From positions 1-53,933 of IMG/VR virus record IMGVR_UViG_3300008516_000179: 53,933 nt of DNA. One strand, given 5' to 3'. Shown here one piece after another: positions 1 to 53,933 of this stretch. How positions within the stretch are numbered: the stretch's first letter is position 1; every line of letters begins with the position of its first letter. The notes under the pieces are model-generated. The model did not search any database. It was not told the origin of the DNA and was given only the letters and a program-made list of their open reading frames with translations. This DNA is from a virus. A program made the translations under genes and the position numbers.

Positions 1-179
1 CGGAACTTCCAGAGAGTTCCGAAATGGACGTCGACTTCTTTCTGCAGCTTTGGATCGACGGATCCTTCGTTGACTTGAGTCCGGAGTCGATTCAAAAGGA
101 ATCGAGTACGTGTTCGACGTTGCTTTGTTTTAACCCCACGAGAGCGATAAGCTCTCGTCCCAGTAGTGATTTTTGACAT
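1..179 (-). CDS. Partial basic protein running off the left edge
   Basis: An open frame starts at ATG 179 and reaches base 1 without a stop, so its C-terminus lies outside the window. The SD AGGAGGTCTTT directly precedes the ATG, which is why I accept this truncated frame. About 59 residues are visible, beginning MSKITTGTRAYRSRG and rich in Arg and Lys (QRRTRTR follows), which suggests contact with nucleic acid or another acidic partner. It lies just downstream of a zinc-ribbon gene and probably shares its transcript. I do not recognise the family. Confidence 0.65.
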   Translation of the reverse strand, partial: MSKITTGTRAYRSRGVKTKQRRTRTRFLLNRLRTQVNEGSVDPKLQKEVDVHFGTLWKF

Positions 180-205
180 AAAGACCTCCTTTAAAAAAAT
201 AAATC

Positions 206-412
206 TTAGAGGATATCCGGAAGAGAGAATTCTGCGAAAAATTTCTTTCCGCAGTTCGGACAGTCTAGGATCTGATCGTCTTCTCCACAGTCGATCGTAT
301 GACTACAATATGGACAGCAAGCATAAAATTCGCTTGTAGTTTTGATGAAGACTTTTTGAAGAGTTTTTCCTTCGATGACTGTGACGCCATCTGAAAATCT
401 TGCTCGTCCCAT
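206..412 (-). CDS. Small zinc-ribbon protein
   Basis: A 68-residue protein with two CxxC knuckles, CPYC near residue 33 and CPNC near residue 51, spaced as in a rubredoxin-like zinc ribbon, followed by a short hydrophobic tail (FFAEFSLPDIL). The SD AAGGAG lies 6 bases before the ATG, and a promoter-like element lies about 35 bases further upstream. Such small ribbons in phages often bind nucleic acid or host transcription proteins. The exact role here is unknown. It seems to open the last transcription unit of the window. Confidence 0.8.
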   Translation of the reverse strand: MGRARFSDGVTVIEGKTLQKVFIKTTSEFYACCPYCSHTIDCGEDDQILDCPNCGKKFFAEFSLPDIL

Positions 413-447
413 TAGTAACTCCTTCGATTAATTACTCTCTACTATTA

Positions 448-475
448 AATATACTCCTTCTCTCGAGGGAATCAA
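448..475 (-). promoter_or_regulatory. Sigma70-like promoter, TTGATT-16-TATATT
   Basis: On the minus strand the -35-like TTGATT (470-475) and -10-like TATATT (448-453) are separated by 16 bases, in an AT-rich gap. The predicted start near 441 gives a leader of about 30 bases before the zinc-ribbon ATG at 412. The sequence fit is good but I have no expression evidence. Confidence 0.45.
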
Positions 476-523
476 GACTTTTTTTAAATTAAATTGGCAG
501 ATATGGTGTAAGATTTGAAAGAC

Positions 524-537
524 TACTATATATAGTA
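524..537. promoter_or_regulatory. 14-bp perfect palindrome, possible operator
   Basis: TACTATATATAGTA is a perfect palindrome in the 160-base gap between the 54-residue membrane protein and the zinc-ribbon gene, about 50 bases upstream of the predicted -35 box. It could be a repressor or activator site. It could also be chance in AT-rich DNA. Confidence 0.3.
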
Positions 538-571
538 TAGAGGAGATAATCTACTGCTCAGAAAAAGATGA

Positions 572-736
572 TTATAAAATTTTCAGCTTCTTCAAGAGTG
601 GATAAGCAGCAAAGCAGACGAGCACTAGAGACATGAGAATTGAGACGAGATGATTGAATATTCCCCACGTAAAAATTGAAAGCGCTGCAAGTCCCAGCAG
701 CGTCTCCTTCCATGCTTCCTTGAAATTTAATTTCAT
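572..736 (-). CDS. 54-residue two-helix membrane protein
   Basis: The start is the ATG at 736, preceded by GGAGGAGGATC. The frame beginning at 761 on the same strand is not the gene. The product has an amphipathic N-terminus (MKLNFKEAWKETLL), two hydrophobic segments of about 17-20 residues (roughly 13-30 and 31-46), and a KKLKIL tail. The ATG overlaps the TGA of the upstream glycosidase-like gene as ATGA, so translation is probably coupled. Size and topology fit a holin or other small membrane effector acting with the enzyme before it. The function is inferred from context only. Confidence 0.8.
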   Translation of the reverse strand: MKLNFKEAWKETLLGLAALSIFTWGIFNHLVSILMSLVLVCFAAYPLLKKLKIL

Positions 737-2367
737 GATCCTCCTCCATGGACAGCTTCATAAGCTTCTCTCACTGCGACGAAACGATCATGGTTGACAG
801 TCGTGATTGAGTAATAAGACTGGATCCCCCAGTCGTGAATTATGAACTGCTCCATCGGATAGATCCCAAAAATAAATATTTTTTCTCTGCTGTTTTCTTT
901 GCATCCTGTCCATACATAGATCAGCATTTTTTTAAGCTGAACAGCGCTTCCAAGTCTCCATGGATATCCATGTCCCATGACATATCCTTCACAGGCTTCA
1001 TTTGAACTCGCGTCCTCTGTCCATTTGATTCCTGTATTTCCGGATCTGAGAAAAGCTTTAAAGCTTATATGTCCTTCTTCGAGATCTGCGAGGATACTGA
1101 TTCCATGATTAATTCCGATGCAGTCTCTTTTATAGCTTTCGATGTTATCCCAAAGTCTTCGACACTTCGGACAATCATATCCTCGCTCGATCCAATATTT
1201 TTTATCAACAGGATCGTATCCAATCTGTCCGCATTTTGGACAAATAGCATTTTCAAGATCGACGACTTTTCGTCTCCATACATTTCCACACTTCAAGCAT
1301 GAATTCGTCCATCCATGAAAAACGAGCTGCGCTCTTGCGAATTCGGACGCTGAAATATCAGCGAAGAATTGTCTCAGCTTCATTCCTAAACTTTGACAGA
1401 CGAGCCAGATCCGCTTACAGTATTCCGCGATTATGTGACCTTTCTCGTCGCTTCCTCTATGATTTGGTTCATTGATAGGAACGATCTCGATCTCATCGAT
1501 CGTCCAGTATTTCAGCATGATCGCGATCATTCTCTGGACATGACGATTCTGATACTCCGCAGCTTTTTCGTGCCAGAAGTTCGGAACTCCGTTGATATTA
1601 TTCTCGTATACCCAAAAAGTGTAGCGATTCATTTCCGCGATCACTTGGAGCTTTATCTTCGCGAGAGAAGCGAGATAACAGAAACGATCGAAGAGTTCAT
1701 AATAGCGAGGATTCTCCTTCTTGAGATCCGCTTTTTTTCCTCCTAAAGTCTGGACTATAAGATAAGGAATTTTTCCGTTTAGATGCTGGTGAGCTTTTGT
1801 ATTTGTCATGAGATAAGAGAAGATTGCTGCGACGTCGACTCCTTCTCCTCCGATGAATCCGAGATAATTCATGATCCTCTGTTCAGTATGCGCTTGATCT
1901 TCCGGATTCCATGCGTGATCCAGGAAGTCTAGAAAGAGTCCGAGTCCGTCATGATGGAAATATGGAATCGTTCTTTTAGGAGGAAGCTTATGAATTTTAC
2001 AAAATTCCGTTGGGACTTCAGATGTTTTGAAGTCGACATATCCTGTCATCCTGCAGCTTTTAAGTGGTTTCTTTTTCGTTGCGAGACAGGCCCAGACTTT
2101 AACTATGGGATCCGGATCTTTATGGAATTCACAGAATTCCGTAGGAACTTCTCCTTTTTTGAACTTCTCCATTTTTGCAGTCCCAGCAAGTTTACACCAT
2201 TCCGTCGCTTTCTTCCGAGGATGAGTCTCAGTGCAGATCTCAACTTCGATCTCTGACTCTTCATATCTTTTGCAGTCCGCTCGCTTATACAACCAGGATC
2301 CTTTTGCTGGATCCAGGAGTCCGCAAAAAAACCACTTCCGGAAATTTAAAAAATCTTTAAAATTCAT
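733..2367 (-). CDS. Glycosidase-like protein with PBP-type Cys repeats and zinc ribbons
   Basis: A 544-residue protein. Residues of roughly 43-82 and 92-128 form two copies of a pattern ending VPTEFC-x2-H with an internal paired Cys, resembling the short motif at the C-termini of some class A penicillin-binding proteins. The middle (roughly 140-480) looks like a TIM-barrel glycoside hydrolase of clan A: INEPNHRG resembles the NEP acid/base motif, and IKWTED may be the other carboxylate strand. Three CxxC pairs (CLKC, CPKC, CPKC) form zinc ribbons inserted in the barrel. At the end of the tail cluster it may be a tail-borne wall or polysaccharide hydrolase. The glycosidase assignment is an inference from motifs. 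Confidence 0.7.
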   Translation of the reverse strand: MNFKDFLNFRKWFFCGLLDPAKGSWLYKRADCKRYEESEIEVEICTETHPRKKATEWCKLAGTAKMEKFKKGEVPTEFCEFHKDPDPIVKVWACLATKKKPLKSCRMTGYVDFKTSEVPTEFCKIHKLPPKRTIPYFHHDGLGLFLDFLDHAWNPEDQAHTEQRIMNYLGFIGGEGVDVAAIFSYLMTNTKAHQHLNGKIPYLIVQTLGGKKADLKKENPRYYELFDRFCYLASLAKIKLQVIAEMNRYTFWVYENNINGVPNFWHEKAAEYQNRHVQRMIAIMLKYWTIDEIEIVPINEPNHRGSDEKGHIIAEYCKRIWLVCQSLGMKLRQFFADISASEFARAQLVFHGWTNSCLKCGNVWRRKVVDLENAICPKCGQIGYDPVDKKYWIERGYDCPKCRRLWDNIESYKRDCIGINHGISILADLEEGHISFKAFLRSGNTGIKWTEDASSNEACEGYVMGHGYPWRLGSAVQLKKMLIYVWTGCKENSREKIFIFGIYPMEQFIIHDWGIQSYYSITTVNHDRFVAVREAYEAVHGGGS

Positions 2368-2836
2368 CGATCCTCCTTCCTATATCAAAATTTTTCTTTT
2401 CAATCGATCTTCCAGGAATCCGAAGCACTCTGAATCCGAGAGATTTTGCGATTCTATCCTTCTCGCGATCAGCTTTTTTTCGTCCTAGAAGTGAATGATA
2501 ATATTCACTGTCGTATTCAATTAGCAGCTTAAGATCTGGGAGATAAAAATCAGCTCTAAAATTTCTCTCCGGAGCAAATTTATACTCGAGGAAAAACCGG
2601 ATTTTAAGAGATTCAAGCTGCTTCTCAACTTTAAGTTCGTAGCAGGATCGCGTTTTTTCTGAAACGCATTCCGGATCAGGAGGAAGAGCGTCACAAAGTA
2701 AATCAGCTTGAATCCAGGGATTGAGTTCTTTGTAATAAATAAACACACTCTCCTCCTTCGGAAGTTCCTTTGAGAACTCGAGGATCAGATCCGCTTGAAC
2801 ATTCGGATCCTGCTCTTTCCAGAAGTCAATGAACAT
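2357..2836 (-). CDS. DUF559/Vsr-like endonuclease
   Basis: A 159-residue protein whose C-terminal half matches the DUF559/very-short-patch-repair endonuclease fold (PD-(D/E)XK superfamily). The segment RADFYLPDLKLLIEYD supplies the catalytic Asp strand, SEYYHS follows, and KADREKDRIAKSLGFRVLRI is the typical helix-strand end. The N-terminal 70 residues carry two related short motifs (VQADLILEF and IQADLLCDA). The ATG follows the previous stop (TAAATG), and its 3' end overlaps the next gene by 11 bases. Proteins of this family occur as stand-alone nucleases and as homing-type passengers. Its role among tail genes is unclear. Confidence 0.75.
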   Translation of the reverse strand: MFIDFWKEQDPNVQADLILEFSKELPKEESVFIYYKELNPWIQADLLCDALPPDPECVSEKTRSCYELKVEKQLESLKIRFFLEYKFAPERNFRADFYLPDLKLLIEYDSEYYHSLLGRKKADREKDRIAKSLGFRVLRIPGRSIEKKNFDIGRRIDEF

Positions 2837-3205
2837 TTAAAGCAAGAATCCGAAAATATAAACGTCCGCTGTGACAGCTCCTCCATGCGCGATCGTGACT
2901 CCGCATTTAAAGATATCTCCTGCAGCTCCTCGCACTCCAGCATCCTCCATCTTCAGTATCGAATACTTCGTCGCTCCATCGAGATCCGCATGGATAGCAG
3001 AAGCGAGACAGTCGACTCCTCCAGCATCGAATCCGAATCCGAAAGAAGCAGAGCTCATGTCGTCATCCGCGAGGATGACTGCATGAGTCGGAATGCAAGT
3101 CTTTCCTTCCGGAACTGTGAAGAGATTAGTCACTGCGACTGCATTCATGTCGACATTCTCGTAGACTCTGAGAAGTGAAATAATTTTTTCCTTTGAATCT
3201 GGCAT
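2837..3205 (-). CDS. Probable small virion protein
   Basis: A 122-residue, mostly beta-type, Gly/Ala-rich protein (FGFGFDAGGVD, AHGGAVTADVYIFGF) with few charges. It resembles small jelly-roll-like phage decoration or fiber-associated proteins, but I cannot assign a family. It sits directly after the tail-tip block with an SD-supported ATG, so a structural or host-contact role is the best inference. Confidence 0.55.
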   Translation of the reverse strand: MPDSKEKIISLLRVYENVDMNAVAVTNLFTVPEGKTCIPTHAVILADDDMSSASFGFGFDAGGVDCLASAIHADLDGATKYSILKMEDAGVRGAAGDIFKCGVTIAHGGAVTADVYIFGFLL

Positions 3206-3217
3206 TAAAATCCTCCT

Positions 3218-3520
3218 TTAATCCAGCTCTTTATAAAATAGGACTTCTCCTTCGTACGTCAGGACGTCTCCTTCATACGTCAAAATATTCAATCCTGAAA
3301 ACTCAACTTCTAGATCCGAGCTGCGTGTCTGCTGGAGCACTTCTTCCGAACTTGAAACTCCTTTGAGAAAAAGCTTTTCATCTGTGCTCTTTCCATAGAG
3401 ACTGCCACTCTGCAGATTCGACGGTTCTGAAGCTTGCCAGAAGCTCGTCAAGATCCTGTTCATTTCCTGAAAGGAGAGAATATCTCCGTCGATAAAAGGA
3501 TCGCCATCCGATTTAGCCAT
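3218..3520 (-). CDS. Hypothetical tail-region protein
   Basis: A 100-residue acidic protein. The C-terminus has a short internal repetition (LTYEGDVLTYEGEVLFYKE), possibly beta hairpins. It overlaps the stop of the upstream gene by 8 bases. The context between the tail-tip gene and the glycosidase-like gene suggests a baseplate or tail accessory protein. No family is recognised. Confidence 0.55.
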   Translation of the reverse strand: MAKSDGDPFIDGDILSFQEMNRILTSFWQASEPSNLQSGSLYGKSTDEKLFLKGVSSSEEVLQQTRSSDLEVEFSGLNILTYEGDVLTYEGEVLFYKELD

Positions 3521-3887
3521 TCTGGATCCTCCTCTTGTGAAGTATATTGAGCTTCATCATGACTGCGCTTTCTCCATAGAGAGCGTCACGCTCAGCTTTA
3601 TTTTCTTTTACAGCTAGCTCCGGAGCAAAGCGGAATGCGTCCGATGACATAAAATCGAGCTTGTGAATTGATCTCCCGGAAATTTTGTCGATCTCTTTTC
3701 TCGCTTCGATGACGGATAGATTAGACATGCTGAAATTTTTTTTATTTACAGTGATTCGGATATCAGTAATAATGCACCCTTTGTCCTTAGATAGTCGAGT
3801 CGTAAGATCCATATAATCTCCGAGCTCCATTTTTCCGAAAGTTTTTTCTATCCACGCGAATAATTTTCCGATCATTTTCTCAGCCAT
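3513..3887 (-). CDS. Hypothetical tail-region protein
   Basis: A 124-residue mixed alpha/beta protein starting MAEKMIGKLFAWIEKTFGK (amphipathic helix), with a good SD (AAAGGAGG) before the ATG. It lies between the large tail-tip gene and two small putative virion proteins and overlaps the next gene. No domain is recognised, so a minor tail or assembly role is inferred from position alone. Confidence 0.55.
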   Translation of the reverse strand: MAEKMIGKLFAWIEKTFGKMELGDYMDLTTRLSKDKGCIITDIRITVNKKNFSMSNLSVIEARKEIDKISGRSIHKLDFMSSDAFRFAPELAVKENKAERDALYGESAVMMKLNILHKRRIQNG

Positions 3888-3899
3888 GGCTCCTCCTTT

Positions 3900-6644
3900 T
3901 TACATAGCTATTTTATTCTCGTCGACCAAGATTTTTCCATAATCCCCGTCTGCAAAAAGTCCTGTTGCTTCATCGCAGAGATAAGCATACGCTTTCGATT
4001 CTTCTGTCGTCAAGCTCCAGTTTGAAGGAAGACTGTCCTCATCCCCCAGTACAAGATACTGTCGCAGGATATAAGTGAGATCCAGCGCGTCGACGTCCAT
4101 TGTATTTCCGATCCATTCATACTGAATGCTTTCTACATATAAAAAACGGCCATAATCTCCGGATCCGTCCAGAGAGACTCCGAAAGGATCCTGAAGTCTG
4201 AAGGAATCGTATATATCGAGATAGTCGACAAAGCTCAAAGGAAGCTTAATCTTGATTCTCTTTAATCCTTTTCCTCGTTTATAAAGAATGTTGAAAAGCT
4301 GTTTATCAGCGAGAGTTTCATTCGTCGTCCATTTCATTTGAAGTGGTTGTTGAGCTTCTTGATATTTTCCACTTAGAGCGTTGACAGCGTCCTCTCGTTC
4401 CTCCTCCTTCGATTGCAAATAGCGAGAAGCTGCAGGAATATAATTCCATTGCACTTTAGCTCTATTCACTGCTTCAGGAAGATTCCAGTCCTGTCGTGGT
4501 TGATTAATCGTATCGAGCCCAGAAAAAATAATTTTAGACGTTGAGATGTTAGAAACATCTTTCATCGCAAGCTTCAATCTTCCGTATCGATCCGGAAATA
4601 AAGATCCTCCGATCGTCTGACAGAATTCTTGGACGACTGTCATAGCGTCCTGCTCTTCCATGAGTCCGAGATATCCTGAAGTTTCAATCGCTGGATCCAG
4701 ATCAGTGAGAATGTCTTTGACCTGTTCGAAGGATTCAAAATCTACATAATTTATAGGAAGTCCGACGATCAGCATAAGATAGAAAAGGAAGACATAGACC
4801 GGGTGCTGGACATAACCATTGACTGAATTCCACGCTTCATAAATATATCCTTCGCAATTATAAGTGATCTTCGAGTCTCCTTGATCCGTTGTAAAATCAA
4901 TGTAAGTTCTTCCTCCATCCGCGTATACGATTGCATAATCCGCAGGATCCACGAGAGCTCCATCTTTATAGACTTGAGTGATTGCGTGCAGGGATCCACG
5001 AGACGCAAGATAGATAAATTCATCAGAAGTGTTAATATAGAATGCTTCCATCGCTCCGGAAGCTTCCGTCGCGATGTATGAAAGATTTCCGACTGCTTCC
5101 TGCATCGGACGCCCGATCGCGCTGTCATGAGCAAGAGGATACTTGTCCTTCGTGATTCTATAGAACGGAACTTTCCTTTGGAAGAAAACAGTTGTAAGAT
5201 CGCGGATCGCGACGTCGAACTCTCCCCCTTCAAGTGAATGATCTTCTATGAATCCTTTAAAGAATTGAGTCTTAAGTGATTCCGGATAGTGCTGGAAAGC
5301 GAGGAACATTTCGACAGGCTCGTTTTTAAAATAATATTGAGCGAGGAGTTTCGAGAATTCCTTATCGACATTCACGAGCTTTGCTGTCATATCGGAAGAA
5401 ATGAAAACTCCTGTCTCATCATTGACTGCTCGCTTAAGTCCGGAGATTTCCTGAAGACGACCATCATAGAATTTTTCAGTGCAGCAGACGTCCTTCGGAG
5501 AGTATGATCGATCGACGAAACTGAGATCCAGTTTATCTTTAAGCTGCCAATCAGTAAGGACGATCGGATCTCCTTCTCGTGGAGTCCGATCTTCAAGATC
5601 ACTCACAAAAAGGAGGAATTCATTTCCATCATATACGAGTCCGTCGATAGCTGGATTATCGCTCACATGGCAGCGATATTGTCCTGCATAAGAGATAACG
5701 TCTCCGATCGCGACAAGTCCGGTTTTTTCGATTTCTATTCTATAAGTTCCAGGAGCGAGAGCTGGAGTACTCAAGATCGTGATCTGATTATCTGAATCTC
5801 GCGTGAAGTCTCCTCCTGCAAAAGTCAGGACTTTCGTTCCTTGTCCTTGCTTTCCTATAAGAGAGATCTTGTCAACTTCAGCATTCCATGTATACTCCCA
5901 TTCAGTCTCATCCGGATCAAATCCGACTCCATAAAGAACGAGAGGAACTCCTCCTGCAGGAGGAACGATATAACGAGACATTGAATTAACGATACAATTG
6001 AAATATTGGACTTTGAGTTTCTGAAGAGTGACGATTCCTTTACACATCTCCGGTTCCGGAAAAGGAGTTGCGACGTCATAATTCGCCCAGTAAAAAACAA
6101 CTCCATTCTTAAAGAGATCCGGAGAATCATCAAAACTCTTTGCTCCTGCTGCCCATGCAGCAACCCAACCTTCATAGCTTTGAGGAAGAGTGTTCGGATT
6201 CGGATACGATGGATCTCCTTGTGTGTTTCCTCCATACGGAGGGTAATGATCCCAGTCATCGACTCCGTTCCTATATTTTCCCGTAACTGTATTTCGTCCC
6301 CATGAAGGAAGAGGATCCGCTGGATATTTCTGAGCTTGCCAGAGAGTCGTGAGCTGCGTGACTCCTGCAGTATTCGCGATTAAAGAAAGCTGGTATTCGA
6401 CTCCGAATTTATGGACTTTGTCCATGGATTCCACGAGCTCGAAGTTTCCAGAGTTCGGAAAGAACAACGTCTTCCAGCTCCAGTAAAGTTTAGGAGGAGT
6501 ATCTTCTTCTGTAAAATCTCCGACATAGCTTACTCCATAATGATTATCTGTCCACTTTGCTTTAGTTTCTTCTGCATTGTCATTGGAGAGTCGCTCGATC
6601 GCGCTCACAAGAAAATCATTCCATTCTCTTCTAGGAATTGTCAT
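3900..6644 (-). CDS. Large tail-tip/baseplate hub-like protein
   Basis: A 914-residue protein. The N-terminal third is beta-rich and includes an IPT/TIG-like immunoglobulin segment (around 225-300, with PGTYRIEIEKTG). The remainder looks like phage hub proteins: a region with GFIEDHSLEGGEFDVAI, then a module with QDAMTVVQEFCQTIGGSLF and DRYGRLKLAM near residues 660-700, and a beta-rich C-terminus. Its position after fiber and distal-tail genes, and its length, fit the protein that closes the tail tube and carries host-contact domains. The hub assignment is inferred from these patterns and synteny. Confidence 0.65.
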   Translation of the reverse strand: MTIPRREWNDFLVSAIERLSNDNAEETKAKWTDNHYGVSYVGDFTEEDTPPKLYWSWKTLFFPNSGNFELVESMDKVHKFGVEYQLSLIANTAGVTQLTTLWQAQKYPADPLPSWGRNTVTGKYRNGVDDWDHYPPYGGNTQGDPSYPNPNTLPQSYEGWVAAWAAGAKSFDDSPDLFKNGVVFYWANYDVATPFPEPEMCKGIVTLQKLKVQYFNCIVNSMSRYIVPPAGGVPLVLYGVGFDPDETEWEYTWNAEVDKISLIGKQGQGTKVLTFAGGDFTRDSDNQITILSTPALAPGTYRIEIEKTGLVAIGDVISYAGQYRCHVSDNPAIDGLVYDGNEFLLFVSDLEDRTPREGDPIVLTDWQLKDKLDLSFVDRSYSPKDVCCTEKFYDGRLQEISGLKRAVNDETGVFISSDMTAKLVNVDKEFSKLLAQYYFKNEPVEMFLAFQHYPESLKTQFFKGFIEDHSLEGGEFDVAIRDLTTVFFQRKVPFYRITKDKYPLAHDSAIGRPMQEAVGNLSYIATEASGAMEAFYINTSDEFIYLASRGSLHAITQVYKDGALVDPADYAIVYADGGRTYIDFTTDQGDSKITYNCEGYIYEAWNSVNGYVQHPVYVFLFYLMLIVGLPINYVDFESFEQVKDILTDLDPAIETSGYLGLMEEQDAMTVVQEFCQTIGGSLFPDRYGRLKLAMKDVSNISTSKIIFSGLDTINQPRQDWNLPEAVNRAKVQWNYIPAASRYLQSKEEEREDAVNALSGKYQEAQQPLQMKWTTNETLADKQLFNILYKRGKGLKRIKIKLPLSFVDYLDIYDSFRLQDPFGVSLDGSGDYGRFLYVESIQYEWIGNTMDVDALDLTYILRQYLVLGDEDSLPSNWSLTTEESKAYAYLCDEATGLFADGDYGKILVDENKIAM

Positions 6645-6653
6645 TATATTTTC

Positions 6654-7586
6654 CTATGTTTTTCTCAGCATGACTGTTATAAGATTCTGATTATTTACTA
6701 AAGTAGCACCTCCTGTGAATGGATCAGGTAAAGCTCCGTAGACTTCAGCGACGCTCCAGTGCGTTCCAGGATTAGTGATAAAATTGCCAGCGTCATTTCC
6801 CAGTATGGTGAAATAGCCTATCGGAGATGTTTGATTGTAGTCCATCGCTCTAAAGACGATATCTGCGTCTCCGTCAGAATTGAGAGCGAGCCAGTATAAA
6901 CCAGGAACAAGAGTTTCTGCGATCACAGTCGTTTTGTATCCAATAACACTGCAGTCAACTTCGCCACTGTCAAGAATCAGATTGTTAGGATAGACATCGC
7001 CATCGTCATCGTAAATCCCAGCTCGTGCGACACCATTCACTCGCGCAGTACTGACAGCAATAACAATTCTGTCAAAACTCTGTGAAACAGGAACGATGAA
7101 AGGATAAGCGTACAGTAGATTTCTCGTCGCGATTTGAGTCGTAGAAGTATAATAATCCCATGTCGTATAGCCACGTCCGCTCCTTCTGAATGCAAAAGGA
7201 TTGACTGCTGCTCCTCCTCCTCCTGGAGCTTCAGGAATCCAATCGCCAGTGCCAATATCGTATGTTAATACATCGTCGTCGTTCGGAGCTGGAGCATTGA
7301 CATTTCCGAGATCATCGAGATCAATTTTTGATGGATCTATATCGATATCGACTTCCTTATTCCCAGCATCCAGGACGATCGTGACTTTATTTGAAGCTGC
7401 ATTGATATTCCGGAACTGGAGATCGACGCCCACTTTCGCATTGAAGAGTCCGACTCCTCCAGCTCCTTGATTCGAAGCTGTATTCGATTCTCCTCCCCCC
7501 CCTCCTCCTCTTCGAATCGCCATGAGAAGACGATTCAATTCTCCGATCCATGTTCGAGCATTCTTCGCTTCATCTAGAAGATTCAT
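6654..7586 (-). CDS. Tail fiber / receptor-binding protein
   Basis: A 310-residue protein. A helical N-terminus is followed by a poly-Gly linker (RRGGGGGGE), then LDDLGNVNAPAPNDDDVLTY and W-x-P followed by Gly-rich sequence, the linker motif common in tail fibers and collar proteins. The C-terminal 170 residues are beta-rich and Tyr-rich, as expected for a receptor-binding head. Its stop precedes the tail-tip start by 9 bases. Specificity cannot be read from the sequence. It may bind a host surface glycan. Confidence 0.75.
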   Translation of the reverse strand: MNLLDEAKNARTWIGELNRLLMAIRRGGGGGGESNTASNQGAGGVGLFNAKVGVDLQFRNINAASNKVTIVLDAGNKEVDIDIDPSKIDLDDLGNVNAPAPNDDDVLTYDIGTGDWIPEAPGGGGAAVNPFAFRRSGRGYTTWDYYTSTTQIATRNLLYAYPFIVPVSQSFDRIVIAVSTARVNGVARAGIYDDDGDVYPNNLILDSGEVDCSVIGYKTTVIAETLVPGLYWLALNSDGDADIVFRAMDYNQTSPIGYFTILGNDAGNFITNPGTHWSVAEVYGALPDPFTGGATLVNNQNLITVMLRKT

Positions 7587-8362
7587 AGAAGACTAATCCC
7601 TTGCGAGATCTCAGCGAGTGGAAGATCCCAGTCTCGAATATCCTTAATGTTATGAAAAATCCTCTCAGCTCTGAATTCGTTTCCCGAGGCCTTCACATAA
7701 TAGCATTCCGAAGTCGTGTCATCCGGAACGACGAGAAAGCGTCCTGCGGATCCTGAAAGAGATCTAAGAAAAGCGCGGATCTCTTCCTGGATGGAATCTC
7801 CATGATTCTCCACTTTCCGGATCCGGAGCGTGAGCAGCGCTTTTCTCGCAAGCTCAGCGTCCCAGTCTTGTCCCATGAATGTCTCTTGAGTCGCAGTGTA
7901 GAAGACGTCTCCTTCGCTCTGTGCCTGAATAAGAGCTGTAGTAAAGGAACTGTATACATGGAGGATCAGCTCTCCGATCTGCAAAGCGAGAGGATTAGTC
8001 GGATCCGAAGCGAAGATCCTATACCAGCGATAAGTCTGATCGAGCTTCATATAGAGATTCTCTTCTCTCCATGCGACAGCTTGAGAGTAAGGAGGAGCTC
8101 CCCAATTAGGAGGATTATTATCCGCTTCGAGTCTGATCGTGGCGCCACTCTGCAGATTATGATTAATCAGAGAAAGAATCGTGGCATTCTCATTTCCTCC
8201 CATGTCGAGCACTATATATTGATCCGTCTTCGAAGTGAATCTGAAAGGAAAAGATGGACGCTTATTATAGAGATTTTCCTTTACAAAGATAGCGTCTTCA
8301 GTGCTCACAGAATCTATTGTTGAAGCAGTGACCAAATTCCCAGTCGTGTATATGAGACTCAT
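7583..8362 (-). CDS. Distal-tail-like minor tail protein
   Basis: A 259-residue beta-rich protein starting MSLIYTTGNLVTAST, overlapping the tape measure stop as ATGA and overlapping the fiber gene by 4 bases. The order tape measure, this protein, fiber, hub matches the position of distal tail (Dit) or first minor tail proteins in siphoviruses. The C-terminal segment contains GRFLVVPDDTTSECYYVK. I assign it by synteny and general fold character, not by a diagnostic motif. Confidence 0.6.
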   Translation of the reverse strand: MSLIYTTGNLVTASTIDSVSTEDAIFVKENLYNKRPSFPFRFTSKTDQYIVLDMGGNENATILSLINHNLQSGATIRLEADNNPPNWGAPPYSQAVAWREENLYMKLDQTYRWYRIFASDPTNPLALQIGELILHVYSSFTTALIQAQSEGDVFYTATQETFMGQDWDAELARKALLTLRIRKVENHGDSIQEEIRAFLRSLSGSAGRFLVVPDDTTSECYYVKASGNEFRAERIFHNIKDIRDWDLPLAEISQGISLL

Positions 8363-11300
8363 AGCAGCGCCTCCTTAAGTTTTGTCTTTCCGAGTCCGGC
8401 TCTCACGTACTCGATAAATTCGGGTCCGACTTGCGATCTTACAATGTCTCTTATAGATCTCGGATCCAGAGCGTGAATATTAAAGACAGCGTTGAGAGTC
8501 GTAGATCCTGATCTAGCGAGAGCAGAGCTGAGTTTCCTATCAGGAATGACAGTCTCCGGAACTTCTCCGACTAGAGCAAGAGTCGGACGATCGAAGTGTG
8601 CTCCTGTTTGAGCTGTAGGAATTGATTTCAATTTATCAGAGCAGCTCTTTGCGTATCCTCTTATATCTCCCAGAAGACTTTTCACGCTATCGATTCTTCC
8701 CATAATCGCGTCCGATTTATCTGCGACAGTATCGCGGATCTGATCCAGTCTCTTTACGAGTTCCCAGAACATAGGAAGAATGTCAATAAAGAGAGCGTCT
8801 CGTGTAAGTTTCGTATTGTCAACAATCTGCTGAAGGAATTTTTCCGCAGTCTTTCCGAGTCCTTTTTTCTGAAGCAGCCCTCCGATTCCTCCGAGCAGTC
8901 CTCCGATTGCTTTCCCGATTCCTCCGACAATATCCGCGACTGCTCCGAAGACAGCGTCTATGACTTTTCCGACTCCTTCAATATATTTGACAAGATTTTC
9001 GGAGACAGCTTTCCAGACGTCCTGAACAGTCTTCGTTATGTTCTTGAATCCGATAATCTTTCCGATCAGCAATCCGATCCCCAGAGGCCCCGCTAATTTT
9101 GTTATATTGGATAAAAATCCTCCGGACATTTCTCCTGCGGAATCTGCGACTTTTCCAGCAGCGTCCGCAGCAGCTCCAGCAGCATCTCCGACAACGTCCT
9201 TTGTCTTCCCAAAGATCCCAGAAATAGCACTTCCTATTCCACTGAAAGTTTCCTTCAGTCCTCCTAGGAGACCTTTACTCCCATCAAGAAGATTTTCTAT
9301 AAATCCGACAGTCCACTTTGTCACGAGCTGGGAGACGAGAGTCGCGAACTGCTCCTTGACTGCTCCCCACGTTCCTTTAAGCACGTCTCCGAAGCTCTTC
9401 GACTTCAGGATCATATCTTTGAATCCAAGAGTCCAGACGTCCTTAATCCGCTGCGAGACTTCAGTGAATGCGGATTTCACTTTCTTTGTAGTCTTCTCTA
9501 CTGCTGGGACGATCGCTTTCAATTTTCCTGGAGCTTGTGAGACTACGTCCGAAAAGTCTCGAGCTGCAGGAAGAGTCACAGCATCCACAGTCTCTCCGAG
9601 ATCGTGCATCTCGTCGCGGATATTCTTCGTCGCTTCGAGATAATCCTGGAGCGTGACTTTTCCTTCTTCATAAACATGATCCAGAATGGCGAGCTTCTGC
9701 TTCAGCTCCATAGTCTTCGCGATTTTTTCATTGATCGTAAGGATCCCAGTCTCTTTAAGAAGATCGAGCCAGCTTTTAGTTTTTTCCTCTGTCTCTCCTA
9801 GCTTTGGATTAAGCTGGCTTCCAAGTGCTCCAGCGAGATCCAAGACTGCTCCTTTCTGTTTGTCAACCTCATCTTTGTGCTTTGAGCTCACGTCCGCGAG
9901 AGCTTTTTGGAGCTCTTCTCCTTCTTTTCCTCGCTTGATCGCCATCGCCATTGCAGCAGCGCTTCCATGATAAGCGTCGCGAAGCTTAAGGAATTCTTTC
10001 TCAGTGAGTCCAGCTTGATCCGCTGCAGCTTTGAGTTTCCGGAAGAGTCCATCCTCGACTTCTTTTGCTGTGCGTGCGGACTCGTTCGCTGCGTCTCGAG
10101 CTTTTTTGACTTTCATATATCCGATCACGAGAGCTGCGAGAGCTGCCACGAGAACTCCTGTCGTGAGAGTCAGTGACATGATCGCTGCTTTAAGCTTTGC
10201 TAGTTTTGCGATGACCATCGGAATAACATCTGCTTTCAAAATTGCGAACATTTTAAACATGGGAGCAGCAGCAGCGACTAATCCTCCGAATGCGAGGACG
10301 ACTGTTTTCAATGGAGCAGGAAGTTTCGCGAAGAGTCCGATGATCTTAGTAAACAGCGTCACGAGCGGTTGAAACGCTTCGACAATATCAGCGACCACAG
10401 GAAGGAGTTGATCTCCGAGCGTCTGCATCATGACAGCGATCCGCTGCTTCGCTTGCTGGAATCGGAATCCAGCTTCATTGACTCCTCCAGTCATCGTCTC
10501 GAACGCTGTCGTCGCTCCTCCTGCAGCTTCTCCCATGGCTCCAATCTTTTCTTTGAGAGTGTCGGATTGAGCTCCTGTCATTGCCATTGCGAGCGTGAGT
10601 CCTTCTTTCCGCGTGATAAGCTTTCCGATTCCGATCGAAGTTCCATCCGTCTTCGAGATGAGCTTTTCCATGGCTCCAATAAGTCCGAGATCCGCGATCA
10701 TTGCTTCTCCGGTTTTGTAACCACACTCATCCATCGCGACGATCATCTCTTCGGATGGTTTAATTAAAGCTCCAAGTACTCCTTCGAATTGAGTCGCGAC
10801 TTTTGAAGCATCTCCTGTGACTCCTGTGAACGCAGCAAAAGTTCCGAAGAGCTCTTCCTGAGAGACGTTGAGTTTCTTTGCAATGGGAACGACGGATCCG
10901 ATCGAATTCGCGAGCTCCGGAAAAGTTGTCTGTCCGAGCTTGACTGTCGTGAATGCGAGATCCGAAACTTTTGTGAATGCTTCTGCGCTGGCATCTCCGT
11001 ATCCTTTCGTCACTGCTGAAGTGAGATTAATCGCGTCTGTCGTCGTCGCCATTCCTGCAGCAGCAGCTTTCACATTCGTTTCTAAGATCTTGACAGTGTC
11101 CGCAGTATCTCCGATCGCGGAGATCACTTGATAAGCTCCATCCGCGATGCTTCCTGTCGACTCTCCAGTGGCGATCGCGAGATCCTGGATGGAGCTCTTT
11201 AGCTCATTGACTCGCTTCACTCCTTTTTCCGGAATGAGAGTCGCGATATTCGCCATTGATTTATTGAAGTCAGCCGCCATCTTGACAGCAGCGATTCCGA

Positions 11301-11445
11301 CTCCAGCAACCGCGAACGAGACTTTGTTTAAACTGCTTTGGATTTTTTTCTTATTGTCATCGAGCTTCTTTGAAACTTGATTGAATTTTTTAGTCAGATC
11401 AGAGACGTCCGCTCCTATCTTTACAAGCATTGTTTTAATTAACAT
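8359..11445 (-). CDS. Tail tape measure protein, TP901 family
   Basis: 1028 residues, the longest gene in the window. The N-terminus matches the TP901 tape-measure core: a coiled-coil start, then MAADFNKSMANIATL, SSIQDLAIATGES, DGAYQVISAIGDTADTV, and Gly/Ala-rich helices. Hydrophobic stretches in the middle (for example LVAALAALVIG) and again later (GPLGIGLLIGKIIGF) are typical of proteins that enter the host envelope. At about 0.15 nm per residue the tail tube would be near 150 nm, an inference. It follows the frameshifted chaperone pair as expected. Confidence 0.95.
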   Translation of the reverse strand: MLIKTMLVKIGADVSDLTKKFNQVSKKLDDNKKKIQSSLNKVSFAVAGVGIAAVKMAADFNKSMANIATLIPEKGVKRVNELKSSIQDLAIATGESTGSIADGAYQVISAIGDTADTVKILETNVKAAAAGMATTTDAINLTSAVTKGYGDASAEAFTKVSDLAFTTVKLGQTTFPELANSIGSVVPIAKKLNVSQEELFGTFAAFTGVTGDASKVATQFEGVLGALIKPSEEMIVAMDECGYKTGEAMIADLGLIGAMEKLISKTDGTSIGIGKLITRKEGLTLAMAMTGAQSDTLKEKIGAMGEAAGGATTAFETMTGGVNEAGFRFQQAKQRIAVMMQTLGDQLLPVVADIVEAFQPLVTLFTKIIGLFAKLPAPLKTVVLAFGGLVAAAAPMFKMFAILKADVIPMVIAKLAKLKAAIMSLTLTTGVLVAALAALVIGYMKVKKARDAANESARTAKEVEDGLFRKLKAAADQAGLTEKEFLKLRDAYHGSAAAMAMAIKRGKEGEELQKALADVSSKHKDEVDKQKGAVLDLAGALGSQLNPKLGETEEKTKSWLDLLKETGILTINEKIAKTMELKQKLAILDHVYEEGKVTLQDYLEATKNIRDEMHDLGETVDAVTLPAARDFSDVVSQAPGKLKAIVPAVEKTTKKVKSAFTEVSQRIKDVWTLGFKDMILKSKSFGDVLKGTWGAVKEQFATLVSQLVTKWTVGFIENLLDGSKGLLGGLKETFSGIGSAISGIFGKTKDVVGDAAGAAADAAGKVADSAGEMSGGFLSNITKLAGPLGIGLLIGKIIGFKNITKTVQDVWKAVSENLVKYIEGVGKVIDAVFGAVADIVGGIGKAIGGLLGGIGGLLQKKGLGKTAEKFLQQIVDNTKLTRDALFIDILPMFWELVKRLDQIRDTVADKSDAIMGRIDSVKSLLGDIRGYAKSCSDKLKSIPTAQTGAHFDRPTLALVGEVPETVIPDRKLSSALARSGSTTLNAVFNIHALDPRSIRDIVRSQVGPEFIEYVRAGLGKTKLKEALL

Positions 11446-11815
11446 TGCTCAATCTCCTCTGCTTCTCTTCCCATATTTTTCTATGGAGAGCAGCGTGCTT
11501 ACTCTTTATCTCTTCATAGTCTGCTCGAGTATATTTTTTTCCTGATCCCTGGATCCGCGTCTCAGCGAAGAGCGGAATTTGATCCAGGAGTCCTTTCAGC
11601 GTGACTCTCCGCTTGAGTGATCCGAGTCCCAGTCCGCAGACATTGACTATCTTTTCCGTCATCCATGCGATTCTGATCCATTCGTTTTTTTCCTTTATCT
11701 CGAATCCTCTGACTGCTCTGTCGTACTCTCTTAATGTCGATCTCCAGAAACGATCTTCTGTCCAGCACAGCATTCCTACTGCTGTGTTGAGGAGCTCGCT
11801 CCAGCTCCAACTTTC
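11435..11815 (-). CDS. Tail assembly chaperone T part, made by -1 frameshift
   Basis: The ATG-started frame begins at 11773, but the same frame is open upstream and reads ESWSWSELLNTAVGMLCW just before it, a natural protein sequence. I therefore read it as the C-terminal extension of the chaperone at 11776-12318, entered by a -1 slip at 11815. It adds 126 residues to 168 from the upstream frame, giving about 294 residues. Siphoviruses classically make such G and GT proteins from the gene before the tape measure, where they hold tape measure and tube protein during assembly. The 3' end overlaps the tape measure start by 11 bases. Confidence 0.75.
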   Translation of the reverse strand, partial: ESWSWSELLNTAVGMLCWTEDRFWRSTLREYDRAVRGFEIKEKNEWIRIAWMTEKIVNVCGLGLGSLKRRVTLKGLLDQIPLFAETRIQGSGKKYTRADYEEIKSKHAALHRKIWEEKQRRLSNVN

Positions 11816-12318
11816 TTTTTCCTCCCAGTCGTCGTCAGAGTCACGCTTTTCGCTTTTTTTACTAGCTCGTCCTTTGCTTCCGGAGTCGACTCTCCAATAG
11901 AAACAAAGATCGTCGCGATAAGCTCATGAAGCGTTCCGAGATGATAATCCGATTTCTCGAGAAGTTCTGCTGTCTGCTCAAGAGTGATATCAGGATCCTC
12001 TCGGATTAATCCAGCCCAGACGAGCTTGTAGATATCGTCTATGGAAATTGTATTCGCAGTGATCTTCTTGCCGATAAAATCAAAGAACTCGAGCATCGGC
12101 ATCTCGCAGGATCCCAAATGCTTCTTTTTCTGTCCGCAATACTCGCAGATCTTAGGATCCTCTAAAGACGGAATAAAGTCGTGACTGTATGTCTGTTCGA
12201 GCATTTTCAGTCCTTTCATTCCGTATCTTATCTCTCTCCGACGATCGAGTTCTAAGAATACGAAGTCTTCTCTAGAGACTTTTTTCTCTGGCTTTTTTTC
12301 TAAATTTTCATCCTTCAT
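11776..12318 (-). CDS. Tail assembly chaperone G part
   Basis: A 180-residue protein lying between tail tube and tape measure, the standard place of the tail chaperone. It has a basic N-terminus, an unusual zinc pair (CEYCGQ near residue 58, then C-x-M-P), and a mainly helical body with LYKLVWAGLIREDPDITLEQ-like sequence. It ends in a low-complexity tail (GAGASSSTQQ), as is common where most ribosomes stop just after a slippery site. The SD GAGGA precedes the ATG. The Cys knuckle is not usual for the family and could be a lineage-specific insertion. Confidence 0.75.
   Translation of the reverse strand: MKDENLEKKPEKKVSREDFVFLELDRRREIRYGMKGLKMLEQTYSHDFIPSLEDPKICEYCGQKKKHLGSCEMPMLEFFDFIGKKITANTISIDDIYKLVWAGLIREDPDITLEQTAELLEKSDYHLGTLHELIATIFVSIGESTPEAKDELVKKAKSVTLTTTGRKKKVGAGASSSTQQ
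11812..11823 (-). other. Putative -1 programmed frameshift site
   Basis: The minus strand reads AGG AAA AAG AAA in the G frame. A tRNA-Lys on AAG (11815-11817) can slip back onto AAA, a tetramer-type A_AAG slip, and enter the open T frame as GAA AGT TGG. There is no perfect X_XXY_YYZ heptamer. The site lies 12 codons before the G stop. Confidence 0.6.
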
Positions 12319-12394
12319 TTTTCCTCCTCGAGAGTCTTCTGGGTAGCCAGCTCAGATTGACTCTCTCTAAATATTTTTTTCACTTTCCCAGCTC

Positions 12395-12784
12395 TTAACT
12401 CGCTGTCGTCTGGAGTTCTCCAGATCCTTGAAGAGTTCCGCTTGCTGTCGATTCTGCGGAGTACGGCCCCTCGAAGGAGTAAGAAGTGAGAAAGCACGTT
12501 CCGCTGTAAGTGTTTCCTGCTGGAGTCGTGATGATGATTGCAAGTGAAGCGTGATTGAAATATGCGTCTTCGATGTTCTGCTCCGCTGCGTCATCCTCCA
12601 TGTAGCAAGCATCAAAAGCTATGCTCCAGGATCTCAGCCCTGCGAGATGAGTCATCCACCAATTCGAATCTCGATGAGTAACATCGATGACGTCCATCGA
12701 GAGATCGAGAGTGACTCCTCTTTGTCCTGCAAGGACGGGGCCGTCGATACTCAGCGAAAAATCGACTCCGCTTACTGCTGCCAT
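12395..12784 (-). CDS. Major tail tube protein, TP901-1 type
   Basis: A 129-residue protein with the tail-tube signature: an N-terminal strand set (VDFSLSIDGPVLAGQRGVTL), then DVTHRDSNWWMTHLAGLRSW, and a beta-rich end. This matches the major tail protein family of TP901-1/HK97-like siphoviruses, which polymerises as rings around the tape measure. The upstream neighbour is the tail terminator and the downstream neighbour is the chaperone. The SD AGGAGGAAACC lies before the ATG. Confidence 0.85.
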   Translation of the reverse strand: MAAVSGVDFSLSIDGPVLAGQRGVTLDLSMDVIDVTHRDSNWWMTHLAGLRSWSIAFDACYMEDDAAEQNIEDAYFNHASLAIIITTPAGNTYSGTCFLTSYSFEGPYSAESTASGTLQGSGELQTTAS

Positions 12785-12793
12785 GGTTTCCTC

Positions 12794-13258
12794 CTATAAA
12801 ACTTGAATTAAATATCTGAATTCTACAAAGCCACGCTGGACGATATAAGGATCGTCCTGAGACGCTCCTTGCTCGATATATCTAAGCTCGCTTAGATCCT
12901 GGAGGATATTATTAAATCCGTAGGAACTAAGATCCAGCTTTCCGAGTGTCGCGTCCGTCATGGCCTGCAGAACTAAATTCACGATATGCTTCACTTCATG
13001 TTGTCCTGTCTTTATGCTGTTATCAGTGAAGACGTTAGTCTCAGAAAAATATTCAAAGCCAGCAATGTCTCGAGCTCCGAACTCCCCAGCGAATCCTCCT
13101 CCGACTCGAATATAAGGACGTGCTTGATTCTCCGGAACTTCATCGAAGATCACATCTTTATAAGGAGCGAGGAGAGAATGCGCGACAAGACGATCAAAAG
13201 TTTCCTTCTGGATCGCCCAGCTCGGATCCTTATGCTCTGGCTTCATTCCTCTTCCCAT
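12794..13258 (-). CDS. Tail terminator/completion protein, DUF3168-like
   Basis: A 154-residue protein. The pattern LAPYKDVIFDEVPENQARPY followed by IRVGG, a His-containing strand (GQHEVKHIVNLVLQAM) and a C-terminal beta hairpin (VQRGFVEFRYLIQV) matches the DUF3168/gp17 family that caps the tail tube. It sits immediately before the tail tube gene. Its ATG overlaps the stop of the methyltransferase, so the inserted cassette upstream is co-translated with tail genes. Confidence 0.75.
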   Translation of the reverse strand: MGRGMKPEHKDPSWAIQKETFDRLVAHSLLAPYKDVIFDEVPENQARPYIRVGGGFAGEFGARDIAGFEYFSETNVFTDNSIKTGQHEVKHIVNLVLQAMTDATLGKLDLSSYGFNNILQDLSELRYIEQGASQDDPYIVQRGFVEFRYLIQVL

Positions 13259-13992
13259 TACTTAACACCTTTTATGACGACATTTTTTATATCAATGAGA
13301 CAGTCCTTCTCTCCGACCATTCTTACATTTTGAGCTCGCTTGAATTCTTCAGATCCTTCCGCATGATAAAAAAGGATTTCATCCTGGATCTCCTGTGAGA
13401 GTCCGCTTTTCTGGAGCCAGCTCTTCACGCTGAGATCTCGGGTCCAGAAGTCCTCGAATTTTTCAATCCTGAACCCAGCGCAGACGAGAAGCTTGCAGAG
13501 AGACAAAGGAGTAAAGATGACTCTGCGATCTTTGAGCGCGAGAATTTTTTTGTATTCCTCCTTTACTTCTTCTGTTGGAGCGACGCGGTCTCCGACCAGG
13601 ATCTCTCCTCCTTCTTTCAAGACTCGATAGCATTCCGCGAGCGCCATCTCAACGTCAAGATAAATATGATGGAGCACGTTCCTTGCGATCACTTTATCAA
13701 AGCTCTCATTCATAAAAGAGAGATTCCGGAGATCCTCGTGCGCGAGGATCGTGTTTCCGTTCTTGCTGCAATGCTGGAGCATAGAGAGTGAAGAGTCGAC
13801 TCCTACAATAGCTCTCACGCGCCCAGAGAGCTTATCTGAGATCAGTCCAGTTCCGATTCCAGCATCGAGGACGAGATCTTCCTTCCGGAACTCCAGGAAG
13901 TTAAGAAAGAGATCGATATACTTCGGATCATTCGCCCACTGGAAAGAGCTATATTTCCCTGCTCTTTTTTTCCAGTATTCCTGCTTGCTCAA
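13258..13992 (-). CDS. Class I SAM-dependent methyltransferase
   Basis: A 244-residue protein. Motif I VLDAGIGTGL lies at 41-50, an acidic strand end (GVDSSLSML) follows, then FDKVIARNVLHHI and CYRVLKEGGEILV, all typical of small-molecule or lipid/sugar methyltransferases of the UbiE/Methyltransf_11 type. It is the last gene of a four-gene cassette with sulfotransferase, glycosyltransferase and LicD-like genes, overlapping its neighbours by 1 and 4 bases. Substrate is unknown. A sugar or lipid is more likely than DNA given the context, because no DNA target-recognition domain is visible. Confidence 0.8.
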   Translation of the reverse strand: MSKQEYWKKRAGKYSSFQWANDPKYIDLFLNFLEFRKEDLVLDAGIGTGLISDKLSGRVRAIVGVDSSLSMLQHCSKNGNTILAHEDLRNLSFMNESFDKVIARNVLHHIYLDVEMALAECYRVLKEGGEILVGDRVAPTEEVKEEYKKILALKDRRVIFTPLSLCKLLVCAGFRIEKFEDFWTRDLSVKSWLQKSGLSQEIQDEILFYHAEGSEEFKRAQNVRMVGEKDCLIDIKNVVIKGVK

Positions 13993-14570
13993 AGTAGGAT
14001 CTCCTCAAAAGTTTCGAAGTCGATCGCTTTGCTATCTCTCCAGGAGAGCCAGTCACGATCCGGAATATCCCATCTCTTCCCATACCAGCGCTCGAGATAT
14101 TCTTCCGGAGGATCCGGAACGAAACATTTTATTCCTCTAAAGTTTATCTCCTTGAGATTTAAAAATAATTTCTTTTTAAAAACGCATGGATAAAAAACTT
14201 TGTATTCTCCCCAGCGTCCTTTTTTGTCGGGTCCGAACAGCCCATGCCAGCAGTACTCTCCATTCACGTAATAAGGAAAGAGATCCAGCTTCGAGAGGAT
14301 CTCCTCTCCTTCTCGTGATCTCATCGCAAGCGCGACTTTTAGATCTTTTTCCTTCCATTCCATGAAGAGCTCAAAGCCCAGAGATTTCAATTCTTCGATG
14401 AGACAATCCCAAATCTTCGGATCGCTCGGAAAGTATCCTATGTCAATATCGATATTGAGAAAGCGATTGTCTCGTACTGCTCCTAGACAAGCTCCTGCCA
14501 TGAGCCAGCATTGCCAGCCATGGCTCTTGAAGATCTCAAGCGCTGCGCGAAGAGCTTCGAAAGTATTCAT
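13989..14570 (-). CDS. LicD/fukutin-like phosphotransferase
   Basis: A 193-residue nucleotidyltransferase-fold protein. The start WLMAGACLGAVRDNRFLNID leads into DIDIGYF near residue 41, corresponding to the LicD G-x-LLG-x-xR...DDDID metal motif. The segment EYLERWYGKRWDIPDRD near 157 is the typical LicD C-terminal box. LicD proteins transfer phosphocholine or other phospho-groups to surface sugars. The acidic pair is present, so it is probably active. It overlaps both cassette neighbours by 4 bases. Confidence 0.8.
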   Translation of the reverse strand: MNTFEALRAALEIFKSHGWQCWLMAGACLGAVRDNRFLNIDIDIGYFPSDPKIWDCLIEELKSLGFELFMEWKEKDLKVALAMRSREGEEILSKLDLFPYYVNGEYCWHGLFGPDKKGRWGEYKVFYPCVFKKKLFLNLKEINFRGIKCFVPDPPEEYLERWYGKRWDIPDRDWLSWRDSKAIDFETFEEILL

Positions 14571-15610
14571 GCGTCCATCCTCCGAGCTTGCTTCCTTTCC
14601 ATCCGCTTCTTCCAGAATTCATTCTTTTGTTCCTGGAGTTTTTCTTCCTCCTTGCTGATCTGCTTCCGCGTTTCCTTCTCCACGATGGTTAATTTATTGT
14701 CGAGCTGTCTATTAATCTCTTCAGTGAGCTTTTTATAAATCCTCTGGACTGGAGTTTCCTGATTAGTTCCGTAGACTTTATTTAAGAATAAATGATGATT
14801 GCTTACGAGCTCTCCTGTAAGTAGATCTATGACTTTGATTCCTCCTTCAGCTTTCGTCATATAGATTCCGAAGCGGATTCCAGTCTTCTTGAAATAGTGG
14901 AGCCAGCTTAAGCGCTTCCGTCCTTTCGAAGAACGGAGAATCTCGTACTCGTCTTTATGTGGTTTTTTATCATGATTCGCGTGGACTGTCGGAGTATAGA
15001 TGACTTTCCACTTTCCCTGATCCTTGAGATCCAGGAAGAATTGAAGATGCTCATGGACAATTTTGTATTCCGAGTCCCAGGGATTATCCTCCCAGCATTC
15101 TCTCCTCATCATAAACCAGTTCATCGCGAGATCGCAGTAATGGTATTTGATTCCTTTGTGATTCTTCCATTTGATCTCATCGTATTCCTTCATGACATAG
15201 AATTTTTCGAACTTCCGGAGCTCGTGCTCGTAGTGCCAGTCCTGTCCATTCGTGTTAAGCATTCCTGCAGCGAGCCCAGCTTCCGGATGAGCGAGGAGGA
15301 GCGTCTTCCAGTTTTCGAGTCGACTCCTCTCAGTGAAGACGAAATCATCGTCGCAGATCACCATGTATTTTTCTTTGGATGCTATCATTCCGATATTCCG
15401 AGACAGAGCGAGTCCGGAATCATAAGGAAGTCGGATCAGATTGCATTCGCTTTGTCGTAGGAATCTTTCTTTCGCATAGCTTGTCTTCCCCTGATCTACG
15501 ACATAAATATTGATATCAGGATAAAATTGCCGAATACTTTGCACGCACTTAAAGAGCACGTCATCGCGGATAAAAGTAACTACTATAATTCCGACGTCAT
15601 TAAGCTTCAT
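14567..15610 (-). CDS. GT2-type glycosyltransferase (GT-A fold)
   Basis: I place the start at ATG 15610, preceded by AAAGGAGAAAAGAATA, giving 347 residues. The frame stays open up to 15724 but that part overlaps the sulfotransferase. The GT-A domain shows VVTFIRDD, then GLALSRNIGM and DDDFVFTERSRLE near residues 87-99, strikingly like the DXD region of beta-1,4-N-acetylgalactosaminyltransferases and related GT2 enzymes. The last 50 residues are a charged helix, perhaps a partner-binding tail. It likely transfers a hexosamine-type sugar, but donor and acceptor are inferred. Confidence 0.85.
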   Translation of the reverse strand: MKLNDVGIIVVTFIRDDVLFKCVQSIRQFYPDINIYVVDQGKTSYAKERFLRQSECNLIRLPYDSGLALSRNIGMIASKEKYMVICDDDFVFTERSRLENWKTLLLAHPEAGLAAGMLNTNGQDWHYEHELRKFEKFYVMKEYDEIKWKNHKGIKYHYCDLAMNWFMMRRECWEDNPWDSEYKIVHEHLQFFLDLKDQGKWKVIYTPTVHANHDKKPHKDEYEILRSSKGRKRLSWLHYFKKTGIRFGIYMTKAEGGIKVIDLLTGELVSNHHLFLNKVYGTNQETPVQRIYKKLTEEINRQLDNKLTIVEKETRKQISKEEEKLQEQKNEFWKKRMERKQARRMDA

Positions 15611-16406
15611 TATTCTTTTCTCCTTTCTTTTGCTGCAGCTCGCGGATCTGCTGTTCCTTGCTCTCGAAGAAATGATCTTGAGCGGATTTTGTAGGATCCT
15701 GTCCTCGAGCTCCCCAGTCTTCAATGATCCTCTTGAATGTTATCGCAGGATCTTCCTGGATTGCGTTCATGGTTTTTCGCGGATGGAAAAAATTATCTGG
15801 GAACTTTTGCGGAAGTTCGTGCTCGATCTCGAAGTGTGCGAACATTTTTCGATACTCCTCCGGATCCGAGATCTTCCGAAAGTCAAAGTCGTATGTCTTG
15901 TCAAATTTATCTTTCCACAGAAGGAAACGCTCGCGGATTTCGAAGCACTGCCAGAGAGAGATCTCGTGGAAGCCGAGTCCTTTTCTTCCTCGCATGAGAT
16001 TCTTTTGCCACTGAGGTTGTAAGTGCCAGCTCATGTCATGACTCGGGAAAGTTTTTTTGAAATAGCTCATCGTGACTTCGATCGGATTCCGATGGAGATA
16101 AATTACATAGAGCGGACGGAATTCTTTTTTATAGACGACGAGATGGAGATAGCTTTTTATAAACATCTGATTCGATTCGAAATAATTTCCTTCTTTTGCA
16201 TCTCCTGAGATCTGGAGGAGTTTTGTGCGCAGCTCCTCTCTCGAGCTTTTATTCATTCCGCATTCGTTATTCACTTCTCGGAGAGTCTGTCCTGCGCAGT
16301 ATGGGACTGGCTCATGGAAGCTTGGATATTTTGTGAAGTACTTCCAGACAGCAGTTAGGAATTTTGTTCCGCAGCGTCCAGTTGAAGCGACAAAAATAAA
16401 CGCCAT
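15600..16406 (-). CDS. PAPS-dependent sulfotransferase family protein
   Basis: A 268-residue protein. The phosphosulfate loop STGRCGTKFL lies at residues 8-17, and the 3'-phosphate-binding motif HRNPIEVTMSYF lies at 105-116 with Arg106 and Ser114 in the expected places. It ends in a charged helix (ESKEQQIRELQQKKGEK). Such enzymes sulfate sugars, proteins or lipids. It opens the four-gene cassette between the tail gp10-like gene and the tail terminator. Sulfotransferases are uncommon in phages. Confidence 0.8.
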   Translation of the reverse strand: MAFIFVASTGRCGTKFLTAVWKYFTKYPSFHEPVPYCAGQTLREVNNECGMNKSSREELRTKLLQISGDAKEGNYFESNQMFIKSYLHLVVYKKEFRPLYVIYLHRNPIEVTMSYFKKTFPSHDMSWHLQPQWQKNLMRGRKGLGFHEISLWQCFEIRERFLLWKDKFDKTYDFDFRKISDPEEYRKMFAHFEIEHELPQKFPDNFFHPRKTMNAIQEDPAITFKRIIEDWGARGQDPTKSAQDHFFESKEQQIRELQQKKGEKNNEA

Positions 16407-16421
16407 TCTTTATGTCTCCAT

Positions 16422-16799
16422 TCATCCTCGAGGAAGGATCGCTCTAAGTTTTGTTTGAAGATATCGGACATAGATCGGATTGTACTTTTGCCATGCTGGA
16501 CGGAGATATGGTTTCGCTTTCATCCTGCAAGTTCCGAACTCTACGAATGGAGCGTACTCGACATTCGTTCCGATCTCTGCATAGCAGTCTCGTTTATAAA
16601 ATACAAAAGTCATGGATCTCCGCAGCGTCCCAGTCACTACGCTTTTATTCACTGTAAGATTTCTCTTCGCTTGATCTGATATTTTTTTTGCAGCGGAAGC
16701 AGTCGCTTCTCTAAGATCTTTTTTTGTCTTCCTGTCAATCTTATCCAGATCGACTTTGAACGCTCCGTAATTCTTGAATTCGACCGTAAGCTTTGCCAT
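16422..16799 (-). CDS. HK97 gp10-like tail/neck protein
   Basis: A 125-residue protein with the HK97 gp10 family pattern: a helical N-terminus with many Lys, then VVTGTLRRSM, AEIGTNVEYAPFVEFGT and KAKPYLRPAW. Members act in head-tail joining or tail completion. It stands between the head-closure protein and, after the cassette, the tail terminator, which is the usual order if the cassette is removed. Confidence 0.85.
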   Translation of the reverse strand: MAKLTVEFKNYGAFKVDLDKIDRKTKKDLREATASAAKKISDQAKRNLTVNKSVVTGTLRRSMTFVFYKRDCYAEIGTNVEYAPFVEFGTCRMKAKPYLRPAWQKYNPIYVRYLQTKLRAILPRG

Positions 16800-16800
16800 C

Positions 16801-17151
16801 TTAAGTCTCTCTATCCTGCTCCAGACAATCGAGTCTCATGAGCTCATCGAGATTCGATTGACTATGGACATTGAGGATCGCGAAGTAATGGACTTGAGAC
16901 GTCTTCGGATCCGTCCACTTGATTCGATGCAGCTCAGTCACGACCGGACTGGAAAGGAATCTCATGTGGATCTTATGAGTCCTCTTGACTGTTGTCTTTC
17001 CATATATGAACTCCTCATATCCTCGTTTCGGAACAACTCTGCAAGGAACGTCTGAATGAACTGCAGCATAAGTTTTTTCTTTGCAACCTCCTCCGAGATC
17101 TGCTTTTGAGAAAGCTTCAATATCGACTTTGTGACGGAATGAATCTCTCAT
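16801..17151 (-). CDS. Head closure / head-tail joining protein
   Basis: A 116-residue beta-rich protein (CRVVPKRGYEEFIYGK, HKIHMRFLS, IKWTDPKTSQVHYFAI) matching the general form of SPP1 gp16/phage H_T_join stoppers. Its position between the connector adaptor and the gp10-like protein is the expected one. It overlaps the upstream stop by 4 bases. Confidence 0.7.
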   Translation of the reverse strand: MRDSFRHKVDIEAFSKADLGGGCKEKTYAAVHSDVPCRVVPKRGYEEFIYGKTTVKRTHKIHMRFLSSPVVTELHRIKWTDPKTSQVHYFAILNVHSQSNLDELMRLDCLEQDRET

Positions 17152-18065
17152 GCGAATGATCCTGTCGTGCTTAAGAGCGGACGCTTCCGAATGTAGTCAG
17201 AGAGGATCCTGTCTACTTTAAGGATCCCAGTATGGACACGCTTCGGATTCTGGTAAGAGAAGTCTCCTCCGACTCCGAAAGCTCCTTCTCTCCAGTGATC
17301 GTAAAGCGTCTCGTCGAAGCGATCCATGACCATCATAGCAGCAGCGAGCCTGATCTCTCTGGGACACGAGCTCCATCCGTAAGTCCCCACGATCCGGACA
17401 TTCTCGTGTCCTTTCGGAAAAAGGACGTCAGATCCCCACTCTCTTTGAAGATGACGGAATTCAGCCCACGATCCTCCAGTTGATTCTAGATCCAGGAAGA
17501 TAGATCTTGTGTCGTTAGTCCAGAGCGAGGAATCTATTTCGACTCCCCAAATATAAACAGCAGTCACAGTAAGAATATTCGGAAGGACGCTGGGGAAGAT
17601 TCTGCTTTTTCCGCTTCCGCTCATCTTCATATCGAATGCTTTAGAATAAAAAAAATCGTGAGTGATTCGCTCTATTCTTTCCTCCTCGAGATCCACAGCG
17701 TCGCGCTTATCGTCTGCGTCATAAGTGCTTGGAAAATTTTCCACGTCATCCATGAGAATTTTGAGAGTTTGAGAATTCGCTTCCAGAAGACAGCTCGCTT
17801 CCAGGAGATCACCCATATTATCCTTCGACGCAGCGGAAGACTTTCCGAGCAGCGTCGCATTCCAATCCGCGATCGTGTTAATCACAGTGACGAGTTTCCC
17901 GAGCTCATCATTCGCTGGTGCAGTAAGATCGATGACTGTCGGAGATCCGTCCTTTGTGAGAGTGAGAGAGTTCTCACTCAGTTTGATTGTCGCTGCGGAT
18001 CCGGATCCACAGTAAACAGAGATCGCGTCTTTATCTGTGAGATAGTTTCCTTGAAAACTCTCCAT
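17148..18065 (-). CDS. Head-tail connector adaptor with N-terminal extension
   Basis: A 305-residue protein. The C-terminal part (roughly 120-290) is helical with VRIVGTYGWSSCPREIRLAA and AMMVMDRFDET, the pattern of gp6/gp15-type head-tail adaptors. The first 110 residues form a beta-rich extension (SVYCGSGSAATIKLSENSLT) found in some phage adaptors. It starts a block after a terminator-like hairpin and is coupled to the head-closure gene by ATGA. Confidence 0.7.
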   Translation of the reverse strand: MESFQGNYLTDKDAISVYCGSGSAATIKLSENSLTLTKDGSPTVIDLTAPANDELGKLVTVINTIADWNATLLGKSSAASKDNMGDLLEASCLLEANSQTLKILMDDVENFPSTYDADDKRDAVDLEEERIERITHDFFYSKAFDMKMSGSGKSRIFPSVLPNILTVTAVYIWGVEIDSSLWTNDTRSIFLDLESTGGSWAEFRHLQREWGSDVLFPKGHENVRIVGTYGWSSCPREIRLAAAMMVMDRFDETLYDHWREGAFGVGGDFSYQNPKRVHTGILKVDRILSDYIRKRPLLSTTGSFA

Positions 18066-18085
18066 GAGTCACTCCTTCTTAACGA

Positions 18086-18138
18086 GAAAAAACTAGAGAG
18101 CGAGCTCCAGATTTCAAGATCCAGAGCTCGTGCTCTTT
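18086..18138 (-). terminator. Hairpin with U-tract, possible terminator
   Basis: On the minus strand a long inverted repeat pairs CGAGCTC with GAGCTCG and AGAG with CTCT, with a short loop, followed within a few bases by TTTTTT. It lies in the 106-base gap between two head genes and could lower transcription into the connector block. An imperfect lower stem keeps confidence moderate. Confidence 0.55.
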
Positions 18139-18171
18139 ATCGTTATTAAAAAATTTCTTTGTAAGCGACTC

Positions 18172-18879
18172 TTATCGAGCTTGAACAGCCATGAGATAAT
18201 CGAGATAAAGGCTTTTCGCTGCAGCTTCTCCATTCATGATCGCGAATGACGGAGTCAATTCCTCATCGTCCGGAATGTTTGTCGTGATCTTCTTTGCGGT
18301 GTAAGCAGCTCCGTTTAGATAAGGAACGAGCGTCGAGTATCCGTCGAAATAGAATCCGACTCTCGTCCATGTGTTCGCTGCGAGTACTCCGATCTCATTC
18401 TGTGCTGTCGGAGTGGAATTCTTGACAGCTTCAAAATCTAGCAGCGCGTCTCCATCGTCCTTCTTCCACGCGACACCATCGCTGAATCCAGCGATCAACG
18501 TCGTGTCAGTAATGCAGAGTCCGAAGAGTAGATCGACTTGTATCGGATCCGCAGTCATGAATTTCGCTTCACAGTAGCAGAATTTTCCTGTTTGAAGCTT
18601 GAATGGTTCTCCTAGCCACTGCGCTTGATATGAATCATTGTCTGCAGCAGCATTCGTGACGAGTAGGACTCCTCCTACAATATTCTGCAGAACAGCAGTC
18701 GCGACTCCGTATCCCAGCTCGACTGCAGTGCGCGTCCAATTTCCGGTTATCCATGCCAGAAAGTCTGCTTCGATTCCGTCAAAGCGGACAGCTTCCAGGA
18801 TCGAAAGATATCGGATCCACTCAGCGAGCGGACTCCATATTTTCGTATCCAGCTTTTTTACGTCAGGGATGATTGACAT
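18172..18879 (-). CDS. Putative head decoration/fiber protein, lectin-like
   Basis: A 235-residue protein, beta-rich after a helical start, with aromatic strands and a pattern (WTRVGFYFDGYSTLVPYLNG) like concanavalin-type jelly rolls in phage surface proteins. Lying between the capsid-adjacent gene and the connectors, it may be a capsid decoration or fibre protein. The fold guess comes from the strand pattern only. Confidence 0.55.
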   Translation of the reverse strand: MSIIPDVKKLDTKIWSPLAEWIRYLSILEAVRFDGIEADFLAWITGNWTRTAVELGYGVATAVLQNIVGGVLLVTNAAADNDSYQAQWLGEPFKLQTGKFCYCEAKFMTADPIQVDLLFGLCITDTTLIAGFSDGVAWKKDDGDALLDFEAVKNSTPTAQNEIGVLAANTWTRVGFYFDGYSTLVPYLNGAAYTAKKITTNIPDDEELTPSFAIMNGEAAAKSLYLDYLMAVQAR

Positions 18880-19178
18880 TGAATTCCTCCTAGTGATTCG
18901 AGTAGCTCGGACTTAGTTGACCTGGAGCATCCTTTTATCCGACGTTTCAATGCGAGATTCCGCAGTCTCCGGACTGTAAATCCAGTCAGATCCAGCTTCT
19001 CTCTCACTTCCACGAAAGGAGCCGAGCGCAGATCTTTAAGCTCTTGTTCGTCTGTTTCCCCTGGCCTGCGCCAGAAGCACTCGCGATGAGCTATGAAAAG
19101 TCCTCCTCTGTGCGTCGGAATAATTCGCGATGCTCCGAAGTTTTGAATCTCGTAGATTATGGGAACCGGTTTTGCCAC
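18858..19178 (-). CDS. Small capsid-adjacent protein with SAP/HeH-like C-terminus
   Basis: A 106-residue protein. The end of the sequence (LRNLALKRRIKGCSRSTKSE, then LLESLG) fits the helix-extended-helix (Rho_N/SAP-like) motif often found at the ends of phage head and connector proteins. The N-terminus is beta-like. It directly follows the major capsid gene and overlaps the next gene by 22 bases. A head-completion or decoration role is inferred. Confidence 0.6.
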   Translation of the reverse strand: MAKPVPIIYEIQNFGASRIIPTHRGGLFIAHRECFWRRPGETDEQELKDLRSAPFVEVREKLDLTGFTVRRLRNLALKRRIKGCSRSTKSELLESLGGIQCQSSLT

Positions 19179-19195
19179 ATTGTCCTCCGAGATTC

Positions 19196-20272
19196 TTATC
19201 CGTGAGTAAGTTTCTCGATCAGCACGATCGCATTCACGTTCTCAACAGTGAAGTCACAGCGGATGGAATAGAAGAAGTAGTTCGCTTCATCCGAAGCTTG
19301 TCTCTCAGTCTCGATCTTGATCTCTCTCTGGATTCCCCAGATCAGATTCATCCAGTGCGTGAGCATGGCGTCGCAGTAGTTTCCTGCGTCGAGCTTTCCT
19401 GCAGCGTCAAGCGTGATCGGCATCTGCGGAACGGACACGAGTTTGACTTTTCCGTAAGCATACTCTTCTCCAGCTTTTCCGGTGATAACAGTGTCTCCGA
19501 GAGCAGTCGCTCGCTTTGCCAAAGCATCGAGATAATCCTGTTCGACGTTGTCATTCTGGAAGAATCTTAACTGAGAGAGTCCTCCTTTCTTTTTGTACTT
19601 GGAGGGCATTGTCCGGATCGCTTTGCTATATTTATATTCCTGATCGTATGGAGCAGCAGCTTCTCTCTCAACTATCTTCCCAGCTCTCGCGAAGTCCGCA
19701 GTCGCGTCCAGGACATAGGATCCTCCGGAGACTTCATTGTAATAAGCTTGTCCGACTGCAGAATGAGTGATGACATAGCGCCATCCATCCCACATTGAGC
19801 GAATATCATCTGGAGCAAATCCTCCGAGCGCGTGCGTATCTGAAATATAAGCAGCTTCCTCGACTTCATTCGCGACCTGAGACGCGACCATTTTCATAAC
19901 ATGATCCGTAAATTGATCGTCTGTTTCGACTGTGATATCTTCCAGATCATCGTCATAGATCACGACACAACCTCGAGCTTTTTTGGTCGCCAGCGTGATC
20001 GTGTTGGATCCGAATTCCTTCTTATAGTCGGAAGTTCCGAATGTGTTCGCTGGTTTAAGGAAGCGTCCGGATCCGAATCCGAGTCCTTGAATATTCTTCT
20101 CGCTGTTCTTCATCTTCACGATCCTGCAGTTATTCTTCAGCACGCTCTCATCGACCACGTAATCGATAAAGCGATCAGCTTCCTCCGGTTGCAGCGTGAG
20201 CGATGGGAGAATAGTCAAAGCTTTCTTCATCCGCTCCTTATTTTTCTTCAACAGATTTTTGTTCGTTCTCAT
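19196..20272 (-). CDS. Major capsid protein, HK97-fold
   Basis: A 358-residue protein immediately after the scaffold. The N-terminal helix and arm (LTLQPEEADRFIDYVVDES, then RIVKMKNSEKNIQGLGFG) and an E-loop-like segment followed by a long spine helix region (FTDHVMKMVASQVANEVEEA) match an HK97-like capsid of the type seen with XkdF-type proteases. The C-terminal domain is rich in beta strands. The SD AGGAGGAAACG lies before the ATG. Size and synteny support the call strongly. Confidence 0.85.
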   Translation of the reverse strand: MRTNKNLLKKNKERMKKALTILPSLTLQPEEADRFIDYVVDESVLKNNCRIVKMKNSEKNIQGLGFGSGRFLKPANTFGTSDYKKEFGSNTITLATKKARGCVVIYDDDLEDITVETDDQFTDHVMKMVASQVANEVEEAAYISDTHALGGFAPDDIRSMWDGWRYVITHSAVGQAYYNEVSGGSYVLDATADFARAGKIVEREAAAPYDQEYKYSKAIRTMPSKYKKKGGLSQLRFFQNDNVEQDYLDALAKRATALGDTVITGKAGEEYAYGKVKLVSVPQMPITLDAAGKLDAGNYCDAMLTHWMNLIWGIQREIKIETERQASDEANYFFYSIRCDFTVENVNAIVLIEKLTHG

Positions 20273-20318
20273 CGTTTCCTCCTGATTTTTACGAACTGTT
20301 TTTGTCGTGAATCAGATC

Positions 20319-21287
20319 TTAATCGCTGTCTTTAGGAGCAGCGAGAGAAAAGCTCCACGATCCTTTTTTCTTGACGTCCTCGTCTTCCAGATCTTCATCT
20401 TCTTCAGCATCATTTCCTTTGAGAGACTTCTTCACTCCTTTCTGTTTTGCGATCTTGTTGACAGTCTTCGTCAGGCTCTCGATTTTCTCCATGAGCTCAC
20501 TGTCTTCCTTCTTGATTTTCTTTTTGCTCTTGTCCTCGTCGTCGTCGTCTTCCTCATCGTCTTCTTCTGGATCGTCATCCGCTTTCTTCAGATCTTTAAG
20601 AGTGTCCATAATCTGATCGAGCTGCTTCTCAACGTCGCTCTTCTGTGCGCTTTCTGGAATAAGTCCCTTCAGAAGCTTCAGAGCTTCCGGAGCTTTTTCG
20701 AGCAGCGCCACGATTTTTTTGAGTCTCGAGACTGTATCCTTCGAGAGTTTTGCTCCAGCTTTCTTCACGTCCTCGTCGTCGTCGGCTTTTTCTGCAGCGT
20801 ATCCATAAGACGCGAACTTCGCGAGCGTATTGATTGCAGTTTTGACGTCATCGGGATATTGGCCTTTGTACTTACTCAGGAGAGAAAGTGCTCCTTTCAG
20901 AGCTTTTCCTGCTTCCGGAGGAATCTTCTCTTCGGCTTTTTCGACCAGCTCGAGCTCTTCTTCTGTGAGCTCCTCGTCGTCTTCCTCCAGAAAAGTTTTT
21001 AAGATTTCAGAAAGTGTTTTCATCCGCGTTCTCCTTTTTTTAAAAGTGATCTCAGTGTCGGAGCTTAATAAATTTTCTCCGCACTCAGGACACTCCTCGC
21101 TCGCACTCTTTACAAAGTCGACGAGAGCTTCCTGATGACCACAGGACGGACAGGAGATAATTCCATTCGGAATAGTCCGGACTTTCTTATCCACGTCCGC
21201 TTTTCGGAATAGGAACTTCCTTTTCGTTGCTGGAACGTCGACGAGAGAGATCTCGTCTAGCTCGATATCTTCAAGCTTGAATGGCAT
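20319..21287 (-). CDS. Capsid scaffold protein with N-terminal zinc ribbon
   Basis: A 322-residue, highly charged, helical protein with acidic runs (DDDPEEDDEEDDDDED) and coiled-coil segments, typical of scaffolds. The start DEISLVDVPATKRKFLF matches the N-terminal LVD-x-PA segment of XkdF-type prohead proteins. A four-Cys zinc ribbon (Cys46, 49, 66, 69) follows. The protease half of an XkdF protein appears instead at the C-terminus of the upstream ligase fusion, so the two genes may be a split version of one ancestral protease-scaffold gene. Confidence 0.8.
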   Translation of the reverse strand: MPFKLEDIELDEISLVDVPATKRKFLFRKADVDKKVRTIPNGIISCPSCGHQEALVDFVKSASEECPECGENLLSSDTEITFKKRRTRMKTLSEILKTFLEEDDEELTEEELELVEKAEEKIPPEAGKALKGALSLLSKYKGQYPDDVKTAINTLAKFASYGYAAEKADDDEDVKKAGAKLSKDTVSRLKKIVALLEKAPEALKLLKGLIPESAQKSDVEKQLDQIMDTLKDLKKADDDPEEDDEEDDDDEDKSKKKIKKEDSELMEKIESLTKTVNKIAKQKGVKKSLKGNDAEEDEDLEDEDVKKKGSWSFSLAAPKDSD

Positions 21288-21328
21288 GTTCCGCTCCTGA
21301 AATTTTTTTCTGATCCCCCCAACTTTGC

Positions 21329-21384
21329 AAAAAAAAAGCGAAGCCGAGAAGGATCTTTACGTCGGATCCTTTTCAACTTCGCTT
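21329..21384 (-). terminator. Strong intrinsic terminator before the scaffold gene
   Basis: The minus strand shows AAGCGAAG (377-384 side) pairing with CTTCGCTT (336-343 side), an inner AAGGATC/GATCCTT pairing, and a run of nine T residues. It stands about 40 bases upstream of the scaffold start and downstream of a TTGACA promoter. Confidence 0.75.
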
Positions 21385-21465
21385 ATCGACGAAAGCTTCT
21401 GTCCTGGATGGACAGACTTATTTCTCGATCAAGTGAATTGAAAGCTATCCATCACCGTCATATCG
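21340..21465 (-). ncRNA. Candidate small RNA or attenuated leader before scaffold
   Basis: The 333-base gap 21288-21620 contains no supported gene. A TTGACA-18-TATCTT promoter predicts a start near 21465 and the terminator ends near 21329, so a transcript of about 130 bases would be made. Alternatively this is a leader with attenuation in front of scaffold and capsid. No known RNA family is recognised. Confidence 0.4.
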
Positions 21466-21471
21466 TTGTAG

Positions 21472-21501
21472 AAGATAAATATAAGTTCAAGAGCTTGTCA
21501 A
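21472..21501 (-). promoter_or_regulatory. Sigma70-like promoter, TTGACA-18-TATCTT
   Basis: A perfect -35 TTGACA (21496-21501) with a -10-like TATCTT (21472-21477), 18-base spacing, in the only large gap of the head region. Tandem ACTCCGGAGT palindromes lie about 11 bases upstream, where an activator or repressor could bind. Confidence 0.5.
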
Positions 21502-21511
21502 GGATTATTTT

Positions 21512-21532
21512 ACTCCGGAGTTACTCCGGAGT
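21512..21532. repeat. Tandem ACTCCGGAGT palindromes (2 units)
   Basis: Two copies of the 10-bp palindrome ACTCCGGAGT, 11 bp apart, so on the same face of the helix. The same motif appears at 29115-29135 and 45697-45728. Here it sits just upstream of the TTGACA box. Confidence 0.6.
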
Positions 21533-21620
21533 AGATCCGGAGCTCCTCGAGAAGACAGTGAATGCAATGATATACGTCGGAAAGAGGTTGTCGCTTAGAC
21601 GCGATCTCAGAGCGTTTTTT

Positions 21621-24509
21621 TTATTCGACTTTCTCCTTTTTCCTCCGATGAGCGACTCCAGCCATGGAGAAGCCAGTGAGCTCTCCGTCCTTCACTTTCT
21701 TCCACAGCGCAGCGTCGCGGATTCGGATAATCAGGATCCAGGATCCTTTTTTGATTTTTTCTTTTGCGATCTCAAGATCCTGTGGAGCGATATAGTTTTC
21801 TAAGATATTTATTTTCGAAGAGATTGCGATTCCTTCATGCTGCAGCTTGAATCTCCTAGCGTGCTCCATGTAATAATAGCAAGCTTGTCGGATCTCCTCT
21901 TCAGTGGAGAAGTCTCCTTGCGAGTCCTCCTCCTTTGGCTCGTATACGATTCCTCCGACGATCTGCTCGTCCTCCTTCACTTTGAAGATCGGAACTGTAT
22001 CCGGAAGTCTCTTCTGAATCGTCTCGTCATAGTCAGTCTCCTTGAGTCTCGACAGCATCCAGACGCGCTTTCCTCCTTCTACTGGAACGAAAGCAAAGAG
22101 ATAATTTCCTGTCAGATATCTATTCTTGAAGCGGATCTTCTTCGCGTGCTCATCCGCAAGATAGATCTCCCAGTGAAGCTTGTCCATCTGGATCATAGAA
22201 GCATACTGATTCGCGCTGGCTCCGGATTCTCCTGGTTTAAAAATATGGACAGATCGCTCTCCGATCAGCATCCATCCGAGAGATCCTCGCACGACTTTAG
22301 TCTTCGTCTCTCCAGCTCGCGATTGCTTCCATGCAAAGCGAAGCTTTCCTTGAGTGTGAAGCTTCTTGAGCTTCTGGAGTCCGGAGATATTTCCGATCAT
22401 GATCTCGCCACCTTCCCAGAAGTTCTCTCCTTCTCTATGCAATCTCATGTCAATGTGAGCTCCATGCTCTCCGATCGCTGCATGGAGAGTGTTCTGCAGC
22501 TTCGAAGGATCCTGTCTCGCGATCATGATCTTTTTCTCAACGCTCTTTAGATCTTCCGCTTCTTCATCGCTCAATCCCATAATATGAATCTGGATCACTG
22601 CAGATCCTTTGTCTCCAACTTTAAAATCGATATTTCCGAATTCGGATCCTTTTCCTTCGTCGTCCTTATGGAGCTGTCCGTATCCTGGACGCTCTCTCCT
22701 TCTCATCTGTCCCCCACACTTAGGACACTCGAGATCTATGCAGTGCTCTTCAGTCTCAATCGTATGTCCGCATTCAAGACACTCGCAGAGAAACTTCTCT
22801 TCAGCTTTTGTCCTCTTCAGCTTTGCGAGAGTCTTCGCTTGCTCCTTTGTTGTCAACGCTGTTCCTCGAGGTTTTAAGGAACGCACGATCGGATTATCCC
22901 ATGTAAAGGAATTTTTCTTCTCGTCGTACTTCACTTCAGCGACAGCGATCTCCAGAACGTCTCCGACTTTCGCTTTGATCTTCGTCGCGTATGTCCGTCC
23001 GATCGGAGCTCCATCCTGGATCTCGCATGTATAGATCCATCCTCCTCCTTCCTTCGATTCGACTTTCACGACTCGAGCTCGGATCTCCTTCATGTTCTTG
23101 AACTTCGCCCAGTCCGGAGTTGATCCTTTCAACGGATACTTTGAATTGACAGCTTTACACATAGCTCCTTCGGAATGCTTTTCCTCCGAATGCTTTTTTA
23201 CTGCAGCGCGGAATCGAGCTTCAGTCTTCGCAATCGTGGGGACAACTTTCTCCACATTGAGCTCGTCGACTTTAGAGAAAATCTGCGATAGAGAATCCTG
23301 ACGACTTCGCCATTCATTGTTATCAAGCGGAGTGTTATGGTAGTAGAGACAGTCGAAACAGAAGATCTTTGCTTTGAAAGCTGGAGGATCTTTCGACATT
23401 ATATAAGTCGGCATGTCCTTCCTGTCGATCTTCCCACCTTCTGAGCTGTAGACTAGCAGCTCTCCATCCAGGACAAAATTATCCTTGAAGGACTGAATCT
23501 CCTTCTTAAGATCCGGAAGACGTTCTGAGAGATCTCGCTTCGCGTCTTCTGAAAAGATCTTCACGTCCTTATCATGCTTATGGATCTGGACACGGAATCC
23601 GTCGAACTTCGTCTCCACTGCGACTCCAGGATCCGGAAGATATCCGGACGCCCAGATCTTGACAAGCTCATCGATGGATCCGAACTCATGCTTTCCGTAT
23701 CCTCCTGCAGACTTGAGTGGAGTGAAAGGACGTCCGAGCGTGATTGACGCTTTCTCAAACTTTCTGCAGATTCCATCTAGCGTCTCCTCATCTCCGCAGA
23801 TCAAACAGCGAGGATGACCATTCTTGTGAGTCCACTTCGCAGGCATAAAAGGATGAGGAAACTTCGCTTGTTCTGCGTTCCTCCGGATCCTCTCGCTCTC
23901 TTCCTCGTATTCTTTGTGCTCCTTCATCTTCCGGTCAAGCTTCTTCGCTTTTGAGATATCCATTTCCTTGACTCGCTTGATCTCCATAAGATCTTTAGGA
24001 CGGAGCACTAGATCAAAGAGAGAGATATAGGAGGAGTGGGGCCCCGCAGCGTGATAGATAAATTCAATATCTTTTTTCACATGCTTTTGAAGAGCTCGTC
24101 CCAGCTTCAGCTCCAGTGTTTCATCTCTCGCTTCTTCGTTGAATCTAAGAACGACGTCTATATCTTGCGCTTCTTCCGGATTCCGGACAAAGGATCCTGC
24201 GATTGAGCAAAAGTCCGGAATGATAACGAGATCTCCGAATTCGGAAACAGAAAATTTGTAATTAGACTTATTGAAAATATAGCTCTCAATCGTATTCAGC
24301 TTTTTGTAGTAGATTCCTCTCTTTGACATTTCCTTTGTCAGGATTTTATATTTCTGCAGAAGATAATTTCGCCCTAGCACTCCGGAAGTTTTGAGCTCGT
24401 TTCCATGGAAGTTTGATTTCCAGAGCTGATCGATTATCGTCCTCAAAGGAGGAAGCTCTTCACTTCTTTCTCTATCGAGTGACTTTGTCGTGATCTCTTC
24501 TATTCGCAT
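21621..24509 (-). CDS. Fusion: NTase-like, ATP DNA ligase, LigD-PE-like, XkdF prohead protease
   Basis: Start at ATG 24509 (TAATGCAATG after the methyltransferase, SD AGAGGT), 962 residues. Regions in order: about 85-145 a nucleotidyltransferase-like segment (SIAGSFVRNPEEAQDIDVVL); 235-248 a short Cys pair; 295-475 an ATP-dependent ligase core with ETKFDGFR (Lys301), FVLDGELLVY, EGAMCK and WAKFK; 476-550 an OB fold; 575-600 a zinc ribbon; 635-825 a LigD 3'-phosphoesterase-like domain (HGAHIDMRLHREG); 848-955 an XkdF-like domain (EDSQGDFSTEEEI, LENYIAPQDLEI, GELTGFSMAGVA). It lies just upstream of scaffold and capsid, as the protease should. Joining DNA repair and capsid maturation in one chain is very unusual. 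Whether it is processed is unknown. Confidence 0.85.
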   Translation of the reverse strand: MRIEEITTKSLDRERSEELPPLRTIIDQLWKSNFHGNELKTSGVLGRNYLLQKYKILTKEMSKRGIYYKKLNTIESYIFNKSNYKFSVSEFGDLVIIPDFCSIAGSFVRNPEEAQDIDVVLRFNEEARDETLELKLGRALQKHVKKDIEFIYHAAGPHSSYISLFDLVLRPKDLMEIKRVKEMDISKAKKLDRKMKEHKEYEEESERIRRNAEQAKFPHPFMPAKWTHKNGHPRCLICGDEETLDGICRKFEKASITLGRPFTPLKSAGGYGKHEFGSIDELVKIWASGYLPDPGVAVETKFDGFRVQIHKHDKDVKIFSEDAKRDLSERLPDLKKEIQSFKDNFVLDGELLVYSSEGGKIDRKDMPTYIMSKDPPAFKAKIFCFDCLYYHNTPLDNNEWRSRQDSLSQIFSKVDELNVEKVVPTIAKTEARFRAAVKKHSEEKHSEGAMCKAVNSKYPLKGSTPDWAKFKNMKEIRARVVKVESKEGGGWIYTCEIQDGAPIGRTYATKIKAKVGDVLEIAVAEVKYDEKKNSFTWDNPIVRSLKPRGTALTTKEQAKTLAKLKRTKAEEKFLCECLECGHTIETEEHCIDLECPKCGGQMRRRERPGYGQLHKDDEGKGSEFGNIDFKVGDKGSAVIQIHIMGLSDEEAEDLKSVEKKIMIARQDPSKLQNTLHAAIGEHGAHIDMRLHREGENFWEGGEIMIGNISGLQKLKKLHTQGKLRFAWKQSRAGETKTKVVRGSLGWMLIGERSVHIFKPGESGASANQYASMIQMDKLHWEIYLADEHAKKIRFKNRYLTGNYLFAFVPVEGGKRVWMLSRLKETDYDETIQKRLPDTVPIFKVKEDEQIVGGIVYEPKEEDSQGDFSTEEEIRQACYYYMEHARRFKLQHEGIAISSKINILENYIAPQDLEIAKEKIKKGSWILIIRIRDAALWKKVKDGELTGFSMAGVAHRRKKEKVE

Positions 24510-24513
24510 TGCA

Positions 24514-25392
24514 TTACCTCTTTTTAAGGAATAGAGCTCCGAAAGTGTATGGAGCATAATTGTATCGCGGATGACCCAGATATGTCTTTCCGTTGTCATA
24601 GAGCTCCTGATTATATTGGATCTCAAAGAGTCCTTCATCCAGCAGGAAGCACTTCCGGAGATCTTCCGGAGTAGACATGAGCTGATCCTTCCATTCAAAA
24701 GGATCCTGGGGATCCGGACGGAAAATCGCAGGACGAGGATTCTTATAGTCGAACGTGATCGTCAGCGTTCCTCCAGGGACTAGCGTCCGATGATATTCTC
24801 TGATCGCACGCTGGCGCTGGTGAATCGTGAGATGCTCCATGACGCAGATCGAGAAGATCGCGTCAAAGGATCCAGGAGGAAAGATCTCGAGCTTTGTAAT
24901 ATCCTGGACGATCGAGGAGCTCCAATGAGGAGTCTGAGGATCATTACTCAGCCATGTCTTGATCTGCGCGATCCGCTGCGCTTGCTCCACGAGCTTCTCA
25001 TCCAGCTCGCAGGAGAAGACTTTATATTTCCGGAGCTCGGAGAGATACGCCCAGAATAAGGAGCACGCTCCTCCTGCGTCCAGGATCCACCATCCATCCT
25101 TGAGCAGAGTATGCTTCAGAGCCCAGAAGATCTCCCAGTATAGGAACCAAGGAAAGTGCGGATCGTCTGCAGCTCCAGGAATAGGAATGTATCCTCCTGG
25201 AGTTCCGCAGTTCCGCGAGTCTTTTTCCGGATTTGCTGGGACGTCAGTTAAAGTTCCATGCCATCCGGAAAGATGGAGATTGAGATTTTGGAAACTCCGG
25301 ATCAGGAGATTGAGCTCTTTTATAAGCTTCGCAGCGTCCTCATGTAAAAAAAGATCATCTCGATCCATGGTTTTATTTATATGTTCAATCAT
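24514..25392 (-). CDS. Class I SAM-dependent methyltransferase
   Basis: A 292-residue protein. Motif I WWILDAGGACSLF is at about 101-113, FDAIFSICVMEHL follows, and RTLVPGGTLTITFDY is the usual post-motif strand. It resembles Methyltransf_11/23 enzymes and has an extra 90-residue N-terminus. It overlaps a 44-residue gene by ATGA and precedes the ligase-protease fusion by 4 bases, within head genes. The substrate is unknown. A capsid, glycan or small-molecule target is possible. Confidence 0.75.
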   Translation of the reverse strand: MIEHINKTMDRDDLFLHEDAAKLIKELNLLIRSFQNLNLHLSGWHGTLTDVPANPEKDSRNCGTPGGYIPIPGAADDPHFPWFLYWEIFWALKHTLLKDGWWILDAGGACSLFWAYLSELRKYKVFSCELDEKLVEQAQRIAQIKTWLSNDPQTPHWSSSIVQDITKLEIFPPGSFDAIFSICVMEHLTIHQRQRAIREYHRTLVPGGTLTITFDYKNPRPAIFRPDPQDPFEWKDQLMSTPEDLRKCFLLDEGLFEIQYNQELYDNGKTYLGHPRYNYAPYTFGALFLKKR

Positions 25393-25523
25393 TTTTTCCT
25401 CCTTTTCTTCTCCTCTTTCTCGCGCTCCTCCTTGATTCTCCTCTCCATCTTCGGAGTCCAGTAAGTAGCAAGAGAATCTTTATCGATCTCAAATCCTTTT
25501 GGGAATGGATTTTTCTTCGCCAT
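25389..25523 (-). CDS. 44-residue charged protein
   Basis: ATG 25523 follows AGGAGGATAGA and the stop overlaps the methyltransferase ATG as ATGA. The product MAKKNPFPKGFEIDKDSL ends in a strongly charged helix (IKEEREKEEKKRRKK). It immediately follows the stop of the Mu-F gene. Coding is well supported by SD and coupling, although it is very short. Function unknown. Confidence 0.7.
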   Translation of the reverse strand: MAKKNPFPKGFEIDKDSLATYWTPKMERRIKEEREKEEKKRRKK

Positions 25524-25524
25524 T

Positions 25525-27132
25525 CTATCCTCCTGTTGAAACTTTTGTTCTCTTGTAATTATATTTGAATGTCTCGGCTATATACGTGACAGTTTCATGT
25601 GAATGCTCTTCGTTTAATTCATCTGTTATTTGTTCGATGAGTTTATTTTTCTGCGCTGGAGGAAGCGAATCTCCTTTCGCTGCTCTGAATTTTTCAAAAA
25701 ATTTTGTATCATATTTCGAGAAGAGAGATCTCCATTTATTCCTCTGTATCGATGGAGCGAGACTATTCCATTTATCTCCAGTGGCGGGAGCGATCGTGAA
25801 TCGGTATTTCGTAGAAGTGACAATCATCTCTCCTATGTTAAGCTCTGTCGCGAACTTGATATCAGCAGGAGAGAAGGACGCAGAGACAGGATGATTATGG
25901 ACAAAAGCAGCAGCGTTTCTTATTTCCGCGCACTCTTCCGCAGTATATTTGACTGAGCGACGTCCTCCACTCTTCCGGAAGATTATGTTTCCAGCATTGT
26001 CAAGAGCTGCGCTGTGCTCTCTCGGACTTCTGGCAAATTTAGCCATGATCTCAGCGATCGCGTTTTCGATTCCTCCTTTCAGTCCTCCTGGAGGTTTGTA
26101 CGTCAGCGGATTCTTGAGTCCTCCTTTCGGATGACGCAGGATCCAATCGCAGCGTCCGTTCGGATGGACTGGGATCACTCCGTATGCTTCCTCGATCTTA
26201 TAAGTCGTTCCATCCATATCCGCACAGATCGGACAAGCTCCATGCGCAGCGAAGAATCGGACTTCCTGAACTCCAACTGATTTATATCCGACAAGAGATC
26301 CTTGAGCTTGAGCGATCGCAGTCTCAGTCCTCGCGATCATTATCCTTCTGGCTCTCAGAAGTTTATTACGATATCTCTGCGCGATCGCGTTCGATTTATC
26401 CGCTGCCATTCCTGCAGCTTGTCGCTTCACGTTCGCGTTCACTACTGCAGCAGCCCAGCGATCCGAAAGCGTCTGGATCATGGTAAGGTCTCGAGCGATG
26501 TGTGGCATGGATAAGCCGTTCTCGATCCCAGTCTTTACGGTCGACCGGACAGCTTTCCGGATCTCATCTGTGACGCTCGTGATGAGATCCCCTCCTATCT
26601 TGTTGATTGCAGCGACAGCTTCAGGTTTCAGAACGTCGAACTGAGCTTGAATCCCAGCAAGTCGATAAGCAGCGTTTCCTCCATCGACAAAAGCAGCAGT
26701 ATACCCAGCTTTGAGAATTGCAGCTCCTTCCGTCTTAATCTTCTCGAGATTCATCGTCCCAAAGATCCGAGCTGTGACTTTGTTCGCGACTGTGGAAGGA
26801 TCCGCTTTAATCCTGAATGTCTTCGCGCTGGTGATCTTCTTTCCTGAGACATAGAAGTCCATCTTCTTAGACTGGGAGAGTCTCAGTTCTTTCCGGATCG
26901 CACGCTGGAATTCCGGAATTAAAACTTCTCTTTCGAACTGGATATAAAGTTTCTTAAATTTCGGAATGTTTTTATTCTGGATCCTGTCATAGATTCTCTT
27001 CACAAAACTCCGGATCGGAGCGGACTTATAGATCTTTTCAATCAGCATCGATGCTTGCTCAGTATCCACGAGATGAGCTTCCTTTATGATCGACTCAATC
27101 TTCTGGATCCGCTGCTGCAGCTCAGTCGCCAT
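25525..27132 (-). CDS. Mu-F/SPP1 gp7-like head morphogenesis protein with JAB-like C-terminal domain
   Basis: A 535-residue protein. A long helical N-terminus leads to the head-morphogenesis core: RIMIARTETAIAQAQGS (263-279), the Cys pair at 300/303 (ACPICADMDGTTY) and PVHPNGRCDW (321-330), the usual zinc-type motif. The C-terminal part (375-500) is an added domain with VHNHPVSASFSPADI at 411-425, an HxHP...S..D pattern like JAB/MPN metallopeptidases and related Mu-F-fused effectors. Mu-F proteins enter the capsid with the DNA and are common carriers of toxins or enzymes. Here the added domain could act in the new host or in head processing. Confidence 0.85.
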   Translation of the reverse strand: MATELQQRIQKIESIIKEAHLVDTEQASMLIEKIYKSAPIRSFVKRIYDRIQNKNIPKFKKLYIQFEREVLIPEFQRAIRKELRLSQSKKMDFYVSGKKITSAKTFRIKADPSTVANKVTARIFGTMNLEKIKTEGAAILKAGYTAAFVDGGNAAYRLAGIQAQFDVLKPEAVAAINKIGGDLITSVTDEIRKAVRSTVKTGIENGLSMPHIARDLTMIQTLSDRWAAAVVNANVKRQAAGMAADKSNAIAQRYRNKLLRARRIMIARTETAIAQAQGSLVGYKSVGVQEVRFFAAHGACPICADMDGTTYKIEEAYGVIPVHPNGRCDWILRHPKGGLKNPLTYKPPGGLKGGIENAIAEIMAKFARSPREHSAALDNAGNIIFRKSGGRRSVKYTAEECAEIRNAAAFVHNHPVSASFSPADIKFATELNIGEMIVTSTKYRFTIAPATGDKWNSLAPSIQRNKWRSLFSKYDTKFFEKFRAAKGDSLPPAQKNKLIEQITDELNEEHSHETVTYIAETFKYNYKRTKVSTGG

Positions 27133-27367
27133 TCGCTTGAACTCCTACTTTTTCAATCTCATCCAGGAATCGGAGGAGGATCCTCTCTGGATCGTTAGAA
27201 GTGATGAGATCTCGCTTGAGTTGTCTGCGCAGCGTCCGCGAGACTCCAGCTTTCACAAGAGCTCTGTTCAGATAGAGGAACGCGTAGATCGACTTCTCAA
27301 TCTTCTTGACAGACTTTGTGCGCTTTCTTCTTCTCTTCCATTTCAGCCAGATTCTCAGGATCCACAC
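27122..27367 (-). CDS. Basic 81-residue protein, GTG start
   Basis: The start is GTG at 27367, preceded by AAAGGAGGAGAAAAGT. The product begins with a strongly basic, Trp-rich segment (WILRIWLKWKRRRKR) and continues as a helical protein. The 3' end overlaps the Mu-F gene by 11 bases. It may be membrane- or DNA-associated. No family is recognised. Confidence 0.6.
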   Translation of the reverse strand: MWILRIWLKWKRRRKRTKSVKKIEKSIYAFLYLNRALVKAGVSRTLRRQLKRDLITSNDPERILLRFLDEIEKVGVQANGD

Positions 27368-27379
27368 TTTTCTCCTCCT

Positions 27380-27445
27380 TTATCGAAAATCCGACGCGAT
27401 GAGAGACGCTCTAAGCAACGATCTCCTGGGGATCCAATGCTTCAT
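27380..27445 (-). CDS. Possible 21-residue micro-ORF
   Basis: An ATG at 27445 with a good SD (CAGGAGATGAGT) encodes MKHWIPRRSLLRASLIASDF and one more residue, ending just before the SD of the next gene. It lies over a 13-bp direct repeat and the shared TCTAAGC motif. It may be a leader peptide or chance. Confidence 0.3.
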   Translation of the reverse strand: MKHWIPRRSLLRASLIASDFR

Positions 27446-27447
27446 AC

Positions 27448-27663
27448 TCATCTCCTGGGGATTGTCTTCCTAAGAAAGCGCTGCTTACTGGAATGCTGAT
27501 CTTTCATCTGTATCGCGGACTCCTTTGTCAGCTTCCGCTTCGAACTGAGATCCTGCTTCGATTTCTTCTTACAGAGCTTCAGCTTACGAAAAAGGAAGCT
27601 CCGCTCTGTATCGCGGACGATTTCACTCAGCATCGCGAGGATCTCAGCGTGCGTCTGCTTCAT
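27448..27663 (-). CDS. Basic 71-residue protein
   Basis: The ATG overlaps the upstream TGA as ATGA, and the stop coincides with the first copy of a 13-bp direct repeat. The product is Lys/Arg-rich (KLKLCKKKSKQ, SSKRKLTKESA), probably helical and nucleic-acid binding. Unknown family. Confidence 0.55.
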   Translation of the reverse strand: MKQTHAEILAMLSEIVRDTERSFLFRKLKLCKKKSKQDLSSKRKLTKESAIQMKDQHSSKQRFLRKTIPRR

Positions 27664-27860
27664 TCCGGGTCCTCTCGATCGATTAAAGCTCTAATCTGCT
27701 TCCCATGTTCACTACAAGTCTTTTTGAAAAAGAAAATTGATTTGGATCCTGAAGCAAGGAACTCAACGCATCCGCATTCATAGCGCACTCCTCGAGCTTC
27801 CGTCTCGGTCGATAAAGGACGTCCGATCGAAACTCCATTTGAAAATATCATTTCTTCCAT
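27660..27860 (-). CDS. Small Cys-containing protein
   Basis: I choose ATG 27860, overlapping the stop of the membrane micro-gene as TGATG and preceded by CCGGAG, rather than the GTG further upstream. The 66 residues contain YECGCVEFL and KKTCSEHGKQIRAL, a possible small zinc site of three Cys and one His. The pattern resembles short phage proteins with an ECGC...C..H motif. Function unknown. Confidence 0.65.
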   Translation of the reverse strand: MEEMIFSNGVSIGRPLSTETEARGVRYECGCVEFLASGSKSIFFFKKTCSEHGKQIRALIDREDPE

Positions 27861-27952
27861 CACAGGCTCCGGATCCACTTTACGAAAGCAATGAATAAAA
27901 TCGCCAGTACAAAGATGACTGCGAGTACGATCAAAATAATTTTTCCAGTCAT
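27860..27952 (-). CDS. 30-residue single-pass membrane microprotein
   Basis: ATG 27952 has SD GGAGGATATTAAC and the TGA overlaps the next ATG as TGATG. The product (MTGKIILIVLAVIFVLAILF, then IAFVKWIRSL) is one transmembrane helix with a basic tail, positive side in. It is invisible to ordinary length cut-offs. It could modulate a host membrane protein or act in lysis. Confidence 0.65.
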   Translation of the reverse strand: MTGKIILIVLAVIFVLAILFIAFVKWIRSL

Positions 27953-28012
27953 GTTAATATCCTCCATCCTTCCTTTAGGAAAAAATACGGCCACCTCCGA
28001 TCTTACTGTCGT

Positions 28013-28492
28013 TCACGCTCGCTTATTGAGAACGTCTTCCTCCTCCTCCGGAGTCCCCATGGATACTCGATCAGTCGTCAGCGCTTCCGGAAGTTCCGGA
28101 TCCACGTTGTAGATTCTGGGACGTCCTCGTCGTCTTTTGTGCTCCACTGTTCTCCTGTCGATCTTTTCTTCCGGATCTCTGAAGACATTAATTCCTTTAT
28201 CGAGAAAATTCTCTACGATCGCTTTCGTTATAAGATCCTCGACAGATTCATCAAGTCGCTTCGCTTCCTTCTCGAGTTCTCGAATCATATAATCCGGAAG
28301 CTGGACAGGAATAATTTTATGATGGGATTTCATCACTGCTTTGTAAGTGAGCCCATGGATCTTTTTATATTTGTAGACAGTAATAGGAGCACAGCCCAGA
28401 ATCTCCGCAATCTGTTCAGGATTATGCTGCTGGAGCTGCTGAGAGAGCCAGTCTCGATCGAGGAGCTGCTTATGAATAACAGGACGCGCCAC
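28013..28492 (-). CDS. DNA-binding protein with HTH, RHH-like and AT-hook segments
   Basis: A 159-residue protein. Residues of about 24-45 (PEQIAEILGCAPITVYKYKK) form a helix-turn-helix, residues 60-97 (IIPVQLPDYMIRELEKEAKR...) resemble a ribbon-helix-helix, and residues near 118-126 (KRRRGRPRIY) contain an AT-hook core RGRPR. The C-terminus is acidic. The combination suggests a transcriptional regulator or a DNA-condensing partner in the head region. It lies 2 bases from the upstream gene. Confidence 0.65.
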   Translation of the reverse strand: MARPVIHKQLLDRDWLSQQLQQHNPEQIAEILGCAPITVYKYKKIHGLTYKAVMKSHHKIIPVQLPDYMIRELEKEAKRLDESVEDLITKAIVENFLDKGINVFRDPEEKIDRRTVEHKRRRGRPRIYNVDPELPEALTTDRVSMGTPEEEEDVLNKRA

Positions 28493-28494
28493 GA

Positions 28495-28863
28495 TCAGGA
28501 TCCTTTCGTTCTTGACGTTCTCTTCGATCCGGAAGATCTCCGCTTCCTGGATCCTGTCGTCCTCTTCTTCCGGATCTGAGTCTCAGGAGGAGTGGGAGTC
28601 GCGAGCTTCTTATCAAGATCCTCCACGATTCCGGAAATATCGGATTCAGCGTGCTTCACTCCGAATGCAATATCCTGCGCGAGCTTTGTCATCGTGAGCT
28701 TTTGAAGCTGGATCCTCTCTTCGAAAGCAGGATCTCCTTCCAGTCTTCCGAACTTATGCTTGAAGCACAACTCTCGAATCGTGACGTCAGTCGGATTTTC
28801 CATCACGTCTCCGACTTTGTAGTTTCCCCACTTTCGAATGAAAATGATTTTTCGATTCGCCAT
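28495..28863 (-). CDS. Hypothetical protein with basic tail
   Basis: A 122-residue protein. The first 60 residues are mixed alpha/beta (IIFIRKWGNYKVGDVMENP), the middle is helical, and the last 30 residues form a Lys/Arg/Ser/Thr tail (KKRTTGSRKRRSSGSKRTSR) like DNA-binding histone-type tails. The SD AAAGGAGGAACTAAA precedes the ATG. It may work with the DNA-binding protein that follows. No family recognised. Confidence 0.65.
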   Translation of the reverse strand: MANRKIIFIRKWGNYKVGDVMENPTDVTIRELCFKHKFGRLEGDPAFEERIQLQKLTMTKLAQDIAFGVKHAESDISGIVEDLDKKLATPTPPETQIRKKRTTGSRKRRSSGSKRTSRTKGS

Positions 28864-28879
28864 CGTTTTAGTTCCTCCT

Positions 28880-28987
28880 TTATTTTAAAGTCAAAGGATC
28901 CACTATCCACAGCAAAATAATTGCTGCGAGGAATCCTGTAAGGATCGCAATCGCGATCTCAATGATCTTTCTTTTTTTCTCCTTCAT
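28880..28987 (-). CDS. 35-residue single-pass membrane microprotein
   Basis: ATG 28987 is preceded by AAAGGAGATTAAAAA. The product starts MKEKKRKIIEIAIAILTGF and continues LAAIILLWIVDPLTLK, one transmembrane helix with a basic N-terminus. The stop is 17 bases before the next ATG. Similar in form to the microprotein at 27860-27952. Confidence 0.65.
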   Translation of the reverse strand: MKEKKRKIIEIAIAILTGFLAAIILLWIVDPLTLK

Positions 28988-28990
28988 TTT

Positions 28991-29197
28991 TTAATCTCCT
29001 TTGTTTTCGAGCGCGACTTTCTTTGGAATTATCCGGAGGATAATTCTTTCTTTATTCTTCTCTTCTTTCTTAATTCTTCTCTTAACTTCTATTCTATTCC
29101 CTTCAGACGGCAACGCTCCGGAGTAACTCCGGAGTAAATTCTCTTTTTCCTCTGGAGAAAAAAGCTCTGCTGGCGCTGCTGCAGATGCGCGAGACAT
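28991..29197 (-). CDS. Doubtful 68-residue ORF over repeats
   Basis: The frame is open and Lys/Arg/Glu-rich, but its ATG lacks a well-placed SD, and it covers two CTCCGGAGT units and a 9-bp-stem hairpin. It may be coding or simply an open stretch in a regulatory region that reaches from 28988 to 29307. Confidence 0.3.
   Translation of the reverse strand: MSRASAAAPAELFSPEEKENLLRSYSGALPSEGNRIEVKRRIKKEEKNKERIILRIIPKKVALENKGD
29026..29046. repeat. Inverted repeat, 9-bp stem
   Basis: GAATTATCC and GGATAATTC are separated by 3 bases, forming a perfect short hairpin on either strand, with no T-run on the minus strand. It lies next to the ACTCCGGAGT and 31-bp repeats. Confidence 0.5.
29115..29135. 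repeat. CTCCGGAGT repeat pair
   Basis: GCTCCGGAGT followed after one base by ACTCCGGAGT, the same 11-bp-phased palindrome as at 21512-21532 and 45697-45728. It lies in the repeat-rich segment near 29 kb. Confidence 0.55.
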
Positions 29198-29210
29198 TTA
29201 TCGAGCACTG

Positions 29211-29285
29211 CTCCCATAGCAGCGTCCTTTAAACGTCCTTGCTGCCATACCAACGTCCTTTAAACGTCCTTGCTCCCATAGCTCT
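29211..29285. repeat. About 2.5 tandem copies of a 31-bp unit
   Basis: The unit contains CGTCCTTTAAACGTCC and ends GCTCCCATAG or GCTGCCATAC. On the minus strand it carries AAGGACG twice, each with a TTTAAA between. Each copy contains a short ATG frame after AAAGGACG, so it may be a leader array or a protein-binding array. It occupies most of the gap 29198-29307, which holds no supported gene. Confidence 0.65.
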
Positions 29286-29307
29286 AGTCGAGAAAAAATT
29301 CGTTAAC

Positions 29308-29520
29308 TTAAATCCGCGAATCGAACTTATCGCAGATCCTCGCCAGCATCCGCTCCACTCCTTCAAAGAACTTTTGCTGATTTCCGAGCTCTGCAGCTTT
29401 CTGAAGATTCATCTTAAAATCTGGATGCCAGATCCCATTCACGATCCTGCAGATATCCTTATGACGACAATTAAAGCAGCAGACTTCAATTCCTTCCAGC
29501 TCATCTTTCTTATTCGCCAT
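29308..29520 (-). CDS. Small Cys-motif protein
   Basis: A 70-residue protein with SD AAAGGAG before ATG 29520. The N-terminus carries CCFNCRHKDICRI, a four-Cys cluster that could bind zinc, followed by a helical end. It overlaps the next upstream gene by 11 bases. Function unknown. Confidence 0.65.
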   Translation of the reverse strand: MANKKDELEGIEVCCFNCRHKDICRIVNGIWHPDFKMNLQKAAELGNQQKFFEGVERMLARICDKFDSRI

Positions 29521-29818
29521 CCTGGATCTCCTTTAAGATCCTCTTGAAGAGTGGATCTCTTTGCTGTAGCATGATCGTAAGCTCCTCTCTCACGAGCTCG
29601 CGGATCCTCTGATCGTCCACGACGAGAGAAGTCGTTCCTTTCCTCCTTCCTGGAATCTGCAGCGTGACTTTTTTCTTATCCGGATCCTCCTCTCCTTTTG
29701 AGATAAAGACAGCAGCAACGTCCTTTTTCTCAAGAGACTCCTTCGACATTTCCAGAAGTTCCTCGATCGTTCCTTCCTTCTTCTCTCCCAGCGTTCCGTC
29801 GTATCGTATTTCTTGCAT
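29510..29818 (-). CDS. Hypothetical acidic protein
   Basis: A 102-residue protein with SD GAGGAGGTGTTTA before the ATG. Helical N-terminus (TIEELLEMSKESLEKKDV), a beta middle (KKVTLQIPGRRKGTTSLVVD) and a helical C-terminus. No family recognised. It lies in the small-gene block between portal and Mu-F genes. Confidence 0.65.
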   Translation of the reverse strand: MQEIRYDGTLGEKKEGTIEELLEMSKESLEKKDVAAVFISKGEEDPDKKKVTLQIPGRRKGTTSLVVDDQRIRELVREELTIMLQQRDPLFKRILKEIQDGE

Positions 29819-29829
29819 TAAACACCTCC

Positions 29830-30165
29830 TCAGTGCTTGTATTTTAGTTTAGTCTGAGACACGACTCTGATCTGCTCCACGATCGACTCGATGAGATACT
29901 GTGGAGCTTGAATCGTGATCCTATCTCCGACTTTTATATCTCCTTCCAGGAGAGCTGCGAACTCATCCGCACTGAAGTCCGGAATGATCTCCAGGATCTT
30001 AGGAGCTTTCTCTCTTCGCTCTGCAAGGAAGCCGACAAGGAACTGCTGGAGGAATCCAAGAAGCAGAAGAGGATTGAGCTTCAGTCCTCCAGTCGATTCA
30101 TGAATAAGATTCACCAGCTCTTGAGATTCTTTTCTAATAAACTTATCGTACTTTTCCCAGTCCAT
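29830..30165 (-). CDS. Hypothetical protein with hydrophobic helix
   Basis: I prefer ATG 30165 (SD GAGGAG with 6-base spacing) over the one at 30171. The 111-residue product has a central hydrophobic segment (LNPLLLLGFLQQFLVGFLAE) and a beta-rich end with VGDRITIQAPQYLIES. It follows the HTH micro-gene by 2 bases. The hydrophobic segment may be an amphipathic or membrane helix. Unknown function. Confidence 0.65.
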   Translation of the reverse strand: MDWEKYDKFIRKESQELVNLIHESTGGLKLNPLLLLGFLQQFLVGFLAERREKAPKILEIIPDFSADEFAALLEGDIKVGDRITIQAPQYLIESIVEQIRVVSQTKLKYKH

Positions 30166-30167
30166 AA

Positions 30168-30341
30168 TCATCTCCTCATCTTCTCACGATAGCGACGGAT
30201 GCAGGATAAAATCTGCGCTTTCGAATATCCGAAACGCTGCGCGAGTCCATCGATCGAAACTCCTTGATCGTGCAGCTCGTTAATCCTCTTATTCTCATGA
30301 TCTCTCTCCTTCTTCGTGAGTCTCCTGCGATCTTCATTCAT
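30168..30341 (-). CDS. 57-residue helix-turn-helix protein
   Basis: ATG 30341 is preceded by GGAGATCTGA and directly follows the previous TGA. The product has a charged start (MNEDRRRLTKKERDHEN) and a clear HTH (LHDQGVSIDGLAQRFGYSKA then QILSCIRRY), as in resolvase- or transposase-type HTH domains. It is a likely small DNA-binding regulator. Confidence 0.7.
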   Translation of the reverse strand: MNEDRRRLTKKERDHENKRINELHDQGVSIDGLAQRFGYSKAQILSCIRRYREKMRR

Positions 30342-30515
30342 TCAGATCTCCGCATTGAGGAGCTTTCTAAGAGCTCTCCAGCTCGTCACGACTTTCTCTC
30401 CGTCTTCCATTACGATAAGAATGGATCCTTTCGCTCCTCTGATTAAGACGTCGCACTTCTTTCCTCGCAGCTTCGCTCTCTTCGAGTTGTTTTTCCAGTA
30501 GAAAAAATATTTCAT
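30342..30515 (-). CDS. 57-residue basic protein
   Basis: ATG 30515 overlaps the upstream TGA as ATGA; SD-like GAAGAGGAA lies before it. The sequence begins MKYFFYWKNNSKRAK and contains CDVLIRGAKGSILIVMEDGE, a small beta-barrel-like pattern, perhaps an SH3 or KOW-like fold. It is adjacent to the HTH gene. Function unknown. Confidence 0.65.
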   Translation of the reverse strand: MKYFFYWKNNSKRAKLRGKKCDVLIRGAKGSILIVMEDGEKVVTSWRALRKLLNAEI

Positions 30516-30787
30516 TTCCTCTTCTTCAGCTTATACTCAAACCAGCGATATCGGAATCCGCGAAACTGCTTGCAAGGAATCGAATTGATATAAGTGAAGG
30601 AGCTTCCGTCCCAGAGGATCGTCTCCGAAATATCTCTATCCGGATTGAACTCCAGGACTTCGACATATCCCATGACGCGTCCTCTCATGGCGATGAAGAG
30701 CTTATCGTCTTCTGTGAACTTCTTTGGAATACTCGCGTCCGTCTTGTGCAGGAAGTCTTCCTCGTTCATATAGATGACGATATCCAC
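30512..30787 (-). CDS. 91-residue protein, GTG start, ASCH/PUA-like pattern
   Basis: The frame is open from 30871 but overlaps the upstream gene. The GTG at 30787, which forms TAGTG with the upstream stop and has SD AAAGGA, is the better start. The sequence LFIAMRGRVMGYVEVLEF resembles the core strand of ASCH/PUA-like RNA-binding domains. The C-terminus is basic and aromatic. The assignment is tentative. Confidence 0.6.
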   Translation of the reverse strand: MDIVIYMNEEDFLHKTDASIPKKFTEDDKLFIAMRGRVMGYVEVLEFNPDRDISETILWDGSSFTYINSIPCKQFRGFRYRWFEYKLKKRK

Positions 30788-31020
30788 TACTTTGTCCTTT
30801 CGAACGCTGTCCGTTTTACAATCAGATAGACTGGAGGGTGCGTGTTCTCTTTCGTCCGGATATTCAGCCATGCTCTCCCCAGCAGCAGCGCAGAGGCTCT
30901 CTCCTTGAAGCTCATCCTCCAGCAGCTCAAGACCTGGGATCCGTCAGTGAAGACAGGAAGATCCGCGCAGTCCGGAGCGACGAGCTTTGTGTTCGCTTCC
31001 TCAAAATTGACTGGTTTCAT
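30787..31020 (-). CDS. Conserved phage protein of unknown function
   Basis: A 77-residue protein. The pattern KPVNFEEANTKLVAP, LPVFTDGSQVLSCWRMSFKE and LLGRAWLNI is one I recognise as a common small hypothetical protein in phages and prophages, often near portal or other head genes. It has no known function. It overlaps the portal stop by 4 bases. Confidence 0.75.
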   Translation of the reverse strand: MKPVNFEEANTKLVAPDCADLPVFTDGSQVLSCWRMSFKERASALLLGRAWLNIRTKENTHPPVYLIVKRTAFERTK

Positions 31021-32615
31021 TTCGTATCCTCCTCTTCTAGCGTCTGGACTCTAGACTCGAGATTCTGCGTGATCCGAAGCAGCTCTTCCTCCTCCTTTTC
31101 CAGATCCTCCTCTCCGACTTTGACAAGTCCTTTCTCAATGTATCGATCGTTTCCTCCTTCTTTCTCGTCGATCGCTTCTCGTCCGTCGACAGCTCGCAGC
31201 TCGTTCACTCTCAAAGCAGCGTTCCGGAAGAGCTTGATCGCTCTCGCGATCTCCGAATCTTTATTCCTGATATCCGGAGGAATCAACTTGAACAGCATCG
31301 GAACTTCCTTATCCTCCCCATCTCCTTCGACCAGAGTCGGAAGGATCTGGAAGTTGAAGATGTTCTCGACTTTCTGCTGCAGCGTCTCTACGCTCGAGGA
31401 AACATAGATATCAGTCAGCTCTTCTGCGAGATTTCCTCCGAGAGCTCCTTCTTCTGCAATCGCCACTCGGTAAGGAGGCATTGAATAAGCGACCAGGATC
31501 TCATTCCTCATCTGCTTGTAATAGTCCTTCATGAAGTCTCCTTCCTTGACTTCGTTCATGAGAGGAATCCATTCGAGTCCTTTTCTCTCCTCCTTCGTGA
31601 GTCCAATCTCGTCCTGCTGTGGAGCTTGGAGCACTAGAGTCTTATACGCGTTCTCGGATCCTCTGATCTCGGATTCAATAAACTCCTTTATCTCTGTGTC
31701 GGATCCTTCTTTCCAGTCTCCATACAGGATCACGAGAGCTGCCGGGACTCCGTAATTTTCGAAGAACGAAAGATTGAAGTCTCGGATTCCGATCATGGAG
31801 ATGACAGCTCCAAGAGCTCCCAGAATATTCGGAACTCCATAGTAGTCAGATCTCACATAGTAGTTCACGTCCATAATCATTTCACTTGCAAGATCCTCTT
31901 CTTTTGCTTCTTTCTTTGATTCCGCGCCAGTCTCCGCGACAAGATCTTCCTTCTCTCCGAATCTCTTAAACCAGACACGCTTCCGCTGTCCTTTGACATA
32001 GCGAGTCTGACAGTATTTCTTCTCCGATTCGTGAACGCGGATCGTATAAGCTGGGACGTGAAACATCGATCCGATATCTCCGTCTCCAGTTCTCGAAAGT
32101 TCCATGTTCATCCATCCGGAGGATCCCCAGTCAACGATGAGGCGCTTTATCATTTCGATAAGATCGTAGTCGCCGTCCGCTGGACGATCGAGGAGCTTCT
32201 TCGCTTTCTCCTTGAATGACTTCGCTTTCTCATCTTTCTCAGGATCGACTCCTTCCTTTGGCTCGAACTTGTATCCTTGTCCAGCAACGTCTTGCGCAAG
32301 CTGATTCACTGTCCGCATGTAATAGATGTTAGACTCGTAATAAGTGAGGAATCCTTCAGGATCATAAGGAGGGGCCATGAGTCCTTTATCTTTCCAGTAG
32401 GACTTATCCTCCTTGAGCTGCTTCGAAGTCCTCTTTCCTTCTGTGCGCTTTGAGATCTGGACAAGCTTTCCTTTTGTCGTGTAAGCGAAGACTCGCCCTT
32501 GTCGGAGTTTCGACTGCTCGGAGATCTTGTCGTGAATCTGCTCCGGAGTGAGCGGACGTCCTTTTTGGACGATCGTCATCTTCTTCTTAAGAGCGCTTTT
32601 CTTTTTCTCGGCCAT
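31017..32615 (-). CDS. Portal protein
   Basis: I choose ATG 32615 with SD AGAGGAGGTGACA, giving 532 residues, rather than GTG 32621. It shows a PBSX/HK97-type portal pattern: YYMRTVNQLAQDVAGQGYKF near the N-terminus, SSGWMNMELSRTGDG, YYVRSDYYGVPNILGALGAV, FFENYGVPAALVIL and MRNEILVAYSMPPYRVAIAE. The last 40 residues are an acidic coiled coil. It forms the DNA-entry dodecamer at one capsid vertex. It follows terminase with a 308-residue gene between. Confidence 0.9.
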   Translation of the reverse strand: MAEKKKSALKKKMTIVQKGRPLTPEQIHDKISEQSKLRQGRVFAYTTKGKLVQISKRTEGKRTSKQLKEDKSYWKDKGLMAPPYDPEGFLTYYESNIYYMRTVNQLAQDVAGQGYKFEPKEGVDPEKDEKAKSFKEKAKKLLDRPADGDYDLIEMIKRLIVDWGSSGWMNMELSRTGDGDIGSMFHVPAYTIRVHESEKKYCQTRYVKGQRKRVWFKRFGEKEDLVAETGAESKKEAKEEDLASEMIMDVNYYVRSDYYGVPNILGALGAVISMIGIRDFNLSFFENYGVPAALVILYGDWKEGSDTEIKEFIESEIRGSENAYKTLVLQAPQQDEIGLTKEERKGLEWIPLMNEVKEGDFMKDYYKQMRNEILVAYSMPPYRVAIAEEGALGGNLAEELTDIYVSSSVETLQQKVENIFNFQILPTLVEGDGEDKEVPMLFKLIPPDIRNKDSEIARAIKLFRNAALRVNELRAVDGREAIDEKEGGNDRYIEKGLVKVGEEDLEKEEEELLRITQNLESRVQTLEEEDTK

Positions 32616-32626
32616 TGTCACCTCCT

Positions 32627-33553
32627 CTATTCTGAGCGATAGACTATCACTTCAGATTTTCTTTGAAGATCAAAATCAGATACAGCAAAGAGAATCTCCT
32701 CTCCAGCGAAGACGTAGATCTTATCTGATCTCTGGAGCTTTATATTCTTTGAGATCTCGAAGCATTTTCCAGTCGATACGAGATAGAGTCGAGATGGAGC
32801 ACTCATCTGCGCAAAGTCTTTCGACCATTTTGCATCCAGTACAAGAGCAGCTCCAGCGAACTTCTGCGGAACGCAGACAAATAAGCGGACTTGTCCTTCT
32901 TTTATCCGCTCCATGAGCTTGTTTAATCCTTTAACTACTTCCAGAGATGAATCTTTCCACTTCAGCAGGATCTCGTAGTGGATCCCAGTCTCCATCTCAT
33001 CGCGATCCGGATCATCCGGAAATTCAGGATCCTCCTCCTCGTTTCTCCTCTCCAGCGATTTGATCGTATCCTTCATAATGACATTCTCTCTCACCATTCC
33101 TGCAGGATCGCAGACAGTCTCGAGACTATGGATATAACTCCGGACAGCTTCAGGCAGCTCATTGACATTCCTTGAAGTTGGGAGCCAGGATCCAGGAATG
33201 CAAAAGAAGTCACTAGGAAACTTAAAGCCCTCCACTTCAGCGGAGAATGTGATAGGAGCTAAAGTCCGGAGGATCTCGCGGATCTTCTCTCTGAATTTTT
33301 TCCTATCAGGAAGATAAGGACTATTGATAGCGCTCCTCATCATATTGTAGATCCTGTCGATCGCTTTATCCTCGGACTCGTCTAGTTTTTTTGCTTCCTT
33401 GATATCCATTTGGATCACCTCCTCTTGCAGTGCAGAACGACTGCTTTTTTTTACAGTGTCGAAAAATGCGAGCATGTTTTCTCTGGAGTATCCATAGAGA
33501 TCGACGTTTGAATCTGTCCGCATTCTCCTTAATAAATCTCTGAATTTATTCAT
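32627..33553 (-). CDS. Unknown protein between terminase and portal
   Basis: A 308-residue protein, ATG overlapping the terminase stop as ATGA. Helical N-terminal 80 residues, then a mixed region, and a C-terminal 120 residues with beta strands (RLFVCVPQKFAGAALVLDA, IYVFAGEEILFAVSDFD). I do not recognise a fold. The location between large terminase and portal is normally empty or holds a small gene, so this may be a packaging accessory. Confidence 0.65.
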   Translation of the reverse strand: MNKFRDLLRRMRTDSNVDLYGYSRENMLAFFDTVKKSSRSALQEEVIQMDIKEAKKLDESEDKAIDRIYNMMRSAINSPYLPDRKKFREKIREILRTLAPITFSAEVEGFKFPSDFFCIPGSWLPTSRNVNELPEAVRSYIHSLETVCDPAGMVRENVIMKDTIKSLERRNEEEDPEFPDDPDRDEMETGIHYEILLKWKDSSLEVVKGLNKLMERIKEGQVRLFVCVPQKFAGAALVLDAKWSKDFAQMSAPSRLYLVSTGKCFEISKNIKLQRSDKIYVFAGEEILFAVSDFDLQRKSEVIVYRSE

Positions 33554-34854
33554 CTTACGACTCGTCCTTGTCGCTTCTCTTTGACTCTGGAGTGAGCGAT
33601 CACGATCGCGTCCAGTCTGTCCGGACTCATCTTGATTCTCTTCTTAAACTCCTCTTTTGATTCGATCCGGATCTGTCTGTCTACAGTTGGGACTCGATAT
33701 CGGATCCTCATCTGCTTTGCCAGCTTGTCATCCAGTGGAAGATCTAGAGCGTGGAGATCGTTCCGGAGCAGGAAGAAGTCTTCTGCTCTTTTGTTTTTAT
33801 ACATAGGATCCAGCGCAGCGTCAGAGGATCTATACGCGAGGAGCTTTCCTCTGAATCCGCGCTGCAGGAGCCATGGAAGCTTCCGCTTAATTCTATCGTA
33901 GACTCCAGCTCCGAATCCGATTATATCGATCTTCACTTCCGCTTCTCTGTGATTAATCATCTCGTCTATCACTTTATCTGCGAGGAGCATGAGATCAGCT
34001 AGTCGATAGATCCGAAACGTGTACTTGTTCGCACGCTTGAACGCGAGGACTGATTCGTCTGGACCCTCGCGAGCGACGTCGACTCCGATCGCGCTCACGT
34101 TCGCGAGCGCTCGAGACTGGCGTCTCATCGCTTCCTCTACAAGAGAGATAGGAAAGACGTGAGACTCTTCAGAGAGTACGTCCCAGTCTCCTCTCATCCA
34201 GGATTTAAAAAGCTCAGCAGGAAGAATCTTTTTCATTCCCAGGAGATATCCTTCAGGATTATATGGATTGTCTTCCGGAAGAGCAGGAATAAAATCGTGA
34301 TCCTCGAGCTCCTGATCGATCCAGCGGATCTTAACCCAATTAGAAGCAGGATTCGCAGTGCAGAGTCCTTTGTGAATGATTCCTGGAAGATTCAAAGAAA
34401 GCCGAGTTGACAGCATAAGGAAATGATCTTCAGTCGTCTCTTCAATCTGATCTACTCCGAACCAGCCGAGCTCCATTGACTTTAGCTTATCGAGTCCGCG
34501 CTGATCGTCTCCGAGTCCTCCGTAATACATTTCGGATCCGTTCTTGAATTTGAAGAGCTTCTCGGATTTATTATGAAAAAGATAAAGAGCAGGATCCAGC
34601 CACTTCTCCACTTCTTTCAATGTGGAGCGCTTGAATTCCTCTAGCTCATGTCTGCAAAGATATCCTCTGTTTCCTGGATACAGCGTCGAGAGCTGGATTC
34701 CGGAATTCACGAGCCAGCATGTTTTTCCTCCTCGCATAGCTCCTCCATACATCGGATACTTCACAGGAGAGAGATGAGCTTTGAGCTGGCGGGGCTCTGG
34801 AACGTACGACTCCACTCTTACCACTTTGAATCCGGATTCCTGGATTCCGATCAT
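33550..34854 (-). CDS. Terminase large subunit
   Basis: A 434-residue packaging motor. Walker A GGAMRGGKT is at 37-45, Walker B with catalytic Glu WFGVDQIEE at 131-139, and a motif III-like region follows. The nuclease domain has Asp259 (IGVDVAREGPDES), Asp310/320 (IDIIGFGAGVYD) and Asp412/415 (PDRLDAIVIA). All expected acidic residues are visible, so it is likely functional. It pumps DNA into the prohead and cuts concatemers. The upstream partners are a 58-residue coiled-coil gene and the small terminase. Confidence 0.93.
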   Translation of the reverse strand: MIGIQESGFKVVRVESYVPEPRQLKAHLSPVKYPMYGGAMRGGKTCWLVNSGIQLSTLYPGNRGYLCRHELEEFKRSTLKEVEKWLDPALYLFHNKSEKLFKFKNGSEMYYGGLGDDQRGLDKLKSMELGWFGVDQIEETTEDHFLMLSTRLSLNLPGIIHKGLCTANPASNWVKIRWIDQELEDHDFIPALPEDNPYNPEGYLLGMKKILPAELFKSWMRGDWDVLSEESHVFPISLVEEAMRRQSRALANVSAIGVDVAREGPDESVLAFKRANKYTFRIYRLADLMLLADKVIDEMINHREAEVKIDIIGFGAGVYDRIKRKLPWLLQRGFRGKLLAYRSSDAALDPMYKNKRAEDFFLLRNDLHALDLPLDDKLAKQMRIRYRVPTVDRQIRIESKEEFKKRIKMSPDRLDAIVIAHSRVKEKRQGRVVR

Positions 34855-34890
34855 TATTTCATTCCTTCTGTCATTATTTCAGAGATTCTT

Positions 34891-35067
34891 TCACTTTCCT
34901 CGCTTTTTTTTCAGCAGCTCGCGTATGTCAAGTAGAGCTTCGAGGAGGAGCTGCTGATTATCCATGAGATCGAGCAGCAAGAAAACTCCTTTCTTCGCGA
35001 CGTCCTCATTCGATTCCATGCTCTTTAAAGTGCGGAGATCGGTTTCGATCTCTTGTCTTAGTCTCAT
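34891..35067 (-). CDS. 58-residue helical protein between terminase subunits
   Basis: ATG 35067 is preceded by AAAGGAGACGAT. The product is helical and leucine-rich (GVFLLLDLMDNQQLLLEALL) with charged ends, suggesting a coiled coil. Its stop is about 36 bases before the large terminase ATG. It could be a packaging adaptor. No family recognised. Confidence 0.7.
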   Translation of the reverse strand: MRLRQEIETDLRTLKSMESNEDVAKKGVFLLLDLMDNQQLLLEALLDIRELLKKKRGK

Positions 35068-35085
35068 ATCGTCTCCTTTAAAAAA

Positions 35086-35715
35086 TTAATCCAAGTACTC
35101 CTCGCTGGGAAGCGGATCCTTCTCCTTTTCTTTCGCTTTCTTTTTTACGGATCGAGGAACAGGCATGTGAGAGATATACTGGACGAGAGATCCTTGCGTG
35201 TCGATCTCAGTGATCTGTCTGTCCGTCATTCCGAGCCAATTTTTCGCAAGGAAGATCCAGGATCCAGGAGTCAAGATCGGAACGAAAGCGTAGAAGAGCG
35301 CGTTCCTCTTTTGTTCGAATAATTCCATCGCTTCTTTCAGCTTCGGATATTTTGCCATCCAGTTATAGAGCGTGGATCTATGGAGCCCCATGAAGTCCGC
35401 GAGTGATTCGAAGGAGCAGAAGGAGAAGAAGTTCCGGATCTCAAGAGTCTCAGTGAAAGCTTCAATCATCGCAATTACTTTCTCCTCGTTGTATTTTGTC
35501 GGACGTCCTGCTTTGTGCCTTTTGATTTTCTGCTGAAGTGATTTCTCGTACTCATCTCGGAAGCGTTGGAGTGCTTCTTTCTTGATCCGGAGCTCTTCCT
35601 TCTCGGATATCTTATAAGAGGAGCGCGGAGCTGCTCTGTCCGTCGCGGTTCCCTTCCTCTTCGACGTGGCAGCGTTTCCGCGCTTCCTCTTTATTTTGTT
35701 TTTTAGAGCTGTCAA
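35086..35715 (-). CDS. Terminase small subunit
   Basis: A 209-residue protein, TTG start at 35715 after the previous TAG. A basic, coiled N-terminus leads to AGRPTKYNEEKVIAMIEAF and ESLADFMGLHRSTLYNWMAK, the HTH region of phage small terminases and related terminase-like phBC6A51 types. A central helical region and basic tail (KKKAKEKEKD) follow. It recognises phage DNA and feeds it to the large subunit. The weak SD and TTG start could limit its level. Confidence 0.8.
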   Translation of the reverse strand: MTALKNKIKRKRGNAATSKRKGTATDRAAPRSSYKISEKEELRIKKEALQRFRDEYEKSLQQKIKRHKAGRPTKYNEEKVIAMIEAFTETLEIRNFFSFCSFESLADFMGLHRSTLYNWMAKYPKLKEAMELFEQKRNALFYAFVPILTPGSWIFLAKNWLGMTDRQITEIDTQGSLVQYISHMPVPRSVKKKAKEKEKDPLPSEEYLD

Positions 35716-36629
35716 CTATTAAGGATCTCCTTGAACTCCTGGAGTGTTCCTCTCCGCTCTGCAGAAGCTTTCCTTCTCCAGCGGAGTTGTCTTGTGAGAT
35801 GATCGTCATAATTAGATCCGATCTCCTTGATTGCTTGCTTCAAAGATTTCCGATCGGAGACTAGATATTCAGAGATATCGTATCCAGCAGTCTCAAATGT
35901 ATTTAAGCAGTTCCGATCAAAGAGCTGGACGACTCCGGATCCCAGAGCTTCATAAAACCTGTTCGCAGGATAAGTGTAGTGACTATGACTGAAAGCATCT
36001 TCCAGATAAAGTGAGAAGAGACAGCGCTGCAGCAGCGATCCTTTCGCGTGCCAATAGAAAGGAGTCCCAAAATGAGCTTTAACTCCCAGCGCTTTGAACA
36101 GCGACACGTTTCGTGGAGACGTGGAGACGACGAGATCTCGATAGAAATATCGCTCGAAATAGATCTCTCGATCCTTGCGATACATTCCATAATAGACGAT
36201 CGAATACGGACGCTCAGCTATTCCCAGCGGACGGAGTCCTTTGTAGATCAGCGCATTGATATTCAGAGTTCTCCATGTCATCCATCCTCTCCGCGATCGT
36301 TTAGGAGCTGGATAGCTGCAGACAGTGACGACTCCGCGCTTCCGGAGGATCTTCGCGACGTCATTATTCAGATTCAGCAGATAGTCATTCGTGATCCAGT
36401 AAAGACTAGATTCGGAATGGCGATCGAGGAATGCGCAGATCTCCTTCACGTCAGCCCAGTGTGCAGCATAAGAAAGGAAGATCTTCTCGATCTTCTCGTT
36501 CCAGAATTCGCGGAATTTTCCGTTGACAATAGGAACTTCGAATTTTTCCTGCAGGATCTTGTCGTTCCTCCAGTATGGAGTAAAGCTTTTGTGTCTCGGC
36601 TCTGGCTCCACGATCACAGCTTTAATCAC
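35712..36629 (-). CDS. Putative glycosyltransferase (GT-B-like)
   Basis: A 305-residue protein with GTG start, SD GGAGGAGGCCT overlapping the ParB stop as GTGA. The C-terminal part LYLEDAFSHSHYTYPANRFY with EALGSGVVQLFD resembles the donor-binding end of GT-B glycosyltransferases. The N-terminal Rossmann-like half is diverged. It sits between ParB-like and small terminase genes, suggesting modification of DNA or of virion proteins during late infection. The family is inferred from this motif, so confidence is moderate. Confidence 0.6.
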   Translation of the reverse strand: MIKAVIVEPEPRHKSFTPYWRNDKILQEKFEVPIVNGKFREFWNEKIEKIFLSYAAHWADVKEICAFLDRHSESSLYWITNDYLLNLNNDVAKILRKRGVVTVCSYPAPKRSRRGWMTWRTLNINALIYKGLRPLGIAERPYSIVYYGMYRKDREIYFERYFYRDLVVSTSPRNVSLFKALGVKAHFGTPFYWHAKGSLLQRCLFSLYLEDAFSHSHYTYPANRFYEALGSGVVQLFDRNCLNTFETAGYDISEYLVSDRKSLKQAIKEIGSNYDDHLTRQLRWRRKASAERRGTLQEFKEILNS

Positions 36630-37282
36630 AGGCCTCCTCCAGGTTTCAGATGTTCCAGGATCTCGAGGATCTCGGATCCTTTGATCGTATTGACTTTCTT
36701 GTCTCCGATCCCCAGCGACCGCTTGACTTCCGCGAGCTGCTCGTCCGAGTCGCAGCGGATCGTGACAATCCTCCTGTCTCCTTTATCAATGAAGTTGAAC
36801 GACTCCTCCGGATAATTTTCATAGTCGATCATGGACTTCTGGACTTTGAGAGAGAATCCAGAAAGCGCCAGAGAGACGGATCCATCGTCACAGTAGTCCA
36901 GACACTCTTTGAGCTTCGGAAAGTTTGTCTGAGCGAGCTGAGCGATCCTGTTCGACGCAATACAGTAAAGGACAGCGTGCTTATAAGTGCGGAAAGGATA
37001 GAGCTTCACAGGAACTTTCTTGAGTCCCAGCTCCTTCGAGATCCGGACGCGCTTGTGTCCTGCGACGATCATGAGTTTTTTGTCATGACGATAGACGATG
37101 ACGTCCTCTACAAAGCCCTGTCCCAGGATCGACTCTCGCAGCATATCCGTTCCAGCTTCCGTCTCCTGCGACGGATTGCCATCGAAAGGATGAAGATCCG
37201 AGATCTTCACATTGATATACTTTGATTTCTCCTGGAGCTCCAGAGTCTCCTTCGCGAATTTTAAGATCTCCTCTTTATCCAT
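36626..37282 (-). CDS. ParB-like nuclease-domain protein
   Basis: A 218-residue protein. The ParB/Srx N-terminal fold shows VKISDLHPFDGNP, MLRESILGQGFVEDVIVY and MIVAGHKRVRISKELGL, where AGHKR replaces the usual GxRR. The rest is helical with a possible HTH, and a C-terminal beta region. In phages such proteins occur as CTPases, DNA-binding regulators and partners of DNA-modification enzymes. A SD AGGAGGAGGATAAACAAA precedes the ATG. Confidence 0.8.
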   Translation of the reverse strand: MDKEEILKFAKETLELQEKSKYINVKISDLHPFDGNPSQETEAGTDMLRESILGQGFVEDVIVYRHDKKLMIVAGHKRVRISKELGLKKVPVKLYPFRTYKHAVLYCIASNRIAQLAQTNFPKLKECLDYCDDGSVSLALSGFSLKVQKSMIDYENYPEESFNFIDKGDRRIVTIRCDSDEQLAEVKRSLGIGDKKVNTIKGSEILEILEHLKPGGGL

Positions 37283-37287
37283 TTTGT

Positions 37288-37638
37288 TTATCCTCCTCCT
37301 TTATCTTTGGCGAGATCAAATAGCTTATCGGTATTTTTTGAGATGGAGATAGCATGATTCTTATTAATCTCCGACTGAGCTTTAAGATGCTGCCCACAGC
37401 GCTTATTGATATTCGTGACTTCATTCTTCATGACTCGGACGTCCGCCTGAGTGTTTCCGACTTCCTTCTTGATTGAATCGGACGTCTTTCCTAGATCTCC
37501 GAGAGCTTTGAGGATCAGCGAATTCGGGCATCCTCCGTTCTTTTTGTTCCTTGCGAGCGTGTAAATCCGCTCTGCAACAAGACCCAGGATTCCAGCTCCG
37601 GTCACTCCACTGATTATAACAGAGACAGTAATTTCCAT
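37288..37638 (-). CDS. Membrane-anchored coiled-coil protein
   Basis: A 116-residue protein. One N-terminal transmembrane helix (VSVIISGVTGAGILGLVAE) is followed by a Cys and a helical coiled-coil-like region with Lys/Asn-rich sequence. Topology is like XhlA/holin-associated or signal-anchor proteins. It lies next to DUF5675. A lysis-related role is possible but not shown. Confidence 0.6.
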   Translation of the reverse strand: MEITVSVIISGVTGAGILGLVAERIYTLARNKKNGGCPNSLILKALGDLGKTSDSIKKEVGNTQADVRVMKNEVTNINKRCGQHLKAQSEINKNHAISISKNTDKLFDLAKDKGGG

Positions 37639-37651
37639 AGAGCTTCTCCTT

Positions 37652-38050
37652 TTAGGATGAGAAAATGGTGAGAAGAAATGTATCTTGATTTTTAAGTCTC
37701 AGGAGGAATTCTTTAAAAGCTTTTCCGGAAGACAGGACAGCGCTCTCTCCATTGAGAGGATCGAACAGTTCTCCGACTATGATACACCCATGAGTGTCGT
37801 CAGCTATGTTTCCTTTATGAAAAAGAATGTGACTCCTGTCCGGAACATTCGTCACTTCAAAAGTCTTTCCGAACTTAGGAGAGATGACTTTCCTGCAGTT
37901 GTATGCTCCTGTCGGAATGCAGGAGACGTTCGGAAGATTGTCTTCCCATGGGAGCTCGAGAGTCACGCAGAAAGGAAGATTGTCATCCAGCAAGACTCCG
38001 AATGTGGCGTCATCGTGATAGGAGACTCTGTTGAGTCTAAATGTTTTGAT
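37652..38050 (-). CDS. DUF5675 family protein, probable ATC start
   Basis: The family pattern is clear: CVTLELPWEDNLPNVSCIPT, then AYNCRKVISPKFG, HILFHKGNIADDTHGCIIVG. The only ATG/GTG/TTG-type start in frame is TTG 37993, which would cut off the N-terminal strands. The frame is open upstream to 38096 and the residues RLNRVSYHDDATFGVLLDDN match the family start. The only plausible start there is ATC 38050, after GAGGAGTAGAAGG. If TTG is used, the product is 113 residues. DUF5675 proteins occur in phages, often near lysis genes. Confidence 0.65.
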   Translation of the reverse strand: MKTFRLNRVSYHDDATFGVLLDDNLPFCVTLELPWEDNLPNVSCIPTGAYNCRKVISPKFGKTFEVTNVPDRSHILFHKGNIADDTHGCIIVGELFDPLNGESAVLSSGKAFKEFLLRLKNQDTFLLTIFSS

Positions 38051-38069
38051 CCTTCTACTCCTCGCTCTG

Positions 38070-38099
38070 AAAGTAAAGGAATAGAATGCACGTTGTCAA
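38070..38099 (-). promoter_or_regulatory. Weak promoter candidate, TTGACA box
   Basis: A perfect TTGACA (38094-38099) with only a weak -10-like TACTTT (18-base spacing) in the 90-base gap 38051-38139 before the DUF5675 gene. The predicted start would leave almost no leader. Sequence-only call. Confidence 0.25.
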
Positions 38100-38139
38100 G
38101 AAATATTTAAGAACTAACCCCCTCGAGGTGAGAAATTAT

Positions 38140-38946
38140 TCAGAATTTTTTTATCTTGAGCTGCTCGTGATCCTGGACTAATCTCTCTATTCTATCGAGC
38201 TCTTTTTTTAGATTCCGGATCCGATCTTTTAAAGGATACCTCTCGGAGAATACTTTTCCGAGCTCGCAATATCGGAGAGCTTTCCTCATAAACTTCTTCT
38301 CGTCTTCGTCCCAGACAATCCTCCGGAGCTTCTGGATGAATGCGTCGCGATCGGATCTCTTTCTCTCCAGCTCTCTCTCCTTCTCCCAGATCGCGTCCTC
38401 GATCTTTCTCCTGTATTCTTCAGCGATTTTTTTATTGACATGCTCTTCGAATTCCTGCTGCGTGATTTCCTTTCCTAAATATCTGACAGGAACTTCCGAG
38501 ACGTTCACTGTCGCTCCGAATTCATACGCGAGATCCTGGAGGAGACGGAATGGGATCTCCTTCATGGATCTATAAGTCGCGAGCTTCTTGATTTTGATCG
38601 TGTTCGCGCTGTCGACGTATTGAAGTCCGACAAAGTCCGGAACTTCATGCTTCTCGATCAGTCCCCAAGGACACACATAATAAAATTTATTGCTTACTTC
38701 CAGCGCTTTTTTCTGCTTCTCGTGGAAGACTTTAATGTCCTTGAGAAAGTCCTGTCGCGATATTTTGATCTCGAATGATAGGATCTCCGCATTCCTGGAC
38801 TGGAATCCGACAGCGTATCCATCGATGAAATAGAACTCCTCGAAGAATGCCCATCCATGAGCTCGTCGATATTTATACGCGAGGATCTTCTTTATGAAGT
38901 TCGCGTCAAGAGATCTTTCCTGATCTTTTGCATTCGGAACAGACAT
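38140..38946 (-). CDS. MmcB-like DNA repair/nuclease protein
   Basis: A 268-residue protein. The segment LSFEIKISRQDFLKDIK with KKALEVSNKFYYVCPWGLI and VPDFVGLQYV fits the MmcB-like PD-(D/E)XK family, with Glu and Lys in E-x-K. The C-terminal 120 residues are a long charged coiled coil, absent from the short family members. It may bind and cut or mark phage DNA. The SD GGAAGGAG precedes the ATG. Confidence 0.75.
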   Translation of the reverse strand: MSVPNAKDQERSLDANFIKKILAYKYRRAHGWAFFEEFYFIDGYAVGFQSRNAEILSFEIKISRQDFLKDIKVFHEKQKKALEVSNKFYYVCPWGLIEKHEVPDFVGLQYVDSANTIKIKKLATYRSMKEIPFRLLQDLAYEFGATVNVSEVPVRYLGKEITQQEFEEHVNKKIAEEYRRKIEDAIWEKERELERKRSDRDAFIQKLRRIVWDEDEKKFMRKALRYCELGKVFSERYPLKDRIRNLKKELDRIERLVQDHEQLKIKKF

Positions 38947-39100
38947 GCTCGTACTCTCCTTCCTTGTAGATTATCGTCCATCCGCAGGATTTCATTCTTT
39001 CAATCAGATCCATCCAATTAAAGACGTCCTCGAACGTCTCTACGAAAGAGCAAAAATCGCAGGAGACATCGTACATCTGGAAGTCATATTTTTCAATCAT
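38906..39100 (-). CDS. Small zinc-binding protein
   Basis: A 64-residue protein with CDFC near residue 14 and CSEC near residue 54, a simple zinc ribbon. It overlaps the upstream gene by 4 bases and the next by 41 bases. Function unknown. Confidence 0.6.
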   Translation of the reverse strand: MIEKYDFQMYDVSCDFCSFVETFEDVFNWMDLIERMKSCGWTIIYKEGEYEHVCSECKRSGKIS

Positions 39101-39414
39101 GGATGAAGCGCTTTCTGCAGCTTCACTGCTTCCAGGAAAGTAAGGAGGATCTTCTGTGCTCTGATATGATGGACGAGCTGATTCAGCTCTGCAGTCAGGA
39201 TGATCTCCGGATCCTCCTCTCGTCGACTGACTTCCTCCCAGTATTTTCCCATTGAGAGGATTCTTCGAAGCTCCTCTTCTGTGAAGCGAGCTCCGGATCC
39301 TCCGAATGCTTCCTGCAGCGATTCATAAGCTTCTCTTCCTTCCTTTTCGATCAGCGTTGAACAGTTTTTATTCCATGCGGAATAAAATCTGAATAGCCAG
39401 TTTTCTTTGCTCAT
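39097..39414 (-). CDS. Hypothetical helical protein
   Basis: A 105-residue, mostly helical protein (ELRRILSMGKYWEEVSRREE) of unknown function, coupled to its neighbours by 4-base overlaps. The sequence does not suggest a family. Confidence 0.6.
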   Translation of the reverse strand: MSKENWLFRFYSAWNKNCSTLIEKEGREAYESLQEAFGGSGARFTEEELRRILSMGKYWEEVSRREEDPEIILTAELNQLVHHIRAQKILLTFLEAVKLQKALHP

Positions 39415-39833
39415 AGTAAGTCCTCCTTTTCTTTTTTCTTTCGCTTCTCTTCCTGAATCTTCTTATCGATCTCAATGACGAACTTTCCGAAGTTCTCGAA
39501 CGTCTCTCCTGTCGTCTCCACAGCTTTCCGGACATTCTCTATCATTCTCTTGAATCCTTCCATGATCCGGATCACTACTTCCGACGCGACGATATGAGAG
39601 AGGATCCTTATATTGAAGCTCCAGCAGCAGTTTAAGCAGAAGAAGATCTCGTCATCGCAGAAGAGCTCGACGGACTCCTGCTTGCAGCGCGGACATCGAT
39701 GACGCTCTCCGATCTTAATTATTGACGTCGAAGATATCGATGAAGACTTTTCCGTCGATGTCCGGATGGATCTCGAAGATCTTCCTTTCTTTTTCTGTGA
39801 GCTTATCATAGATGACGACTTCCTTTTCTCCAT
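39411..39833 (-). CDS. Zinc-ribbon protein, start uncertain
   Basis: ATG 39833 with SD GGAGGAATGCG lies inside the 52-residue gene and would give 140 residues. The first 40 residues (SSSMISSQKKKGRSSRS) are low-complexity, as expected if they are a shadow of that gene. The ribbon proper starts at HRCPRCKQ, followed by CLNC and helical sequence. Either the long form is real, or translation starts at a non-standard codon near 39715. Confidence 0.5.
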   Translation of the reverse strand: MEKRKSSSMISSQKKKGRSSRSIRTSTEKSSSISSTSIIKIGERHRCPRCKQESVELFCDDEIFFCLNCCWSFNIRILSHIVASEVVIRIMEGFKRMIENVRKAVETTGETFENFGKFVIEIDKKIQEEKRKKKEKEDLL

Positions 39834-39873
39834 CGCATTCCTCCAGCTCGTCGATAAGATCTTTGACTCTCAT
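39715..39873 (-). CDS. 52-residue paralogue (VKDLIDEL type)
   Basis: ATG 39873 overlaps the stop of the next upstream gene as ATGA. The product MRVKDLIDELEECDGEKEV is related to the neighbour MIVKELIEKLQKYGGDRQV, and both end in short acidic beta strands. Small proteins of this type are common in phages and have no known role. Confidence 0.7.
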   Translation of the reverse strand: MRVKDLIDELEECDGEKEVVIYDKLTEKERKIFEIHPDIDGKVFIDIFDVNN

Positions 39874-40031
39874 CTCGGTTTGTCGACGTCGATCCAGACT
39901 ATTCCGGATCCTTCATCGATCGTCGTGACATCTGAAATAGGAAGATCGTATTCTTTATGAATGATATACACTCGGACTTGACGATCTCCTCCGTACTTCT
40001 GAAGTTTTTCGATTAATTCTTTAACTATCAT
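39870..40031 (-). CDS. 53-residue paralogue (VKELIEKL type)
   Basis: ATG 40031 is preceded by AAAGGAGCTAAAA. The sequence MIVKELIEKLQKYGGDRQVR, followed by VYIIHKEYDLPI, fits a widespread family of small phage proteins with a helix and a beta hairpin. A second copy follows at 39715-39873. Confidence 0.75.
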   Translation of the reverse strand: MIVKELIEKLQKYGGDRQVRVYIIHKEYDLPISDVTTIDEGSGIVWIDVDKPR

Positions 40032-40033
40032 TT

Positions 40034-40369
40034 TTAGCTCCTTTTCTCCTTTGCTTCTTCTTCGATCATTCTCATAAGGACGTGCGTCGGAGAATTTTCA
40101 CCAGCTCCATTATCTGCCAGCTGTAGTCTTTCTTCTTCCTGAAGCTCTCCGAAATGTCTGATATAAATCGCGATCTTTCCTGTAGTCAATTCTTCAGATG
40201 AGATAATCATGTCCTTTGCTTTTTCTGCCAGATCTTTTCCCACATTCGCGATCATTCTCCTTCTCTTTCCATCCGGACGAAGATACTGAATGATCTCGAT
40301 CTCATCCTCTTCTACTTCTTCCGGAATATTGTCAATATCATACTCTTTTCCATCCTTTGCTTTTCTCAT
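40034..40369 (-). CDS. Hypothetical protein
   Basis: A 111-residue acidic protein with mixed alpha/beta pattern (EIEIIQYLRPDGKRRRMIA, KIAIYIRHFGELQEEERLQL). It overlaps the upstream gene by 4 bases. A repeated polar tail follows (NGAGENSPTHVLMRMIEE), common in small phage proteins for nucleic-acid-related roles. Unknown family. Confidence 0.6.
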   Translation of the reverse strand: MRKAKDGKEYDIDNIPEEVEEDEIEIIQYLRPDGKRRRMIANVGKDLAEKAKDMIISSEELTTGKIAIYIRHFGELQEEERLQLADNGAGENSPTHVLMRMIEEEAKEKRS

Positions 40370-40593
40370 AATTCCTCCTCCAGTTCCGACTCATAGAAGA
40401 TCTTCTTCTCTCGATAGCAGATCTCTAGGAATGCTGTGCTGCATCCGCACTGATCTTCGATATCAGCTCCTTTGCAGGATCCGAATGCGTCACAGCGCTT
40501 GCAGATCTCCTCGACGTCGCTGCGGAAAGCATACATGAACTCTCCGTCCATCGTCTTCTGAATAAAAACGAGATCATCCTTTATTCTTTCCAT
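40366..40593 (-). CDS. Cys-rich 75-residue protein
   Basis: ATG 40593 is chosen over GTG 40611, with GGAG 9 bases upstream. The product has five Cys in CKRCDAFGSCKG...CGCST, a probable metal-binding cluster. Partial overlap with the upstream gene (13 bases). Function unknown. Confidence 0.55.
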   Translation of the reverse strand: MERIKDDLVFIQKTMDGEFMYAFRSDVEEICKRCDAFGSCKGADIEDQCGCSTAFLEICYREKKIFYESELEEEL

Positions 40594-40763
40594 CGATGAT
40601 GACTCCAGCACTCGTGATGATCCGGATGCTCTTCTCCTAGCTCCTCTTCCTCCAGCTCCAGGAATGACTTGAGATGACGATCAGCTTCCAGCTTCAGACA
40701 GTGAATACAGCTCTTTCCGCAGCGTGGACACTTTGCAACGCTCTTCGGATCTTTAACTGTCAT
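40581..40763 (-). CDS. Zinc-binding 60-residue protein
   Basis: ATG 40763 fits better than the frame beginning at 40781. The segment CPRCGKSCIHC is a three-to-four-Cys cluster near the N-terminus, followed by an acidic helix and a His-rich tail (HPDHHECWSHH). It may bind metal. Unknown family. Confidence 0.55.
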   Translation of the reverse strand: MTVKDPKSVAKCPRCGKSCIHCLKLEADRHLKSFLELEEEELGEEHPDHHECWSHHRWKE

Positions 40764-40962
40764 CAAAATTCTCGAGCTCAAGCTCGATCAGCTTCATGAT
40801 TCCAGCAATCCGAGATTCGATGAACGTGAGCTCCTCATACGCGACTTTATGCTGCTGCTTTCCTTTCATCGCACGCTTAATTGTAGGATATCCGAGTATT
40901 CGATCCAGAGTCTCTCGGATATCCATAAGTTCGCTTCTGATCTTTTTTCTTAAGTGACTCAA
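40753..40962 (-). CDS. Small helical protein
   Basis: A 69-residue, mainly helical protein starting MSHLRKKIRSELMDIRETL, overlapping the upstream stop by 4 bases. The two amphipathic helices could form a dimer. No family recognised. Confidence 0.6.
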   Translation of the reverse strand: MSHLRKKIRSELMDIRETLDRILGYPTIKRAMKGKQQHKVAYEELTFIESRIAGIMKLIELELENFDDS

Positions 40963-41201
40963 TTTTTCCTCCTTAACTTCTTGATTGCTGCGCGAAGACT
41001 TTTGACATGATCTTCGTAGGATTCTTTTGTTTCATTAAAGTGCCGATGCTTCTGTCGGAAAGACTCGATATCACTTTCGGAATACTGTTTTGAATTCTGA
41101 ATCAGTCCTTCCAGCGTCCGGATCCACCATTTCAAATCCTCGATTTTGTCGCTTATTCTAAGCAGCTCCTTTGTCAATAGATCCAAACCATAATTACTCA
41201 T
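40959..41201 (-). CDS. Small coiled-coil protein
   Basis: An 80-residue coiled coil (LTKELLRISDKIEDLKWWIR, KSLRAAIKKLRRKN) with SD AAAGGAGATCTTT before ATG 41201. It may dimerise with the neighbour at 40753. Function unknown. Confidence 0.6.
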   Translation of the reverse strand: MSNYGLDLLTKELLRISDKIEDLKWWIRTLEGLIQNSKQYSESDIESFRQKHRHFNETKESYEDHVKSLRAAIKKLRRKN

Positions 41202-41222
41202 AAAGATCTCCTTTTTAAATTT

Positions 41223-41489
41223 TTATTTCTGGCTCATCTTCGCGATCTTCAGAGCCAGAGTTGAAGCTTGAATCGCTTCCAGCGCAATCTTCTCGATCGC
41301 TCCTCCTCTATAGTGCGCTTCGCTGATAGCTTCAGCGAGCTCTCCGACTTCCTCGACGAGATACGCGAGCCATTCAAAAGGAGTCCGGACTTGAATGCCC
41401 CACTTCTCGCGCTGATTCAAATCCTCATCGAGCAGGAAAGCAAGATCCGCGATACCGAGTCCTGGATCTTTCCATTCAGGAAGACTCAA
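41223..41489 (-). CDS. MazG-like NTP pyrophosphohydrolase domain protein
   Basis: An 88-residue protein with the MazG-like pattern: WLAYLVEEVGELAEAISEAH near residue 40, a basic/Gly turn, then EKIALEAIQASTLALKIAK. Glu residues of EVGELAEAI are the expected metal ligands. Such phage MazG proteins hydrolyse NTPs or alarmones and alter host nucleotide pools. It is coupled to the gene before it. Confidence 0.8.
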   Translation of the reverse strand: MSLPEWKDPGLGIADLAFLLDEDLNQREKWGIQVRTPFEWLAYLVEEVGELAEAISEAHYRGGAIEKIALEAIQASTLALKIAKMSQK

Positions 41490-41848
41490 CTATCCTCCTC
41501 CTTTGAGACAAGCTCATCGAAACAAGTTCCGACCATAGCTGTCATCTCTTCGAGATCCTCTGAAGATTTCTGATTTCCTTCACTATCGACAAGAAGGAAG
41601 TCTTCGTCTCCGAGCCAGTGAATGGTCACTGAGAATTTACTTTTGATTTTTTCTTGAGTCGCCATTTTTTGATCTCCTTCTGAAAGATACTGACGGAAAG
41701 CGTTTCCGATCGTTTTTAGCGTCTCATCAACGCTATCAGCGACTCTGGAGTTTCCTGAATGGTCGACCATGAGAAATTTATTATCATGTAGCAGATAAAC
41801 TTCAACAGAACACTTATTGAAAAGATTTACTTTGTTTGATTTTTCCAT
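41486..41848 (-). CDS. Tandem-domain protein, two fused copies
   Basis: A 120-residue protein of two similar halves: SVEVYLLHDNKFLMVDHSGN and SVTIHWLGDEDFLLVDSEGN. An internal ATG at 41665 lies after a strong SD (AAGGAGATCAAAAA), so a single-domain form can also be made. It appears to be a gene duplication joined into one frame. The fold is alpha/beta and unknown. Confidence 0.65.
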   Translation of the reverse strand: MEKSNKVNLFNKCSVEVYLLHDNKFLMVDHSGNSRVADSVDETLKTIGNAFRQYLSEGDQKMATQEKIKSKFSVTIHWLGDEDFLLVDSEGNQKSSEDLEEMTAMVGTCFDELVSKEEDS

Positions 41849-41852
41849 GCTT

Positions 41853-42491
41853 TTACTTCCCCAGCAGGAGTCCTCCGATAAATCCGATCGCTGCTCCTGC
41901 AGCAGCTCCTATCCCTCCTTTGATTTTCAGGATCCGGATCTGATCCTTGCTCGTCTCATAAGCTCCTTCGATCGCCACTCGGACTCTGTGCTCAGATTCA
42001 TATTTCCTCTTCCATTCATCCGCGATTTTCATCGCTGCGACTTTTCCAGCGATCTCAAAATCGACAGCTTTTAGAGCTTTGTCTCTTTGTTCCTTTACGT
42101 CTGTAACTTCGAGCTTCAGCGTGTCGATCTGAGCAAGCGCGTTCTTTAGAAGATCTTCAGCAGATGCTCCGGACGCGACGAGCTCCTCATACTCAAGCTC
42201 GAGTCTTTCGATCTTGAGATCCGCTTCGCGGACTCGTGGCTCGAGATCCGCGACACGATCGAGCGCAGCGTCTCGCTCTCCTTCTAATTCCGAGATCTCT
42301 TCGATCTTTTCTGCAATCACTTTATCTGCGGAGTCCTGGATCTCTTCATTCTCTTTCTTGAGCTCCGAGATCTCAGCGTCCTTCTTCTCGAGCTTGTCTC
42401 CTAAATCAATGCTGCGATGAATAAGAAATGCTAGCATGACAGCCAAAACGATCACGCAGATCCACATAAAAATTTTAAAAATCTTCATCAT
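41853..42491 (-). CDS. Membrane-anchored coiled-coil protein, spanin-like topology
   Basis: A 212-residue protein: one N-terminal transmembrane helix (8-28), a long coiled coil (about 30-170, LEKKDAEISELKKENEEIQD) and a C-terminal glycine-zipper membrane segment (GGIGAAAGAAIGFIGGLLLG). This resembles inner-membrane spanins, except for the second membrane end. It may connect membranes or oligomerise during lysis. The role is inferred from topology. Confidence 0.6.
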   Translation of the reverse strand: MMKIFKIFMWICVIVLAVMLAFLIHRSIDLGDKLEKKDAEISELKKENEEIQDSADKVIAEKIEEISELEGERDAALDRVADLEPRVREADLKIERLELEYEELVASGASAEDLLKNALAQIDTLKLEVTDVKEQRDKALKAVDFEIAGKVAAMKIADEWKRKYESEHRVRVAIEGAYETSKDQIRILKIKGGIGAAAGAAIGFIGGLLLGK

Positions 42492-42508
42492 TCCTCCTTT
42501 TTTTTGCG

Positions 42509-42730
42509 TTACTTATTTTTGCCTGGCCATTGATCGTCGACTCGGCTGCCGGCGGATATCCGAGTAACGCTTTTTTTCCACTTCTTAAAAGCTCTGTAGT
42601 GCGCTTGCTTACACGCTGGAGAGCAGAATCCGTCTCGATCTCTTGGGAGATGAGCTTTATATTCCTTTCCACACCAGCGACAGTGCTTTATCGGCATCCA
42701 ATAATCGCTCCATTTCCCCATGTTACTCAC
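42509..42730 (-). CDS. Small zinc-finger protein
   Basis: A 73-residue protein with CRWCGKEYKAHLPRDRDGFC followed by SPACKQAHYRAFKKW, a C2-x-C2-like finger similar to the zinc fingers in phage HNH-type and TRASH proteins. It is likely a DNA- or protein-binding factor. The frame at 42475-42672 on the same strand is a shadow. Confidence 0.7.
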   Translation of the reverse strand: MSNMGKWSDYWMPIKHCRWCGKEYKAHLPRDRDGFCSPACKQAHYRAFKKWKKSVTRISAGSRVDDQWPGKNK

Positions 42731-42781
42731 TCTCTATCGATAAAAACCTGGTTTTTTCGGATCCCTGTTTTGCAGTAACTC

Positions 42782-43045
42782 TCAAAGAGGATCCGGATCC
42801 TCTTTTCTGTTTCTTCGAGTTGCTGATCCTGGCTCCAGAGTCTTCGTGATATAAGTCACGATTCCTGCTCCATTCAGGACTCCCAGCAGCAGCGCATAAG
42901 GAAAGCTCTCCCAAAGTGCTTTGACGATCGCTCCTATGAAGGAGAGGAAAATTACGACCATGATAATCACAAAGCGCGAAGACTGGAGATGCCCTGCGAA
43001 TGTGAGCTTCAGGATCGACGAAAATTTTTTGTATTCAAAGCTCAT
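42782..43045 (-). CDS. Holin-like membrane protein
   Basis: An 87-residue protein with two hydrophobic segments (VIIMVVIFLSFIGAIVKAL and YALLLGVLNGAGIVTYIT) and a charged tail, as in class II holins. The SD GGAGAAAAATCA precedes ATG 43045. It could make the membrane lesion at lysis. No lysozyme is seen nearby. Confidence 0.55.
   Translation of the reverse strand: MSFEYKKFSSILKLTFAGHLQSSRFVIIMVVIFLSFIGAIVKALWESFPYALLLGVLNGAGIVTYITKTLEPGSATRRNRKEDPDPL
42784..42805. repeat. 22-bp perfect palindrome at end of holin-like gene
   Basis: AAAGAGGATCC joined to its reverse complement. It can fold as a 9-bp stem with a CCGG loop. On the plus strand it ends in TTTT, so it might act as a weak terminator for plus-strand transcripts, or mark a gene end. 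Confidence 0.55.
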
Positions 43046-43389
43046 TGATTTTTCTCCTTTTTTCCTTTGACTAGGAGTCTCGGATCCACTGCTATCTTAA
43101 GATGAGTTCCTTCTGCGATTGTAGGAACTGCGCGGAGATCCGAGATCCTGCTGACTTTAAAATCCGTCTCCTCCAGGATCCGAAAAGCTGCTCCTCTTAA
43201 AGCAGGAAGGAAGTTTTCCAAATCGTGCTCCTGTTTTAATTTTTCAATATTCTTCTGCAGCTCCGATCTTTCCTCTACAATGAATACGATCCTTCCTTCG
43301 AGTTTCATTTCATATAGACAGGAATCCGGAAGCCGGAAAAATCCAAGTCCTTCCTTTCCTTCTTCTTTCTCTATTCTGAGTATTTTCAT
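43042..43389 (-). CDS. Hypothetical protein
   Basis: A 115-residue protein with a beta-rich N-terminus and a helical middle (ELQKNIEKLKQEHDLENFLP). It overlaps the RusA-like gene by 4 bases. No family is recognised. Confidence 0.6.
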   Translation of the reverse strand: MKILRIEKEEGKEGLGFFRLPDSCLYEMKLEGRIVFIVEERSELQKNIEKLKQEHDLENFLPALRGAAFRILEETDFKVSRISDLRAVPTIAEGTHLKIAVDPRLLVKGKKEKNQ

Positions 43390-43841
43390 TCATCCTCCTT
43401 AAAATGTGTGATCTCGATCACAGCTCCATCCGGACAGCAAGTTCCGAGGATCTTCCTGGATCCATCGAAGCTATAGATCAGATTGTCGTTCTTTATCACT
43501 CCTGCGAGCTGGAGCGCGTCCTCGATCGATTGGATATGATTCGAGAGATCGAATTCCGCGATCGAAGTCTTTAGGATCTTAACTGCAAGATTGACCTTAT
43601 AATCGATCGTCTCAAGTCCTTGCTCCTCCTTCTGAATTTTGAGCTGCCATGCAGCGTCCTCCTGCCACTTCTGATGAATATCTGAAGAAATGATTTTTCG
43701 CTTCCTTTTGAATCTTCCGTCTCCTTCTATTGCAAGCTCGAGGAGTGGATTAGAATATCGCTGACGCGGAATGATTATTTTTTGAGACGTCTTCTTCGGA
43801 GGAACGGATCCAGTGAGATTGAATCTGATCGGAGCATTCAA
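43386..43841 (-). CDS. RusA-like Holliday junction resolvase
   Basis: A 151-residue protein with the RusA family pattern: SVPPKKTSQKIIIP at the N-terminus, a central strand region, and FDLSNHIQSIEDALQLAGVI followed by KNDNLIY, corresponding to the catalytic D...N...D..L...gvi-DD. RusA enzymes cut Holliday junctions during phage recombination and packaging. The second acidic residue is N-D rather than D-D, which may alter activity. Confidence 0.75.
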   Translation of the reverse strand: MNAPIRFNLTGSVPPKKTSQKIIIPRQRYSNPLLELAIEGDGRFKRKRKIISSDIHQKWQEDAAWQLKIQKEEQGLETIDYKVNLAVKILKTSIAEFDLSNHIQSIEDALQLAGVIKNDNLIYSFDGSRKILGTCCPDGAVIEITHFKEDE

Positions 43842-44341
43842 ATGATTTTCCTCTCTCCGGAATCCAGGACGATCATGATAATCCGGATTCCAGTGAAGAG
43901 CGTCGATTCTTCCGGAACGTCGCTCGCGATCGCTTCTTCCTTATCGAGCTTCCGAGTCTCATCGAAGAAAGTAATTTTTAGAATAGACTTTTTTGGATCC
44001 GTCATGAATTCATCCAGAAACTCTCTTGATCGATCGACTCCGCGCTGCATAGCTTCTTTATACTTAGGATCCTTAGAAAGCTGCTTACGAGCGATCTCAT
44101 AAGATCCTAGAGCGTCCTCGCGGAGTATCACACATCTCTCCTCGAGCTCTGCTCTCTTTTGATCGAGCTCCACGAGGAAATCCAGCTTCGCTCGAGCTTC
44201 TGGAAGTGAGACGTCTCTTCCATACGCAAAGCTTAAAGCACTCGCCATTCGTCGATAAAGATCGACCTGTTCGTCATCCAGCTCTCCGAGCTTTTTGTTT
44301 GATAGGATGACTCTGATTTCGTTTTGTTTTTTTTCTTCCAT
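43838..44341 (-). CDS. Hypothetical helical protein
   Basis: A 167-residue protein with SD AAAAGGAGAAAAGA before ATG 44341. It is mostly helical (EQVDLYRRMASALSFAYGRD) with a C-terminal beta part (ILKITFFDETRKL, GIRIIMIVLD). It overlaps the RusA-like gene by 4 bases. No family recognised. Confidence 0.6.
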   Translation of the reverse strand: MEEKKQNEIRVILSNKKLGELDDEQVDLYRRMASALSFAYGRDVSLPEARAKLDFLVELDQKRAELEERCVILREDALGSYEIARKQLSKDPKYKEAMQRGVDRSREFLDEFMTDPKKSILKITFFDETRKLDKEEAIASDVPEESTLFTGIRIIMIVLDSGERKII

Positions 44342-44645
44342 TCTTTTCTCCTTTTCTGTTTTTTTTGCGCTCTTTTTTGGATACCACTGAATCCTGAGTG
44401 GATCGTATATAGAGCTGCTCTCCTCGCTTTGAGCGAGGATAATATCCTCCTTTCGGATATAGGATAGAGTAGAGCTCGAAATAACAGGATTGAGGATGAC
44501 AGATTCCCTGCATGGCTTTTTTCGTACACATGCAGCGATCGACAGCGTTTCTTAATTCTGCGCGAAGATCGAAGAGTCTCTCTATGCTGATCCGAAGATG
44601 GATCTTTTCATCCTTTGACATTCTGAATCCTTTCGATTCGTGCAT
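44274..44645 (-). CDS. Cys-containing protein with basic tail
   Basis: I choose ATG 44645 with SD AAAAGGAGATCTTTA, coupled to the micro-gene before it as TAATG. About 123 residues: a helical start (RISIERLFDLRAELRNAVDR), a Cys cluster (CMCTKKAMQGICHPQSC) and a very basic tail. The last 68 bases overlap the next gene in another frame, so the tail may be real or extend beyond a lost stop. Confidence 0.5.
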   Translation of the reverse strand: MHESKGFRMSKDEKIHLRISIERLFDLRAELRNAVDRCMCTKKAMQGICHPQSCYFELYSILYPKGGYYPRSKRGEQLYIRSTQDSVVSKKERKKNRKGEKNGRKKTKRNQSHPIKQKARRAG

Positions 44646-44740
44646 TAAAGATCTCCTTTTAAAGTAAGAAGCGCGAGCGGAGTTAATCGAGGAGTTGGGA
44701 CTCTGTGACAAAAAGAGAGTTTCTCGCGCTCGCGCTTCAT
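44645..44740 (-). CDS. 31-residue micro-gene inside an inverted repeat
   Basis: ATG 44740 is preceded by AAGGAAAACTAGA, and the TAA overlaps the next ATG as TAATG. The peptide starts MKREREKLSFCHRVP and ends LTLKGDL. Its ends lie in a 12-bp inverted repeat (GAAGCGCGAGCG and its complement, about 48 bases apart). It resembles a translated leader that could couple folding to the next gene. Confidence 0.5.
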   Translation of the reverse strand: MKREREKLSFCHRVPTPRLTPLALLTLKGDL

Positions 44741-44741
44741 T

Positions 44742-45257
44742 CTAGTTTTCCTTATTTTTATCGATAAGTCCAGGATCTTTTTTTCCGATATCAAGCTCTG
44801 GATATGCGCTTTTTTTTAGAACTTTGCTCACGAGAATCTTATAGCATTTGACAAAGTGAGCTCGATCTCGCGCTTCATGGAATGTATCCAGTCCTCCGAA
44901 CTGACGCCAGCTTCCGAATGCCAGCTCTATAGTATCCTCGAGGAGCTTGTCGCTGGATGGATAAGTGCTCGTACTTGAAAGATAAGAAGCTTTGCTCCAT
45001 GCTGTCAGCGCAGCTCCATCCAGCTCTTCATTAATGCTGAGCTCGACTTTCTCTCGGATCTCTCCAGGAAGCGGAAAAGTGGTTATCCTTTTTCTCCTCG
45101 CAACTTCAAGGATCGCTCGCTCCACGTCCTCAATCGGAAGATCCTTAAGCAGTCTGAAGTAAAGCTCGACTTGTTCTTCATTGAGATCTGCCATTCCAGG
45201 AAGCAAAGAAATCAGAGCAAGAGCTTTCACAAAGCGCTCAGAATCCTTGTCAATCAC
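44742..45257 (-). CDS. Replication helicase-loader-like protein
   Basis: A 171-residue helical protein. The start (FVKALALISLLPGMADLNEE) with VELYFRLLKDLPIEDVERAI and RRKRITTFPLPGEIREKVEL is the pattern of phage replication loader/DUF-type proteins placed after DnaD-like genes. It overlaps the DnaD-like stop by 4 bases. The C-terminus is basic. Function is inferred from synteny. Confidence 0.6.
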   Translation of the reverse strand: MIDKDSERFVKALALISLLPGMADLNEEQVELYFRLLKDLPIEDVERAILEVARRKRITTFPLPGEIREKVELSINEELDGAALTAWSKASYLSSTSTYPSSDKLLEDTIELAFGSWRQFGGLDTFHEARDRAHFVKCYKILVSKVLKKSAYPELDIGKKDPGLIDKNKEN

Positions 45258-46102
45258 TTTCTCTCCCTTTTCTTTTTAAGTAGCCATGCTTTATAGCCAG
45301 CGAACTTCTGATCTATGTAATTTCCTTCAATGATTTTCTGATAGTTTGAAGGATTGACGATCCAGTCGAAGAAGACTCGGAATCCTGCTTTTGTTTTTCC
45401 GAGAAGAAACGGACACTTCTCAATGATCTCAAGCATTGCTTCGATAATGAACGGATTTTTTTTCATGCGGATCCTTGCGACAAGATGCTTTCTCCGCGTT
45501 CCTTCAATCTCCATGATCTCTGCGAGACTGTGCTTCTTCGCGAATGTGTTCCACTTAAGAAGAGTATTCTGTATGTCAGCAGACAAGAGATACTCTTCCG
45601 GAGAAGCTTCCGGAAGTTTCTTTTTCGGAGGATCCGGACTGGGATCTCCATCCGGAGATTTTTTCTTCTGGATCTTCTTCTTAACTTTTTTTGCTGGCTC
45701 CGGAGTAACTCCGGAGTTACTCCGGAGTTTTGTTTTCTTCTTGTGACTCTTCGGAGGAGCTGGGATAAGAGAACGCGCTTCTCTATTTTTTCGGAGTCCG
45801 ACTTGATGCTCATGAAAATCTATGAATTCCATATACATTTTTCCTTTAGCTCCATAGCGGTTGACTAATCCTATATCGTCGAGATCCTGCAAGTATTCTT
45901 CTATTCTCGACGGAGAATATTTTTTCCTCATCTTGTGTCCCAGGAAGTCGTCATAAATATCCTGCGGATTCGCAGTGCAGCGTCCTTCGACGTCGACATT
46001 CGTATAGCAAATTACATAAAGAAAGCGAGCATGCATAGAATTAAGATCTGCGACTTTCTCAGATTTCCCCAGTCTCTTCGAGATGAATCTTCCGCGAGAC
46101 AT
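45254..46102 (-). CDS. DnaD-like replication initiation protein
   Basis: A 282-residue protein. The N-terminal 110 residues contain a winged-helix region (NSMHARFLYVICYTNVDVEG, then RIEEYLQDLDDIGLVNRYG) as in phage replisome organisers. A basic Pro/Lys linker (KKKTKLRSNSGVTPEPAKK) follows. The C-terminal part ends FRVFFDWIVNPSNYQKIIEG, the usual DnaD/loader tail. It likely binds the phage origin and recruits helicase. The linker is encoded by the CTCCGGAGT repeats. Confidence 0.7.
   Translation of the reverse strand: MSRGRFISKRLGKSEKVADLNSMHARFLYVICYTNVDVEGRCTANPQDIYDDFLGHKMRKKYSPSRIEEYLQDLDDIGLVNRYGAKGKMYMEFIDFHEHQVGLRKNREARSLIPAPPKSHKKKTKLRSNSGVTPEPAKKVKKKIQKKKSPDGDPSPDPPKKKLPEASPEEYLLSADIQNTLLKWNTFAKKHSLAEIMEIEGTRRKHLVARIRMKKNPFIIEAMLEIIEKCPFLLGKTKAGFRVFFDWIVNPSNYQKIIEGNYIDQKFAGYKAWLLKKKRERK
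45697..45728. repeat. Three CTCCGGAGT units within replication gene
   Basis: GCTCCGGAGT, ACTCCGGAGT, ACTCCGGAGT, each 11 bp apart, coding for part of the replication protein linker. The same palindrome occurs in two intergenic segments. Confidence 0.6.
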
Positions 46103-46267
46103 TCAGTCCTCCTCGCTGATGTTTTCACTTCCGCAGACTGGACAGAATTTTACAGGAGCGAGTTCTGCTCCATGAGCTGCAGCTTCTTCCTCGTCCATAT
46201 CTGGCTCGAAATTTATCATGAATTTTCTTAAACAATTATCGCATAGCCAGTATGATACTTTTTTCAT
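46103..46267 (-). CDS. Small zinc-ribbon protein
   Basis: ATG 46267 is preceded by CCGGAGGACTGAG and TGA is followed directly by the next ATG (TGAATG). The 54 residues carry CDNC and CPVCG about 30 residues apart, a zinc ribbon like others in this phage. It lies between the RDF-like gene and the replication initiator, suggesting a replication-related role. Function unknown. Confidence 0.7.
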   Translation of the reverse strand: MKKVSYWLCDNCLRKFMINFEPDMDEEEAAAHGAELAPVKFCPVCGSENISEED

Positions 46268-46269
46268 GC

Positions 46270-47700
46270 TCAGTCCTCCGGATCCATGTTTCCAAGTCCA
46301 GGATTCGGATCCTCTATAATTTTCTTTTTGTGCTCCTCCTCTTCCACGACTGATTTATGTCCGAATCTTTTGATCTTCTCTCTCCTCATCCTGAGTTTTG
46401 ATTCGAAGCGATCGATCATTTCATTATAGTCAGCAGTAGAGCGAATCAGTCGGAGCTCTTCCTGCTCCTCCTTGCTCGTTTTCAATCCGACTCCAGCGCA
46501 TTGAAAGATTAAAGAATTGAGCTTTTTCTGCAGCTCGTCTCGCTCTTGAATTTTCTTCTCCGTCTCTTCGAAGACTATGTCAGCGTCTTGTGGTTCCGCA
46601 ATATCTTCAGTCATCTCCTTTGCGCGTTCGTCAAGATCTTCTTCGCTTTTCTCAGTGACGTCCGCAGCGACTTCTTCCTTTTTCTTCTCCACTTTTTCGA
46701 GCGCTCTGTTATGAGCTTCCTTCACTGGATCCGGAGTTAATGCTTTCTTTTTTCCTCGAGATTTTTTTTGCTCCGGAGCAGTTTTTTTTTCTGGTTTATT
46801 TTTCCTCTCTGGCTCCTTCTCTTGCGTCTCTTTTTGTTCTTCCTGCTCTTCCTCTGTTTCCTCTTTTCCTTCCTCGTCGACATAAGCGAGATCGTCTTCA
46901 GTGACGTCCGCTGCTGGAAGCTGCGGAGTTTCCTGTCTGCTCTTTGGGATAGGAAGCGCTTTCGTAATGACGTCCTTCCAGGAATCATAATACTCAGGAT
47001 CCAGATCTAAAAACATGGGATAGTGAATTGACTTCGCGACTTTTCCACTCTTGTCGTCGATCCGCTGCTGTTTCTGAGGAGCTCTCCAGAGATTGAGTTT
47101 AATGTCAGAAATATCGACTCTATTCGAAAGAGAAAACCACAGAAGATCCTTAAGCGCTGAATTAATATTCATTATCGAATTGTAGGATCCTGTCGTGATC
47201 GCATAGACGAGCATTGAGTTCTCGAGCTCAGTGATCCGGAAGCTCAGAATCGCTCGAGCAGAGCATTTTCCTTTCTCCAGCATCTCGCAAGGACACTTCT
47301 TAACGTCTAGAGCTTTCGTATCTGGATTGACGAATGAAGCTTCGATCCCATTCCCCCAGCACTTCAATCCTCCTGCTCCGTAGAGCTTGAGATACTGTGG
47401 AAAAATATCTTCTAGCTGCCATGCTCTAGGAAGCATAACATTCAATCTTTTCGGATTCGGATCGTAGAGCTGCAGGAGCTCCGGAACTTGTGCTTCTTTC
47501 AGGACAAAATAATCCGTCTCCTTTGGACGATAAACATAGCCAGTCCCCAGACAATAATCACAAGCTGGATCTGGCTTTTTATTCTGTCCTCTTTCCTCTC
47601 TCGTACACTTACAGATCTTATCTGTCTTGACTTTGATTCCCAGATAGATCTTTCCTGCTCGCTGATAGCGAGTATTGTCAGTGATTCCTTTGATTGGCAT
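46270..47700 (-). CDS. Gp3-like recombination directionality factor family protein
   Basis: A 476-residue protein. The first 270 residues show the Gp3-like pattern: MPIKGITDNTRYQRAGKIYL, DYFVLKEAQVPELLQLYDPN, KRLNVMLPRAWQLEDIFPQY and LKCWGNGIEASF. The Cys pairs CKC, CDYC and CPCE suggest zinc binding. The last 200 residues are acidic and coiled coil. Family members include integrase directionality factors and related single-strand or plasmid-type proteins. No integrase is visible in this window. Confidence 0.7.
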   Translation of the reverse strand: MPIKGITDNTRYQRAGKIYLGIKVKTDKICKCTREERGQNKKPDPACDYCLGTGYVYRPKETDYFVLKEAQVPELLQLYDPNPKRLNVMLPRAWQLEDIFPQYLKLYGAGGLKCWGNGIEASFVNPDTKALDVKKCPCEMLEKGKCSARAILSFRITELENSMLVYAITTGSYNSIMNINSALKDLLWFSLSNRVDISDIKLNLWRAPQKQQRIDDKSGKVAKSIHYPMFLDLDPEYYDSWKDVITKALPIPKSRQETPQLPAADVTEDDLAYVDEEGKEETEEEQEEQKETQEKEPERKNKPEKKTAPEQKKSRGKKKALTPDPVKEAHNRALEKVEKKKEEVAADVTEKSEEDLDERAKEMTEDIAEPQDADIVFEETEKKIQERDELQKKLNSLIFQCAGVGLKTSKEEQEELRLIRSTADYNEMIDRFESKLRMRREKIKRFGHKSVVEEEEHKKKIIEDPNPGLGNMDPED

Positions 47701-47714
47701 AAAGACCTCCTTTT

Positions 47715-48080
47715 CTATATTCCGTTGATCCGTCTCCAGTCTTTTCGAGTGAAGAGGATCTTGATCTGCTTTACTTTGGATGAAGGATTCGGAGCGATCT
47801 TCTGAAGGTCGAGCTTCATCGTTGTCTGTTTTGGAGGACTCACTGTGATCGCATATTGTCCTCTTTCCAAATTATTCTTGACGACTAGCGTACTCCTTCC
47901 TTCGATCGCGAAGCACTGAGCTCTATTGTCCGGATGAAGCGCAGCAGGAGTCATTCCCCAGCGACGCTTGAAGAGCGTCTCTTCCGCTTGATTCATTATA
48001 TAAATCAGTTTGTCGTCTTCGATTCCTTCGAATTCATTTCTCAGAAATTTCTTTGAGTACTCTCTTAATTTTTTCACCAT
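47715..48080 (-). CDS. Hypothetical beta-type protein
   Basis: A 121-residue protein with SD AAAGGA 7 bases before ATG 48080. Helical start (LREYSKKFLRNEFEGIEDDK), then beta-rich sequence (TLVVKNNLERGQYAITVSP). It overlaps the anti-sigma-like gene by 47 bases. Unknown family. Confidence 0.6.
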   Translation of the reverse strand: MVKKLREYSKKFLRNEFEGIEDDKLIYIMNQAEETLFKRRWGMTPAALHPDNRAQCFAIEGRSTLVVKNNLERGQYAITVSPPKQTTMKLDLQKIAPNPSSKVKQIKILFTRKDWRRINGI

Positions 48081-48351
48081 TGATAATCCTTTCTGTTGCT
48101 TTTTTTATCGCTTTTTCAAGGAAGTCCGAACTGTTTTTAAAGACGATCTTCACTCCATCGATAAGATCTTTTTTTTCGAGTACTCGCTGGAAGCATCGCT
48201 GGCATTCGAAGAGATGACGATCAATCTCTTTCTCTCTTTTCTTATCCAGTTTATTCAGAAGATAGGAATCAATCTCCTCATCGCTCGGACATTTTCTCAA
48301 GACTCCGGAATCTCTCCGGATTTTCTTTCTGGGATTTTTTTCTTTGGACAT
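48034..48351 (-). CDS. Zinc-finger anti-sigma-like protein
   Basis: A 105-residue protein whose middle matches the zf-HC2/ZAS fold: CPSDEEIDSYLLNKLDKKRE followed by HLFECQRC, the H-x3-C-x2-C zinc motif with an upstream Cys. A charged helical tail follows. In bacteria this fold binds ECF sigma factors. It has SD AAAGGAGGATCC before ATG 48351. It might redirect host transcription. It overlaps its neighbours by 55 and 47 bases. Confidence 0.65.
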   Translation of the reverse strand: MSKEKNPRKKIRRDSGVLRKCPSDEEIDSYLLNKLDKKREKEIDRHLFECQRCFQRVLEKKDLIDGVKIVFKNSSDFLEKAIKKATERIINGEKIKRVLKEISEK

Positions 48352-48491
48352 GGATCCTCCTTTCCGAAGACTTTCTCATAAGCTTTCTCCGCAGCTTCGA
48401 GACGCTCCGGATCGATCTCGAGATCTCCGTAGAATTCTCTAGGATCGTCGATTTTCTTTAGAACTTCCGCGAGGAAAAATTTAATCTTCAT
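48297..48491 (-). CDS. Small helical protein
   Basis: A 64-residue protein (MKIKFFLAEVLKKIDDPREF, RLEAAEKAYEKVFGKEDP) whose C-terminus overlaps the anti-sigma-like gene by 55 bases in another frame. SD is weak, but translation could be coupled to the previous stop. Unknown function. Confidence 0.5.
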   Translation of the reverse strand: MKIKFFLAEVLKKIDDPREFYGDLEIDPERLEAAEKAYEKVFGKEDPCPKKKIPERKSGEIPES

Positions 48492-48496
48492 CGTTT

Positions 48497-48769
48497 TTAA
48501 ACTGGAGGAATCTCGGATGGAACGATCTCGATAGTCTTAAAATTAAGCATCGCTGGCTTCTCTCCTCTCTCCCCCATAATCTCCTCTATGGTGAGCTTCT
48601 TAAGCGCTGCGACAATCTCCTCATTCGATACTGATCGAGCTGGATTTCCACTCGCGTCGACAAGTCCTTTTCCTTCCACGATCATGGGGTAGAAAAAAGT
48701 TAAGTGTCCCAACAGAAAGACTGTCCGCTGTCCTCGAAGACTTTGGAATCTTTTTTTCTGTCTGCTCAT
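48497..48769 (-). CDS. Hypothetical protein
   Basis: A 90-residue protein with basic start and hydrophobic core (TVFLLGHLTFFYPMIVEGKG). SD GGAGGAGAGATGA precedes the ATG, which overlaps the upstream stop. The rest is helical (EEIVAALKKLTIEEIMGERG). Unknown family. Confidence 0.6.
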   Translation of the reverse strand: MSRQKKRFQSLRGQRTVFLLGHLTFFYPMIVEGKGLVDASGNPARSVSNEEIVAALKKLTIEEIMGERGEKPAMLNFKTIEIVPSEIPPV

Positions 48770-50160
48770 CTCTCCTCCTCTTCTTTAATTTTCACGACTC
48801 CGACATAAGGTTTTTTCGGATCGTATTTTAAAGCTCTCTGTGCGATATCCCCAGTAATGATTCCGGACGCGACAGCGCTCTCAAGACGCTTAGAACTAAC
48901 ATCTGAGATCTGCGCAAAGAGCTTTGCTCCTAAAGCTTTGAACAGGATTTCTCGCTGGATCCTTTTCTGCTCTCCAGTGATCGGAGCGAGTGCGCGATCG
49001 TACTCCTGGATAGGAAACTGCTTTACTTTTGTCTTCGCAAAATAGTTCAAGAAGACAGCAGCAATTTCTCCTTTCTCGTCCTCAAGCTTTTTTACTTCAT
49101 TCCGGATCTCGATGAATCGCTTTCCCATTGACTCCAGGATCTCTTTGTCCGGAACTGGAATCTCAGGATCCGGAGCAATGACTTCTCTCTCTTTTGTCGG
49201 AGCTGGGAATCCTCTCCAACACCAGGAATTGAAACGACACCAAAAGCATTTTTCATGATCTCGAGTGTATGGATGAGGACAGAGATATTTCTCTTCAATA
49301 ACAGTCCTGTGAAGCCAACGAGCATAGTCTAGAAGCTCCTTGAGTCTTTCAGGATCCGGGTCCACGATCCAAGAATGAGCAGGATCGTCGACCATAAGAG
49401 CTCGATCTCTATTGAAGATCCGGATCTTCCGGACTTTCCATCCTTTCCTTTTGAATGTCGGACAGAAGCGAGCTGCGTAATGGTAGAGTTGTCCTTGATC
49501 GTAGTCATCCTGACTGAAAGATAGAGCTGCAGTACCGATCTTACTTTTCATCTCCCAGATATCGACAAGTCGATTTCCGGATCCATCCATTCCTTCTTGA
49601 GTAAGTCCGTCGTAATATCCGACAGCTCCATTCTCCGGAAGAATCAGTTCGCGCTCCGGATTCATGAGCTTCCTTTCTCTTTGGAGTCTCTGCTGGACTT
49701 CTCTATGGTGAAGCTGCCCGTCATCGAAGAGCATGAGTCCTTTAATCGCGTAGTCTCGTCCTTTCTCTGGCATGTGGATCCGGAAGAAAACTTCTCGCGG
49801 ACAGTATCGAGCGATCTCAGTGAAATAAAGATATTGTCTCGTCTTCCGGACTCCTTTTTCTCGGATCGTCGCACGATCGGATCTTCCTTGTTTTGAATCA
49901 TCGCGATATGTTTTATAGTACGCTTCGACAAGTTCCTTTTCTGGCTCTGCAAGGAATCGTGTCTGCTTAGAAAGTACTTTAATTCTTGCGAATCTTTTTC
50001 CTTCCGGAACTATGCCAGCATTCTCTAGGACGTCGACGTCCGTTCGGAGCTGCTGAGCTGCTCGGACTTTTTCTTCGACGCGCTTTGTCTTTCTCTTCAG
50101 CATCTCACGATCGCGTCTCCGCTTTTCAGAGAACTTGCTTGATTTTTTTTCTTCAGTCAT
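48766..50160 (-). CDS. Cas4/RecB-like PD-(D/E)XK exonuclease
   Basis: A 464-residue protein. Cys120 lies in ARYCPREVFF, His151 in the segment after QLHH, Asp184 in GYYDG, Glu203 and Lys205 in EMKSK, and Cys305, 308 and 314 in CFWCRFNSWC. This is the Fe-S nuclease layout of Cas4/AddB-like enzymes. An N-terminal coiled coil and a C-terminal helical domain flank it. Probable role in phage recombination or DNA end processing. Confidence 0.8.
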   Translation of the reverse strand: MTEEKKSSKFSEKRRRDREMLKRKTKRVEEKVRAAQQLRTDVDVLENAGIVPEGKRFARIKVLSKQTRFLAEPEKELVEAYYKTYRDDSKQGRSDRATIREKGVRKTRQYLYFTEIARYCPREVFFRIHMPEKGRDYAIKGLMLFDDGQLHHREVQQRLQRERKLMNPERELILPENGAVGYYDGLTQEGMDGSGNRLVDIWEMKSKIGTAALSFSQDDYDQGQLYHYAARFCPTFKRKGWKVRKIRIFNRDRALMVDDPAHSWIVDPDPERLKELLDYARWLHRTVIEEKYLCPHPYTRDHEKCFWCRFNSWCWRGFPAPTKEREVIAPDPEIPVPDKEILESMGKRFIEIRNEVKKLEDEKGEIAAVFLNYFAKTKVKQFPIQEYDRALAPITGEQKRIQREILFKALGAKLFAQISDVSSKRLESAVASGIITGDIAQRALKYDPKKPYVGVVKIKEEEER

Positions 50161-50163
50161 CGA

Positions 50164-50517
50164 TTATCTCGCTTCCACTGGAATCCGGATCTGTGGAAAA
50201 CATTCCTCTAGCCAGCTCCGGATCTCGTGTCCTGTGATAGAGAGAGCGTTTCCTTTGTGGACTGCGATATGGAAGCGCTTGAATTCCTGATAAGCGAGCT
50301 CTGCTGCATGGGGATCTCCCAGAAAGTCCGTCAGGATCGAAAGCGCCAGATCCGCGCATCCGCTTCCTTCATATCCGAAATTGAATCCATCCGGAGAGTG
50401 TTTACAGACATGCTTGAGCGGATATCTCCTCTTAATTTTTTGATCGTTGAATTCGATCACGAGAACGTCGACTCCTCCGATCTCTTTAATCCTTGCTCCA
50501 TAGTAAAGCTTTTTCAT
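50164..50517 (-). CDS. DUF6166-like protein
   Basis: A 117-residue protein. The segment YPLKHVCKHSPDGFNFGYEG with SGCADLALSILTDF is a close match to the conserved core of the DUF6166 family, found in plasmids and phages. It has no established activity. It is coupled with the nuclease gene that follows. Confidence 0.75.
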   Translation of the reverse strand: MKKLYYGARIKEIGGVDVLVIEFNDQKIKRRYPLKHVCKHSPDGFNFGYEGSGCADLALSILTDFLGDPHAAELAYQEFKRFHIAVHKGNALSITGHEIRSWLEECFPQIRIPVEAR

Positions 50518-50537
50518 AAAAATCTCCTTTTTTTAAT

Positions 50538-50855
50538 TTATTGCTTCAGATAGTCTATCCATTCCTCGATCCATTCAATCGGCTTTGACTGACAATTAAA
50601 ACTGCTGCAAGCTTTTGGTTTGTCCGCATGGATAGAACAGAGTTTTGATTCAGGATCATAATAGTAACATACGACTCGTTTTTTTTTGAGCTCCGGAATA
50701 TAGACAAGCTTTTTCTTTAGGATCCACGCTGAATGATTCATTGAATAGATCATTTTAAATTTATTTTTATTCCTTTCGCTCTTTGTAGGATATACAGCGA
50801 GAGGAACTATGCAGCAGTGTCCGCAGCGCTGACAAGTGAATTTACCCCTTGACAA
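50538..50855 (-). CDS. YkgJ-like Cys-cluster protein, TTG start
   Basis: A 105-residue protein with TTG start and SD AAAGGAGGATTC. CQRCGHCC near the N-terminus and CSIHADKPKACSSFNC near the end are the YkgJ cysteine cluster, thought to bind zinc or Fe-S. The family is widespread, with poorly known function. The 5' end overlaps the micro-gene by 14 bases. Confidence 0.75.
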   Translation of the reverse strand: MSRGKFTCQRCGHCCIVPLAVYPTKSERNKNKFKMIYSMNHSAWILKKKLVYIPELKKKRVVCYYYDPESKLCSIHADKPKACSSFNCQSKPIEWIEEWIDYLKQ

Positions 50856-50916
50856 GAATCCTCCTTTCGCTTATAAAAAAAATAATCTTTTGGGCGAGTT
50901 CTTTAGCTCGTTGCAT
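50842..50916 (-). CDS. 24-residue micro-gene or leader peptide
   Basis: ATG 50916 has SD AAGGAGATCTTT, directly after the stop of the upstream nuclease-like gene. The peptide begins MQRAKELAQKIIFFISERR and ends ILVKG. Its stop lies beyond the start of the YkgJ-like gene. A candidate leader for coupling, also overlapped by a plus-strand promoter and RNA. Confidence 0.45.
   Translation of the reverse strand: MQRAKELAQKIIFFISERRILVKG
50849..50877 (+). promoter_or_regulatory. Plus-strand promoter, TTGACA-17-TATAAA
   Basis: A perfect -35 TTGACA (50849-50854), 17-base spacer and TATAAA (50872-50877). It is oriented opposite to all genes. The spacer includes the reverse of a minus-strand SD, so overlap with coding signals could create it by chance, but the fit is the best in the window. 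Confidence 0.5.
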
Positions 50917-50959
50917 AAAGATCTCCTTAGAGGAGTCCTTGTGGCTCCTCTTTTTTTTT
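50884..50959 (+). ncRNA. Candidate 75-base antisense RNA
   Basis: Predicted from the promoter at 50849 and the terminator at 50929-50959. It is antisense to the start and SD of the micro-gene and to the 3' end of the nuclease-like gene. A small hairpin (CGAG/CTCG) lies near its 5' end. No known family. Confidence 0.4.
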
Positions 50960-51643
50960 GGATATCTGATCGAATCTAATCCGGAAGGATAGCAAATCAA
51001 AAAGCTCTTCCTCATTTGCAAATCTAGTATCTCGATGCTGGATAGGACTCAGGAGATTAAGGATCCTCGCTCCTTCCTTATATGGTTCATCTCCTGTAAT
51101 TAAATAAAATTCGAATCCCCAGTCATTCATAGCTCCTCTACTGTGAAGATTGCAGAAATTGAGAACGCTCGCCAGTCGATAAAGAATCTTCTTCTGTCCT
51201 TCGCTTGGAGGAGCTTCGCAACTGTGCTTCGACTCGATGATCTGCATTCTTCTTTTATCCTCTTTCAAAGTCACTAGATCTAAATTGCAGCAGCTTTGAT
51301 CCTTTGAAGTCACAGGACGTTCTCGTCGCACTAATCCTTCCGGAATGCTGGCGAATCCTTCATCTGGAGGAGAGGAGCTCGTGAAGCTCCGAAGAAATAT
51401 TTCTCGATTAAGAGGAGAGCTGAAATACACGAGCTCCTCGATTGTCAATTCTCCGCGATAGGGTGGGAACTTCGGACGAGTGTTTCGCGTCGGAAATTTA
51501 TTCCTCCGGAATACTCTCTTATTGTCCTCAGTCACTAGAGCGCGGAGATAGGAATGGGACTTTTCATTATAAAAGGATGAATCCTTGAAGTTGTCGAGAT
51601 AACTATAGAGCTCTAAATGGAAAGACATAACTCCGTCAGTCAT
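50927..51643 (-). CDS. PD-(D/E)XK-like nuclease
   Basis: A 238-residue protein. A central NLDLVTLKEDKRRMQIIESK supplies Asp and E-x-K in the spacing of PD-(D/E)XK nucleases. The rest is mixed and not recognised. SD AAGGAG lies before ATG 51643. It is in the DNA-metabolism part of the operon. The assignment rests mainly on this motif. Confidence 0.55.
   Translation of the reverse strand: MTDGVMSFHLELYSYLDNFKDSSFYNEKSHSYLRALVTEDNKRVFRRNKFPTRNTRPKFPPYRGELTIEELVYFSSPLNREIFLRSFTSSSPPDEGFASIPEGLVRRERPVTSKDQSCCNLDLVTLKEDKRRMQIIESKHSCEAPPSEGQKKILYRLASVLNFCNLHSRGAMNDWGFEFYLITGDEPYKEGARILNLLSPIQHRDTRFANEEELFDLLSFRIRFDQISKKKEEPQGLL
50929..50959 (+). terminator. Plus-strand intrinsic terminator
   Basis: AGAGGAG pairs with CTCCTCT over a 9-base loop and is followed by nine T residues on the plus strand. 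The minus strand has no T-run after this hairpin, so it is directional, pointing to a plus-strand transcript. Confidence 0.6.
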
Positions 51644-52020
51644 CTTTTTTTTCTCCTTATTGGAGCTGAAGTCGAAAGTTTTTTTCTTCTATCGATGATC
51701 GACTTGAACTGACGATTCCAGAAATTACGACCGACTCGGACGACTGTCATCGCGTCTTCGACATAGAGATCCTTGACTTTGAGCTCCTCCAGGATCTCGA
51801 GTCCTCTGTCTTTCTGCAGGATCACTCCTTCTCCGATCGGAGAAAGGAATCCTATACAGCCAGCTTTGAGATGTTTTTCACACTTCGGACAAGCGTTTCC
51901 AATCGCTTTGTCCACTTGGGCGATGAGATTGACTGGAGCCAGGACGATCGATGCTTCTCCAGTCTTCGCAGCGCAGAAAGGACAGATATCTTCCAAAGCT
52001 TTAATTTCTCTCGTGTTCAT
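51640..52020 (-). CDS. Zinc-binding hypothetical protein
   Basis: A 126-residue protein. CPFC near residue 13 and CPKC near residue 44 give a zinc ribbon, followed by beta-strand sequence and a basic C-terminus (DRRKKLSTSAPIRRKKR). SD AAGGAGGATCCAA precedes the ATG. It may bind nucleic acid. Unknown family. Confidence 0.65.
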   Translation of the reverse strand: MNTREIKALEDICPFCAAKTGEASIVLAPVNLIAQVDKAIGNACPKCEKHLKAGCIGFLSPIGEGVILQKDRGLEILEELKVKDLYVEDAMTVVRVGRNFWNRQFKSIIDRRKKLSTSAPIRRKKR

Positions 52021-52204
52021 TTGGATCCTCCTTATTTGGATGATCTATTTTATAGAGAATAATTCCGGAAATACATAGAAAGACTCCTGCTATAAAATAG
52101 ATCCAGAAAGAAACATAAAGTCCGAGGAGACTTTCTAAGAGCTTGAGAAGCGCAGAGCCCAGCAGAACTATTCCTCCTAAAAAATATTTTACTGCTTTTT
52201 CCAT
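52001..52204 (-). CDS. Two-helix membrane protein
   Basis: I choose ATG 52204 with SD GAGGGTGATTAGA, giving 67 residues. Two hydrophobic segments (YFLGGIVLLGSALLKLL and FWIYFIAGVFLCISGIILY) and a polar tail make it a small membrane protein. Its ATG overlaps the -10 box of a promoter-like element. If that promoter is used, this gene needs another source. Function unknown. Confidence 0.6.
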   Translation of the reverse strand: MEKAVKYFLGGIVLLGSALLKLLESLLGLYVSFWIYFIAGVFLCISGIILYKIDHPNKEDPNEHERN

Positions 52205-52230
52205 TCTAATCACCCTCATGGCGCTGTCAA
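52203..52230 (-). promoter_or_regulatory. Sigma70-like promoter, TTGACA-16-TAGAAT
   Basis: A -35 TTGACA (52225-52230) and a -10 TAGAAT (52203-52208) with 16-base spacing, downstream of a terminator on the minus strand. It would start transcription near 52196, within the membrane gene start, so only genes after it would be fully expressed. Confidence 0.45.
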
Positions 52231-52249
52231 GGAAAATTTTGAGCTTATA

Positions 52250-52330
52250 AGAGCGTCTCTAAGCGACGATCTCAGCTCGAGAGATATCTGAGTATATCTC
52301 GTCTAAGATATCTAGCCAGATGAGATCTCG
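52250..52330. repeat. GATATC/GATCTC-type palindromic repeats
   Basis: Within 80 bases there are several related words (GATCTCAG, GATATCTGAG, TATATCTCG, GATATCTAG, GAGATCTCG) at intervals of about 10-20 bases. No gene is supported here. The array could be an operator or origin-type site. It includes the shared TCTAAGC motif at its start. Confidence 0.4.
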
Positions 52331-52335
52331 TGCAT

Positions 52336-52374
52336 AAAAAAAGAGGATCCTCCGGACATTCCAGAGGATCCTCG
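52336..52374 (-). terminator. Intrinsic terminator after DUF932 gene
   Basis: Two GAGGATCCTC arms, each palindromic, are separated by 11 bases and followed by seven T residues on the minus strand. It lies about 28 bases downstream of the DUF932 stop and clearly ends a transcription unit. Confidence 0.75.
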
Positions 52375-52401
52375 TAAAGGAGTCGCCAGCAGTTACGTTC
52401 T

Positions 52402-53649
52402 TCAGACTGATTCTCCACAATTATGACAGGACTTCTCTTTTGGAGCGAGGAGCGCTTTGCAGTATGGACAGTGCTTAAGATTATTCGCGTATGTCGGATT
52501 CGAGTTTTCGCCATCGATGACGAAAGCTTTGACTTTCTTTTTGGATTTCTTTTTCTGCTCCTTGATATCTGCTCGAGCTTTCTTCGCGAGTCCATCTGCG
52601 ATCGCATGGAAAGCCTGGACTGTCTTCTCAGCTTCTTTCTCATCGATCATTTGCGGAACTTGTGGATCCGCAGCTCGAAGTCTAAGTCCGCATGGATAAT
52701 TGAATTCCTTTCCTTCCAGCATAGCTTTCTTCATGACTGGCGTGATTACGATCGTCTGTTCTCTTTTCTTCTTCTCCTTGAGTTCTTGTGCAGCTTTCTT
52801 CCGGATCTTCTCGCTCGCAGATCGCGCTTCCATTTTGAGATCTTTTTTCGCGAGACTGTAGATTTCCGTTGCTTGCTTTTCTATTTTCTCAAAATCGACT
52901 CGGATAGGTTTCGGAGAGATCAGGAGCGGAACTTCATAATCCAGGAATCGATTGAACTGTTCATTTTTCCACTGGATCGTAAGAAGCGAGTTGCTCATCA
53001 TGAGCTCAGTACAAGCTCCATGAAAGCCATGAAGTGTCCGAGTGTACTTTGAATCTTTGTCAAAATAGAGAGAATGAAACTGAGGATACTTCGAAGCTGG
53101 GACGAGCTCCTTTCTCATCGCAGCGCACGCAAGAAGCGAAGCTTGTTCATCTGTGAGTCGGATCCTCTTCAATTTGTTATGCCAGACATTGAGACTCTTG
53201 AATTTTGGGATCAGAGCTTCGAGCGATTCTTTCGCGAGAATCGTGATCTCTCCGAGCTCGAGTTGTCCAGTGTGTTTCCGGAAGATGACAAAGTCTCCGG
53301 AGAACACAAGATTATCGCAGACGAAGACTCTCTTTCCAGCGCAGAAGCCAACTGAATGAGTCTTGTCGATCGAGTTCCGGATTCCGATTGAGAAGTTCAT
53401 TTCTTTCATGTTTGCTCTGATTCCTTCCACAGCAGAGATCTCCCAGGAAGCGAACATTTTCGATTCTTTCCGGATCGAGTATTCCTTGCGCACGATTTTC
53501 AGCTCGAGATCCTTGCAAGCTTTCCCCACAGCGTCAAGGATTTCTGCATGTGAGAACGGATGCCATGTCGAAGTAAATTCCGGGCGTGGCTCCGCTCTGA
53601 CTTCGTGTTCCGACACTCTGACAGTATCGACGTGATTTACTAAGCTCAT
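52402..53649 (-). CDS. DUF932 (plasmid/phage-like) protein with zinc ribbon
   Basis: A 415-residue protein. The family signature is strong: TSTWHPFSHAEILDAVGKAC, GIRNSIDKTHSVGFCAGKRV and FVCDNLVFSGDFVIFRKHTG. The C-terminal third is charged and helical, ending in a zinc ribbon CPYCKALLAPKEKSCHNCG, which is not typical for DUF932. SD AAGGAGGACTTT precedes the ATG. Family members are common in phages and plasmids with unproven roles, perhaps in DNA protection or replication. Confidence 0.8.
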   Translation of the reverse strand: MSLVNHVDTVRVSEHEVRAEPRPEFTSTWHPFSHAEILDAVGKACKDLELKIVRKEYSIRKESKMFASWEISAVEGIRANMKEMNFSIGIRNSIDKTHSVGFCAGKRVFVCDNLVFSGDFVIFRKHTGQLELGEITILAKESLEALIPKFKSLNVWHNKLKRIRLTDEQASLLACAAMRKELVPASKYPQFHSLYFDKDSKYTRTLHGFHGACTELMMSNSLLTIQWKNEQFNRFLDYEVPLLISPKPIRVDFEKIEKQATEIYSLAKKDLKMEARSASEKIRKKAAQELKEKKKREQTIVITPVMKKAMLEGKEFNYPCGLRLRAADPQVPQMIDEKEAEKTVQAFHAIADGLAKKARADIKEQKKKSKKKVKAFVIDGENSNPTYANNLKHCPYCKALLAPKEKSCHNCGESV

Positions 53650-53933
53650 AAAGTCCTCCTTTTATTCATCTTGAGCTGTTCCTCCAGCTCAGCGATCTTC
53701 TCATCACGCACAGTGATCTCCTCTTCCATGAATGAGATCTCCTGCTTGTGATAATCCTTGTGTGAATTCAAAAGTCCTCTGACTTCCAGGAGACGATCCA
53801 GAATCTCAAGTTTTTTTCTATTCAGCTCTTCAGTATAGATTCGGAGATTCTGGATCAGAGTATCCTTCTCGTGAGCTTCAGTGATGAGAGTGAAGAGAGC
53901 TTTTTCCTTTTCTTTGTAGAGCTTCAGGAGCTC
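53646..53933 (-). CDS. Partial coiled-coil protein, runs off right edge
   Basis: The C-terminal 95 residues are visible, entirely charged coiled coil (LLKLYKEKEKALFTLITEAH, EEEITVRDEKIAELEEQL). The TGA overlaps the DUF932 ATG as ATGA, which supports coding. The N-terminus lies beyond the window. Confidence 0.7.
   Translation of the reverse strand, partial: ELLKLYKEKEKALFTLITEAHEKDTLIQNLRIYTEELNRKKLEILDRLLEVRGLLNSHKDYHKQEISFMEEEITVRDEKIAELEEQLKMNKRRTL

Follow-up and report, generated by a model that had tools for sequence, protein, structure and literature searches.

Predicted DNA-repair enzymes fused to an XkdF-type prohead protease in a modular protein family of uncultivated viruses

Why should a DNA ligase and a phosphoesterase end in the protease that matures a virus head? 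This question is raised by a single gene of a tailed virus, which is known from metagenomes only and whose record of 53,933 nucleotides constitutes the window analyzed here. The encoded protein P0002 comprises, from the N- to the C-terminus, an MNT-type nucleotidyltransferase (NTase), an ATP-dependent DNA ligase with its OB fold, a zinc ribbon, a LigD-type 3'-phosphoesterase (PE), and an XkdF protease (Table 1). A first-pass annotation, which was made from the sequence alone, had interpreted the chain as a ligase and a LigD-type PE fused to XkdF in the slot of the prohead protease and, moreover, as possibly a nearly complete end-joining machine. The first part of this interpretation stood, the second was not supported. 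The answer that we propose, and to which we assign an even chance, is that P0002 is a phage "polyvalent" polyprotein: an XkdF head-maturation protease with a cargo for repair and nucleotide transfer, which would be taken into the prohead and released with the DNA.

Table 1. Coordinates of the fusion gene, its domains, and the neighboring head genes in the window
Feature	Position	Strand	Evidence
Multi-enzyme/XkdF fusion protein P0002, 962 aa	21621..24509	minus	Single open frame, ATG start; identical frame in L106 and L003
MNT-type (Pol-beta superfamily) nucleotidyltransferase core, residues ~92-170	24000..24236	minus	GS...DxD motif, AF2, Foldseek
ATP-dependent DNA ligase adenylation domain, residues 295-472	23094..23627	minus	PF01068 E=5e-26 (295-471); KFDGFR, LDGEL, SEGAMCK, WAKFK
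Ligase OB-fold domain, residues ~473-546	22872..23093	minus	All-beta block in AF2 model
Zinc-ribbon-like segment, residues 575-600	22710..22787	minus	C577, C580, C595, C598 by sequence; sub-threshold zinc-ribbon profile matches
LigD-type 3'-phosphoesterase (PE), residues ~632-822	22044..22616	minus	Conserved residues, family profile vs PDB, AF2 pLDDT mostly 75-94
XkdF (Peptidase_S78_2) prohead protease domain, residues 841-955	21645..21989	minus	PF14550 E=3e-31, 108 bits vs curated cut-off 24
Separate scaffold-like protein P0006	20319..21287	minus	phrog_3017 positions 258-391, E=8e-10, i.e. C-terminal half of XkdF-family proteases
Major capsid protein candidate	19196..20272	minus	phrog_1623 E=8e-57; alignment to annotated phage major capsid proteins spans ~90% of its length
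Stand-alone class-I methyltransferase P0007, 4 nt upstream of fusion gene	24514..25392	minus	Methyltransf_11 E=3e-12
MuF-type minor head protein	25525..27132	minus	PF04233 E=1e-7; phrog_115 E=8e-16
Portal protein	31017..32621	minus	PF04860 E=7e-12
Terminase large subunit	33550..34854	minus	PF04466 E=5e-5; tblastn to annotated terminases

The open reading frame starts with an ATG at position 24509, which is preceded by the Shine-Dalgarno-like sequence AGAGGT, and stops at position 21621. A plus-strand reading of the interval 21621-24509 was discarded, as it contains no gene. The motifs listed in the first-pass annotation for the ligase, the PE, and the XkdF parts were all located as quoted: ETKFDGFR at residue 299, FVLDGELLVY at 345, EGAMCK at 447, WAKFK at 467, HGAHIDMRLHREG at 682, and GELTGFSMAGVA at 942. 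The contigs L106 (18.9 kb), L002, and L003 are 99.96-100% identical to the window, with zero indels; among these, L106 and L002 represent one public contig and L003 another, which amounts to two further records in all. A frameshift separating the ligase from the protease, which had been named as the finding that would undo the fusion, is absent. One might still suspect that assembly or sequencing had joined two adjacent genes, the more so as an XkdF-family protease and its scaffold part usually form one protein and are split here. The indel-free agreement of the overlapping contigs and the occurrence of the same fusion in independent, divergent viruses reduce the probability of such an artefact to a negligible value; the fusion is real and far beyond chance. 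The AF2 model of the complete chain has a pTM of 0.37 and consequently does not give the mutual placement of the domains.

The C-terminal domain is the one most easily named. In addition to the Pfam match, PHROGs assigned this part to the head maturation proteases of phrog_3017 (E=1e-40), and the putative catalytic residues H891 and S948 are nearly invariant (alignment A6). The XkdF-like end is thus corroborated both by a Pfam score above the cut-off and by a conserved histidine and serine. The genes follow each other in the order terminase, portal, MuF, fusion, scaffold, and major capsid protein. As had been proposed, the fusion occupies the prohead-protease slot between the portal/MuF and the scaffold/capsid genes.

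P0002 is a predicted ATP-dependent DNA ligase with canonical motifs intact: the KxDG motif, motifs III-V, and the OB fold are all present. The ligase and OB parts gave good AF2 models. When searched with Foldseek, the ligase domain matched DNA ligases (E 6e-18), and the model of ligase plus OB fold aligned with the LigD ligase 6nhz over 310 columns with a TMt of 0.62. The zinc-ribbon-like segment falls in a low-confidence region of the AF2 model.

If P0002 is considered alone, Pfam is silent for the PE segment, which by the refuting condition of the first-pass annotation put the assignment in doubt. At the level of the family the domain is real, and a profile built from 24 sequences led to LigD-type structures: the top five PDB matches were 3p43 (E=7.7e-5), 3p4h, 5dmp, 3n9b, and 2lj6, some of which are titled only generically and all of which we take to belong to the PE family. 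In many relatives, LigD_N (PF13298) was found at the expected place with E-values of 0.005-0.2, all below the cut-off. The residues H642, H685, D687, and R689, which constitute the metal- and phosphate-binding signature H...HxDxR, are invariant or nearly so. The region in which a second His/Tyr pair would be expected (H84/Y88 in the P. aeruginosa PE) is aligned without confidence by the PE profile. The same profile matches many short archaeal ORFs, the match spanning the end of the domain; these ORFs may be stand-alone archaeal phosphoesterases. A search of cultured phages with the PE segment alone gave no match.

The N-terminus bears on the end-joining proposal. The NTase core is preceded by a helical segment (residues 1-90), and its residues G105, S106, D116, and D118, which make up the GS...DxD motif, are invariant in the family alignments A5/A7. 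Modelled alone, the domain reached an AF2 pLDDT of 85. In a Foldseek search with this model, MntA (6m6w; prob 0.98, E 0.013) ranked best, followed by 5yep and HI0073; the E-values, 0.013 and up, are weak. Pfam gave weak DUF6932 and pol-beta palm matches for the N-terminus of P0002, and the NTase profile found no match among the PDB sequences. Like P0002, the bacterial end-joining ligase LigD (POL-PE-LIG) joins a PE domain to a ligase that has an OB fold. In contrast, the order in P0002 is NTase-LIG-OB-PE, the chain is fused to a capsid protease, and Pfam detected no AEP-type polymerase domain in it. Ku was not seen among about 30 window proteins scanned, which are a subset of the ORFs of a possibly partial record. 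The polymerase of LigD is of the archaeo-eukaryotic-primase (AEP) type and thus belongs to a superfamily other than that of the Pol-beta-type NTases. For these reasons, i.e. the different superfamily and the lack of a Ku among the proteins scanned, the notion of a nearly complete end-joining machine is unsupported: the N-terminus is a minimal Pol-beta-type NTase, whose nearest structural neighbors are MntA protein modifiers. Since MntA modifies its partner toxin, an NTase acting on a host protein or RNA would, by analogy, be as plausible as one acting on DNA ends.

The search for further proteins combining ligase and XkdF, which had been suggested as a check, was successful and found the arrangement conserved in divergent viruses. 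L009, which is only 28% identical to P0002, has the same domain order end to end and the gene order terminase - portal - fusion - scaffold - major capsid protein. Scans of viral contigs yielded first 11 and then 42 loci, these counts including several contigs more than once. Besides L009, at least 20 further contigs carry the same architecture, and the gene order is the same wherever flanks are present. The lengths of the proteins are between about 850 and 1846 residues, the cargo set of P0002 being among the smaller ones; this membership in a modular family had escaped the first-pass annotation. According to local profiles derived from the alignment, all long members contain the NTase, usually the ligase with OB fold, then the PE, and the XkdF domain last. 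In every case seen, the cargo is N-terminal to XkdF, and the chain ends in XkdF wherever that end is present.

Additional cargo was identified by means of Pfam: a uracil-DNA glycosylase (UDG) between OB and PE, a class-I methyltransferase (Methyltransf_11) between NTase and ligase, and, following the NTase, an adenine methylase of the D12 (Dam) type. L115 starts with a 2H phosphoesterase and has no ligase domain. A contig binned to Bacillota possesses, in the slot held elsewhere by UDG, a D12-type methylase recognizable by the motifs FFPPHKRYVEPYAGGAAVFW and DPPYP; a contig of a Thermotoga MAG divides its version between two frames that overlap, one with D12 methylase - NTase - ligase, the other with PE - XkdF. 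Both the Bacillota and the Thermotoga assignments could be binning errors. That a modular protein family is spread over many uncultivated viruses is a solid result; its variable domains amount to a list of activities from which a genome entering a cell would profit. Its longest member (L109:5358-10895; 1846 aa) has at least seven enzymatic domains, and its residues 1-288 are without a Pfam match; likewise, no Pfam match was obtained for an insertion of 474 residues between PE and XkdF in L101:10440-11863.

Sequence identity is distributed unevenly along these chains. L096 and L099 are 94% identical in the PE and 45% in the XkdF part; for L017 and L089 the values are 79-85% in the NTase and the methyltransferase and 43% in the ligase. 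This finding points to module exchange between relatives. In the PE tree, the clade of the window virus (with L103 and L105) stands apart from the rest. On this tree, the presence of UDG requires six changes, and well-supported branches force two of them or more; the row L015, listed there as lacking UDG, is a truncated contig.

Do these modules still matter to the viruses, or is XkdF alone functional and the N-terminal part a degenerating passenger? The ligase is where decay might be suspected. In many relatives, namely methyltransferase-bearing ones, KxNG takes the place of the usual motif I and the glutamate of motif III is lost, so that ligation may there be lost or changed, and L115 dispenses with the domain altogether. 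The ligase motifs of P0002 are, by contrast, canonical, and the PE is often the best-conserved module of the family. In the close pairs L104/L085 and L014/L016, dN/dS was 0.02-0.19 in every computable domain, one NTase comparison being saturated; both pairs are relatives, and the window virus is in neither. These codon comparisons show strong purifying selection on the relatives' domains and, with the points above, make a mere passenger very improbable.

The closest concept in the literature is that of the polyvalent proteins, known from phages and from conjugative elements. They combine several unrelated enzymes in one polypeptide and carry in terminase-portal phages a C-terminal assemblin-like (prohead) peptidase; their packaging and their delivery along with the DNA have been predicted (Iyer et al. 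2017, PMC5512222). P0002 resembles them in having at least three unrelated domains, a C-terminal peptidase, and a terminase-portal phage as its source. It differs in its set of activities, which serves DNA end-repair and ends in the virus's own maturation protease; neither a DNA ligase nor a LigD phosphoesterase nor a DNA glycosylase is mentioned in the main text of PMC5512222. The polyvalent hub domains zincin, ArdC, and SNF2-MTase were not found here. A fusion of ligase and XkdF, or of any repair enzyme and a maturation protease, was likewise not found in the PMC literature, whose coverage leaves out subscription journals; the papers searched do not describe the family.

The XkdF/Peptidase_S78_2 proteases, such as XkdF of the B. 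subtilis prophage PBSX and ORF12 of psiM2, share with P0002 the domain and the slot before the scaffold and capsid genes. Those inspected in cultured phages are 155-411 aa long, frequently include a scaffold part at the C-terminus, and are without N-terminal enzymes, whereas P0002 has about 840 enzyme residues ahead of the protease and leaves the scaffold part to a separate gene. Among 348 sampled Bacillota genomes, 15 of the 16 XkdF ORFs are 78-501 aa long; the remaining one is the family's own member of 1173 aa. Two groups of candidates had to be rejected. XkdF proteins of Lactococcus, Pseudomonas, and Rhizobium phages that are labelled "DNA methyltransferase" are no enzyme fusions, as they comprise only 155-350 aa with the match near the start and offer no room for a methyltransferase; the label, which these short stand-alone proteases bear in the phage records L121, L122, and L125, was probably carried over from the mixed family phrog_1530. 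In psiM2, an apparent PE stretch upstream of ORF12 crosses stop codons, which leaves XkdF only.

What, then, would the fusion be good for? The family suggests, without proof, the loading of DNA-repair enzymes into virus particles. Since a protease of this kind has to get into the prohead together with the scaffold, we infer that the enzymes fused to it enter as well. The XkdF end would accordingly take NTase, ligase, and PE into the prohead, would cleave scaffold and capsid protein there, and would probably cut itself off, such that the three enzymes stay in the particle. Ejected with the DNA, they could act before viral gene expression: the PE might heal 3'-phosphate or 3'-ribonucleotide ends and the ligase might seal nicks or genome ends. 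For the NTase, modification of a host protein or RNA is more likely than the filling of gaps in DNA. In relatives, UDG would remove uracil, Dam would methylate DNA against restriction, and the 2H phosphoesterase would act on host defence. In its boldest form, the reading would be that a group of tailed viruses uses the protease of the polyprotein to carry a repair kit into the prohead and to cut it there into enzymes, by which the injected genome is repaired and protected prior to any viral expression. We give this bolder form somewhat less than an even chance. Packaging, self-cleavage, and injection are all steps that we infer, the first two being the weakest of the mechanism. In addition, a cargo of 109 kDa would cost capsid space, which counts against delivery.

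Two further points concern the expression of the gene. The 333 bases between the fusion and the scaffold genes (21288-21620) contain a minus-strand promoter-like site (TTGACA-18-TATCTT); a strong 20-nt inverted repeat ahead of a coding-strand T-run was noticed at 21336-21384. The genes for scaffold and capsid may thus have a transcript of their own. These two elements count against onboard delivery, as they make it less certain that the fusion is expressed together with the capsid genes. A tandem/palindromic CTCCGGAG repeat is located at 21510-21548, and the interval as a whole gave no Rfam match.

Alternatively, the polyprotein could remain cytoplasmic. XkdF would then free itself early, the enzymes would seal nicks and repair bases on replicating or packaging-ready DNA, and the fusion would only couple expression. 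Two viruses lend weight to this view. The "ATP-dependent DNA ligase" of ANMV-1 (AJP62006.1) has the NTase-ligase-OB-PE order of P0002 and directly follows a portal-like gene, but an XkdF domain was not found in it, and an extra C-terminal segment is present; L018 encodes a ligase-OB-PE protein without XkdF directly before a separate S78 protease gene. Since in both the enzymes have a gene of their own, next to a portal or a protease gene, the fusion is not obligatory. The ANMV-1 protein found no relatives in the viral scan, and it was the only match when cultured phages were searched with the NTase segment alone. On the other hand, nearly every relative has its enzymes fused to the protease and not to neighboring genes, and their invariable position N-terminal to XkdF is expected if the protease part targets the chain. 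Moreover, repair enzymes, which are normally encoded by early genes, would belong among these and not among the head genes. We therefore regard purely cytoplasmic action as unlikely, if still worth considering.

A third possibility is that the enzymes act in the prohead during packaging, for instance by sealing nicks or trimming 3'-ends of the entering DNA, and are never injected. The location in the head operon and the protease fusion are compatible with this idea, and a pair of PE and ligase suits the healing and sealing of ends. However, a ligase needs ATP or prior adenylation, packaged DNA is dense, and the Dam, 2H, and NTase cargo of the relatives suits an incoming genome better. Interchangeable cargo combined with a constant XkdF end is a better fit to repair and counter-defence than to capsid chemistry. 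We rate action confined to the prohead as distinctly improbable.

If the enzymes are indeed packaged and delivered, as the favored explanation holds, the particles of tailed viruses of bacteria or archaea would contain a kit for DNA repair, which is otherwise known mainly from large viruses of eukaryotes. XkdF would then offer itself as a natural tag by which enzymes can be brought into phage heads, and the healing of 3'-ends by a LigD-type phosphoesterase would have a part in virus entry.

The surroundings of the fusion gene deserve a brief description. P0007 was considered as the unfused counterpart of the methyltransferases fused in relatives and was rejected, as BLASTP revealed no homology. 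A second stand-alone methyltransferase of the Methyltransf_11 type (13258-13992) and a family-2 glycosyltransferase (14567-15724) were noticed in the window, the former in the structural region. The genes at 45254-46102 and 46270-47700 encode a replication protein (DnaD-like/O-like) and a Gp3-like recombination directionality factor, a pair that hints at bacteria as hosts and at a lifestyle that may be temperate. Finally, the MuF protein possesses a C-terminal extension with an HNHP segment, which by eye is JAB/RadC-type-like; this extension may be another delivered enzyme.
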